Assembly (NCBI GenBank): GCA_014871385.1
Contig: CM026422.1
Location: 14,580,127-14,644,126, forward strand
DNA length: 64,000 bases
Source of the DNA: Ceratodon purpureus
Lineage: Eukaryota > Streptophyta > Bryopsida > Pseudoditrichales > Ditrichaceae
Direction of reading: 5' to 3'
Of the stretch, positions 1 through 64,000 are shown piece after piece. The position numbers and the translations under genes are program-made. The notes beneath the pieces are model-generated. The model saw nothing but the letters and a program-made list of their open reading frames with translations. It did no database searches and was not told where the DNA came from. The stretch's first letter is position 1. Every line of letters begins with the position of its first letter.

Positions 1-1083
1 TTCCACTCAGCGGGTTCCTTCCGATATTCCCTGATTTTACGATCGACTGTGAGTTCTACGATCGATCTGACTGCTGCCTGCCACTTTCCTCGATTCCCTA
101 TTATCTCTCCGTCTGGATTTGTTAGAATTGGATACCTAATTTGGCGGCCCTCAGCATGGGCAATCCGTTGCATTGCGTACGCCTCATTCTGCAGGTGCCG
201 AGCTCGTCGCTTAGCCATGGCCTCTCGCTCTCTCGTTCCTAGACTTCTAGGTCTGCGACCATTCACACGCCCCTGGATGTCTATGCTGGGTTCCACATTT
301 CCCGTTACTGATGGAAGTGCCGTGTGTGCTGGTCGAGGAATCAACTGTGGGAGCCTCCGATACAACGGAGGGGAATCGGTTCTCCGATCGACATTGGTGG
401 ATGGGCCTATCACACGTTCATTGTTAGGGCGGTGAATTAATTCTCGAGCCCACCCGAGAGTCCCTCTGTATTGCGGTGATCCGTTGTCGGTCCAGGGTCG
501 TGCCATGCTGGGTCCAAGAAGTGCATGCGGTGGAGAATACACAACCGACTCAAAAAAACCCCATCTCTCTACAGTCCAGGGCCGCATTTCAATACAGGAG
601 TGGGTCTAAAGTGAAAGACCCAATTCCACTAACATGAATTCAAAATTGCATGTTTCTCGACTTAAACCGAGACATCAACATGGGTTGCTAAGCTCAACTT
701 AAGATATGCAATAAAATTAAACCCCAAAGTAAGACAGAACACACACACTTCGAGTCTCTAAAGAGCGACATTTCACTTAGAACCTGAATTCATAAGAGCC
801 CGGCAACTCATACGATAATGAAGACATTAACCGCGAGCGCGTGGGTATTAGAGAGTACTGTGTCTGAAATACTATACTCACCAAAGTGTGTCTGTGCATT
901 TGCTAGGTTTTCGTCAATCATACGCCAAAATTCTTGTCGACCTCGGTAACCCTCACCCATATATGCTTTGTAAACCCTAATATTTCATTCAAAACCAAAA
1001 ACTAGGAAATCACCGTACCTGATTTGGAGTTGAGGGTGTTGTTCGAACGGCGGCACCGGTAGGGGTTGGCCTCGACGACGCCA
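1..1083 (-). CDS. Partial gene of unknown function running off the left edge
   Basis: A minus-strand frame is open from an ATG at 506-504 to the left edge of the window (168 codons), so the 3' end is missing. It is rich in Arg and Pro, with a basic stretch after an RERE motif and an ending that reads like a folded domain (motifs GKWQAAVRSI and KIREYRKEP). In front of it are two exon-like pieces: an ATG at 1083 opening 22 codons that end at a GTACGG donor (1018), and a piece near 984-889 with the motif RQEFWRMIDENL, which resembles the tryptophan-containing helices of trihelix or Myb-like proteins and ends at a GTGAGT donor. I could not make the phases of the first two pieces agree, so the exon structure is uncertain. 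It may belong to the same transposon-rich layer as the genes at 3206-3671 and 22451-28939. Confidence 0.45.
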
Positions 1084-1289
1084 TTGTCTTGCTGATGGGT
1101 GCTCTAAAAGATCTCCAGCACCCAGCAAACGGCAGAGCTCGGTTCGTACTCCTGTTCAATGCATTATGTAGTCTTCATGATCGGAGTCGCCGGAGCAGCT
1201 CCCAGATTCGGAGAAGGACGTCATTACTCTGTACTAGGTTTTAGGGTAAATCAATCCCTTGCAGCGGCGCTAGATCCCGACAACGTTCC

Positions 1290-2660
1290 ATGCCCACAAA
1301 TAGTCTAATTCTGCAATTGGAAATGGCGCCTCCTGAATACGCAACTCTTTACGTTGTGGCCGCCTACGACAAAAGTAGAGGTCTCCTAGGAATGGAGACC
1401 TATCCTTTGCTTTTCTTGCATTCTCCTGTCGCGAAGCGCGACCCCCTCCTAAATTCCAGGAAAATCGTTCCCTTGCAACCAATCGTGAGTACTTTCAGCC
1501 GCGGTAGAGACGGAACATTAAACAACCTAATTCACTTGTGGCCATATGGCACAAGTCTTTTCAGCTCCATATCTGCCTCTCCTAACATTGGACATGGAGA
1601 CATTTCCAATTGCCTCATACGAGGACCTTCTGTGCGCGGACAACGACGACGGTGATGACTGGTGGTTTCTTGCCCGAGGCACCATGGAGAAGGGCGAGAG
1701 CGACTGTCTCGGGCACACCGTTGGTAACAGGGTGGAAGACATTAGATCTACTGAGCCGAAGGGTAGCATTGTCGACATTGGTGATCACGTAGTGCAAGCA
1801 TTTGATCCGCAGTCTAGTCTCGGGAAAAAAGAGACGGCCATCGTAGATGCACTGTGTTCGAAGTACGGTATGTCTGGTGAGTTTAGGAAAGACTCAGGAA
1901 AGATCTAGTGAGCTTAGTACTGCTTCTGATCATTCTCTAGTATACTGAAGCAGTCGATGCGGGGAGAGAGGAGATTTCGATTAGTGCCGATGAAGCTGCA
2001 AGTCCTGCCGTAGTCACGGTCCTGAGTTTCAACCTTCTTTACATAGTACTCTTCCCCACAGTTTGTGCTTTCGTGATTTCCGAGAGGGAATATCAGACCT
2101 TGGGGAGAGTAGTGAGGTAGTTTTGGACGCTACTCGAGATATTCAACCGGCACAACATCACAGAAGAAGTGGATGGGACGCGGGTATGCAAAAGGATTTG
2201 ACCCACACCTCCCGGTGGCTGATGTACCGAGCATATAGCAGACGTAGGAATGGTTCATAAAGGCGACGCTCTTGATTCGCTTCTTGTAACTGCGGACGAG
2301 GATGCTAAGGGGCTCTGGCAGGAATGGTACGAAAACCTGAGTGATGAGGTGGCCCACAATCTTGAATGCTGGTCTCCAAGATAGTGTACGTGCTTCCTTT
2401 TCAGGGCAGTTTATTGCAATGGTTAGAAGGTGTGATGTTGTTGTAGTCGCGCCAGGACAATCGGAGGATGACTTGGCTGCTCTCAGTCTGCATCTGTATG
2501 TTTAGCATCAAACTAATATAGAAGCAATACCTTGCAATTTATAACCGATTTAGAGATCTGAAGTTCTCGTGTACACTTGTCTTACTGTCCGAAGCTCATG
2601 ACATGGACCCAGCCATACGGCGATTCTTTTATGATCCTGGAGAATGTAATGAGTGAATTT
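1290..2660 (+). CDS. Exon-like stretch, possible multi-exon gene, function unknown
   Basis: Several plus-strand stretches look coding and are separated by plausible splice signals. They are 1290-1484 (ends at GTGAGT), about 1565-1866 (acidic, motif DNDDGDDWW), 2063-2200, and two pieces near 2405-2498 and 2553-2647 that can be joined in phase across a GTATGT donor and a TTTAG acceptor. The last two carry the motif CDVVVVAPGQSEDDLAALSL, which resembles the hydrophobic strand and following helix of a Rossmann or methylase-like fold. That comparison is weak. Not all junction phases agree (1484 to 1565 does not), so this may be a degraded copy. It is unlike the surrounding AT-rich intergenic DNA. 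Confidence 0.3.
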
Positions 2661-3205
2661 TCTTTTAGGATTTCTTATTTACAAGCAAGTTCAACTACAG
2701 AAATAGCACAAAAAGTCTGAGAGGTAGACAGAGTAGGATTCTGTGGACCGGGTCCTTCAGACGGTACTACGGAAGAGTAAGGATGTTTAGTGGCTGCCTC
2801 TCCTAAGAATGCAACCGTTCGGAGTCTACCGCAGTGAATTAAGCGGAAAATCACAACTACCATTTAGTTTTGTGATACTTCAACAAGGGCTTCTATGAAC
2901 TTGCAATGCCTTCCGTTTACGCTTAAATCAACGTTGTTGAAACTGCTAACTCAGTGTTCAGGCTCTGATGAAACCAAAGGAGAGAAGCATTTACAAAAAA
3001 CTAACAACCAAGATACTGTGCAGACCGCCCCCTGGTAGATCACCATTTAGAAGCCACATTTTAAGCACATTTTTCATGACCACGTACAGCTTACAGAACT
3101 GGGGTTAAGTTAATAGAATTTTGAGTAGCACGAGACGATGACTCCTTCATCGGATTTACCAGCCACACTTTAAGGAATGCTGGCACATCACCGACTACTC
3201 AAGTG

Positions 3206-3671
3206 CTAAGGACCTCCACTGTCCACCCCCATGAATTCAGTAACTGCATTCAGCACAGCTTCTTCATCCTCTAAGACTCTTCTCGTAGACAGTTGTCGTC
3301 GGATCAAAGCCTCGTAGTTCCCGATCACCCTCTCCATAGCAGTACCGGCAACCTCCACCATATTTTCAAAGACTCGCAGTTTATGAGTAACCCTCTCGAA
3401 CTCTAGGGTCGTAGTGTTCAAAAATTACCTCTGTAATGGCGGCAAGTGGTCGAAGTCTCTCCACAATTCCCTGCTCTGCACCAATGGCTATGGCGGTAGC
3501 TAGTTCAATGGTTGTCTGTTCCCGTATGTCGGCCGCTTTGTTGTAGTTCTTCTCGGCGCGTCGGTGGTGTAGTACCATGTCCTTGTGTTTTTCCTTTACC
3601 CTTATTTGTTTGTCCTGAGCGTGACGCAGCTCCGTCTTTGCAATCTCCTTGTCTGTGGCCGAAGCTGTATA
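3206..3671 (-). pseudogene. 3' part of a transposon-interrupted coiled-coil gene
   Basis: The minus strand reads a charged helical protein from the insertion point (3671) to about 3381 and then, in another frame, from 3421 to a TAG stop at 3206. The helical part (motifs DKEIAKTELRHAQDKQIRVK and ELATAIAIGAEQGIVERLR) is probably a coiled coil. The frame changes near 3400-3425. Either one small indel broke the gene, or GTAATT to CCTAG (26 bases) is spliced out, which would be too short for a normal plant intron. Bases 3666-3671 are the left copy of the 6-base target duplication. The 5' part of the same gene lies 18.8 kb away at 22451-23263, and the two parts read in the same frame when the element is ignored. 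Confidence 0.7.
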
Positions 3672-3696
3672 ACACCATATTCGTTATTTTGGGAGA
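3672..3696 (+). repeat. Left terminal inverted repeat of the giant element
   Basis: These 25 bases match the reverse complement of 22426-22450 without mismatch. Similarity stops directly after them. A second degenerate copy of the TTTTGGGA motif follows at about 3706. Confidence 0.85.
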
Positions 3697-3823
3697 TATT
3701 CTTAATTTTGGGAAATCAGAGTGCACAGAAATGGCGACATTCGTCATCTCCCATTTACTTCAATCTTGCGGAAATCAATATTGAATCATTAATAACACCT
3801 TAAAGGAACAATGAGGCCCATGT

Positions 3824-3949
3824 CATTTAGGTCGAGTGGACCTAAATGCACGAACATACAGGAGAAAACTTAGTAATGATCATTGATTCATTAAAAACAT
3901 GTTTAAATAGAGATGATGATTAAGTCATTTAGGTCGATCACACCTAAAC
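3824..3949. repeat. Left subterminal palindromes, AGGTCGA family
   Basis: Two imperfect palindromes with half-site TTTAGGTCG lie 130 and 230 bases inside the left end (3824-3848 and about 3926-3949). The same family occurs at the right end (21758-22400). This fits subterminal protein-binding sites. Confidence 0.7.
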
Positions 3950-4253
3950 GCAATATAAACAAGGAAAAAGAATATACCACGCCCCCTGTAATTTTAGTAG
4001 TAACTATCCGTTACCTTTTCTAAACCAAGGTCTCAATAAAAGGCAATGTCAACTCACATAAATTACATTCGGAAATTTGAATAACACAAAAAGTGTGCAA
4101 GACAATGAGGCAAAAATAGCAGACGAGAAAATTTGATAAACAAATCAATCGTTTTATTCAAAACATAATTACATTGAAATAACACAGAGGAGTCTTATAA
4201 TCGTCTATATTGTCTGCGCCATTGCTATACAGTACATAGTATCCTCTATATGG

Positions 4254-5083
4254 TTATGGAGTCCCTCCGTAAGCCTCAATTCTTGACTTGACAAATTCCC
4301 GTTGGCGCTGACGTGTCCACGACATTCCCTCAACCTGCATCATTGGACTATCAAGAAGACGTTGCAACTTCTGCCTACGCCTATCACCGATGCTTGACTC
4401 TGGCAGAGAGTGGCGACGGGTACTGGATGGTTTAGAGTGGGAGTCGGCGGACTTCCTTGCCCTGGATCCAGTAGTTGTTGATCGCAGCCTCGGTATCTGC
4501 AAAGGGGATAAATTAGCATTGGGAAGAGATTTCGGTTTAGGTCGAATCGACCTAAACTGCTGAGTGCAACTGTAAAGGTCGAACGGACCTTGAACGAGGA
4601 GGCCTACATAAGCTACAACTAGACCTACAGGAGAGTATAAGAAGATCAATCATTTTAGGTGGCCTCGACCTAAAATAAGGACATCAGAATGAAACATCAT
4701 GAAAGAAACTTACAAGAATGAAACATCAGAAAGGAATGAAGAGTGAATACTGAGGAATGAAAACCAACCTTTGCCGGCGGTGGTGACGGCATGTCCTCCA
4801 CATTGTTATAAAGAGCACGCTTCGTAGGGGTAGAACTCTGTCGTTTCGGAGATAGAACATGCAGTACGGTCCGTGGCCACATAGGAGAAGGGGATTTCAG
4901 GGTCTTGGGAACGGACAGGTTAACCGGGCTGTCCACAACCCCTTCGTCGACAGCCATAGTTGAATAGTCCATCGTGGACTGCGCTGTTGCAACGGATTGC
5001 AACAGAAGCCCTCTGCTACGTAGAGAGGGCCCGCAGCCACAAGCATAATTCAAAGAATCCACAGAGGCTCGACATGCATTATC
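4254..5083 (-). CDS. Two exons coding a basic Ser/Pro-rich tail, element-encoded
   Basis: Two minus-strand exons join in phase 0: 5083-4769 (acceptor TTGCAG, donor GCAAAG/GTTGGT) and 4496-4254 (acceptor TTTTGCAG, stop at 4254). The first holds SP-rich motifs such as KSPSPMWPR and LSPKRQSSTPTKR. The second is strongly basic (TGSRARKSADSHSKPS, DRRRQKLQRL), like a nuclear localisation or DNA-binding tail. The upstream exon is not certain. The phosphatase domain just before ends at its own TAA (5314), but a GC-AG intron starting inside its last codons would keep the frame and make these exons its C terminus. No known domain is recognised. Confidence 0.5.
4535..4674. repeat. Three AGGTCGA-family palindromes inside an intron
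   Basis: Palindromes at 4535-4556, 4574-4592 and 4653-4674 fall in the intron between the exons at 4496 and 4769. They share the half-site AGGTCGA with the copies near both ends of the element. Confidence 0.65.
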
Positions 5084-5313
5084 CTGCAATCCACAAAGCG
5101 AATAGAAACATACATCCACCAATAATTCAGCAATGGATAAGGGTTCGTCGCAAGGGGCAGAGTAGATCAAGAAAGAAATATGATCTTCGTATTACAAAAG
5201 GAGTAGTCTGGATACAAAGATTACGCAAGTGGTTAAGATGTACAACATACTAATAGGTGCGCGGCAGTGATGAAATGTCTATTCACAAAGTAGAGAACCG
5301 GAACCATGCGAAA

Positions 5314-6480
5314 TTATGGTCTACGACTAATTGCCTCATTAATCTTAGCGTAGTGTTCACAGGTAGAACGGTCATCATAATACATTTTCTTCCCGATCGG
5401 ACGCTCGGCCCTGAATCTAGCGATTGTCCCCACAAAGTGGTGTAGGTCTACAAGATATGGCAAAAGTTTCGACAACAAAAAACGATCATCTGCGGCATCG
5501 GGATTCTGGTTGTTCCAAGTGGAGAGTAGAAGGACATTGTAAGAATTATTCTGACAGTGCTTGATCGGGCTGTCGTCGATAAAAATGGTGTTGGCTTCGG
5601 AATATATGCCACCAAATTTACGAAAGAGACCATCGGACATCGGCTTAAGGAAGATGTCCTTCTGAGTCCCGGGTTCCTTCATATATACCGGACGACCTCG
5701 AAAATCTACGCCCATAGGAACTCTCTGACAGTCCTCTTGACCTAGAATTCTGAGTGGATAGACAGGACGAATCGGACCGAACAGATAGTCGCAGATCATT
5801 TTTGTCGTCGAAGTCTTCATCGAACTCCAGACGGTTATGGTTGCGAATGCTGACAACCGACGAAGGAAATCAACGCAATTGGGCCTGACACAAACAAGCT
5901 TGGGGCCCACGACTGCTGGCTTGGACGCTGAGTGGATGCTAAGGTCATGGCTAACGAATGATTTTCTAGGCCAATTAGGAGTACTGGAGCATAGTATTCC
6001 ATTAAGGTCGAGGACAACGTTCAACCAACCACTCTGAGGTCTTGTCGGGACAGGACTCAATTCTTCACTAGAACTTACGTCACATCCAGATGCCTCGCGC
6101 ACCTGGAGAGGAAATACCGATGACAGATGGACATTACTATATTATACTAGGACGGGGTTATACGAATGATACAATAAGGACAGTAGCAAGGCAAGTCATT
6201 CTCGAAGGAAATAGTGCAACGAGATATAAGGATAGATGAAATACCTGAGCATCCTCGGCTTGGCCTTCTACAACATCCCGATCCTCCACAGGTCCCATCG
6301 ACCCTAATGAATTCTGAGTTTCATCGCTAGGAAAGACCTCTACGCACGTTGGCAAGGTCAGAGCACACTGGGCCGTGACATCTACATCCATATTTGTGCG
6401 TCCAGGCTCATCCGCAGTTTGGGCCATGACAACATCATCCACGATCCGAAGATCTTCCACTTCCTCATTCACTTCGTGAC
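5314..6480 (-). CDS. FCP1/NIF-like HAD phosphatase domain protein of the element
   Basis: Two minus-strand exons, 6480-6245 and 6102-5314, join in phase 0 (GCTCAG/GTATTT to CTCCAG/GTGCGC). The first codes an acidic leader. The second codes an FCP1/NLI-interacting-factor-like HAD domain with motif I VVLDLNGILC, motif II region TVWSSMK, and late motif IFIDDSPIKHCQNN. This family dephosphorylates proteins, classically the RNA polymerase II tail. Motif I has DLN where active members have DxD, so the second Asp is replaced by Asn. From memory, plant HAD-like proteins with a DLNG motif exist, so it may act as a binding module. No start codon is seen before 6480. Exon 6480 needs one base from an upstream exon, which the ParB/methylase-like gene can supply from 6705, so this may be the C-terminal half of one very long protein. 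Confidence 0.7.
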
Positions 6481-6562
6481 CTGGGCATTGCAAGAGAACT
6501 ATAGAATCATCAGAGAGTGATCAAAGAAGCTCACATAGAAGGGATTGGTAAAAAGTTGAACA

Positions 6563-6583
6563 GTTTAGCTCGGGTCGAGCTAA
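6563..6583. repeat. Single AGCTCGA-family palindrome
   Basis: Half-site TTTAGCTCG on both sides of an imperfect centre, in the 200-base gap between the ParB/methylase-like gene and the phosphatase exons. This gap may be an intron. Confidence 0.65.
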
Positions 6584-6687
6584 ACAGCCCATTTGTATTA
6601 ATTACAATCGTTTTGGTACAAAATGCACATTTCAGTGAACTACTCCGGTATTAACACCTCATCTACAAAATTCCGAGTTCAAAAAAT

Positions 6688-9600
6688 CTAAGTTTGGGAG
6701 GGACCTGAAGATGTCTCGGGAGCATCTCCCTGAGTCTGATTGTGGGAGGGAGAACGGGGAGGACTGGGACTACGGTCACGCATGACCTGGTCGGTGGAAT
6801 GATGGCTTGGCTCAGGCACTGATGCGGGACTCGGATCCGACTCTGGCAATTTTGCACCACCAGTAGGGGAGCCCAAAATCTCAAGTACTCGCGAAGTAGG
6901 CAGGGCACTACCTATCGGCTGGACATTGGGCAGAACTGGACCCGCATTCGGGAAAAGAGTGGCACTACCCATGCCTTGCAGAACACTCTGCAGTGCCGCC
7001 TGCACGGTCTTCTCTATATCCTTTTCCTGCTGTGCCATCCGATCTTGTAATGCTTCATTCCTATCCTTGGTCGCCTGCAATTCTGCGAGAATAGCTTGAA
7101 TATCCGGATCGGGAGCGGATCTCCCCAACGGGGAGGCTTGCCGAGCTGGAGGATTGACCCTCTTTTTCTTCTGAGCCGGCTTTCCAGTACTTCGCGCAGC
7201 GGCAGTCTTTCTCCCACTTCCGGATCCCAGCTCCGGTGCAGAACCCGGTCTCTCATCGTCCGTACGTGTAATGTCAACGTCTGGAAACTCGAGTCTTCTC
7301 CCCACTCCACCCTCAGATGCTGTCTGACTTACCGGATCAGAAGGCGGAGCATCGCTCTCATTGCTAATGTCCGCAGCACTGGAGGAGGCAGTCTGTTCCT
7401 CGGTGGGGGCATCCTCCTCCAGATCAACATCGTCACCCTCCTCCGCAGCTCTGCCTTTCCCTTTCCGCACGGCTCTGCCGTATTCCGGAAACCGTTCCTT
7501 ATCGACAAAATAAGCGTCGACACTAAAATCGGTTGGGTCCAGAGTTAATCCAAGTGCCTGAGCTTCGACCATATGAGGAGAGTCACTATCGTCCGCGACC
7601 ACGAAAGACGAGATCGAGAGCATCTGAAGAAAACAAAGACAAGGTAAATACGGTTAGCTCGACTCGAGCTAAAGTGTGGAAGTGTGTGCATACATGGTGC
7701 ATGTGATCAAAACAGTGGAACGATTTAACTCGACTCGAGCTAAAGTGTGGAAACTTACCGCGGCGGCTATGAGGGACTTCGTTCCCGCATAGAGCTGATA
7801 AATCGCCACCCCAGTACTGCGGAAAGTGTCGAGGACCTGCAGGTAGAACTCCATCCTTAACTCGGATGGATACATTGCGTACCTCCTTTCGTTGAACTTC
7901 CTGTTGTCCTTGTACAGTGGGTGGTCCGGAGTTCTGTACTCGCTCAGAGGTTCTGGCGTTGACCCGACGTTCTCAAGTCCATTATCATCAATGAGAAACA
8001 GGAGTTTGACGGGTTCCATTGCGATTCTGCTCTTTGGGGGGTGTCCGCCGAGTCGCTCGTTAGGAGCGGGTAAATACTCAGAAGGGACTCTTCTGCGACC
8101 ACTCAAGGTGTTTCGCTCCACCCAAGTGAGCACCTGGGCGAAGTCCTCATCGTCTCCGCAAATGAGAAGCCAGTGGCGAACATCGTGAAACTGTGGCTGC
8201 CCATACTCTTCGATCATATTAAAGAACTCCATGAAGAAGGGGTTCTCCAAAGTGTAGTTCTGCCTCGTCTTGTAGGTTGGGAGGAACCGGAAGTCGATGA
8301 TTCCGAATGTGAGTGCGCCGCCCGCCAACCTCCATATATCGGAGGGCCAGGATCCGAAGGACAGTCGAGGCTCCCTGATGAATGGGAGGAACCACATCTC
8401 AGCTGAAGGACACTTAAACGCATGTCGAACCTTCAGGAAGGTTTTAAAGAACTCAACCGCATATGGGGAGAGCTCCTTGGCCGACTTGTTGCGGAACTGT
8501 GTAGCTCTGGAGTTAGTCCAGTACGAGTCTGGAATACCCCAATCAAGCAGAACGTGCTTCGACTCCTTAGAGACAAAGTAAGTCTTCTTGAAGTGCTTCC
8601 AAGCGGGTACATCAAGGCCGTCTCTCTTGAATAAATGGAGCGTTGGATTAATGTTGTTGAACTCCGCTTGAGCTACAGCCTTACGTTTTCTCCGCTCCGC
8701 CCACTCCTTGACCGAGTAGCAGTCCTCCAATACACTCGTATTCTGCTTGATGGTCACCTTCGGATATGTGTACTTCCGACTTGGCCCAGACTTATGCAGG
8801 ATGTGCTTACACATCTTCTGGTGATCTGCCTCTGTCAAGTTCCCGAGCCATTTGAAGAACTCCCTTGGAAGCGTCCCATCCTTGTCCGGAACGAACCCCT
8901 TCCTCTCATAGAATTTCTTATGCGGAGGTTCGCTGTCGGGATCAATGAGTCCACCACATGCCGCAGACGCGATCACCTCCTTCCACAGGTCCCATGTTTC
9001 ATCACTGGATGTGATGATAAACAGCTCGTTTGTTAGGGAGATAGTGTTCTTCCCTCCCTTCTTCGCCACCATGGCTTGATGCTTCGCCACATCGATCATA
9101 GCGAAGCGCTCCCTGATAGCATTCAGAAAGTTCTGCATATGCACAGGAAGAATCCTTAGATGATGCTGTCTCGGAACAACTGTTTAGCTCGACTCGAGCT
9201 AAATTGATCGAGATATACCAGAATATTGAAAACGAAGAAGATTATCAATATTTAGCTCGAATCGAGCTAACCTGCAGGAAGTTTAGCTCGAGTCGAGCTA
9301 AACTGCTAATGCTAATGAATCAGTGAACTTACCTCGTATGTCTTCGACGATGGATTACTTTTTGGACCTGTACTCCTGCGGTCCGCAGCACCAGCGGCAG
9401 CATTTTTCTTTTGGGGCTTTCCATACTTCTCCCACACTTTTCTAGCGGCAAGTATATTGCTCGCCCAAGTTGGCTTGAACGGTGCGAGATGGTTCACCCG
9501 ATTATAGAATGCTGAGATCTTTCGCAGCTTATCATGATCCTTCGTCCAGACGATGTACGCATCCCACCTCCTGAAGTCCCTCAACAACTCCTCACTGGCG

Positions 9601-10706
9601 TTATCCTCGATGAGAGATTTGGACGCCGCCACGCTGTGTTGCCCGTTGATGATGTGGAATTCACAGCCTTCCAGATCCGATTCTTGTTGAGGTCGTGCCT
9701 TTGTGTCAGGCATGAGACACAGGGTTTGCTTTTGACTCCTATCAGGCATGTTGGCCAGGTAATTCTTCATCTCCTCCATGCCCCGCTTCTCATATGCACG
9801 GATAGTCCATGCGGCCGGTGCGGGCTTGCACCGCGTCACGTCCACACTGAACTTCTTTGGTTGCCCATTCGTTTTGAAGACGAACTCGTCCTGGCAATCA
9901 GAAAAGAAATTCTGGTAAATGCGATTGGCGTTGTCGAAGTCCAGGATCTCTCCAGCCTTGTTCACCTTGGGGAGTTCCCCGAGAACAGAGTTCAAACTTG
10001 TTGCCAAGTCCTCTGCAGATAAGAGCAAGTCCTTCTTCGGCTTTGGCTTCTCAGTTTTCTTCTCGAGTCCTTTCTTCTTCAATGGTGAGTGGGGCGTGGG
10101 AGTTGCAGAACCGCCTCGGCTTTGGGATGGAACTATCGCTCTCCCCCTACTGCGTCCTGTCTGTTGGCTCCCCATTTGACTCCCGGTTGCTGTCACTCCA
10201 GACACGTCAACTTGAGATTTTCCGAGGTTCTGCTTCACCTTTGCCTCCGTTGCGCGGAGAGCAAGGGTGCAGACAACATTCCTCAGTTTCCACGCTAGGG
10301 ATTTCGCTCCGAGAGTTCGTCCATCCTTTGTTGCCCATTTCCTGTCCAGTATTTCTTGTCTCATCGTGGACACTATCTCCTCGAAAGGTGAATTGGACAA
10401 ACTTTCCATTAGGGAAATGGGGTCGAAGAGGTTCTTCGCTACGTCTACTACTATGGAGAAGAGGTATGGAGTAGCCCCGGTAGTTGAGCAGAGGATCTTG
10501 ATTTGGTCTTTTCCCTTATTGTCACACTCGGTGACCTTTGTATCCATATCGATGACCTCGGGATCATCGACTTCTCCCTTGAAAATGGTTGCGAAGGTAA
10601 GATATGGGGTGTGTGCAACCCATCGCAGAGTCCAATGTTTGACCTTCGTGGGGTCTTTGAAGGTCCACGGCTCGAATTGTGCTTGAGTCATCCCCGTCAT
10701 CGTCAT
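6688..10706 (-). CDS. ParB-like domain fused to degenerate DNA-methylase-like domain
   Basis: Three minus-strand exons join in phase 0: 10706-9333, 9132-7759 and 7623-6688 (donors GAG/GTAAGT and GCG/GTAAGT; about 1227 residues). Residues 1-170 are unknown; 180-230 are basic and low-complexity. Residues about 295-370 fit a ParB/sulfiredoxin-like fold, with a WTIRAYEKRGMEEM strand-helix and INGQHSVAASKSL at about 353-365, where bacterial relatives have G-x-H-R; the Arg is Ser here. The second exon resembles a beta-class N6/N4 adenine methylase. Its motif IV place reads IIDFRFLP instead of DPPY, HWLLICGDDEDF resembles motif V, and YAGTKSLIAAA, ending at the splice junction, resembles motif I with the second Gly lost. 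Methylation activity is therefore doubtful. The third exon is a Pro/Ser-rich linker with a short coiled coil (7080-7020). It ends at TAG 6688, or splices from 6705 into the phosphatase exon, also in phase. Function is inferred from fold only. Confidence 0.7.
7652..7743. repeat. Two AGCTCGA-family palindromes in an intron
   Basis: Copies at about 7653-7673 and 7723-7743 lie in the 135-base intron that splits the methylase-like motif I region. Most of this intron consists of the two palindromes and a shared AAAGTGTGGAA tail. Confidence 0.75.
9183..9302. repeat. Three AGCTCGA-family palindromes in an intron
   Basis: Copies at 9183-9203, 9251-9270 and 9282-9302 lie in the 200-base intron between the ParB-like and methylase-like exons. 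The adjoining exons carry none. Confidence 0.8.
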
Positions 10707-10791
10707 CTGAATCAGATATAGGAACAGGCTTGAAGAAATGTCGTAGCGCCTCAGTTACCCTTCCTCTCTCCTCACTGCAAGGAGGACACAT
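10707..10791 (-). other. Possible upstream coding exon in a conflicting frame
   Basis: Just before the chosen ATG (10706) the minus strand has an acceptor (CTCCTTGCAG at about 10775) followed by an acidic, coding-looking stretch, HFFKPVPISDSDDDDGDD, which also opens from an ATG at 10791. It is in a different frame from the ParB-like exon and stops at 10564. Either it belongs to a short upstream reading frame, or a one- or two-base indel has cut the true N terminus off. Confidence 0.35.
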
Positions 10792-10816
10792 TTACCATTA
10801 GACAAATTCAAAGCCA

Positions 10817-11322
10817 TTTAGCTCGATTCGAGCTAAATGTTGATACTAATAATCAAGTAACCGATTGTATCCCAGCAGTTTTGCTCGAGTCGAGCTAAAC
10901 TGCTTGGGCTTTCAGCATGGGAGCCTTTCAGTTTAGCTCGACTCGAGCTAAACTGTACAGATCCAACCATGGGAGCCTTGCAGTTTAGCTCGACTCGAGC
11001 TAAACTGTAGAGCTTCCATGCAGGAATGCACAAGCAGTTTAGCTCGAGTCGAGCTAAACTGCAAGGCTCACATGCTGAAAGCCCAAGCGGTTTAGCTCGA
11101 CTCGAGCTAAACTGCTTGGGAATAAGCATGGGAGCCTTGCAGTTTAGCTCGACTCGAGCTAAACTGTTTGTGCATTCCTGCATGGGAGCTCTACAGTTTA
11201 GCTCGAGTCGAGCTAAACTGTATGTGACACTCCCTGGAAGTGGAGGACAGTTGTACCTCCAGTTTAGCTCGACTCGAGCTAAACCATTGGCTGCTAAGCA
11301 GTTTAGCTCGAGTCGAGCTAAA
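10817..11322. repeat. Array of 10 AGCTCGA palindromes upstream of the ParB-like gene
   Basis: Copies start at about 10817, 10880, 10932, 10983, 11038, 11091, 11143, 11197, 11263 and 11302. Each has half-site TTTAGCTCGA, one or two central bases, and its complement; several extend to CAGTTT/AAACTG. Most spacings are 51-55 bases. Spacers come in inverted pairs: 10897-10925 with 11063-11093, and 11003-11040 with 11161-11198. The array lies 100-600 bases before the start of the leftward gene, probably in its 5' untranslated intron (strong minus-strand GTAAGT donor at about 12194, acceptor at about 10775). Confidence 0.85.
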
Positions 11323-11339
11323 CTGTGGGCTTTTATTAT

Positions 11340-12160
11340 CGAATTATCGTCAGTTTTATGAATAATATATTGCATTATATTTGTTGAATTTCACATTTTA
11401 GCACTGCAGTCAAGCTTTGTTGGATGTGGAGTATATGATATTGGCATTTGCTTTTATACCTCTCGGCCATTTCCAGATGTATAAGCTCCTGTTTCTTTCT
11501 TGGAAATTATGTCAATCGTGTTTTGCCTGCAAAAAGCAATGGTTGCAGAGGATCAGAAGATGGAATAAATATTCGAGACGTTCAATATTCGCACCGAAAA
11601 ATACGGGAGAAAAGTACAAATGTAATAGGATTCCTTTTAATAAGATTCTAATATAAGCAAAGTCGATCAGATTACCAAAACACATAAAAATATGGCTCAA
11701 AACAATGGCGCCAACATCAATGCAAAGTAGCAAAAACTGTTATCAACATAACTACAACCTCGACATCAATTAAACTAACAATCAGTCCTCAAATCAGTAG
11801 AACCTATCAATTCCGACACACAGCAATGATAATATTGCAGGAATACTCGTATTAGTTTTTCTGAATTCCTGAAATGCATGTTGTTTGACCTACAAATCGA
11901 ATAAAACAAGAAATTCAAAGTACACAATCGTAACAATTACAGTGAATTATAGAACATTCATAGCTTCAATTGAATTCCGCAAATTGAACTCAAACAGAAC
12001 TTCTGTGCATAACCTTTGTAAGGAGAGGTAGTTGAAATCAACGACACGAATCCATGACAAGAGTTTAAATCAAGAAATCCACATTTCCAACCACAACTAA
12101 CAAAAACAATACAGAGCTTCGGATATTGACAGAACTGTTTTAAAAAAAAACCGCACGCAA
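11340..12160. other. AT-rich stretch, no gene seen
   Basis: No reading frame looks coding and no palindromes are present. It is probably the rest of a 5' untranslated intron of the leftward gene. Confidence 0.4.
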
Positions 12161-12189
12161 ACTGATAGAAGAGAAGGAAGACGACGACT

Positions 12190-12760
12190 TACCTGGAAAC
12201 CCTGTGAAGAAAACCCTGCTTCGTAAACTTCCGCAACCTCCACTTCACTCCGCGATTGTCAATGCAGCACTATTATGAACAACTAAGTGTATAACCTAAA
12301 CCCTAAACAGTGTCCTAAACCAAACCCACGAAGTATTCCCCAGAAACTGCTGAAACCCTTATCGAGAACAAAGCATGCGGCTTGGAATGAAGAAACCCCA
12401 AAACCTAAAACCCAGCTTCTTACCCTCTCAAACCTACAAAACAATGCAAACAGAACGTAGGAAACACACCAACAGAACAAGAGAAACACATCACTCTGCG
12501 GCAAACACTACAGTGGCAGAGTTTCGCACAGCAGTAGAGAAGAAGAGCGCGCCACAACCAAGAAACATTCCCGCCACCACCAGAAAACAAGCGCAAGACA
12601 CACACAGACAGAGAGAGAAGAGAAGAGAATACTTCGTGGACGCGGTCGCGGTGGAGAACAGTTCCGCCCCCTCGCACGGTCCTGTGACCGCGCCGCCAAA
12701 GCGTGTGGCCCTTCACCGCGGGGCTCTTTGTAAATTTAATTTAGAATGCTTCGAAATCGA
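12190..12760 (-). promoter_or_regulatory. Probable promoter and 5' leader exon of the leftward gene
   Basis: A GC-rich island (about 12540-12740) in otherwise AT-rich DNA is followed, on the minus strand, by a leader-like stretch ending in a consensus donor CAG/GTAAGT at about 12194. This fits transcription starting between 12740 and 12300 toward the ParB/methylase-like gene. A TATA box or exact start cannot be fixed by eye. Confidence 0.4.
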
Positions 12761-12789
12761 AATTCGGTAATTGTTGGTGTGTACAGTAG

Positions 12790-14180
12790 TCAATAATTTT
12801 CATTATGGAATATTAATTTTAGTTATATCAGAATCACCAAATGGTAATGTCAATATTTGTAAGAATTGCGAGATAAATATTACTGTCCATTTTCTCATTT
12901 TACTTGTGTTTACCTGATTTGGGTAGTGAGAAAGTGAAAATAACTTTTGTTTAAGAAGTTACTTTAAAGATAGATAGTGCGGTTCACTCTCCATATTGTT
13001 AATCCCATGCGGTTTGGTAAACCTGCTCTTTCTTACCTTAAGAAGAATTCACCACGATGGCTCCAATAACTCACATGGGATTGGGGAACCATGACCCTTA
13101 ATGTGTACTGTGAATGGGGCTGAGGTTACCAACCCAGTGTGAGTTTCAATGAAACCTAAACAGGATAGGGAACTCGTTTTTTCAGGGTTCTGATGAAATG
13201 TATTGGTAATATTTTACAATGCTACACAACATGCTTGCATTATGTGAAGTTGGTTTACTGTTTTGATTGTATTTGCATTTATATACATTTATGAATCTAC
13301 ATTAGATTTTGATTTTTGATCTTTTTGAAGTAACTAAATTTTAATCAATTCAATAATGCTTCTTCCAATTTTGTAATAAGAATTTGTAGTTATTTGCCTA
13401 AGCATCAAATTCAAATACACTACTTGCAATGATAATGAATTTCATATACGCAAATTGGAAACATATTTACCTAAATATAATCATCATATTCCTAAAGTAC
13501 ATGTTAGGAACATAATTTAATTATAATATAATAATATAGTATAGTATACTAAGGTACTAATATATTCTTTTACAAATTTATTTTTATTTATTGATTATGA
13601 AACGAGAATAATAATCTATATTCAAGTATACTCAAATCTAAAAATGATATACAAATATATTCGAAATAGTTTTGTAATTATATTACGAATGCATCAAATA
13701 TAAATACACTATTAGCAATGAAAATTTATTTACTATACTATAATTGGGAACATATTTACGCAAATGTTATCATCATATTATTCTTCTACAACTTGTTAGT
13801 TTAATTATGAATTAGAATTCTATTCCAAATAATTTCCATGCAATTTTGAAGATTTTGGTAATTCAAAATTCATATACAAGCATGTACATAGATACTGCAA
13901 TTTAAAAATATACTTTTCATCATGGAATAATAATTTTAGTTATATCAGAATCACTGATTGGTAATATCAATATTTGTAAGAATTGCGAATTAAATATTAC
14001 TGTCCCTTTTTGTATTTTATTTGTATTAACCTGATACGGGTAGTGAGGAAGTGAATAACTTTTTATAGGAAGTTACTTTAAAGATAGATGCTTGCATTAT
14101 GTGAAGTTGGTATTGCATTTTGATTATATTTGGATTCATATAAATTTATGAATGTACATTAGATTTGGATTTCTGAATTT
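12790..14180. repeat. Two diverged direct copies of an AT-rich unit
   Basis: The segment 12795-12960 plus 13229-13330 reappears at 13910-14175 with many substitutions (shared landmarks AATTTTAGTTATATCAGAATCAC and GCTTGCATTATGTGAAGTTGG, each given here only as a landmark). The piece 13385-13560 likewise reappears at 14440-14620 and in part at 13680-13800. Confidence 0.6.
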
Positions 14181-14549
14181 CTATGAATGAAAGATAGAGA
14201 AGTATGTTTTTTTATTGTCTTTATTAGCTTTCAGCCTCCCCGTTACTAAATTTACAGTAAAATATGGAAATATTATAATACAAAATAAACAAATAGGGTT
14301 TATAAATTAAAATTCTATGCAAAAGAAATTGAACGCAATTTTGGAAGTTTTGAAAAATAACACAATTTTGAGCTTCGAAGTGGACAAATTATGAACAATT
14401 GTAAAGGATGAAATGTACATTTTTATTTTATGTAATAATAATTTGTAATCATTTGACTAAAGCATCAAATATGGATACACTATTAGCAATGAAAATGAAT
14501 TTCATATACTCGAATTGGAAACATATTTACATAAATGTTGTCATCATAT

Positions 14550-16735
14550 TCTTAAGGTACATGTTAGTATCATAATTTATTTAGAATATAATAATATAGT
14601 ATAGTATACTAAGATACTAATATATTCATTTATAATTTTATATTTAATTAATGATTATAGTACTAGAATTATAATCTATATTCAAGTATATACAAATCTT
14701 AAAATGATATATAAGTATATTCAAGTATATATATGAAGTACATTGTTAAAAATAATAGTATTTAATTTTAGAATTCAATTCATTAATTATGGCAAATTCT
14801 TTATATTGTTTAGAAGGTTTAGGGTTTTTTATATTTATTCATGAGAAGCGAATATTTAAACCATGGTATGCCTTGTATGATTGGCATGTATATTACAATA
14901 ATCTTAATCAATTCATTCACGTTCTACCTTGACTAATATTCTTACAATTTTATTACATTCTAATAAGAAACTGGAATTCTTGCTTCATTTGCATAATTTT
15001 AAAATACAAAATTCATAATTCATAGATTCAAACGAAATTTACTACTACATTTACTAGTTAGCATGGACATATTAGAATACGAGATATACAAATATGAAAG
15101 CATCAGATGAAACACTGGTTTTCGTCTAGAAGAACCCTGTTTTGAAGGCATTCCATTCCAGAAATTGTTTACGGGGAATACCATCAGCAAAAGTTACCAG
15201 AAGATGAAAGTCATCTCTTTTCACATCTATGGTTTCTAAATATTGTATAATCTAACGGTCCTGCTAACTACTCCTGGAGTCCCCATTCCATATCTGAGTT
15301 GAATAGCAGCAAAAAGTAAAATCGGAGAAGTATATCGAAGATGCCTGCAAGTTCTGGAGAAAAGAGGAAAACAAGATCAGATGGTATGATGTTTAGGGTT
15401 CAAAACGGAAAAGTGCATGTCAAAAGCAAGGACTCATCCTCCTAAGAATCAGAACGAACACAGCATGAGCCATTAAAATGCTGCGCACCACATACAGCAA
15501 ACGCAATCTATTATTATGAAAACATCAAACTGAGGACAAGGTTAAGGGTTCTGAGGAGATAACAATTCACCTACTCATTCATGTGGTGGGCTCCCCAAAT
15601 CCACGCTCCCCTCCTCATTAGAATCAGGCATAGAGAAGCCCTCGCCGGAGGTGAGGGGAAACTTGATGTTGGAGGCGTTCATAATCTGCAGTTGCTCTAG
15701 ACCATGTGCAATAGTCCAATCCCACTCCACACCGGGCTGCATTAGGCGTGCAATGAGGTTCCACGGGGGAATCTCCACGCCGCGACCACGGGCGCGTTCC
15801 ACAGCCATAAACCAGGGACGAAGCTCCTCCACTCCTTGTGGAAAAACAACCACCTCCCACTCGTCTGGCGGGTAACTTGACACCCTAAAACGACCGCCCG
15901 ACCTCCTCATCACAATAAACGAACTACAAGTAGATGAAACAGAAGGGAAACTAAGAATGAAACAACTGTTTCGTCGCCCAAAGGAACTTATGCTTATGAA
16001 GCAGCATGGGCGGGAAGCCGAATGTTCCAGAGTAACGAAGGGGACTTTGACCAGACTCGGTAACGGGACTTTGACCGATCTGGGCTTTCGAAAGTCCGGA
16101 TCTAATTTAAAGTGTCATTTTAATTTATTATTAAAGAATTGATTAATGGGATTGTATGCTTAGACAAACATCTAGAGCCTTTCTCGATATTATATATTAA
16201 TACCACAACTATAATTATGATAATTGGTTTAAAACGTTTCATATGAATCCATAATTTATGAGTTTTTTTTAAAAAATGAATGAACCAAACATTCCACTTT
16301 CTTATTAGAATGTAATAAAATTGTACAAATAGAACTCAAGGTAGAACATTAATGAATTGATTAAGGTTTGTGTAATTTCCATGCCTACCATTCAAGGCAT
16401 ACCATGGTTTAAATATTCGCTTCTCATGAATAAATATAATTAACCATAAACCTTTTAAAAAAAATAAAGAATTTGCCATAATAAATGAATTGATTTCTAT
16501 AATTTAGTACTTTTATTTTTAACAATGTACTTCGTATATATACTTGAATATATTTGTGTATCATTTTTAGATTTGTATATACTTGAATATTGTTTTATTA
16601 TTCTCGTATTATAATCAATAATTAAATATAAAATTGTAAATAAAAATATTAGAGCCTTGGTATACTATACTATATTATTATATTATAATTTGATTATGAT
16701 ACTATCATGTACTTTAAGAATATTAGGCTTACATT
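14550..16735. mobile_element. Central long inverted repeat with a 1.3 kb loop
   Basis: Arm 14550-14985 pairs with the reverse complement of about 16285-16735 across roughly 440 bases with substitutions and indels. Landmarks are the TATAGTATAGTATACTAAG run, the AAACCATGGTATGCCTTG box and the GGTAGAAC box. The loop holds a small reading frame (15575-15913). Long inverted arms around a possible captured gene look like a foldback or long-TIR MULE element nested inside the giant one. A partial direct copy of the right arm follows at 16741-17060. I did not find a convincing target duplication. Confidence 0.5.
15575..15913 (-). CDS. Small hypothetical protein in the inverted-repeat loop
   Basis: An ATG (15913) opens 112 codons with coding-like composition, clearly less AT-rich than its surroundings. 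Visible motifs are YPPDEWEVVVFPQGVEELRP and IPPWNLIARLMQPGVEWDW. There is no recognised domain, signal peptide or membrane segment. The last codons (GAA TGA) overlap no clear splice site. Its place between two long inverted arms suggests a captured gene fragment, or the cargo gene of a nested transposon. Confidence 0.45.
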   Translation of the reverse strand: MMRRSGGRFRVSSYPPDEWEVVVFPQGVEELRPWFMAVERARGRGVEIPPWNLIARLMQPGVEWDWTIAHGLEQLQIMNASNIKFPLTSGEGFSMPDSNEEGSVDLGSPPHE

Positions 16736-17511
16736 TAGGTCAACGTACTTTCACCCCATGCCTATCATACAAGGCATACCATGGTTCAAATATTTGCGTC
16801 TCATGATTAAATATTAAAAATTCAATCTTCTAAAAAACGTATAGAATTTGCCATGAGAAATGAATTAAATTCTATAATCTAATACTATTATTTTTAACAA
16901 CGTATTTCGTATATACTTGAATATACTTGTATATCATTTTAAGATTTGTATACACTAGATTTTAGTTAATTATTCTCGTACTATTTTTAACTGGACATTA
17001 AATTGTTAATGAATATATTAGTACCTACTTGTAAATAAATATATAATTATATTATACATATTATAATCCTAACATGTATATTAAAAATATACATGTTAAG
17101 ATGTAGAGTTCCAGAAACGAAAGAACAAAGCTACACCATTCACGGCGTAAAGAACACATTATGAAATAAATAGAGACATAAATAAAAGTACATGAATATA
17201 TATACATAATATATACATGACAATTATATCTGACTAAATTTGTAGAATAAATAAATAATTCTAAATTTAAAAACATATCTACCTAGGTCTATCAAGAACT
17301 ATTCATGAACTCACATATAATGATTTGATTTCATACATCATATATAATAATGAAATTGAGCAAAAATACATACTCTAGTACATGGAGGTATGAATATTTG
17401 CAACGATATACTTCCCTGTATGAACCTTACTCACGAAATACAAATAGGTTCAAACAATTTTCGATTTAATTTTATTCCATATACGTGATATTTAATGTCC
17501 CTAGAAATGCC

Positions 17512-17600
17512 TTAACCCTGTAGACTAAACCCTAAACCCTGGACCTAAGACCCTAAACCCTTAACCCTGAACCCTATACCCTAAACCCTGAACCCTGATC
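17512..17600. repeat. Degenerate telomere-like repeat tract
   Basis: About eleven adjoining variants of CCCTAAA (CCCTAAA, CCCTGAA, CCCTTAA, CCCTATA) occur in a row. A shorter tract (CCTAAACCCTAAAC) is at 12295. This is the plant telomere unit in an interstitial position between the two divergent genes of the element. Confidence 0.7.
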
Positions 17601-17749
17601 GAAGATGATAAGTTCGGGGCCAAAAGTCAACATTCTCTCTGGCGCTATGACGTGCCCAACCCATCCCGTTTGATACAATTAATGCACCAAATATTTCGCA
17701 TCTGCATCTATCTAAAGGGCCGAGAATTGTGGAAAGTGGTAATTCCCGC

Positions 17750-18190
17750 GCTTTCTCACACCTCGAAATGTGGAGGGTCGAATGGTCATGCATGATTCCC
17801 GCCTATTTTCAAAACTGAAGCGGCATGAAAACGGTCACACGTTACAGAATGACCTCTGGAATCGTCCCCGGTCGAAGTCTTTTCTCTACTCACTTGCTTC
17901 TCTCGCTTGTAGGAGCTCTCGGCGCTCACTTGGAGACGGTTGTTTTCTGGGCGGAAGCTGTATTGCGCCGTTTCTGTTGTACGTCTTCTCTTTAGTTTTC
18001 TCCGATCATCAGTACACTTCATTGATATCTGCTTGTTGTATGCTTTCCATTGATTCAAGTCATGGTGTATTTGCAGTGTCTCTCTTTCCTTCTTACAGAC
18101 GTTTTAGAGCGGACACCGTAAGCGTACTCTCAGTCTGCGACTCAGAATTCCGAAGATGGAAGCACCTATTAAAGCGCCGCTATTTGCGGA
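17750..18190 (+). promoter_or_regulatory. Probable promoter and 5' leader of the DUF7869-like gene
   Basis: A GC-richer island opposite in orientation to the one at 12540-12740, with a CT-rich initiator-like stretch (TTTCTCTACTCACTTGCTTC at about 17880). The coding exon starts five bases after an acceptor (TTTCAG at about 18632-18637). The leader is therefore spliced, and the palindrome array at 18196-18547 most likely sits in its intron. Confidence 0.4.
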
Positions 18191-18195
18191 CGGCA

Positions 18196-18547
18196 GTTTG
18201 GCTCGAGTCGAGCTAAACTGCTGCATCCAAAGAGCATCATGAGTTTAGCTCGACTCGAGCTAAACTACCGCATCCAAAGGGCAGCATAAGTTTAGCTCGA
18301 CTCGAGCTAAACTACCGCACCCAAAGGGCGGAAGAAGTTTAGCTCGACTCGAGCTAAACTTCTGCCGCCCTTTGGGTGCGGTAGTTTAGCTCGAGTCGAG
18401 CTAAACATCTGTATCCAAAGGGCAACACGAGTTTAGCTCGAGTCGAGCTAAACTTCTGCATCGAAAGGGCAGCAGCAGTTTAGCTCGACTCGAGCTAAAC
18501 TTATGCTTCCCATTGTCCAGGATCAGTTTAGCTCGACTCGAGCTAAA
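18196..18547. repeat. Phased array of 8 AGCTCGA palindromes upstream of the DUF7869-like gene
   Basis: Copies start at about 18196, 18244, 18291, 18338, 18384, 18432, 18479 and 18527, so spacing is 46-48 bases throughout, about 4.5 DNA turns. Spacers carry a CCAAAGGGC motif. One spacer (18361-18383) is inverted relative to its neighbour (18315-18337), giving a larger inverted repeat. The array ends 95 bases before the start codon at 18643. Confidence 0.85.
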
Positions 18548-18642
18548 CTGCGCCTGGGATAAGTTCTCAAATTTAGAGATTAATTCTCTTTAAGGAGTAT
18601 AATATGTTCTAACAGAATTGGGTCTGTTACATTTCAGGTACA

Positions 18643-21480
18643 ATGGACTATGTCTCAGATGACGAGGTTCCCGTTGCAGTGCCCGTAAACCCAGACCTTC
18701 CAGACTTCGTGGTTGTACCCTCAAGACAATGGCAGAACAAGACTGTAACAATATATAGCGACGACAATATCCCGTTAGCAGAGGGTTTGATCCGGAACCC
18801 ACGGTCCAGCTTGGTATCTGACACGGTTGGTCCCCTTGGTGATTCCGTTGTCGTCGTCCAGGTATCACGTTCTTTGGTCGAAGAGGAGTCAGAGGATGAT
18901 TGGAGGTACTCCTTCAAAACGTGGCCTATCAGCCACGTCTATCTGGATGGAGTTAGCCTAGAGCACCATAGTCAACGTGATGTGTATAACCGTTGGGTTG
19001 CGGAGCGTAACCGATCCCTGGGAGATCGTACCCGATCGTATGATAACTCCTCTAGGAATACCCCCCCTCCTATATCACGTCACGCTGAGTTTCTGATGAC
19101 CCAGCCATCTATCAACTCTGTAGCGGCAAACACGTGCTGCGCTCACCTATGCGTCCAACACTATCCCAGAGATAAAATCTCTAGTCTACGGTCGCGTATG
19201 TACGACAAGACCACAGTGCAGTTCCGTAATCACATAAAACTCGACGTGCATAGACAGATCCACAAGAATTCAGCGGGGAAGAGTGTGGTGACTCTGGAGG
19301 GCATAGATGTCTGCCCCTTCGCCTGGATGAAGATTATGGGAGTGAGCTCCAGTACATTCTATAGAAATGCCCAGTATGCTGCTGCTGGTTTCGAGGCTCA
19401 ATTTCACGGTAATACTGGTTTACGTAAACCTCGAAATCACACAGTAGTAGCAACTGCCGTCCTAGGGGCCATCCTGGACAGGCATGCCGACCACATGCCC
19501 CACAAGAGTCGTGTTCTGCCTTCAGGGGAGACAGTTGTAGCTAAAGTTCTGCCTTCCAGTTTCAAATGGAAGGAACAGATTCCCATCCTCGATGAGCATT
19601 TAGCGGACTGCGGATTGCCTCCTATGTCCGCTTCTAACTTGAGCAAGATCAGGAGGCTTAGCTATCCAGAATATTACGCCAAACGAGCAGGAGACAACTT
19701 CGCTCGTTGCTCAAAATGTGATGAGTTCCAGTCCCAGAAGAAGTTAACGGTTACAGGATCTCAGGCGTCCCTGTTGTGGTCTAAGAAAATGAGGCTGCAC
19801 AATGACTCTGCAATGGCGCATAGGGACTTGTACTACCTAAATCGATTCAGGTCGAAGGCTACTCCGCATGAAGTTCTTACTATTATGCATGACAAGATGG
19901 ACCATTCGAAGACGGCGTCGCCGGCGTTATCCCACAAGGTCAAACACTTAGACGGTCTCATGAAGCTTCCTCTCGCTGTCACGGGAATGCTTGCTCATGG
20001 GCATGTGGACCAACGTTACGCCCATTATGGCCTTGACATTTACTCACACGACGCAAATTACACGGTTGGATCGTTTGCGAAGCTCCTTCGGGACCTTGAG
20101 TCACCCCCTAAATCCACCTCTAGGGAACTCTTTCAAGAGAATCCTTCCCACCCATTGTATGCCGCGCTTTTGCATGGTTCAGAGATGTGTTTGGATCCTC
20201 TTGGCCCTCCTCCTGAGGTTCCTGTTGCTGCTAAACCCTTGCCTCCCATTCTTAACGTCCAAATGGATAACGTTGTCAGTGATAACAAGAATAGGTTTGT
20301 ATTTTCATTCTGGTCCCTATTAGTCGCGAAGCGGGTGTTTCGCGAGGTGTACGTGAATTTCATGCTGGTCGGCCATACTCATGACGATATTGATGCCCTT
20401 TTCGGGCGATGGAGCATGGCTTTGCGGAGGGAGGACTTCCCCACAGTACCTCTCCTCATGAAGTCCTTCATGAAACATGAAGCAGTACCAACAATTCCGC
20501 ATCTTATTCAGGAGGTCCCAGATTTCAAGAAATTCATCGCGGAGTGGATGCTTGATGGCGACGATACGTTAATGGGTCACACTAAAGCTCATCAGTTCAA
20601 GTTCTATGTAGATTCTTCAGGATGCCCAGTCATGAAGTATAAAATCTTCTGTCACGACGACGACTGGTTGCCAAAAGGAGATGGTTGTGGCATCAAGTTG
20701 TGGAAGGAGGATTCAGAAGGTCGATCTTTATGGCCCCGTGGTGTTCCTGGTGCCGTGGCGCCTCGCGAGATGCGGCACCTGCCTGATGTGATGAAGGGCT
20801 TGTCGGGTTTTGTAGATCATTGGGAGAGGCTATCTTCGGATTCAGTCGAGTCCAGAAGAATCTATGAGCCACTCTCATACTATTGGAACGATGTTAAAGA
20901 GGCTCTCTCCATTCCCTTTGATGTTGTCCCCGTCTTGCAGCATGGTTTTTGGCCATCCACGCGGCTTGCTCACTCCGTCGAAGACGAGTTTCAGGAAGAT
21001 GGAACTTTGCGCGAGGAGTTCGCAGAGGATGATCACTTTGTTGGTCACAAACGAGATCGCCCAGGACCGTCGTTCCGTGTTGCGCGAGACCTTTTTGCAG
21101 GGTACTTCTTGGCGCTTCGACCCTGCGATGAAGACAATCGTCCTTTCTGGCTTGCGCGGGCCTTGACTGACCCTAATTCGAACCCTGACCTCCCAAACAC
21201 GCTCCAAGTAGAGTTCTACCGCCCAATTTCCCGAGATGAAAATGTTTTGAAATTCTATACCGGCTGGGAGGTGGATGGGAGACTTCGTTGGACAGTTGTG
21301 AAGGATGTACCCGAGTCGTGGCAGAGTACTGATGCAGTCATAACAGCTTGGAAATCCAAAGTTAAAAAAAATGTCAACGAGCGGGGCGTTGGCAAGGATC
21401 CAACGCTGAAGATCCCACTGAAACAACTGGACATTATAAAGGCCTCCTTGGAGAGATTTGTGTCTCCGGATTCTGAATAA
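18643..21480 (+). CDS. DUF7869-like protein, candidate DDD transposase of the element
   Basis: One intact 945-codon exon starts five bases after an acceptor (TTTCAG/GTACAATGG). The protein resembles the DUF7869-type family known from many eukaryotic genomes as repetitive open reading frames. An N-terminal region is followed by Cys/His clusters (CCAHLC at 165-170, VC at 223-224, CSKC at 356-359) and a central domain with HDKMDHSK at 416-423, VQMDNVVSDNKNR at 539-551 and GHTHDDID at 577-584. Asp417, Asp542 and Asp581 or Asp582 give D, about 125 residues, D, about 39 residues, D, which fits an RNase H-type DDE/D transposase core. This assignment is my inference. Residues about 800-855 (FRVARDLFAGYFL, FWLARAL, VEFYRP) look like a small beta-barrel BAH or Tudor-like domain. 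As the only large intact gene reading rightward, it is the best candidate for moving the element. Confidence 0.75.
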   Translation: MDYVSDDEVPVAVPVNPDLPDFVVVPSRQWQNKTVTIYSDDNIPLAEGLIRNPRSSLVSDTVGPLGDSVVVVQVSRSLVEEESEDDWRYSFKTWPISHVYLDGVSLEHHSQRDVYNRWVAERNRSLGDRTRSYDNSSRNTPPPISRHAEFLMTQPSINSVAANTCCAHLCVQHYPRDKISSLRSRMYDKTTVQFRNHIKLDVHRQIHKNSAGKSVVTLEGIDVCPFAWMKIMGVSSSTFYRNAQYAAAGFEAQFHGNTGLRKPRNHTVVATAVLGAILDRHADHMPHKSRVLPSGETVVAKVLPSSFKWKEQIPILDEHLADCGLPPMSASNLSKIRRLSYPEYYAKRAGDNFARCSKCDEFQSQKKLTVTGSQASLLWSKKMRLHNDSAMAHRDLYYLNRFRSKATPHEVLTIMHDKMDHSKTASPALSHKVKHLDGLMKLPLAVTGMLAHGHVDQRYAHYGLDIYSHDANYTVGSFAKLLRDLESPPKSTSRELFQENPSHPLYAALLHGSEMCLDPLGPPPEVPVAAKPLPPILNVQMDNVVSDNKNRFVFSFWSLLVAKRVFREVYVNFMLVGHTHDDIDALFGRWSMALRREDFPTVPLLMKSFMKHEAVPTIPHLIQEVPDFKKFIAEWMLDGDDTLMGHTKAHQFKFYVDSSGCPVMKYKIFCHDDDWLPKGDGCGIKLWKEDSEGRSLWPRGVPGAVAPREMRHLPDVMKGLSGFVDHWERLSSDSVESRRIYEPLSYYWNDVKEALSIPFDVVPVLQHGFWPSTRLAHSVEDEFQEDGTLREEFAEDDHFVGHKRDRPGPSFRVARDLFAGYFLALRPCDEDNRPFWLARALTDPNSNPDLPNTLQVEFYRPISRDENVLKFYTGWEVDGRLRWTVVKDVPESWQSTDAVITAWKSKVKKNVNERGVGKDPTLKIPLKQLDIIKASLERFVSPDSE

Positions 21481-21601
21481 ACATGTAGCTTTGAAGTTGG
21501 TGGTCTTGAAGTTCTGAATTTAGTCAGATCCCTTATATTCGTTTGAAGACGACTGAACGGAATACAGTTCGTCCCTTCTGTTTTCAAGACAAAGGTAGAT
21601 G

Positions 21602-21626
21602 TTTAGCTCGAGTCGACCTGATCAGT
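21602..21626. repeat. Hybrid half-palindrome
   Basis: The left half has the internal-type half-site TTTAGCTCGA and the right half has TCGACCT of the end-type family. It lies 120 bases after the stop of the DUF7869-like gene, at the border between the zones of the two palindrome types. Confidence 0.5.
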
Positions 21627-21757
21627 TATAGCGTATTAGTTCTAGCGTATTTATGTTTTGAATACTAGATAATTACATATATTTAATTGGAGGGAACACT
21701 ACTTAAGTGTTTCTGTCCATTCCTTATTTATCATGTGTACCACATTATAGACCGCAG

Positions 21758-22400
21758 TTTAGGTCGAGGCGACCTAAACTGCATTTGGCGTTGAAGTTCG
21801 TACTTTGCGACTGCGGGATACCAACAGGTCACCTATAGTTCTTAGTGTAGATTTTTACTTAGTACCCTTAAGCGTTGATTCTATATCATATGTACTGCCA
21901 CATAACAGCCATTTAGGTCGAGGCGACCTAAACAACATCTAGCGTTGAAGTTCCTAGTTTGGATCTCTGAAGTAGAGCCGATAACATACATTTGTTGGCA
22001 TGGGACTATTATGAAGTCCGTATGTTCTTGGATTGCATATCATACTCCGGAAACTGTAGGCAGCTATGTTAGTCGAACACCTGATTGTTTGTACAGGTCT
22101 GAAAGAGCCTGTCACGGATTCAACATTTACGGAGTGTCGACCTAATTTGTATTTCCACACATATATATAATATAAGATTTCCCGGCATATCCGTTGTGTC
22201 CATTTCTTGTTATTTGTTTGATGTTCATTTAGGGTGGTTCGACCTACCTTGTATTTTTTGAAGTATTTCTAGTAAACCTCTAGCTTCTTTCATTTCCCAT
22301 TAGTACTGTGTGATCATGTCCCAAATTAATGGAAATTGCTTATAAGCTTTTCCTTGCCAAGTATGGGACCATTGTGCCCATTTTAACTCGACCTGACCTA
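21758..22400. repeat. Right subterminal palindromes, AGGTCGA family
   Basis: Good copies are at 21758-21779 and 21911-21931, with decayed ones near 22228-22250 and 22383-22400. They mirror the copies at 3824-4674 near the left end. The rest of 21481-22425 has no coding frame. Confidence 0.7.
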
Positions 22401-22425
22401 ATGCATTATTTTGGGAGATGATAAA

Positions 22426-22450
22426 TCTCCCAAAATAACGAATATGGTGT
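22426..22450 (-). repeat. Right terminal inverted repeat of the giant element
   Basis: Reverse complement of the left repeat, 25 of 25 bases. The inner part forms a local hairpin: TTATTTTGGGAGAT at 22407-22420 pairs with its complement at 22425-22438. Confidence 0.85.
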
Positions 22451-23263
22451 TGTATACTCTTCCCAGATTTTCCGCTTCTTATGTTGCGCTCCTTCTGCTA
22501 TCTCCTCCTTTATGATATTCAGACCTTTGAGGACCTGAATGTCCACTCCGCGTGTAGAGTGTCTGTCTTCATGAGCTCTGCGTACCCTTGGTCGTAACTC
22601 ACGTTCCAGAACTTCCTCCTCATACTCTTCCTTCGCGTCTGCAGCTGCATGGTCAACTTCCTCTGGATCATCCTGCGTGAAACAACCGTTAACGTTGATA
22701 CAGTTACTGAAGCATACACTGAAGTATGAGAAAATGAAGATATAAGTTTGTAGTTGGCTTACATTTGAATGATCTGTGTCTGGTATGGCGTCATCGCCGA
22801 CAGGTTCTAGAAGAGGCATCACTTTCCTGTGAACCCACTCAAGGGGGGACTTAACGTTTGCAAACTTCTCGAGTGGGACGAAACGGGTTTTCTTGTGTGC
22901 GGCGAAACAACAAACCATGGCAAATGCCAGCCAATTCACATCCTCTCATGTCGCTTCCAGGGCGAGGCCACGTGCAAAATGAAGCGGGATGATTCCACCT
23001 TCGAGGTAGCGCTGATGGACCCTTTCATACAGTTCGGTCACATACAGGTGGTAGTCTTTGCCATCCCCGTCACGAAATTGATAGCCCCTGTGTGCTCCAT
23101 TTCGACCATCGTCAAAATTCACTGCCGGTCCATACCGAGCTACGATATCCTTTTTTGGGAAGACATGCCGACTCTCTGGATCACCCGGCAAAAAACCACT
23201 GTCATTCAGCAGCATACATCTCCTAAACCAGGATTCCCACCGCGCTCTACTTCTATCGTCCAT
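22451..23263 (-). pseudogene. 5' part of a transposon-interrupted accessory gene, with an in-frame stop
   Basis: The minus-strand frame opens at ATG 23263. It runs through an in-frame TGA (22948-22946, between motifs LALEAT and EDVNWLAF) and reaches a donor at 22763 (TCAAAT/GTAAGC). It resumes at 22672 (CACGCAG/GATGATCC) and reads on to the target duplication at 22451. Visible features are a WESWFRRC motif, an FRDGDGKDYHLYVTELYERV helix and an acidic to basic C-terminal region (HKKRKIWEE). Removing the 18.8 kb element joins this frame directly to 3665-3381. It may be a DNA-binding accessory protein of the TNP2-type element to its right, which reads in the opposite direction. No family is recognised with confidence. 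Confidence 0.65.
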
Positions 23264-23299
23264 TGGTCTGGAACGAGTGATCCCTGCACGTAGACACTA

Positions 23300-24560
23300 T
23301 TCTTCCACGAATGGAGAATACCGCATGTGCTCCGTTACAGTGGGACATTAAGATCTCTACAAACTATGGCAAGACACAATCTGCACACACGCTTCATTAA
23401 AGAGTACCAAGAAGCAGCATTCATTAACCCTATTGGATGCGTCCTGGACGTCTACTTCTCAGTACGACTCGCTGTGTTGGCAGATTTGCAAGTCCGCACG
23501 GTGGATCGCAAATTATGAGATTTATTAATGGTCCACAATGAGTATGTGATTAGAAATTGAGGGTACGATCCCCGGTCACGCCCTTTGACCGTGGATAGCT
23601 AAAGAGGCGTATATCCAAAAGTTACTCGGTCTTCGGTTGTCGAACTCGGTCATAAGGTGATTTCAGTTCTGTTTATGTTTATTCCCGTCGCCACGATACA
23701 CGGGCTGAGGCTGTTATCCGGTACTCATGTCCAGGAGGAGTGGATGCATAGGTCGCAACACCGGATATATACCACCGGGGTCCGGTTATGTCGCGACATC
23801 TGAAAATGGGGTCCATTACTTTGTCGTCACCTAGGTTTTATGGTTTCTCGGGGGGGACGCAACTGGCGAAACCCACACCGCATCTTTTTAGAATACTTGC
23901 TGCTGCACACAGCCAAGTCCCAACTTATATTCAATTATCAGATATTGCTCACTAAACGGAATATCGCTCAGGACGAGGAGTGGCGGCTACGGATCACGTG
24001 AATTCCAAAATTACCCTAATTCAATCAACGTCACATTTAGAAAGATTTGAGGTAGGTTTCCTCCCCGGATATGTTTTTTATTTTAGTGCATAATCTAATG
24101 GCTTGTTGACGTCTGTACTTGCACAGTTATCGCCATGCAGCAATGTTCCTAACTCACGCCAAATCGGAAAATGTGACGTTGATTGACTTAAGGTAATCTC
24201 GGGTGGTGGACGGCTCTATACCCTAAACCCTCACGTCTCGACAGACCTTGCATGGTGGAGTAATGGTGGAGTACAAATGGGTGTTCAATTCCATCTTCCT
24301 ATTTCGAAGAACTGAGAGATTTTCTTTCGATGAAGGTTTTCCCGTGGTTATGGCCAGTAGTGGAATTGCTAAATTTTCACCTGACCAGAACTGATTGTAC
24401 TCCGTCGCCAAAAATTGTAAGTCTAGAATCTCGAATTTGCTGTACACTTTGTGTAATGTGCATGTCTCCGGCTCGAAGGTCCTCACTACCAAATTGATCA
24501 AGTGTAGATGATTAATCACATTTTCGCAGATTTCCCCTTGACCGAGTACTAACGTGCTCG
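23300..24560. other. Spacer between two divergent decayed genes
   Basis: No coding frame is supported. It contains the small inverted-repeat element at 24014-24193 and probably the shared promoter region of the divergent genes. A short CCCTAAACCCT run is at 24220. Confidence 0.4.
24014..24193. mobile_element. Small MITE-like inverted-repeat element
   Basis: The ends are inverted copies: CCCTAATTCAATCAACGTCA at 24014 against the complement of the segment ending at 24193, with a few mismatches over about 30 bases. The dinucleotide TA flanks both sides. At 180 bases with no coding frame, it fits a TA-targeting MITE. Confidence 0.5.
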
Positions 24561-24568
24561 TCTTCTGA

Positions 24569-27500
24569 ATGTGCACGGGCACCTGCGCCATGGTCAACGA
24601 AGGAAGGTTTCCTTGTTCCGCCCCAGAACGGATTATCGCTCGTGATGCTAAGCTCCTCGCACGAGAGGAAGCTTGGGCCAAACGGAACAATTCATTCCTA
24701 GTTAAATGTTTCTGCAACATTTGTGTCGGATCACCTTCTTCGAGGCGTTCTCCGGCAATGTGCAGGAAACACCTCGTTGATTTTGGTCGCCACCCCTATT
24801 ACAAGGGACGGACACAGGTACGGATTCGTCTCTTAATTTATTTCTATACTAGATTTGTTCCATAGTTTGTCACACAGTTCGTTTTAAGTAACTGAAATTA
24901 GCGTCAAGACTACGGAGGTTGAGCTTCTAATCATCGAACATTGTAAAACAGTAAGGCTTGGTAATGGGCATGGACACCCTAAACCAAATCTTATATGAGT
25001 CGATTTAAATGTAATCAGAGTTAGTGTAAATCATTGTTGTGCTAAAATTGCGACGCTCAGGTAGAGGTAGTCCAACCATGCCGTTGTGAAATTAGTGTTC
25101 TTAAACCCTAATTGATGTGAAGAGTATGAAGAATACCGTGTTCTCATCAGATGTCGTGTTTCGAGGCTACATTGCTGAGTGGCCACTGTACCCTAGTTGA
25201 ACTCATTTATCTCACGGATTACAAACCGCAGGGTTTTGCAGAGGACTCCTCATATGACGAATGGGATAGCCACATCCAACACGAATATGGACGGCTGGGA
25301 AGGGCAAGATTGCTTCGAGAGGCACCCACTGAGACCGATGCTAATTTGGACATGACAGGTCTTGTTCACAACACTTTCAATCTGTACAAAGATATGACGC
25401 GGATTGCTGAAGATCAGCCACAGGGAGAATTTCACGATCCTGATACAGGAAGTCCACCTTCAAGTCTGGATGTACCAGTACGGATAGAGACAGAGGACGG
25501 ATTAGAAGACCGCGTAGAACCTGGTACTAGAGAAGCAGATCACATCTCTGTTGCGTAGCGAATTTTGGAGGAATGCGCGAATACTTTATTATTTGCCGGA
25601 TCGCGCCTAAGTAGCCTCAGTGCAACCATCATTCTCCTACAGTCATGCAGGACTCACAAGTGCACATCGGCTTTCGTTACGGAGCGATTTACAATCCTGA
25701 GGAACGCTATTTTACCGAATATCAACACTCTTCCAGGAAGTGAGTACGCAGCCACTAAACTATTACGGAAATTGGGCCTGCAGCACGTCGACATCGACGT
25801 CTGCCCCAACGGTTGTATGCTCTACCGCGGTGAAGACCAACACAAAGATGCCTGTACGAAGCCCAGTTGCCGGGCTGCCAGATTTAAAAGAGTTGGAACC
25901 TCTAGGGTGGCACAGAAGGTGTTGAGATACTTCCCTTTAATTCCCCATCTGCAACGAGTGTATAGCACGCCGAAGCTAGCGGCACTTCAGACGTGGCACA
26001 TTTCGAACAAGAGCGTGGACGGTAAAATGCAACACGCAGCTGATACCCCACAATGGCAATTCGTGGATTCCCTGGACCAGTCTTTCTACGACAAGCCTCG
26101 CAATGTGAGGCTTGGCCTTGGAACAGATGGCCTAAACCCGTTCTCTGTCAAAAGGTCAACTTGGTCGACTTGGCCGGTGGTTTTGATCAATTATAATGTT
26201 CCTCCTTGGTTGAGCACCAAGAAGGGTTTCCTCATACTGAGCATGATCATCCCTGGTCCACAATCAGTGACCGGGGCCTCGTTCGACATTTATTTACAAC
26301 CCTTGCTTGAGGAGCTGCTCACGCTATGGCAACCACTTGGAGTCCCGACTATCGACGCAGCTCGATACAGAGATCTGCCAAAATTTAATTTACGAGTTGT
26401 TCTAATCTGGACTTTGCATGATTTTCGAGCCTACGGCGTGGTATCAGGTTGCGTGACGAAGGGGTACGTGGGGTGTCCTTGTTGTGGCGAGCAGACGAGT
26501 TCAAGACGATCAACTGCACTAAGGAAAAATATTTACTCGTGCTTCCAGTATCGGAAGTGGTTGTCCCAGGCGCATCCGCTGCGGTCTGATACAATTAATT
26601 TTGGATGATCAGTTGATCATGGCAGGAAACCGACACGCCCCACTGGTGCACAAACCATTCGTCATGGCAGACTTAGGCAGACTTTTCGGTATAATGGAGG
26701 AACTTCCAAGAGTTCAGATCCAGCTAGAAGATTCGGCGTCAACCGAGTGTCGACTCTCTATCAACTACCGTATTGGAAGGTAATTCTAACCATATCCTTG
26801 GAACATGCAAGTTTGTTATAGTTCTTGGGTCCTTCTTTCCACATTCTTGCTGCGTGACAGTTGTAGAATACCATCGTGCAAAATTTTCCTCATATCCGTA
26901 CATGCTAAATTGCTAGGTGTTATGCTTTAGAACTGCATATAGAAAGTACTAGTATACCTTGGCCGGTGAAATACTGATTTCACGTTTCATGCAGAGAACT
27001 GTATTTCTCTCATTATGGTTTATGCTTATTAGGCTAGGGTGCATGATTGTTCAGGAGCTACCGATTCGGCACCTAGTCGATGTCATGCACACAGAACAAA
27101 ATATTTCAGCCAATATATTGAAGCACATTATGGGGGACAATGACTTGGAGGAAGTTAGGAAGGATATGGAGCAGGCGGGGGTTATGCCGCATCTGTGGCT
27201 GCAAGCCCGACCGGATTCCGAGTCATACATACAACCGCGAGCCCCATACATCTTCTCCGAATCCGAACGCAGGTCTTTCTTGCGTGTTGTAGGCAGCACA
27301 AGCACTCCAAGTGGATTCGCCTCCTCTCTACAGAAGCACACAGAGAAAGACCGCCTAGCTGGCCTAAATTCACACAATTACCATGTTCCGTTACAACAAG
27401 TAATGCCAGCAGCGATACGTGGCAGCCTTCAAATCGGACCTCTCAATGCAGTGATCAGGATGGGCGTCTTGTTCACAAAGATATGCGCAAAGGTGATTGA

Positions 27501-28939
27501 TCCTGTCGAAATCCCCGCTCTCTTGGACTACGCGGCAGAGACTCTCTGCCTTTTCGAACAACATTTCCCACCAAGCTTCTTTGACATTATGACCCATTTG
27601 ACTGTCCACCTTGTGGAAGAATTACAGCAGTGCGGGCCGGTGCATACGAGGTGGTGTTATCCCCTGGAGTGTTACATGGGAATTCTTGCCAGCTATGTTC
27701 GTAACATGGCTCGGCCTGAGGCTAGTATGGCCTCAGGCTACAAAGATTACCAAGCCCTCGCGTTTGCCACGGAGTACTTCGAGGACTTTCCACACTCTCG
27801 ACGTCGTATCTAGGATGCAGAGGAGGAATTACGTGATTCAGGGGAGCGGGTAATGGGGAAAATGAAGCCCATTACATTGACCGAGGAGGACGTCCACAAC
27901 ATCCATGAGTACGTTATTAGGCACTCGGAGTTTACAGCCAAACTGCTTGGGTAAGTAACGAAGTCCCTGTCACCGGGTGTTGTTGGTTCCTTCTAGTTTT
28001 CAGGTATTATTTTTTGAGGTCCATGACTATGGCATCGATGAGAGCTAAATGTACGTGACTCCGTTTTTTTTTTTTTTTAGAGAGTATACGCAAGCAAAGG
28101 AGGACCTTCAACAAAGGAGACGAGAGTTCCGGACAACAGAAAATCGCAGACAACCCGGGAGGAATGTAACTTACCCTGAGCGCTTGAGTATGCTCTCCCC
28201 CTTCTCAAAGTGGCTCCGTCATCACGTGCAACATCTAAGAGATACAGATTTTCCGTTGGATGAGAGACTCGTTCAACTAGGAAGTCCACCCTCAGCAGCT
28301 GCAGAGTCCCACGAGTATATGTGGGCCTATGGAGCACTTTTCCGGTGCCTTGAAGATGAAACCACCAAGTCATACACCACATTTGACTCGGGTGTGAGTA
28401 CGACTGTTAGTGAGAGAATGCAGAACAGCATCGAGGTTGGAATATTGAAGAAAATTTACAGGGTCTCCTTCTCTGGATGGAGCGTTGTCATCATGAAAGC
28501 GTCATGGGTTAAATAGGAGATGATTCGTAAAGATGGCATGGGATTCTGGACCTGTAACGTAGAAGTTAGGGACAATCCACGCCGTATCAATCCGTTTCTA
28601 CTCCCTGTGAATGCAGAGCAGGTGTTCTGTGTAGAAGACGTAGTGACACCTAGATGGAGCGTCGTTTTGCAACATGAGCCGAGGTCCAGACGTGTTGGTG
28701 GAAATTCAGTGGAAGCATTCGATTACAGTTCAAGTCAGGAATTCCTCAGGCATTTCGGAAGACCTGTACCAGAGAACAATGGGAACGATCGAACCGGAAG
28801 CGAAGGTGCTATCGCCCGTGAAATTACAGTCGCTCGAGTTGCTGAACTGGACGCAACTTTAAATAGGGAAGAAGATGATTCACACTTTGACGACAACGAA
28901 TACGTAGATGAGGAGGAAGATAACATCCGTGCAGTGTAA
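24569..28939 (+). pseudogene. CACTA (En/Spm) TNP2-type transposase pseudogene
   Basis: Exons 24569-24817, 25151-26779, 27054-27950 and 28081-28939 join in phase at normal splice signals. Order of motifs: an N-terminal zinc-binding region (CFCNICVG, then CRKHLVDFGRHP); the Transposase_21 region (CPNGCMLYRGED, GLGTDGLNPFS, LIWTLHDFRAYG, GCPCCGEQT); LPYWK/ELPIRHLVDVMHTE across the second intron; a DUF4218-like region (LNSHNYHVPLQQVMPAAIR, FPPSFFDIMTHLTVHLVEEL); a DUF4216-like end (KDGMGFWTCNVEV). This is the catalytic protein of CACTA elements. Four in-frame stops break it: TAG 25556-25558, TGA 26606-26608, TAG 27811-27813, TAG 28514-28516. Each would be a CAG or CGA codon before a C-to-T change. 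CACTA termini belonging to this copy were not found. Confidence 0.85.
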
Positions 28940-31900
28940 GCTAGATTTCGTGATGGCATTCGATGGCATGATTCACCATTGCTCCCTGTTTTAGTTATTA
29001 GGTGATGACTTAGTGAGGACTGAACACTGTGAGGGTCCAGGATTGTGATGTAATTAGCGAAGTGTTGGAAGTGAATCTGTTTCACGAACTCCAGATTTTG
29101 ATGATCTCGGAGAGGAACGTAGAATCCAATAACTCCCAGAATGAGTTTTCCATGAAGCTCTTGAGTTGAACTGAAGCAAACACGGAATTGCACCCTACCA
29201 ATTCAATTAATACTTCCTCCATAATATGTCACGAGTGATGTGAACATTGTAAGTGTGGATTACTTGGGGAAATATGCGGAATGAGCCGGGAACACCTAAA
29301 TGAATGACAGATTACGTCCATCCAGCACACTACATGTCGTCAACCTTGGCGGAAGCATCTGCAGGATCCTAAATGAAGCAAGTACACGTGCCATAGCGCG
29401 AGACGTTGACGTCAGTAGATGCGGAACTGGATTCACAGTAAACACTCCTCAAGATTACCTTGAATCACCCCCCCCAGGAAAATGAAAATCATTGCCCAAC
29501 CACAGCGGATGTGCCTTATTTTCAGTTTATTGAAGCGTCTGTTTCATCTCCTGAGAACCGAGGTGGGAAATGTCGAGCGGGCAGAAAGTGTTTGGCGAAG
29601 GGCAGCTCGAAATGTTCACCATCCAAACTGAATAGGTCCCACCTCTCACATGTTCGAACCGCGCGCCACTGAGCCACAGTCACACCCGATGCCATCAACA
29701 GCTCTGATTGGTGCAAAATTTTGATTGGCCAGGAGTGGGGTCGCAGATGACGTCCAGGTCGCCCAACGTTGCCAGCCCAGAGTCGCTGTGGACATAATTC
29801 TACTAGTGGGATCTTGTGAATCCTTCATTACAAACACTAAAATCCAAACCCAAACTAACTCAGAGTGAACTAAGAGAAGCAAAGCTACTTGATTATTTCT
29901 ATTATAAACCAAGTAGCTTCTTTGAGAAGCTTGCTTCCACTTTTAACACTTTTTTAAAATCATAATGACTATCTTTGTAATAGAAACAAACACTATTAGT
30001 CAAAGGCATTTTTTTATTTTTCAAAAGATAACCTAAGTAAGAAAGAATAGACCTAGTAGCACTGATCCGTCAGTCAAAAACCAAATGGATTAGCTATAGT
30101 GGTATAAATCACCGCGGGAATGACAACGATTGCCAAGTTGTAGACTTGATTGGTTGTCGGAGTCCCCGGATGGTTACCAGCCGGTTCCGGATTCAAATCC
30201 CATCGGATCCGTAGATTTTGTCAGAGCAGCTGCAAATTGGCACCGCTAGTGAAAGCAAGAAATAAGCAGCTAATCAACCACCCTATTCTTTTGAGGTAAG
30301 TGACATGATGCATTTTAAACCAAGATTGTGGATCTTTCTACGACCCCCACCCTTTTCTATCTCCATTCAATTCTTGAATTATGACTTCAAGGGTTGATCT
30401 CTTCATGCTTTTACATAGTATAACTATTTACAACAGGACAACGGCTACCTTCTAGAAGGCAAACTGTTCGGGCAAGGGACCTCCATAACCATGCATGTTC
30501 CCCTTACAGCACCATGATGAGTGATTATAGCGCGGTTTTTGACATCTTTAAGGAGAGAGATAGTTTCTCGTGGTTTATGACCACATGTGGGAAATGTTGT
30601 GGTTTTTAGAGTGAAGGATGATAGATTTAAGAGTTCCACATGCCATGAATGGAATATTATCAAGAGGATTATAGGTAGGACTAGTCATTTCCATGGGTGC
30701 ATGTGCATTGCTAGATGGGCAGCATCTGTTTGTATTTAGACAAAGCTAGGGTCGGCAATAGGAAACTAATATCTAGAACTTCGAAATTCCATTATAAATA
30801 CACACTTACTCTAAAAAAATTAAAAAATTAAAAAATTAAAAAAATTAAAAATCTTTTCTTTTATTTCGTATCTACTTCAGTGTTTTTTAAATTGTAGCTA
30901 ATTGATGACCTGGCCGAATCCTTTAAACGGCCGGAAATAGGTCATCGTATCTTATTTATATATGAATGAAATGGTTCTCTATGCTACAGGATATCTTTCT
31001 TGCAGAAGGATAAGACTCAAGAGCCGCTTAATGGTTGCCTTGAATTACTTCTAAATTACTTGCAATATGAATAGTTTGGCCGGCTTTGAGAAAATACAAC
31101 TCATGTGCAACAATGTATTTTTTACCACAAACATTCCCTTGGATAATACTTAATTTCCTTGGGATCAAAGGGTGTTTGCAATTGAAATTTAATATGTTAC
31201 AAGATGGATAAGACACATTAGAGAATATCCAATATGTAATACTTGATTTCAACTTCATCAAAATCTTAACAACTGATGGATGGATTGAAAAAAATAAAAA
31301 TCCTACATACTCTTGCTTTCAACTCATTTATCTTGTTTTAAAAAATTGGATGTCCTTTGAATACGTAGATTTCCATACCAAATTGCACCTTTTAATAATA
31401 TAAAGTTTGGTTTGAGTGCTTTCAAGGTACAACATATTCATATGCCTTCCAAAAAATATAATCAAGATCTGTATTTATATTAAGCATAATATAAATCACA
31501 ACCAAAGTCGTTTTAAAAATAATTTAGTAATTCAATGAAATTTAGATTATAGTTCAATCTTATAAAAACATGTTAAGTAAATATATTTATAAAAGTTTAA
31601 TGATATGAATATGTTGAGCTGATTGCAGGAATAAAATATAAGGTTGAATACATGTATGATATAAAGAATATAATATTTCCCTATGTACTTTAATAAATTA
31701 ATAAATCACATAATATCCTTGTTCACACAGTTGTAGATGAAAAAAATTATAAATTTTATATACGATTTAAAAGAAAATATATTATAGTTATTTTTAACAT
31801 CTATTGATTATTTATATTGAATAGTCTTATTTTTATATTTTAACAAAACTTGGAATAATAATTCAACACCTTATTTGTTTTCAATATTGATTATGCCAAT

Positions 31901-34380
31901 CATATAGACAATCCAACCAATACCAATTCATGCAATCATAAAGAATATTTCTACTAACTTCGTCTCTAAGTTACCAAACAATTAAAGATGTGGCTCTATT
32001 ATGGTGGTGATCAATAAAAACACAAAGTTTCGTCTCTACAAATGAAACAATTAATTTTAACAAACTTATTTTATACTATTTGCATTCTATTTGAAAGCTT
32101 CATAGAACATTCAAATAAGGTTATATTAAATTGGGGCCCATTGTTTGTGTCAAAATTTATGAAATATTATGTAACTTTTTAAAATTCAATCTCCTCCTAC
32201 AAAAACTTCTCATCGTCAAATGGACAAATAAACTAAGCAAATAAATTAAGTTTTTAAACAATATCTCTTGATGTTAACTAAAACATGTTACGATGATTGA
32301 ATGGACCTCCCACTCCTTGTTGAATTTACTCATTATAGTGCATCTCATGCAATAACATGTTTCTTTTTTTTTCTTTTTATATGCAATTTAGCACTATTTT
32401 TAAAATACCAAGTACATCTACACTAAAACTCTTATATCCCATAAATAGCTACTTATTGCGGTTTTTAGAAGACCACCTAAATATTCATCTACCTTGATGA
32501 TGCTATAATCATTAAGGTATTTCCAAACCATCAATACTATTATGCTAATGAAATTAAATAATAACAATAAACAACAGAGGCCAACATTTATAATAAATTC
32601 ATCAAAAAGTAAAAACAATGATATGAATTGTAGATCAGCAAGTTTTTGTCTTGATGAGGTCCTTCTTCACCATGACAATATTGCCACAACGAATCCATCA
32701 TGAAAGTTTTGATATTATTTAGTATTTTATTTATAATTTGGAGTTTTTTTTTTTCTATCTAAGACTTCTTAAAACACTTCCTATCCACGATGTATATCAT
32801 ACATCTTTCATGTGAATATTTTATAAAGATACCATCACTAACAAACTTAGGATACTACCTATACTAGTTGTTATTTGAAAAAAGGAATATTAAGTGTAAG
32901 GCGTTTAATTCAAGATTTTTTGGTGGCTATAACGGATTACAATACTAATGTTCATGGAAAGGTTATAGACTAGTTGAAAGTTCTTGGGAGCTTTGTGCAC
33001 ATTTAGAAAATTTATCTCATGCATTTGCAACTTTTTTCATGCTTCATCAAGAATTTCAACTTAAAAGTAGGAGTAATGTTACAAACTAGTAATGTACAAT
33101 GGAAGATAGTGACTGCTATGATCAACGGTTCTTTTCCTTCTTTTAAGTACCATAGAGAAAATGACAATTTTTGTAAGACAATTCTTCTACATACGCAATA
33201 TTTTGTTAATACAAGATGAATTAGTTCCAATGCAATTTATAGGTGTTCATAATGATTCATAATCTAATGCTCTATTGACCTATGATTAAAAATTATGCTT
33301 AATTTTGATTCCATTAATCTTATCCAAGTGGATTATTGAGGCAAAAGATTATTGATCCATGACACTCTTAACCAAAACCTAGATATATTTTTTTTTATAT
33401 ATATATTTTTTTAGAAATTACATACTCTTCAATCTAACATATGACCATAGTTTGCAAAAGACAAACAAACAAACTCTCCCTTCGCAAACCTTTTTATAAT
33501 AAGTTTCTTAAATTTGTTTCCATCAAATTTTGCTAGACTACAACAAAAGATTGATTACTATGAACATTTTCCTTCATCCATTCAAGCAATTTTTTCATCC
33601 ATTTCACACACACCAATTTACACAAATATATTCAACTCAACTACAATTCAAGTACTCATAATTTGGTATACTACTCATGTTTTACAATATCCATAAGCAT
33701 AATTCATAAAATCAATAACCTTCTATAAAAAAAAGACATGATCAAATTTAAACAACTAGTGCATCACACACTAAGGAGAATACTGTAGTACCTTAGCAAG
33801 TTTGTCAAAAAATGATTTTAAAAAGAAAAAACGTAAAAATTATAAAATTATAAAAACCGAAGAACAAAAATAGAATGATTTCAGTTTTTAATATTTTTTA
33901 TATTATTTCTAAGCCATCTAAGGCCATTTTACTGATTTTTTTCTGAAAAATAAAAATTAAGAAATTCAATTTTTTGAGAGGAACCTTAATTTTTCAAAAT
34001 AAATAAACATTTGTTGCCATGTCACAAACCTGCTATGGTGTTACGGTAATCCGTGTGCTGTAAGGGATGAAAACTTATTTTCGTACACTTAAGGAATTCA
34101 CTATATTTGGAGTGGTGGAATGAGTGCCTCACTATTTTTCAGTGATTGCCAATAAGAAAAGACAAAGTTTCCCCATTTTTAGGATATTTATAAACACTTA
34201 CATTAATAACTACGAATTTTAGGAGTGACAAATATTGGTTAAGCTATAGCCGGACACTCAGCTGCATGTACGCATGGGGTACATTATAGGTAATTGTAGG
34301 GTGGTCAAATCCACGATGGAGCAAGAACCTGACATTGTTCGGGGATAGGTGTTCATACCATAGTAGGTTTTCAATGAAGC
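28940..34380. other. AT-rich intergenic DNA, no gene seen
   Basis: Most of this stretch is low-complexity AT-rich DNA with short spurious frames. The first 900 bases may still belong to the 3' part of the CACTA copy. Items noted are a tRNA-like segment (about 30080-30225) and a hairpin (30903-30948). Confidence 0.5.
30080..30225 (+). repeat. Possible tRNA-derived SINE-like segment
   Basis: TTAGCTATAGTGG resembles a polymerase III A box. GGTTCCGGATTCAAATCCC, about 90 bases downstream, resembles a B box and T arm. The segment does not fold into a clean tRNA, so a SINE remnant is more likely than a gene. Confidence 0.25.
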
Positions 34381-34855
34381 CTCCCTAAAATCAGCCTCTT
34401 TATTCACACCAATCCCCTGAAAGATCGAAGCTCTTCCTCTCCAACAACCGCAACGAAGACACGGTCATAAGCCCCAGAGCACCTAATACCGCACATCTGC
34501 AGCTTCGCAGCTGCCAAGAGCCTTTTGTTCCGACTTCCGAGTTTAGATCTCTTTTTGTTCTGAATCAGTCGGCTGCAGGTTTTGACGTCGCAAGGAGTAA
34601 GTTAGACCAACTGAGCTTCAAAGTCCTGAGTTCGGAGATTGACAGGACTTTGCCAAAGCTGCCGGTGAGCGGAGGGAGCTGACTGATTGTGCGAGCGAGC
34701 GAGGTTGCGAGTATGTTTAAAAAGGTGTGATCTGTGAGTGAGTGAGGTTGCGAGCGAGGGATTGATGAGAGTGGGATGAGTTAGTGGGTTGCAGTGCTGG
34801 GGAGAAGATGTGGTGGGAGGGTTGGGTTGCGAACGGGATCGTTTGATTAGCAGGT
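34380..34855 (+). promoter_or_regulatory. 5' region of the amino acid transporter gene
   Basis: Composition changes from AT-rich to balanced near 34380, and a CT-rich stretch (GAAGCTCTTCCTCTCC at about 34428) marks a likely transcription start region. No TATA box could be assigned with confidence. Confidence 0.35.
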
Positions 34856-36708
34856 ATGCAAACTCCCTCACCGATCGGCTCCCTGGAGACGACGTCCAAG
34901 GACCATAAGTGGGTGGAGCTTCAGGCGTACGACACTGTCGACCTCAGCTCGCCCTTGCCTCAGCTCCTGGGCGACCATGGGGGCGTTGGGCATGCCCACT
35001 ATGCCTCCCAATCCACGGATTCATCACCAGGCGATGGTGAAGATTCGCGAGCCTCATTGCCTACTCAGGAGCTCGAATTAGGTAATTCCACCCCCTATCC
35101 TTCTCAATCTGCATCTCTTCTTATTACAGCATCAGGGTTTCCAGAGACTGTAGTTTTTTATTTCTCCAAATAATCCAACCCTGTAAAACTGCTCTGTTCT
35201 TCAATAATCCAAGTCTGATGAGGATTTTTCAGCTTTTAAATTGATGTGGAATTGCAATGAAGTGAAGTTCTGAGAGGGAGAGAAGGGGTTTAAGATTCAG
35301 TTTTTGTGGTGATTGGTCATCAGGTCGTCACAAATTGCCGGCAGATGAGCATCCGCTGCTGGTGCGAGGCTCGTTAGCTTCGGATGCCGTTGATGTTGAG
35401 GGAGGACAAGGAGGAAGGCAGTCTGAGCGAGAGTATGGAGCGGAGCTGGCGACTGCCGATGTGGGGAGCGCAGTGTTCAACTTGGCGACCACCATCATTG
35501 GGGCAGGCATCATGGCGTTGCCTGCCGCCATGAGGGTTTTGGGTATGCCGCTGGGGTTGTTCGCCATCGTGCTCATGGGGATTTTGTCTGAGATTTCCAT
35601 CGAGATGCTGGTGCACTACCTAACGCTGGCCAAGGTGTGGACGTTCGGAGACTTGGTGGGCGAATCTATGGGCTGGGCGGCGCGGGTCGTTGCCCAGCTG
35701 TGCATTGTGATCAACAACGCCGGCGTGCTGATTGTGTATCTCATCATCATGGGGGATGTTCTCTCGGGGTCGGAGAATCACGTCGGGTTGTTCGAGGGAT
35801 GGGCGGGGGGTGCTGGATGGTGGAGTGACCGCAAGCTTATTGTCCTCATCACCATGATCTTCGTCCTGGCGCCACTCTCCTCCCTGCGCAAGATTGACTC
35901 GCTGAAATTCACCTCAGCCGCGTCGGTCGCGCTTGCGGTCCTCTTCGTGGTCCTATCCTGCGGCATCGCCCTGGCGAAGCTGGCGGCAGGGAACCTGCAG
36001 ATCCCGAGAATGCTTCCTTCTTTCGCCTCCAAGCGCGCGGTCCTGGAGCTTCTCACCGTCATCCCTATCATGTCCAACGCTTTCGTCTGCCACTTCAACG
36101 TTCCCCCCATCTACCTGGAGCTTCACGACCGCTCCCCGGCGAAGATGTTCAAAGTGGGGCGCATCACAGCCATCCTCTGCGTGCTCGTCTACAGCGCCAC
36201 CGCCCTCTCCGGCTACCTCCTCTTCGGGGAGCTCACAAACTCAGATGTGCTCGCCAACTTCGACACCGACCTGGGCATCCCGTTCAGCAATGTGCTGAAC
36301 AACACTATCCGCATCGGCTATGTGCTCCATCTCATGCTCGTCTTCCCGGTCATCCACTTCTCCCTCCGCCAGACCATCGACGCCATCCTCTTCCCAAGAG
36401 CACCCCCTCTTCCGGAGAGCAAGTACCGATTCTTCATCGTAACCCTGGCTCTCCTGACCCTGATCTTCATTGGATCAACCCTGATCCCCAACATCTGGGT
36501 GGCGTTTGAGTTCACGGGGGCCACAACTGGGCTTTCTCTGGGGTTCATCTTCCCGGCTCTGGTTGTGATCCGGTCAAAGTTGAAGCGAGGCAAGCATGTG
36601 CACGAGAGTCTGCCGCTGGCGTGGGCCATGGTGGTGATGGGGGTTATCATCAGTTTTGTAGGCATTGGCACCCAGGTTTATAACCTCGTCTCCAGTGAGG
36701 GCTCCTGA
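34856..36708 (+). CDS. AVT6-like vacuolar amino acid transporter
   Basis: Two exons, 34856-35081 and 35324-36708, join at TTAG/GTAATT and CATCAG/GTCGTC within a Gly codon to give 536 residues. The protein belongs to the AAAP/SLC38-type family. Its first membrane segment holds the diagnostic SAVFNLATTIIGAGIMALP, followed by about ten further hydrophobic segments, including PIMSNAFVCHFNVPPIYLEL and GYLLFGELTNSDVLANFDTD. The best match is plant AVT6, which exports amino acids from the vacuole using the proton gradient. The hydrophilic N terminus (about 120 residues) is longer than in many relatives and contains HPLLVRG, reminiscent of the acidic dileucine-type signals of vacuolar transporters. 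The frame is intact, and the second exon is GC-rich compared with the surrounding DNA. Confidence in the family is high and in the subfamily moderate. Confidence 0.92.
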
Positions 36709-37800
36709 TGCATCTCATGGAAGCTGCTGTCCTGGCATTCATTCTTTCACGAGTTCATTGATCAACTCGTGTTGTAGGTACCATTATCCTTCCGTGCAGC
36801 ATCGGCAACATACAGTTCATGTGCGTGTGCTCTTGGGACACACAACCTGGTTGCTATGAGAGTTGATTCAGATTTGGAAAACAAGAGGTTGTGCAGACTG
36901 GAATTCTCGAAGCTTCTGGAACAGCATGCGCATAAGATGGAAGGAATTCCCCCTTTTCCTCTTTCTTTTTTTATTTGGAAGAATTGAATTGGTTGCCTGA
37001 ATTGGCAGAGAAAAGAAGGTTGGTGCCATTGCAGCAGTTCACACAATTCTTCTCCCGAGCATGAGGATTCACAGGTATGCAGTCGTGTGAGTGCGACCGT
37101 TCAATCCTTCCGTGCATCAAACCTGCTTGGCTAAGTTTAACCTTATGTATCCAAGCTGACCTCAATCAACGGAGTTCATGTGCACTAGCCAATGGTACAC
37201 GCAACCTGGTGGGAGAGTTTTGAGTTTGAAGGGAAGTTGTGCAGAAGAGAACCGAGGTTGGTGGAGTTGGTCAAGCTTTCTGGAAGTTGGTGCATCTGAG
37301 ATGAGATAAGCACGGAACTCAGTTTCTTTTAATTTATTTAGAGGATTGATTGTAATGATAACAGTTAGTAGAGTTGGTGATGGTAAGTCAAGAAATATTT
37401 TGTAACCATTTATTGCCTCAATTGGCAGAGAAGAGAAGAGAAAGGTTGTGCGGTGCATACAAGTCTCTTACAACGGCATTACCTCCAAATCTATGGACTT
37501 ACTGCATGCCTATTTTTTCACGGTTTGTTGATCACCGTTGTCCTTGGCCAACGAAACTTGATTTGAACTTTCTGTATCTTGTTCTTTACGAACGGTCTTA
37601 ACATAGGACCCCGAACTCCGCAATAAGCTTGCACCCTCCAGCCTCACTCTTTTTGGGTGTCTCCATGGTGTCCATTGGGCATTTTTGTAGTCCGTACAGT
37701 TGGGGGACAGAATGTTTTCAGCAGGAAAATAATCCAGTCTGTGTCTTTGAAAAGGTCTTAAATGCACATATGGTATGGAGAGTCAGGTCGTTACTTACAA
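36709..37800. repeat. 3' flank of the transporter with a diverged tandem duplication
   Basis: The segment about 36795-37030 (GTTCATGTGC, CACAACCTGG, GAAGCTTCTGGAA, GAATTGGCAGAGAA in this order) reappears at about 37150-37450 with the same landmarks and many changes. The 3' untranslated region probably ends within the first copy. Confidence 0.45.
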
Positions 37801-40800
37801 TTAGTGATCAACAATTTTTGACATTTAGAAATGGTATCATTTAGCGATCTCCCACATAAATGGTATCAGGCTTTTGCTACCCAGTGCATACAATTTGCTA
37901 CCCAATGCATACAATACTTACGATACCTCTATAATATCCGGCAATACCCTTGAGATACTAAGGTGATACCATGATGGTATCCATCGATATCACCTCAAGA
38001 AGTTGCTACATTTAATATATCATGCTGAGTATTCTCACTAAATTTCAAAAAAAAATCTTTTTTTTCCTAGCGTGTTTAGCAACTCACTCTTTTTTGTTAG
38101 AAATCCAACTAAATTTAGCCAATTTTGAGATCAGTGCTTACAATAGTTGGATAGTGGAAACCATCTTTAGGCTCCAATGCAAGAATTAAAAGATTGTCCT
38201 ATTCAATAAATATCTCAATTGTAAGGCCAAAAGATGTTACAATGGCTCATGTTGCAACTATGAGGCTTCTACAAGGCTAATTCTTCCATTCAATCTTCTC
38301 AATTTCTATCTCTTCTATTCCCATTCCATTACATATTTATTTATTTTATTATTCCCCATGTTTTTCTGTTTCAATAAAACTTTTCAGAACCATGTCATTC
38401 AACATTATATGTAATTTACTGTAACTCTATTTTATTTTATTTTTTAATCTTGCATATACCAATCTTCTTTATTATTGTGTATTATGATCTAAGCAATGTA
38501 TAAGAGCATGGCAAAGTTCAATACAAATTTTGAAGCTTTGATAAGAAGACAACATTTATTTATAAAATGGCTTGAAATTGTGCACAAAATCCAAGTTAAT
38601 GGCCTAGGTAACTTGGACTTTGTTTTTTCCAAAAATAAAATAAAATTGTTTCATTTTGTGTTTATACTATAATGTTTGTTGGCACTTACAATGTCAATGC
38701 CAATGTCAATGCCATGGCCATTGCTGCTAGTTCCTTTCCCTCTTTTCAATAATATTATAGTAGATTCTCTCTTCACCTCAAATTTTTTTTCTTCCTTTCA
38801 ATGCTTAAAGCTAATGTTTGTATTGACATAGTGGATTTGATGTGGTTGTTTTATGCGTGTAGATGTTTTGAGCGTCATAAAAAATCCATGATTCTTATAT
38901 CCATGCGCCCATGCGCGTGTGCTTTTGAGCCATACATCTACGTGTCATTCAAACGAGTATTTGCATATCAAATTTATATATTATGTAAACTTCACATAAA
39001 TTCAATGTTTATTTTTAAAGAAGGTGCACAAGAAGAGTTGTTTCACAATCATTCATAATGTTTAAAAAATCATTACATTATGATGATTCTAACAGAATTT
39101 AAAGAAACAAGTTCAAGAATCTGTAGAAATTGCACATTTAGAAATGCAGCTCTCACAACCACTAAAGTTCCTCGACTATGTTTCACCAAAAAAAATGCTT
39201 CAAAACTATTGTTTCCAATTCAAAAAGAATAAATGACTATAAAATCATTGTTTTCCAACTCTAACCATAAGATTTTAATTAGATTATTTTGGTAGATATT
39301 GAAAAAAATTCATCAAGATGGACCTTACAAATTGAAAGATTATAACAATTGAAATTCAAATACCAACTTTTTATAAGAAAAATCTCAAAGGTAACACTTT
39401 GGGCGTCATAACTTTGGGCGCCATGTATATAGCATTGCTGCCCGAAGTGCTCACTGAACATCCAATTCCACTTTGGGCGCCATAACTATTTTAATGTCCA
39501 ATTGAAAAGAAAAAATTCCTTCAAAGAGCTTGTTATTCTCTTAATTCACTAAAAGTCCAAAAAGTTTTCATCTAAAATTGACATCACAAAAACTTGCCCA
39601 GACTTTCAAAAAGTCTATTCTAGGACAATTATCCTTTAAAAGTTATGAAAGATTTATTATTTTCTACAAAATCTACAAAATTTGATGGATTATATGTTTA
39701 GATATCTACCCATATATCCAAGAATCTATACATCTACATAGAACTACAAACATTTGGTTTGGAGTCTCTAATAATTTGTAAACTAGTGAACCACAACTTT
39801 GAGATTGCTTTCCAAAGCATCAACACATATACTTCAAGAAATGGTTCATTACATGTGTAAATCTGATGGCAGACAATCTGTAACTGGATTTTTTTGTTTC
39901 TATGAGAGCTTTTGAGAAGATTGATAATCAACTTTGTCATAACAAGTGCCTACCACAACATAAGCCATGTCATCTAGAACTCAATATCATCCATGCTTAA
40001 AATGCTCTCCGTTTGATAAACAAAATTTAATTTAACCATACCAATGGCAATTGCATCATGTCATTCTTCATGAGTGTAGTTGTAAGGTAACTATAGATAT
40101 TTGATGAATGAATGAATCTTCTAATCACATGTGGTAGTGTGTAAGTAGAAGAGGAGAAGAGCCACACAATTCATAGTTCAAGATGGATGAATAAAGTTAA
40201 ACAACTCCAAGTTAACAATATGTGCCCTGATGTTCAACAATTCTATATTCAGTGAGAATATGAGCACAAGAGTTAAACAACTCAAGATGAAGCGTACTAA
40301 AATTAGACCATTATATATTTAATGAGGTGCATTGGAAATAAAATATTTTGGTGGTAACAAGAATAAAGGATAGAAAGATTTATGATTTAAATCTAAGTTT
40401 GGAACAAAAAGTAAAAAGACTAGAGGTAGACTCTAGTCCCTTCGAGGAAAGAACTAGTATGTAAGGTTTAGGGTGAGAAAATAAAGACACTTCTTATGTG
40501 ATCTCTTCTTCATAGTTGGATGGCTAAGATTAGAAACCAATTTATTTGATCCTTGTTTATTTATAGTTATTATGTTATATTGTTGAATTCAACTCATCAT
40601 TGTTTTTATTGTTAATATTGTGAAGTGTTTGTGAGAGTTGGTGACAAACCAGTGGAAGGTTTGGTATAATATTCTTTATGAATTTAGATGCCTTATTGCA
40701 AAAAATGGCATCAATTTTTGTTACAATACAAACATATTCATATTTCAATTTAGAATTTTAGATTAGTGAAGGCCTTCAGACGTTGAATGATAAACACATT

Positions 40801-42280
40801 TAAAGTTGATGCAAGATCACAACTAGGAAAAGCATAAAAAAATTTAGGGTATTATTCACAAGATAGGAACTTAATATAAGAGTAAAACAAACACGTACAA
40901 ATATGCTGCAATGCTACTACAAAACATATCTTCTCTAATTTCATCTTGTTTTAAAACCTTAGTTTCACTTAGTCAAACCTTAGTATAAAAAAAGTGTTGT
41001 AGAGACAAAGAGAGGCATTTTACTACATTCAAGTAGAATATGTCTTGTGTTTTTAATGACTACTTTCTCATGTTCAGTTGACACTACAAGTTTGGAATGT
41101 TACTTTAATTTGGGACTCCACAACTTTATTATATGCATTCATGTTGTGCAAATCACTTGATCATGCCACTTAGATACACATCAAATGAATAGATCATAAA
41201 TGTTTTGACACTTCATTACATGTTCATTGTATTAAATGACATAAAGAATTGTCATGCTAATTATAGTCAATGATTAATTTGCTACTATTCTTGTTCTATT
41301 TAGTCATATGAAGACATTGACTAAAGACTTTAGCTAATAGCGTGTTTACTAACCTAACTACTTTGATTTGAAATAAAATTTATGCGGTTATCAATAATTT
41401 AAATTTCAATCCATGTCACCTAAACATATTAAAGTGGTGGAAATACTTCATTATTATATTGACTTCGTTTGATAACATGTTCAATTGCCATCTTGACCCT
41501 AAACAATGATGTGTTAGTTATGTTATTAATTTAGCAAGTGAAAGCTCCAATATCATTTTGACTCTAATTGGTGATGAATTGATTTTAATTTCATTTTATA
41601 TACATTATAAATAACAACAAGATTAAACAAAATGTCATGAACTTATCATACTAAGAGTTTTATTGACTTGTAATAAAATATTAATCATTGATTTCTATTT
41701 CTTTAAAAACATAGATTTTTCATATGAATGAAGAATGTAAATTGATTAGGGCTTGTAATTCCAAATGTTATTTAGAAAAGGAGTGTAAACGTATTAAATT
41801 AAATTTCAAGTCCTTATGATCAATATGATCACCTTTGGCATTTAAGAGTTCATTTAATCAAATTAATTGTAAAAAGGTTTCTAAGGAATTCCTACTTAAT
41901 AGTTTTGAATTATTACTTAGATTAGACTCTACATTAAATTCTTTGGTGCATATAATATTGTATAAATCCATCTATTTATAGATTAAAAAGAACATTATAA
42001 GCGCTATTATAATTTAAAATAAGGGTCCTTTGATTATATAAAAAATTATTGTAAATATTTTACATATGACATTATTGAATTGCTTACGATTTTAAATCAT
42101 CATACATGCCATCTTTCCATGCATTAGTTTAAATTTAATTTTTTCAAAGTAAACATGAGATGAGGATATAAATTTATGTATTAGTGTTCATAACAATGTC
42201 AATGCCAAAGAACATTCATCTCCAATTTTGGGGGCTCCGAATTCTACAATGACAACAATCTTATTTTTTAGTACAACTAT
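37800..42280. other. AT-rich intergenic DNA, no gene seen
   Basis: No coding frame stands out. A short motif CTTTGGGCG(C/T)CATAACT is repeated near 39395-39490. Confidence 0.5.
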
Positions 42281-42290
42281 TGCAATCCGA

Positions 42291-42450
42291 TACACCTATG
42301 ATGTTTATCACAATGAACTCGACCATCTTCTACGCCTATGGTGTTCATCACAATGAACTCGACCATCTCCTACGCCTATGGTGTTCATCACAATGAACTC
42401 GACCATCTTCTACGCCTATGGTGTTCATCACAATGAACTCGACCATCTTC
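42291..42450 (+). repeat. Tandem repeat, 40-base unit, four copies
   Basis: Copies start at 42291, 42331, 42371 and 42411. Units begin TACGCCTATGGTGTTCATCA. The first copy has several changes and the others are nearly identical. Confidence 0.85.
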
Positions 42451-42894
42451 TTCGCCACTTCAGGGTCCTTCACAATTGCTTTTCGATCAATGAATTATTT
42501 AAACAATTTGTAAAATTGAAGAATTATCAAACATCTACTTTCATAAAACCAAAATATGAATTGAACACTAATATCCAATTTAAGTAATGAGATACAACAA
42601 TAAGTAATTATTTGTCTTGATTAGATGTATTACAATGTTTTTAGTATTACTACTATCTACTTCTATTGAAAAATTGGAGGCTTGGTGCATCATGTCTATA
42701 ATAGAATCCAATTTGACTAAATATTATTGATTACAAACTAAAATAGGATTTGAGGATTTGAAATTATCGATATGATTTTAGAGTTGTTTAATTTGATTGG
42801 GTATGTTCTCAATGCGCTATATTTTTGTTTCAACTTATGTTTTAAGAATTCTTATCCTAGATTTTTGTCCAACTTCGCTCAACCTTAGTATCCA

Positions 42895-43640
42895 TTAAAG
42901 TCACGACATCATTATTACATGTTAAGTGGGACTCTTACTTAAGTAGTAGGATAGTGCATGGAAATATGACAAGCAAAGCGAGTCTTTAAGCTAAATGGGA
43001 GGACACTCTATAGAAACATGACAAGCAAAGTGACTCTCTCTTAGTTAAGTGGTGGGACATTGCATTGAAACATGACAGGTTAAGTCAATCTTTTAGTTAA
43101 CTAGTAAGATTGTGCATGGAAATATGACAAGTTAAGTTAGTTTCTTAGTTAAGTTGCAAGATAGTGCATGGAAACACGACAAGTTAAATCAGTTTCTTAA
43201 TTAAGTGGTAGGATAATGCTTAGAAATATGACAGGCTAAATCAATCTTTTACTTAAGTAGTAGGACACTGCATGGAAATATGACAAGTTAAGTGAGTCTC
43301 TTGGTTACGTGGTAAGATACTACATGGAAACATGACAAGTTAAGTCAGTCTTTTAGTTAAGTGGTAAGACATTACATAGAAATATGATAGGTTAAGTGAG
43401 TCTCTTTCTTAAGAGGTAGAAGAGTGCATGGAACCATGACCGTTTAAGTGGGATTCTTAATCAAGTGGTACGACACTGCATCAAAATAGAAGAGATTAAG
43501 TAAGTCTTTTACTTGAAGTAGTAGGACACTACATTGAAACATGACAAGTTAAGTGAGTCTCTTAGTAAAGTAGCGGGACAATGTATGGAACCATGACAGA
43601 TTAAGTGAGTCTTTTAGTTAATTGGTAAGACATGAAAACA
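42895..43640 (+). repeat. Degenerate minisatellite, unit about 55-60 bases (part 1)
   Basis: A dozen diverged units carry the order GGACACTGCATGG, AAATATGACA, AGTTAAGTGAGTC, TCTTAGTTAAGTGG. The same array resumes at 45868 after an inserted LINE fragment and CACTA element, with a single late unit near 48195-48260. Confidence 0.75.
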
Positions 43641-45870
43641 TGACATGTTAGTGAAACTGTAAGATATACGAAACATGGTCTAGTTAAAATCTGGTCTTTA
43701 CTTAGGAGGATAGCTCTCTCGTGTATATGGAGAAGCAAGAATAGTAAAATCATATCTTTGATAATGAGTGTTGGCCTACCCAACAGATTAGACATTTTAT
43801 CTGAGACTCTCTTCTTGACTATGGGCGTATAGCTTCGAAGAAGACCCTCAAAGCCATTTCTAGCACTACAACAGATCCAGCCCAATGTGATTAGATGTAA
43901 ACCGGCCCATGTGACTGCGTAGTTACATTAGTCATTAGTTTAGTCAAAAATTAGTCGTAACAGGGTCCAGTCATGGACTAGTCATATATGTAGTCATTTT
44001 TTTGAGGACCTGGGTGGGAACGTCTTCCGGAAGAGGCCATATGTTCCCATGCGTTGTTCCCATAGTCATGCTTTAAGTGCTTTGGTATTGGTATTTGATT
44101 TCTGGTATTTAACATGGTGACGTTCATTCATCGATTTTTTGTTCATTGGTGGCAACATTCATCCTTAGATTAGGGCTTTGAGCCTTGGTAGGGTTAGGGT
44201 GAGCCGCCACTTCGGCGGCTTCTAATCTTGTATTTGAGAGCTTATTTTTAAGCTTTTTGTGTATTCTTCCTACTCCATGGAGTGTCTCCCATTCTTTTCC
44301 CTATTGGTCCCTCCCTCGTTTCTTGTCCAAGTAGAGTGAGAATTGACATGGTTGTAGATCTCTTGTAGGGCTTTCCAATGGTAGTAAGCATGTTGAAATC
44401 CAATTTATAGGGAGTGAGATATCGCCTCTCAAAGTTGGGAATGTTAAAGGAGTGGGGCTGGAGGAAGGGTCTCAGCATTTTGTGTTGCGGCCCACAGAGT
44501 TCATGGACATTGATCTATCCTTCTCCCCAGCAGTTTACACCAATCAAGTTACAGTTGCAGTGCATCTTGTTTGAACACGTTTTTTCTTTTTAAGTGAAAT
44601 GTTTGAATACCATTTGCATGACGTGACATAGTGCTCACAACCGCTCTGTTGACTTGTATTAGTCACCAGATCTCATTATCACCCTAATGTGAAATTAAAA
44701 TCTGTGACTACGCATACTAAGAATGGCATATTCAAGTGGGTGGCAAATGTTTCATTAGAGTACGGACAGTCAAGTTCTAGTCACAGAAACACTAATTTAA
44801 GATTGAAATTTGACTCTCGGTAGTGAAAGAAACAAATATATAAGGACTTTACAGAATCATCAGATGATATGGGTGACTATTTGCAGTAAAGTATATATGA
44901 CTCTACAAAGTAGTATTATTTCAAGTCTATGTATGACACAATACAGTCACAACCACATCACTATGCGTAGTGATAAAACCATCAGTCACATCACTAATAC
45001 CTTTCTACAATTAATCATGTCTATTTCATGATGTCAGCATTGAAAACTATGTATAATCACTACCATATGGCCCTACAGAGTCATATTATTCAAAGTGAAT
45101 GACTTAATGCAGTCACCACCATAGTACTATGAGTAGTGATAAAACCATTCATATGTTGACTGATACATCACTACAATTAGTCATGCCAATCAAAAAATAT
45201 TTTTGTATTGGTGACTTTGTAGAGTCATATATGGTTGACTGTACTTAGTCACCTATACCATATTGCTGACTAAGTATAGTCAATAATATATGACTCTACA
45301 GAGTCATATTTTCCCAAGTCCCAGAGCAGGTCCCTATTTGAAGTCCCAAAACACTATAGGAACGCAGTATCGGGAACAAAAAATGTCCGATATGCCTGCT
45401 AGTCAGATTGTCCGAAGCGACTAAGTCGAAATGACTACAAACAGTGCTAGTCACATTTTGGTTTATGCCCTATGCTAGTCATAAAACCTACTCACATTGG
45501 GCTGGATTTGTTGTAGTGTAGGATAGAAGCCAGTTTATGTGGGACTCTCTTATTGACTATGGGCGTATAGCTTGGAAGAAGACCCTCAAAGCCATTTCTA
45601 GGACAAAAGGTGAAGAGATTATCCAAGACTTATTGAAAGCTCTTGACTCCAAGTGGTTGATTAGAAACATTTTGGGAAGTAGGACAGATCTTATTGATAG
45701 ATGGATACTCATCCCGCCAGGTGGAGTTATCCCCAACTGGTTCTAACTAGTTTTTTTTCTCTCTCTCAAAAGTTTTGGATCTTTCTGCCTTAGATGAAAA
45801 TTGGATGACGATTGTACTTTTCTTTCTGCAATGAAGTTCGTTCATTTGCCCAAAAAAAAACAAAAAAACA
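43640..45870 (+). mobile_element. LINE 3' fragment interrupted by a CACTA element
   Basis: The flanks 43640-43863 and 45522-45870 code the zinc-binding tail of a plant L1-type LINE (motifs RRIALSCIWRSKNSK on the left, FMWDSLIDYGRIAWKKTLK on the right) and end in an A-rich tail (45849-45869). About 65 bases (43796-43863 and 45539-45603) are present on both sides of the inserted CACTA element. Confidence 0.7.
43864..45518. mobile_element. Non-autonomous CACTA element
   Basis: The left end begins CACTACAACAGATCCAGCC and the right end is its inverted copy with one mismatch over about 27 bases. TAG is duplicated at 43861-43863 and 45519-45521. At 1655 bases with no transposase frame, it must rely on a partner in trans. 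Subterminal copies of a GACTCTACAGAGTCATA-like motif (for example 45287-45310, 45233-45215 region, 45065-45080, 44896-44912) look like TNPA-type binding sites. Confidence 0.88.
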
Positions 45871-46140
45871 TGACATGTTAAGTCAGTCTCTTAGTTAAGT
45901 AGTAAGACATTAGATAAGAATATGACAGATTATGTAAGTCTCTTATTTAAAAGGTAGAATAGTGCATGGAACATGACAAATTAAATGAGTCCCTTAATTA
46001 AGTGGTAGGACACTGCATGGAAACATGACATGTTAAGTCAGTATTTTGATTAAGTGGTAAAATAGTGCATGGAAATATGACATGTAAAGTAAGTCTTTTA
46101 GTTACGTAGTAGACTCTACATGGAAATATGACAGGTTGAG
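45868..46140 (+). repeat. Degenerate minisatellite, unit about 55-60 bases (part 2)
   Basis: Continuation of the array at 42895-43640 with the same unit motifs, directly after the poly-A tail of the LINE fragment. Confidence 0.7.
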
Positions 46141-46482
46141 ATTGAAATGTCTTCTGTTGAGAGAGAGAGGGACGTTGTTGCGCTCTACCGGCGATGGGTT
46201 GCAGGTTGTTGCCACTTGATTGTTGAGTTATAGTTATCAAGCTCTCATCGTTGGATTTTGAGAAGATTGTTTTTAAGTGTTAAGATTTTAATCAAGATTA
46301 GAACCAGCTTAGTGCATGACTTCAACCCAACTTGCAGACTATCACTAAATTAGTGGCTTTGGATTAAACACTGCGGTTAATCAACTTACCTTTCTCGCCC
46401 CCATAGATCTTGTTTTGATTTGGTAATTAGTAACTACCTAGTCTCTTCAATGCACACTCAAAAGTTTTAGGGAAAAAGTGCA

Positions 46483-46785
46483 CATTTGCATGAAGCATGT
46501 TCACTCATTGTGTCCACTATTCACTGTGTAGATTTTACAGCCCACTTGTGATTTCACTTGGGGTTTTATTACATCCCTATCCAAGGTAGTACACTTCTAG
46601 TAAAAATTTGAAATTTGAAATCTACAATCACTGTGAAAACAAAGTACTTCATGATCCAAGTCATTTCTTGTTGTATCAACTAGTGATGATAGAGTTGGAA
46701 GAGAACAATTGCAATGTAAAAAATTGTTGCACAACATATAGTTTCATCCAAAGATACAAGTGGCCACCAAGGCGGTTCCAAAGTT
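46483..46785 (+). repeat. Direct repeat copy 1 (300 bases)
   Basis: Matches 54065-54368 in the same orientation over about 300 bases with few differences (landmarks GAAGCATGTTCACTCATTGT and CATCCCTATCCAAGGTAGTA). Confidence 0.8.
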
Positions 46786-46979
46786 TGGATATCCGACAAG
46801 ATTAGTCAACAATGGGATTGAATTTACCTCTTTAAGAGTTTGTGGCAACATATGTGGTGCCATGTGGACCACATAAAAGCAACCTCATTTTTGCTTCTCC
46901 TTGATTTCTAAATATCTTTGTAGTTTGGTGATAATCTTGCTTGATTTTTATGTCTCCATTTTTCTTGAATAGGCTTGTT

Positions 46980-48200
46980 GAGGGTGGATCTATCAGTGAG
47001 CAACTGTCTACTTCTTCTTAAACTGTACATCAGGAATGGTGAGCCACATACCTATTTCTACAATGCTGGATCTATTCCTGTAAGTTGGTCTGGTTTCTAA
47101 AAAATAGACAAAGTGCTCTCTTTTGGAGGCCTTGTGTTTATCAATGTGTGCTACATAGACATAGTAAAATGGACCATTCCACTGTTCAAACTGCTGTAGA
47201 GGTATGGATAAGTCTGGTCTAAATAGCATTCTTGGACGAAGGCCTACAATATATATTGGCATGACAGGGGGTGGGTTTCTTAGTATGACGGTATCATCAC
47301 TAGATGTAGGGCATCAGGTGAATGAATTCCTCATTACGAATGTTGGATGAGGGCTTTGATCGTCAGTAAAGGCACCTATCCATTTACCTAGTTTAATCTC
47401 CAATTCCAAGGACCGTAAGATAGGTCTCAAAGATTGCTCAATATCGGTAATTAGACGTATAAGGCCTATTGTCTCCTCTTGAGTCAAGCGAAATTACTCA
47501 CTTAACTTAGCCATTGATTTGACTCGACCTTGTTTGGTGTTCCACAAGTCTTCAATTTTCTTAAACTCCTTACAGTAAAGGTCTTTGGTTTGATTTTTGA
47601 GGATACTATAGTAACCTACTTTATACTTGGTGTCCCACCATAGTAAGGAGGTTAAGGTTGAGTCTTCTAATCAACTTCTTCCAAGCTAATTGGATCTTCC
47701 CCAAAGCTTTGGAACCAAGGATGGATGTGTGACCTTCGACTGACCCCCATTGGGGATTAATATGCCAACTACTTACTTACAAGGATTGCATCTCCGGAGC
47801 TTGCATCTTAGTATGATTTATAAATTGGTCTCTTGAGGGCCATAGGTCAAGATCATCCATTTACATAAAGGGTGGTGGTAGCTTACTGAGGATCTAACAA
47901 ATTTTAACCTCCTTATTTCTTTTTTACGCATGAGTCATTCCAACTCATTCTTGCTCTTGATGCATGCTCTATGCCAGACAATGTGTAGTTCTTTAGCAAT
48001 CTCTTTATTTACCAAGGACCTTAATTGAGCCTTGCAAAATGGAGGTAAAGTACCATAGTGAGGATAATAGAACATGTTTCACTATCATAGATCTATCTAC
48101 AAGGAAGAGTCTTTGTAAATTCCAATAGGCCAACTTGGAGGAAATTCTATCCAATAGTGATTGATATGAACTCTTCGTAATTAGATCAATCACAAAAGTG
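46980..48200 (-). mobile_element. Decayed LINE fragment, reverse transcriptase C-terminal part
   Basis: Minus-strand pieces with LINE-like sequence: 48190-48060 reads LLDRISSKLAYWNLQRLFLV, typical of the region after the L1 reverse transcriptase domain, and more remnants follow to about 47000. Many stops and frame changes. Confidence 0.5.
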
Positions 48201-48749
48201 GAAATATGACATGTTAAGTCTGTTAGTCGAGTGGTAGGACACTCCATGGAAATATTGTTGCTTGACTGCAAAGGCTTTCTAAAATAATGGAAATGTTGTT
48301 GCTTGATTGGGATTGGGACTTTGTAAAATAATGGAATTTCTAGGAAGGAAATATGAATTAGCATTCTTTTGCATTCAACTTAATAAAATATTGTTTTCAA
48401 TATGCTACAATTGTTTTTAGTTTGTAATTTTTTTTATACAATTAGCTAATTTAGTCTTCTTTGTCATGCACCAAAAACCTCAAAATAAATAATGCAAAGA
48501 ACCCATGGAAATAAAAGTTAGAGTGTGTCGACCTAGTAAAAAATAGTGTCAAAAAAGTTTGTTTTCAAATTTCAATTGCTATAATCTTCTAATCTCTAGG
48601 GTTGAATATGATGAAATTTATTGAGCTATCTACTACAATAATAAAATTGAAGATATTATGGTTAAATTAGAAAATAATGATTTTTTACTCATATCTGCTT
48701 TTTACATTAAAAATGGCAGTTTTTGGTGAAACATAGTCAAGGAACTTTA

Positions 48750-49460
48750 GGGGTTAACATTAATTGAGCATGATGGCACACATTTCTTACTAGCTATTTT
48801 GATGTCAATCTCTCCTTGACAGATCTAGACCTCCATTAATTGAGTATGATTGTTCTAATTTCTTACTGGTTTTTTTAAATGTCAGCTTCTCATTGACAGA
48901 ACTAAACCTCCAGTGATCATGATGATATTAAACCTCCATTAACTCAACTAGACCTCCAGTGATCATGATGATATTAAACCTCCATTAACTCAGTACGATG
49001 GCACTCATTTCTTACTGGCTATTTTGATGTCATTGTCTCGTTGACAGAACTAGACCTCTATTAACTGAGCATGATTGTACTTATTTCTTACTGGTTGTTT
49101 TAGATGTCAATCTTTAAGACAACACGATTGTACTCGCTATTTTAGATGTCAATCTTTAGAGAGAAGCAGACTTCCATTAACCGAGCATAACTATATTAAT
49201 TTCTCACTGGCTATTTTAGATGTCAATCTCTCATTGATAGAATTAGACCTCCACTATTGAATATGATGATGTCAGTCTCTCCTTGACAGAACTAGACCTC
49301 CACTAAACATGATGATATTAGACCTCCATTAACTAAGCATGACTACACTAATTTCTTACTAATTGTTTTAGATGTTAGTCTCTCCTTGACAAAACCAGAC
49401 CTCTTTCCTTGATTGAACTAGACCTCCATTAACTGAGCATGACTGTACAATATCTCACTT
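48750..49460 (+). repeat. Degenerate tandem repeat, unit about 78 bases
   Basis: Repeated order: GACCTCCATTAACTGAGCATGA, then a TTTCTTACTGGCTATTTTAGATG box, then a TCTCCTTGACAGAACTAGA box, with partial units inserted (each box is shown only as a landmark). Roughly eight units. Confidence 0.65.
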
Positions 49461-49534
49461 GTTTTATTTTATTTTTATTTTTATTTTTTCATTTATTCAT
49501 TTTTTTAAATTTTATATATATATATATATATATT

Positions 49535-51914
49535 TTTAAGCAAGGAAAGAAATTCATTGCAGAGAAATAGAGTACACATTAGGAGAAATGTGGGGTCTCC
49601 GAAAGGCCTTGTAAGACAGCCCGAAGTAGGTGAATGTATTGCCCACACATCCCTTTCCATGTAATCCTATTGGTGGATGTCTTGCCTGCTGACAGCGTCA
49701 GTAGCCACAGTGCTAGCACTGTTTGCTGTACTGACAGCTTTGGCACACGTTGGCGCTGACAATGATTGGCTAGACCCATAGAATTTTCTGTTGGCAACTT
49801 TGAGGCACCATTGGTGCCAGCATGTGAAAGTGCACGGGTTTCACCAAAATTTCAGGCACGTGAAAAACCCAAAGGCCTTTTAGAGACCCCAGATTTCCCC
49901 TTAATGAAGCCCCCATCGGAACAAAGCCAGGGCCATAAAGAATAGCTACCAAACAATCAGAGGAAGATCCGGGGGTTTCAAGTGTGCCTTGAGGCCCTCT
50001 CTAACACATGAAACATCGAAAACCGTCCAAATAGCATAAAAAGCGAGCAAAGAAGCCTAAACTTTCTCGAGTGTCTTAGCTCTACTAATTTGCCTAAGGG
50101 TCCTATTCCAGTCTACCCTCCCTCATTCTAGAAGAGAATCCTAAATGTACTTTCTGCTTCTGGTGTTAGACCAGATGCTACCTTCAAAGATGGTCTCGTT
50201 ACGGAGTATCCAACACCCTCAAATGACGATTCCAAGGAGCAATGTCCCGGACTTCAAGTTACCCATCATTCTGAGCCGGATCTTCTTCCCAAATATACCC
50301 TCCTCCAACGTGTAGGTGGGAGCTGGATTTTGATTCTTTGGACCTTTTGTGAGCAAGTGCATTACCGTGAACGCATAGTTCCACAGTTTCTTTGGGAAAG
50401 GGCATTGGAAGAACCGATGCAAATAAGTCTCCTATGTCCCCGGGCCACATAAGGGGCAATCAATACTGACAATAGGATTAAATCTGCTATGACAAGTATT
50501 GGTGGCAACCGCCTAATGTAACACCGACCACAAGAATGCCGATTCCTTCTTTGAGAGGTCCTTCTAAACCTCTTTCCAATTGGGTTTGGGTTGTAGCGTT
50601 GTCTCATGCCTCTAGTTTTCCAAGATTGGCTTCCTGAGTTGGTCTCTGTTAACGAGCAGTTCCTTTCCCTATTTTGCGCTATCAAGCATGAAGGGCACCT
50701 TGTTATACTAGCCCCAGAGCACATGATCAAAGTTGGGCAACCTTCCGACTATGCCATAATACGCATACGCTTGCTTTGATCAAGATTTCTCAACCAGCAC
50801 AATCTTGGCAATTTCAATTCTGCTTGTCCAATTTCTGATCATATCTACCGTCCTTGGCTCCTGCACCAGAATGAGTAGTTTAGACTGGTGTCTTACAAAT
50901 TATATCGGGTATTCTGCGGGAAGTGATCAAAAACATCTAGGAGTCTTAATTTTTGGCCTCCAATTCATGTTGGCCTTGACTGCAAAGGTCGGCTCATCGT
51001 TGTGTTCCGAATTGTAGCCAACAAGCCATGTGTCCGGTTTAACTAAACAGTGGTCTGTTTGTAATTGAGTACGAAGTTTTGATTGACTGAAATCTCTAAG
51101 GAGAGAAATACTCTAGGCTTCCTGATCATCCAACGCAATTTCACCTAGCAACTGGTCCATGGGCTTGAAGCACCGAGAGCCTAAGTCCCACATGTCACGA
51201 CTACTCTTAAGCCACTTTTGTACAAGGAAAGGGCTGCCAACAAAGTCTCCTTCTTTGTATTTAGTTTCCCACCAAAGTTGCCTTTGTAAGGCCTTAGCAT
51301 CAGTGGAAGGAGGGACTTCGATGAGGTGAACCCCGTTTTCGTTCAAGCTAAGTATGCCTTACTCTAGACCTTGGAACCATGCACCAAAGTGTGGTTAATC
51401 ACTAATCTCCATTGCGGATTCGCCGGCCAGCGGACCCCCTTTACAAGTTTTGAAAATAAAAGTTTGTTTCGGAGCATGATTTGCAGGTTGGAATCCCTGG
51501 GGAGGTATGCCATCATAGCCCACTTACAAACTAGGCTGGCAGTAGCTTCATGTGGATCCAGCAGCCCGAGACCTCCAACTTTCTTCTTCGCCCAATAGTC
51601 AAACCTGCTAACTCGCGTCGTTGAGGAATGCTTAGTTCCAAACCATAAATAATTTTGCAACCGGGGCTTAACTTTCGTGAGCGCTTTCACTGAGCCGTTC
51701 CACACTAAAAGAAAGAACCACAGCAATGAGAGCAAGACTTGTTTGATTATGAGCGCCGGGATAACTTAGTGGAGGTCTTATACTCGAGCTTCGCTTTAAT
51801 TCTCTTAATAAAAAAGGTGCCAATATCCTCCATTCCTGGGTCAAGCCCGAATGACGTCCCTAGCAGCTTGGAGAGTTCCTTCTCTCTAGACTAGCTCCAA
51901 CCTATGTCATTAAG

Positions 51915-51948
<34 letters not shown>

Positions 51949-53700
51949 CCTTTACAGTGTTGCTGCACGTTTATGCAACATTCTTGCTCCAATTGATCTT
52001 GAGCCCAGGTGCTGTTATAAAGACTGTGAGGATGTCGATGAGCTTTAAAATAGTATACGGCTGACTGACCTCCAGTGAGATAGAAGTATCATCGGCAAAT
52101 TGCAACGTGAGCTGGGATTGCTGAGAGTTGGGCATTTTAATTCCGGCAATGGTGCCTTTGGCTTCCACTTTTCTTAGCATTAAATTTAGAACTTCTACCA
52201 CAAGAATGAAGAGCGTGGGTGCAATAGGCCAACCCTAACGTACTCCTCTGTGTATGCTGAATTCACTCGATTGTTGTCGGTAAGTTGAAACTAAAGCTGT
52301 AGCTCCTACGAAGAGCACCTTCACCGTACTGACAAAGTTAGCTCCGACCCTCAAGTGCTCCATATAGGCAAATAAAAATTCCCATCAAACTTTATCTAAG
52401 TTAACCATATTGAGGAAACCCCCCCTTAGAAATTCCCAATGGTGGGTATAGAACCTGATATCAACTCCATCACATCCAGGCGAGCGATCTTTGGCTAGGT
52501 CGTGGGCAGCGTCTCTTAATTCGCCGCCATGTCAGATTTCTACCAAGGATCTGTTGCATCTCAAGGGAGACCTTCAACGTGATGTGGTTCTACGCCTGGT
52601 CCATGATGCCTTGGTCAATGAGCTGCGGAGGCGCATACAATTCCTCATAGAATTTCCTGCAGATGGAGAGGATGTCGCGGTTGTTGGTACAGAGCTGTCC
52701 TGAGCTATCCCGCAGTTGTGGGATCGCTTGAGCATTTGGCTTTTCTCCTACAAGCTTAAAAAACTTGTTGTAGTCGTCTCCCCTGTCTTTCCACCGGACA
52801 CGAGCTCAAATTTTTTGACCTTCCGCGTGGAGTCGTTTAAACTCAGCCAACTGCTCCTTTATTGTTGCAGCTGCATACTGGAAGTTGAAGGAACACAAAT
52901 TGGTTTGCAGCTGCTCTTGGACTTTCTCCAAATCAGATCTTAGAGCAGTTTTCTTAGCTCTTAAGGAGATTGCTTTCTTCTTCGAGTACTCTCTATAATA
53001 ATGAAGGACTTTCTTCATTTTCACAAAGAAAGGCAAATCACATGGTAAGGATTTCTAGATCCTTTTAACTTCCGCACTGGTGTCCTGTATCTAGATAGCG
53101 TTCATTTTCCAACTTATACTCTTGTATTCCACCATGCCTCCTGGCTGAATGTCTGTTACCACTAGAAAGTAGTCCAATAGTACCGAGTCACCCTTGATGA
53201 GATATGACTTTACAAGTAGGATCTGGATGCCGGGTACACTGATAGGAGTGTAAAAACAATCCAAACGGGCAAGAACACGTTGCCCTTGAACACGGCCATT
53301 ATTCTATGAAAACTTAAGTCCTTGTCGAGGTGTAAACTTGTCCTCAAGATTAATCAGGCCCTTGAGGGAGTTCCAGATCAGTCTCTCTTGCTCACTTATA
53401 AGCCTCCCATAAACAGTGGACTTCTCTGTATTCTTCTCAACCATATTAAAATCACCTCCCAACACCCACCTATATATGGTTTTGATGGAGGTAGTCCGGA
53501 ACTGCACCCTTGACTAACCGCATGTCCCGAGCGTCGTATGGCGCATATTTGTTGACAACTCCAAAATTTCCCCTAGAGAGGTTTTTAAAACTGACCCAGA
53601 GGATCTTTTCTCTGTGAAAGCTCCCGCTAGTCGCAACATGAGCACCGAGCCGGCTCCTCACCAAAATTGCAAGACCTCCGCATCCGGCTCCAATCCCTCG
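49535..53700 (-). mobile_element. L1-type LINE, 5'-truncated and decayed
   Basis: Read on the minus strand: endonuclease remnants (53664-53304, motifs GAHVATSGSF and LGGDFNMVE), reverse transcriptase with the catalytic FADD (52201-51971, motif LTLQFADDTSISLE), the post-RT region (51735-51364, LDPHEATASLVCKWAM) and a zinc-binding tail (50730-50219, HRFFQCPFPKKLWNYA). Frames are broken several times, so it is inactive. The 3' end is near 49535 in AT-rich DNA. A 33-base poly-C run (51915-51947) interrupts the RT region. Confidence 0.8.
51915..51947 (+). repeat. Poly-C homopolymer, 33 bases
   Basis: An uninterrupted run of C (G on the coding strand of the LINE). A run this long is rare in plant DNA and may be partly a sequencing or assembly artefact. 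Confidence 0.9.
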
Positions 53701-53962
53701 CTGTCATGTCTAGGAAGCGCCTCCGTGAAAAAGTAAGTCATCAAGCCCTACAGCTGCCTTCTAAGGTCCGCTGCTTTGGGCTGTGTTGGTTTTCGATGTT
53801 TTATGTGTTAGACAAGGCCTCGAGGTTCATCGGAAACACAATCTTTGAGATGTTCCTTTGATTGTTTGGTAGCTATTCATTCTGGCCACAGCTTTGTTCC
53901 GATGGAGACTTTCTCCTCTATTTCTTTGCAATGAATTTCTTTCCTTGCTTCAAAAAATAAAA
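53690..53962 (+). mobile_element. Second LINE 3' end, opposite orientation
   Basis: The end of this segment (GCAATGAATTTCTTTCCTTG, then an A-rich tail) is the inverted counterpart of the LINE 3' end at about 49538-49575. The shared TTTGGTAGCTATTC box (53868; complement near 49940) shows the same family. It is an internally deleted, truncated copy inserted head-on to the larger LINE. Confidence 0.65.
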
Positions 53963-54064
53963 TAAAAATAAAATGTTGTTATACTAAATTCCATTGCTAT
54001 GCATGCTAGGCTTCATATTTGAAGGGACAAGCAATGGCCTGTATTACTTTAAGAAGCTAGAAGG

Positions 54065-54368
54065 ACACATTTTCATGAAGCATGTTCACTCATTGTGTCC
54101 ACTATTCACTATGTAGATTTTACAGCCTACTTGTGATTTCACTTGGGATTTTATTACATCCCTATCCAAGGTAGTACACTTCTCGTAAAAATTTGAAATT
54201 TGAAATCTACAATCATGGTGAAAACAAAGTACTTAATGATCCACGTCCTTTCTTATTGTATCAATCGGTGATGATAGAGTTGAATGAGAACAATTGCAAT
54301 GTAAAAAATTGTTGTGCATATAGTTTCATCCAAAGATACAAGTAACCACCAAGGTAGTTCCAAAGTTT
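54065..54368 (+). repeat. Direct repeat copy 2 (300 bases)
   Basis: Second copy of the repeat at 46483-46785, 7.6 kb away. Confidence 0.8.
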
Positions 54369-54379
54369 AATTTCATAAA

Positions 54380-57300
54380 ATGCAAAATTGAAAACATGCG
54401 CTTGTTTACAAGACTATTTGAGACAACAACTATCGTCACTTCATTTACCTTTATAAATACTAAGAGTTGGTTCAACATTAGAGCATTTTGCCTAAACAAG
54501 GTTTACAACTTTGTCATTTGATTTCAATCATACAACTCTTCCATTGTTGCCTTGCAGACAACTTCATAATTAGCTTTGTGAAAGCAGACTACAAACTTTG
54601 AGAGTGTCCATTGATGGGAGAATCAAATTGTTTTATGAAACTTGCTTTCGTTCCAAAGTTCACCATTCACTACTACAAACCCCAGCTCCTGGGAGCGGGG
54701 TGGGGTGGACAAGGGGGGTGCCACTTCCCAGGGATAGGGTCTCCAAGTACGGACCTATAGTAGGGATTGTAACTTGAAGTGGTGCTCCTGGGAGCTAAGG
54801 CCCAAAGAGGATGCGGCAAAGTAACTCAGTCAGGTATGAGCTGGAAGTGTTTGGTGCACTCTCGCAATTTTTCCCAATTAAAATTTACTTGGAGTGTGAC
54901 AATAAAGTAATTCCGGAGGGTTATTATTCTCTTGCGTAGTTTAATGCCTCCACGTGTGTTTAAATTACTTGCTTCTTGTGGAACGACCTCGTTTTAGTTC
55001 CAAAGGCGTCTAGTGAAACCCTCGTTTTGGTGGTCGGCGTCGGGGGCTCGTAAGCGGTGATGGAGTTATTGTTCTGGGTTTGTGCTCACGTTGTGTTTTC
55101 TTGAAGTTGCTGGAGCGCGGTTGGTGCATAGAGGTGCATGTGCATTCAATTTGGTGTTTTGCGAACGAGTGTGCTGGGGGGCTGTGGCAGGCTTGCGGAG
55201 CGGGGTTGTCATGCAGCAATGTTGTGAAGTGGTTGTTGTCGCTAGGGAGCGGTTGGTGCCTAGAGCGCTTGTGTGGGTGGTTGGTGTTCTCTAGACGCTT
55301 GGATTTAGCATTTTGTTTTGGTTGTTGAAGCAATCTCGGTTTGTCCGCGGTTGAAGATTGCGCATGGCGAGGTTTGATTGCGTTGTCATTCCGTCTCTCG
55401 TCTGTATGTCTGCATGTCATGCTTATGATGGTGTCAAAGTTGGTCATCTCTGCTTTTCAAACCAGTGTCGACTTTTATTAGGATGAAGAACTGAAGAGTG
55501 TGTTGGTACGGTTGAAGTGAAAGGTGTTGCGAAGCGGAAGGATCATGGAGAAGGTGACACAAGTACTGAAGTTGCAGGACTTAGGTCTGTAGACAGGAGT
55601 AACGTTGCATCCTGGGAAAATTTGCCACGCAAATGCTCGCCCCTGCATTCCTGCAAACAAACCTGTTCATTCTTGCAAACAAACCCCTTCATTCACGCAA
55701 GCATGCAGAGACGAAGTATTGAAGTTCCACTTGGCACCAAAGCTGCAAGCAAAATGCTAACCCCTTCATTCCCGCAATCAACCAAAATGAATTGTCGAAG
55801 TTACACTTAGGGCAAAATCGGCTGAAACGACGAACTCAGTAACTTTGAGCCATGGGTAAATTGAATCGCAATTGTCGCTTACCCTTGGCTAAAGGAGGTG
55901 ACGGATCCCAAGAGCCGAGGGACCAGCTCCTTGGCCAACCTCTAGGCGCCGAGGATTCTAGTAGTGATTTGACATATATTGTAGTAGGACTTGAATATTA
56001 TCATGTGCATCCGGAATATATCATTCTAGTTAGACTAAAGCCAATTCTCTGGGAACATAATTACTAGTGCATTCATAAGCTCCATCTCAGGGAAATTGCA
56101 ATCAAGCTCTAATTGTAGCGAATTAGCCATATCTATGCATTGTTCCTTCACCAAGTACATGATTTGTTGCAAGTTGCTATGTGAGTTGGACAACTTCTTT
56201 CTACTAATGGCACAAATGGAATGAACGGGGTAAGTATGGTCTCTAATACAAAATGAAAGGTGTTGATCATTTGTGTTTATATCAATAACTTATTATTGCA
56301 CTATATTGATATATAAGAAGTCATTCAATATGTCATAAAATATACCAAAATATTGTTGCTGTCAAGCCGGGACATCATTACTATACATCATGTACAACTA
56401 TGCTAGATAGACCCTCATAGTAATTGTCTATCATTGTTTAGCATTGCCTTGACATGCAACGTATACAACATATGAATGTTACGGTATAAGTCTTCATGTT
56501 CACAATCCCTCCATTTCTGCACCTCTAACACACACTATTCTTATGGGTTCTAAAGCCTCGTTATGTTAAGGATGGTGCAACACCATTATTTGGATGGTTT
56601 TGCTTACGACATCAAATGTGTTTCTTTCAATTAATCTACGAAGAGACAACATGATGAACAGTCTTTTGAAAGACATACAGACATAACAATGTATACACAA
56701 CCACGATTGTCGATTTGTTTTACTGGACTTGGCAATTGAAAAGCGTGGATTTGAGAAGTTAGAAGGCCTGCAAAAATTCCAACAATGCTCAAAACAAAAC
56801 AACAAATGCACATTGTAAAAGGGAAATAAAGCAACAAAGACAATACATTTAGATAGAATATTCTAGTGAGAAATACAAAATCTAAATTAACAACGTTGTG
56901 CACTGGAGGTAGTAAACTAATCTAAAATCAAGATTATTGCATGTTATATATAATAGAAAGTGGGGGGAAATTGGACATAGGCTAACTACATGGGCATGCC
57001 ATCTCTGCAATGAGATTAGCGGAGGGACATCATGAGTGACGCTCACTCCTCAACTATCCATGAGATAATGACAATGGTTTGATGAAAAATTATTTCATTT
57101 AACCTACTAATCTGCCAAGTGAATTACCGAGTGTAACACAAGCTGAATAAACCACGACCATTCCAATTGATTTATGCACAACCTACCATAACATCCACAA
57201 CAACCCAAACCAATGCACTTCTTCAAATGAAACTGGAGCAATCTCCCAGTGGCCTCTTTATACCCTTGACCCCAACTTCCCCATGAAGCAACCCCACTAC

Positions 57301-57530
57301 AAGACACCCTACTAACCAGGCTTTCCACTCCACCATCATTCCAATTCAGTGGTCCCCTCTAATTTCAATGATCCCCAAGTACTGAATATTCCCTGTCAAC
57401 CCCCTAAAAATCATTCCCAAACACCCCACTCCAGCATCACAAACACTAAAAAAAGGCTCCCGAATAAAGCAAAAGGCGGCGCTCTTCAAACCCCTATTTT
57501 CGACCGTTAGTACCCCGCACCCCAGTCTAC
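54380..57530. other. Intergenic stretch, no supported gene
   Basis: Two GC-richer islands (about 54680-54800 with inverted CTCCTGGGAG boxes, and 55020-55480) and a short repeat of TTCATTC(T/A)(T/C)GCAA near 55665-55700 were noted. Open frames here have no recognisable domains or consistent splice sites. Confidence 0.4.
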
Positions 57531-57599
57531 CTCAGCACAACCCCCTGTCCACCTCAGCACAAAACCCCCGCCAACTCAGCGACCTCCGGACCCCTTCCA

Positions 57600-58483
57600 A
57601 TGAGCCACCGTGGACACTTTTTCCCGCGCCCGCTTTCAATCCCTGCTCCGGAGTGAGTCGTTGTGGTCTGTGTCCAGACTCTTCACTTGCACCGAGATCT
57701 TCATCTCCATCTCCATCTCCATCTCCATCCCATTTTTGCACCATCCTCCACCGCCGAGTCTTCCTCCATTCCCTCCCTCCTCAGCCCTCTCCACCATCCC
57801 CAGGCCCAGGCTCCTGTGCTGGAGAGGTGGATTCCACTACAGGACACTTACACAAACACATACACACATTCACAACCAACACACATACACATCAACGCAG
57901 ATTCTTACTCGGATCATTCTTTTGGTTCATCGCTTTCTGTGGAGGTGAGGATTCCATCTACATGTGGAATGGTAGGCAAGATGAGGGAGCGATGATGAGG
58001 GAGTGAGGGTAGTAGACTGTGTATTTTTGTGTGTTTCTCTTCTTGTTGAAAGCATCTCTTGTTTGGTGTATGCAAGTGCTAGGATGGGTCATTTGTTTTT
58101 GGGAGGGTGATATGGTGGGAGTATGGTGTGGGTTGGGGTGGAGGTGAGGGATTTTGGACGACAGTTTTGGGGGGAATGAGTTGTTTTTTATTTTTTTTAT
58201 TGTGGAAGGGGGTGGGGGGCTTTTTGGGTTATTTAGGTCAGGGGTACGATGGTGGTGGGATGTGGGTTTGATTTTTGGGGGGTTTTGAGGACTGGGTCGT
58301 TGGGGTATGTGGTGTATGTGGATGTGAGGCGGTGGATATTGATGGTTTTTTGTGGTGGTGTGATCAGCGCAAGTGGGTGTTGGAGGAGGTGTGTGTGGTG
58401 GATGTTGAGGAATTGGAGAGGGGAGGCGGTTTGGGTGTGAGGAGGTGGTGTGTGTGGCGGGGTAGGTGTGTGGAGGGAGAGCG
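57600..58483 (+). promoter_or_regulatory. Promoter and 5' leader region of the DDM1-type gene
   Basis: Bases 57640-57900 are pyrimidine-rich, with a CATCTC hexamer repeated about five times (57703-57730). From about 58030 to 58483 the same strand becomes strongly G-rich. The skew switches near 57950-58030, where transcription probably starts or a leader intron begins (GGAG/GTGAGG at about 57943). Confidence 0.4.
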
Positions 58484-63464
<4,981 letters not shown>

Positions 63465-64000
63465 CGAAACAGCGATCTGACTGAACCAAGTTGTTTCCAT
63501 TTTAAAACTGCTTTCGCGTATTATTGTCTGAATGCACAGACCTTCCCACTTACCGCCAGTCAACGATGTAGCATACGGCAAAATTTTGTACTATAGGACA
63601 CGTTTCGTTGACCGGTATTGCTGTCACTGACGTTTAGGGCCCGAAATGCCATTGTCCAACAATTCACCCCGCTTGACTAGAGAGTCGAGACGCCAAAGAC
63701 TTGTTGCAAATATTAATATTACATCATCTGGAGCTTATTGAAGCTCATTTACTACATCATTTCATATTTGTCATGTGCTCAATTGCAAGTGTTTACTCCT
63801 TATTGCTCAACTCAAGCAATCTAGAGGCGCATTGCTGGAGAACTTTGCTTGTGTGCTTCTCTTTCCAGGACACAGGAACTCAGTTGATAAACCGTTATCT
63901 GCTGTTCCTGAGCTTTATGTTGCTCAGCATCATGACGCCCATCATACTGGTAAATTCAGAGCATACCCTCGTTGCCAATGGGGTGGATGACGTGGTTTGT
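63465..64000. other. 3' flank of the DDM1-type gene
   Basis: Probably the 3' untranslated region and spacer. A small exon-like piece (about 63869-63950, between TTCCAG and GTAAAT) might start another gene beyond the right edge, but nothing recognisable is coded. Confidence 0.35.

Follow-up and report, generated by a model that had tools for sequence, protein, structure and literature searches.

Palindromic sites dispersed through a large DNA transposon of the moss Ceratodon purpureus are candidate self-recognition sequences

Recognition by a transposon of its whole self against host silencing is, to our knowledge, known in detail mainly for the VANDAL elements of Arabidopsis, which are Mutator-like. 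Short repeated sites also occur in En/Spm, where repeated motifs are bound by TNPA, and in Ac; in those systems, the sites are subterminal and ~12 bp or shorter. The consulted sections of the VANDAL reports describe binding of VANC to tandem motifs in non-coding parts of the elements in Arabidopsis (PMC5735166), different motifs in related VANDAL families (PMC5735166, PMC10398659), and measurements of both VANC binding and loss of methylation (PMC5735166, PMC10398659). The VANC21 motif is given there as a non-palindromic 9-bp sequence repeated in one orientation (PMC5735166). The Sola superfamily, as covered by the consulted part of its source, comprises DNA transposons, some of them larger than 15 kb, with 4-bp target duplications, a DDD transposase, and inverted repeats of varying length, and occurs in the moss Physcomitrella patens (PMC10741241).

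A 64-kb stretch of DNA from the moss C. purpureus (the window) was analyzed and found to contain an 18,781-bp DNA transposon at positions 3671-22451 (Table 1). The terminal inverted repeat, AACACCATATTCGTTATTTTGGGAGAT, was found at 192 + 200 genomic places at ≤3 mismatches, and a 4-bp target duplication was observed in 13 of 13 insertions examined. An unoccupied paralogue of the insertion site, matching at 72% over all 207 bases, is located at C6:38503172-38503378. Inverted repeats, a target duplication of fixed length and an unoccupied relative of the site together define a cut-and-paste DNA transposon, and the assignment of this DNA to a plant transposon in a preliminary description is borne out. 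The element shares the 4-bp target duplication with Sola and has a candidate DDD triad; it is set beside Sola on this description only. The consulted part of the Sola source makes no mention of palindrome arrays or a phosphatase fusion such as those of the moss element (PMC10741241).

Table 1. Positions of features in the 64-kb window
Feature	Position	Strand	Basis or remark
Target site duplication GTAT, left	3667..3670	.	4-bp duplication
Terminal inverted repeat, left, AACACCATATTCGTTATTTTGGGAGAT	3671..3697	+	27/27 bases match other end
Two end-class palindromes (TTTAGGTCGA type), second at 3928 with poor right half	3826..3948	.	
Small reading frames left of phosphatase exons, 5191-4772 and 4496-4256	4256..5191	-	Gene model by eye, splice-like sites
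Gene 1 3' exons, 6480-6247 and 6102-5314, NLI-interacting-factor/FCP1-type phosphatase domain	5314..6480	-	PF03031 E=1.2e-13
Palindrome in intron preceding phosphatase exons	6564..6584	.	Pattern scan
Gene 1 third long exon, left limit approximate	6704..7623	-	Reading frames
Two palindromes, 7653 and 7724, gene 1 intron 2	7653..7744	.	Pattern scan
Gene 1 second long exon	7759..9132	-	Junctions agree with P0102
Three palindromes, 9183, 9251 and 9282, gene 1 intron 1	9183..9302	.	Pattern scan
Gene 1 first long exon with ParB-like stretch IINGQHSVAASK (9653-9618)	9333..10791	-	Reading frames
Array of ten palindromes, leader/promoter side of gene 1	10817..11322	.	Pattern scan
Array of eight palindromes, 47-48 bp apart, gene 2 leader	18197..18547	.	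Spacing 47 (x6), then 48
Gene 2, DUF7869 protein, 945 aa	18643..21480	+	PF25273 E=2.7e-42
Hybrid site 21602 and end-class palindromes 21758, 21912	21602..21932	.	
Terminal inverted repeat, right	22425..22451	-	Perfect pair with left 27-bp repeat
Target site duplication GTAT, right	22452..22455	.	Copy of left GTAT

The element carries 31 sites of the 21-bp form TTTAG[C/G]TCGA-N-TCGA[C/G]CTAAA, all within 3826-21932; this count allows ≤3 mismatches with the sixth letter free and includes six sites in gene 1 introns and a sister class. With the pattern TTTAGCTCGASTCGAGCTAAA at ≤3 mismatches, 29 matches were obtained in the window, against 0 in 100 dinucleotide shuffles. Beyond 3826-21932, the scan gave only a match at 38092 (three mismatches, two-base center) and four-mismatch matches at 22382 and 40386, the last with a four-base center. 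A single exact match, at 15616582 on C1, is not within any recognized element. The preliminary description had reported ten palindromes ahead of a ParB-like gene (gene 1) and eight ahead of a DUF7869-like gene (gene 2). Both arrays are present as described but, rather than forming a whole system by themselves, are part of the larger set, which extends to introns and both ends. The ten sites start at 10817, 10879, 10932, 10984, 11038, 11091, 11143, 11197, 11263 and 11302 (spacings of 62, 53, 52, 54, 53, 52, 54, 66 and 39) and lie inside a possible 5' intron of gene 1 (12192-10775); the eight sites lie inside a possible 5' intron of gene 2 (18118-18637), both introns being read by eye. The arrays had also been termed phased. 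Each does repeat in tandem with a period of its own, yet from array to array this period varies (47 and ~53 in the window element; 25, 26, 41 and 54 in relatives), so no helical phase is shared and a common helical phasing was rejected.

On the left, sites of the sister, or end, class (TTTAGGTCGA.TCGACCTAAA) are located at 3826, 3928, 4536 and 4654; those on the right are at 21602 (the hybrid), 21758 and 21912, with degenerate half sites beyond 21932 at 22137 and 22382. Those at 4536 and 4654 sit in the gap between the two small reading frames of Table 1. Given that end-class sites differ from inner sites, there may be more than one binder. Although ~8.2 of the 18.8 kb of the element is coding, none of the 31 sites falls within coding exons of the gene models. 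This distribution, together with the conservation and lineage-specific spelling of the sites presented below, suggests that the palindromes are probably self-recognition sites of a large moss DNA transposon family, bound by a protein of the element. Action in RNA, through 9-bp hairpins affecting splicing or as a source of small RNAs, would fit the many sites in introns or possible introns and the long inverted repeats within the arrays. However, sites of the end class are situated outside the coding regions, towards the ends, and the dyad is near-perfect to a central base that is restricted as in a DNA operator (C or G in 22 of 24 inner sites), whereas the loop of a hairpin would be free. An RNA role is consequently considered very unlikely.

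Gene 2 encodes a member of the DUF7869 family, scoring 145 bits against a PF25273 cut-off of 26. In an alignment (A1) of the window protein with 23 of 101 homologues, D420, D542 and D584 are among eight Asp/Glu residues invariant in all 24 sequences; they fit a DDD triad, but other acidic residues are invariant too. The DUF7869 protein is probably the transposase, and by this candidate triad and the 4-bp duplication it may be a Sola-like one. The genome contains at least 48 full-length DUF7869 copies, 35 of them without stops. The elements are spread over many chromosomes; C6, which makes up ~30% of the genome and is the V sex chromosome as judged by its length, carries 17 of the 48 copies listed. 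A literature search covering few subscription journals returned no paper on DUF7869 and, among the titles listed, none describing such palindromes.

Gene 1 is a fusion: an annotated protein, P0102 (98% identical), joins the phosphatase domain to the ParB-like part. In the window copy, a frame break separates the N-terminal part (from 10791) from the remainder, unlike in a close copy, A. The FCP1/NIF phosphatase domain was also found in a distant element, E/H (PF03031, E=5.2e-15). Phosphatases of this family have the catalytic motif DxDxT, for which DLNG is present in the window and DVNG in E/H. Given that the second Asp is Asn in both, it is doubtful that the phosphatase-like domain is catalytically active. 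Where exon 2 ends, a methylase-like region can be made out by eye alone; it received no support from Pfam, NCBIfam, PHROGs and PDB sequence searches. No DNA-binding domain was recognized in the gene 1 or DUF7869 protein, which counts against a binding role; the preliminary description had likewise recognized no bacterial-type helix-turn-helix in the ParB-like protein.

Gene 1 homologues also carry the site in translated form. It was present in 15 of the 20 that read far enough into intron 1 (tail ≥58 aa) and in 0 of 15 with shorter tails; parsing failed for 2 of the 37 proteins. P0148, P0149, P0150, P0152 and P0154 had no scored site, yet four of these five show near-sites by eye, and the tail of P0149 also ends in QLESS. 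Automated gene models P0108, P0117 and P0022 include the translated site as protein. The gene 1 profile (A3) may favor matches with such tails, 4 of its 7 rows having held them. A search with the window exons only, free of this bias, gave five matches not annotated as Ceratodon; four of these carry the site in translation, and the other, P0119, is a spliced model. Alignment A2 comprised the window exon and 9 of 21 homologues.

Bacterial parS/ParB had been proposed as the model for this locus, and palindromic sites clustered by a gene with a short ParB-like motif are indeed a point of likeness. This likeness is limited to the short stretch IINGQHSVAASK, seen by eye, and the arginine expected in the ParB motif is S or C in seven sequences aligned by eye. 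ParB_N (PF02195) gave no match at E≤10 in the whole genome, while the control gave matches in 11 of 14 genomes (9 above the cut-off); nor was ParB matched in Pfam, NCBIfam, PHROGs or PDB sequence searches. A diverged fold could escape profile detection. The moss site sequence is unlike parS, and no ParA-like gene came to notice. Moreover, the moss element is no segregating replicon; it is integrated in a chromosome, with inverted repeats and target duplications, and its sites run through introns, leaders and both ends. The parS analogy and a segregation role thus find no backing; the binding or autoregulatory role proposed with them is favored by the sequence evidence, but not in a parS-type form. 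The ParB-CTPase fold does have precedents outside segregation and in fusions with methyltransferases, according to the consulted part of one source (PMC12704722). Nevertheless, that the transposon carries a partition or loading system of this type is regarded as extremely improbable.

Copies A and B (both genes) retain the layout of the window element and, like half copy C (gene 1), have their intron sites in corresponding places. Array sizes vary slightly: in the window and in B, the gene 1 array has 10 sites and the gene 2 array 8, whereas in A each has 9; the gene 1 array of C has 10. Between three copies, site identity is 97.5-98.1%, compared with 81-90% in the 20-bp flanks on each side, and per copy pair 22-24 sites are better conserved than their flanks and 2-5 worse. 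Site conservation thus matches that of coding sequence (97-98%). From the window to B, 56 of 59 CpGs are kept inside sites, compared with 59 of 82 outside. Broken copies are common: besides the frame break in gene 1 of the window copy, the DUF7869 genes of A and B each have a stop. In addition, the right inverted repeat of B lies 37.8 kb from the left one. Conserved sites in such broken copies reflect descent from active copies, not activity of the copies themselves. Neutral, satellite-like repeats homogenized by tandem duplication would also form arrays of site-plus-spacer units that vary by a site between copies, as seen here. By contrast, such repeats would not account for lone intron sites persisting outside arrays, for spacers that diverge while sites do not (three copies compared), or for the same introns holding sites across ~70% protein divergence, and this explanation is judged highly improbable.

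Distant elements (DUF7869 47-55% and gene 1 ~26-45% identical) have sites in matching leaders and introns, with spellings that differ by element: TTTAGCTCACWGTGAGCTAAA; TTCAACTCGANTCGAGTTGAA. The TTCAACTCGANTCGAGTTGAA spelling occurs at 21 places genome-wide, all within one element. Element G (DUF7869 49%, gene 1 28-29%) and element E/H (DUF7869 55%, gene 1 26-36%) each have their own palindrome in the leaders and in introns 1 and 2, and element F (DUF7869 47%, gene 1 28-45% in partial matches) has its own in both leaders and intron 1. Among leader sites of G found without a pattern, the central base is A or T in 14 of 14. E/H spans 40.8 kb and was read outside C3:25500-36499, its halves being joined by the two ends, an ATTT duplication and the shared spelling; sites so spelled (≤1 mismatch) number 21 across 362 Mb, none outside the element. 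A 4.3-kb contig, L014, with DUF7869 only (67% identical), has five sites at ≤3 mismatches compared with 0.005 in shuffles. L014 had been binned as a cyanobacterium; it is DNA of a DUF7869 element and, judged by its gene, surely comes from a moss. Of 50 site-like stretches listed from bacterial genomes, 49 were from Rhizobiales or close kin and were set aside as unrelated; these 49 have a few flanks in common and, by eye, are an intergenic palindromic repeat. Viral contigs yielded no relatives and no GCTCGA-class site. The preliminary description had suggested checking whether other copies keep the arrays, which A, B and C do, and had held that related elements with the genes but lacking palindromes would contradict it. 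Palindromes were found in all seven relatives read (A, B, E/H, F and G with both genes, C with gene 1, and L014 with DUF7869).

These spellings bear on whether a host transcription factor or insulator protein binds the sites and is exploited by the element for expression. Plant enhancers often act in leaders and introns, where the sites cluster. However, a host factor would not explain spelling that differs between lineages within one genome while being largely uniform within each, and the TTCAACTCGA version is present at just 21 places, all in one element. Binding by a host protein is therefore thought unlikely.

On a gene 1 tree, the four site classes need three changes, the least possible. 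This tree left out P0152 and P0155 (2 of 37), and a site class was available for 23 of its 39 rows, 22 of them in the four groups and one hybrid (P0142) outside; for P0141, P0145, P0149 and P0151, the class was assigned by eye on the ending QL[DE]SS. The TTCAACTCGA class occupies two separate positions on the tree, requiring two changes, and a single change was obtained in 0 of 200 bootstrap trees. Such co-inheritance is equally expected from plain descent inside one element. Given that site class was read only at the gene 1 intron, the tree does not tell gene 1 and DUF7869 apart as the binder.

In an alternative reading, the probable transposase, DUF7869, would itself bind the sites, mainly to find the element and assemble its ends, with promoter and intron sites serving autoregulation. 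Consistent with this, one class of sites is positioned near both inverted repeats (3826-4674, 21602-21932), DUF7869 accompanies the sites in the window element, A, B, E/H, F, G and L014, and the eight pre-DUF7869 sites of E/H are ~28 kb from its gene 1 leader sites. Set against it, the majority of sites cluster at gene leaders and gene 1 introns, well away from the ends, and the natural target of a transposase, the 27-bp inverted repeats, is without the site. This reading is accordingly rated rather improbable; as the binder in self-recognition, the gene 1 protein is slightly favored over DUF7869.

Returning to self-recognition by a protein of the element, we infer that this protein would bind the 21-bp dyad as a homodimer. 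Its targets would be the non-coding DNA of its own element, namely the leader arrays of both genes, the introns, and the regions towards both ends. Coverage of the element would keep its family transcribed and open, or tune it, and bound protein may help to bring the ends together. Sites and protein genes are inherited together, and spelling shifts in concert within a lineage.

By analogy, the palindromes are best read as sites that would work like those of VANC anti-silencing or Spm TNPA. As with VANC, the motifs are in non-coding parts, tandem, and different between related families. Unlike the VANC motifs, they are near-perfect palindromes of 21 bp, they belong to a transposon of an unrelated type, and their places in homologous introns have persisted through deep divergence. 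Like En/Spm TNPA and Ac sites, they are short repeated sites inside a DNA transposon for which an element protein would affect activity; unlike those, most are at gene leaders and introns rather than subterminal. A bolder proposal, which we advance only tentatively as a long shot, is that the fusion protein (ParB-like fold, degenerate methylase-like region and phosphatase-like domain) loads on palindromes scattered over the non-coding DNA of its own element and maintains the activity of that lineage alone, and that this giant moss transposon lineage has a self/non-self code, independent of VANDAL/VANC, in which new lineages would arise as the protein and dozens of sites switch spelling together.

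If self-recognition is correct, mosses would have reached the same solution against silencing in a transposon type unrelated to VANDAL, and the sites are conserved well enough for their evolution to be followed. At least three spellings with cognate genes are present in one genome, which would open specificity to simple swaps. Given that the elements are found on many chromosomes, including the V sex chromosome, they may matter for the growth of moss genomes and sex chromosomes.

An integrated DNA transposon of 18,781 bp occupies positions 3671–22451 of the window. It is bounded by a perfect 27-bp inverted repeat at each end (AACACCATATTCGTTATTTTGGGAGAT), with GTAT on either side as a target duplication, which bears out the claim of the preliminary description that a plant transposon is present. 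The joined outer flanks match an unoccupied, continuous stretch of the same genome (contig C6:38503172–38503378) with 72% identity over all 207 bases. A target duplication of exactly 4 bp was observed in 13 of 13 insertions examined, comprising the window element, copy A (TTGT), the more distant element E/H (ATTT, by eye) and ten others. Searching the genome (362 Mb, 151 contigs) with the inverted repeat at ≤3 mismatches revealed 192 forward and 200 reverse places, compared with 0 for a reversed control. The genome holds at least 48 full-length DUF7869 copies with 97–100% identity, and 35 of these lack a stop; two-gene copies A and B each carry one stop in this gene.

Asp-420, Asp-542, and Asp-584 of DUF7869 are invariant across 24 aligned sequences, in the contexts MHDKMDHSK, QMDN..NKN, and GHTHDDID, as are five further acidic residues. 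We infer that the three residues and their contexts would fit a DDD transposase triad. Membership of the Sola superfamily, judged by features rather than transposase sequence, is plausible given the 4-bp duplication, the DDD residues, a size above 15 kb and the occurrence of Sola in Physcomitrella, all of which appear for Sola in passages of PMC10741241. Long inverted repeats (317 nt, 88%) mark the AT-rich middle of the element (12790–17060), possibly a nested fold-back insertion; telomere-like CCCTAAA runs lie just past this region, near 17525–17598. Outside the element, the transporter gene listed below is apparently an ordinary host gene, and GC skew switches sharply from −0.38 to +0.58 over 2 kb at 57000–59000.

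Protein-coding features of the window
Feature	Position	Strand	Assignment
Gene 1, long exons	10706–9333, 9132–7759, 7623–about 6704	−	exon junctions match annotated protein P0102
Gene 1, phosphatase-like exons	6480–6247, 6102–5314	−	PF03031
Gene 2	18643–21480	+	945-aa DUF7869 protein, PF25273, E=2.7e-42
Tnp2-type (CACTA) transposase remains	25565–27813		PF02992, E=2e-59; DUF4218, E=1.8e-27
Amino acid transporter gene	35335–36708		PF01490

P0102 is the annotated protein of a 98%-identical copy, and KC19_N037900 shares 98% protein identity with gene 1, which assigns the genome to the moss Ceratodon purpureus. An N-terminal piece from 10791 is out of frame in the window copy and in frame in copy A. 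The usual phosphatase motif carries a second Asp; given that this residue is missing from the phosphatase-like domain (DLNG in the window, DVNG in E/H), the domain may serve in binding and not in catalysis. Gene 1 and its palindromes had been proposed to resemble a ParB/parS system. The sole ParB-like feature of gene 1 is IINGQHSVAASK in exon 1, a profile search of the genome for ParB_N gave no match with a working positive control, and the element is integrated. Segregation of the parS type is thus unsupported, and of the proposed roles it is binding and autoregulation that site conservation and placement would favor.

Scanning the window at ≤3 mismatches with a single 21-bp pattern, the sixth letter free, gave 31 sites, all within 3826–21932. 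The leaders of gene 1 and gene 2 hold ten and eight, as originally counted; introns 1 and 2 of gene 1 contain three and two, a single site precedes the phosphatase-like exons, another four are found to the left of these exons and three past gene 2. By eye, both leader arrays are possibly inside first introns (12192–10775 and 18118–18637). Coding exons of the gene models cover about 8,189 of the 18,781 bases and contain 0 sites, an avoidance that amounts to roughly eight clusters, since sites within an array are not independent. Against this avoidance, a site is read through in a few automated models of other copies and relatives (P0108, P0117, P0022). The center base is C or G in 22 of 24 inner sites, and GGTCGA replaces GCTCGA nearer the element ends. 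Were the sites targets of the transposase only, their presence throughout the introns would not be expected.

The arrays are retained in copies A (C1:298018–316955), B (from C1:18418596) and C, a half copy with gene 1 (C2:about 623–630.7 kb), each array differing from its counterpart in the window by at most one site, which answers the earlier question of whether other copies keep them; introns 1, 2, and 3 hold three, two, and one sites throughout. Over 30–31 sites, identity was 98.1% (window/A), 97.5% (window/B), and 97.6% (A/B), compared with 90.2, 80.8, and 83.9% for the 20-bp flanks on each side; sites were better than, worse than or tied with their flanks in 22/2/6, 24/5/2, and 24/3/3 cases, respectively. 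Coding identity was 98.4, 97.1, and 97.4%. CpG was kept at 56 of 57 positions inside sites versus 72 of 86 outside (window to A), 56 of 59 versus 59 of 82 (window to B), and 53 of 56 versus 60 of 75 (A to B). At ≤2 mismatches, 3,686 sites were found genome-wide (reversed pattern, 0). Among the matches listed, 39 of 40 exact sites on C1 fall within A and B; the other, at C1:15616582 (base 4583 of stretch L064), is a lone palindrome with no recognized element around it, although a further half site precedes it by about 70 bases.

Three more distant elements were also read in this genome. Element G (C5:687–706 kb; DUF7869 49% and gene 1 exons 28–29% identical to those of the window) contains 45 sites matching TTTAGCTCACWGTGAGCTAAA at ≤4 mismatches. 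Its gene 1 is preceded by an array with a 41-bp period and has sites in the first two introns, DUF7869 is preceded by an array with a 26-bp period, and the protein-matching stretches contain 0 sites. After DUF7869 follows a third array type with a 54-bp period (L071 about 8409–8787; 18409–18787 of L070+L071), a hybrid whose left half is nearer the window spelling and whose right half is G-like. The G spelling occurs at 1,001 places genome-wide at ≤1 mismatch. Element E/H (C3:16058–56825, 40.8 kb; DUF7869 55%, gene 1 26–36%, phosphatase 37% identical) carries TTCAACTCGANTCGAGTTGAA ahead of both gene 1 and DUF7869, in the first two introns of gene 1 and to either side of the phosphatase, an arrangement collinear with that of the window. 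At ≤1 mismatch this spelling has 21 places genome-wide, and every one of them falls in E/H. Element F (C6:72.36 Mb; DUF7869 47%) has less uniform forms near the G spelling. It is apparently inserted into the DUF7869 gene of a window-family copy (L068, about base 3769), and its presumed inverted repeat likewise begins AACACCATATTC.

In L014, a 4.3-kb contig with DUF7869 only (67% identical), five sites lie on both sides of the gene at ≤3 mismatches (shuffles, 0.005). This contig (CADCWO010000071.1) and protein P0148 represent moss-type transposon DNA in AVDCRST metagenome bins filed as cyanobacterial (Synechococcales, Leptolyngbya). A dispersed intergenic repeat of rhizobia (L001–L050 except L014; Rhizobiales and kin) has the core TTTAGGTCGANTCGACCTAAA, letter-identical to the moss end-class site, with its own common flanks and GCTCGA in a few loci; the match is probably a coincidence between palindromic repeats.

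A profile search with exon 1 yielded 37 gene 1 relatives, many of them raw frames running into intron 1. A translated palindrome (e.g. SLARFELN, FSSTRAK, FNSTRVE) was present in 15 of 20 with a tail of ≥58 aa, a proportion to be read with the four such intron tails in the profile itself, which may favor tail-bearing matches; controls gave 6 in 40,000 shuffled tails and 1 in 72,963 aa of the DUF7869 set. Four proteins ending in QL[DE]SS correspond, by eye, to a reading of the TTCAACTCGA form up to its stop. In a maximum-likelihood tree built from exon 1 after removal of the tails, the four site classes required three changes, the minimum possible (shuffled classes: mean 8.2, 0 of 200 as low). 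The GCTCGA class forms one side of a branch (100/100), and the TTCAACTCGA class falls in two places. Site class is thus co-inherited with gene 1, which does not itself prove binding. A host factor binding the sites would not be expected to track element lineages.

The sites look as the target of a homodimeric, element-encoded protein should: the dyad is near-perfect, is kept above its flanks and lies in the non-coding DNA belonging to both genes, and its spelling is mostly constant inside any one element but differs from element to element in a single genome. The gene 1 product is the predicted binder, by a slight and weak preference over DUF7869, the main rival, on two grounds: it is not the probable transposase, and 16 of the 31 sites fall in the leader and introns of its own gene. 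Such a homodimer would allow the element to recognize itself through its palindromes, and self-recognition could in turn serve anti-silencing and autoregulation. In the Arabidopsis VANDAL transposons, the anti-silencing protein VANC binds motifs arrayed in tandem in non-coding regions of the element, and related families have different motifs, according to passages of PMC5735166 and PMC10398659. We therefore favor self-recognition, with anti-silencing and autoregulation, as what the palindromes may provide to these moss elements.
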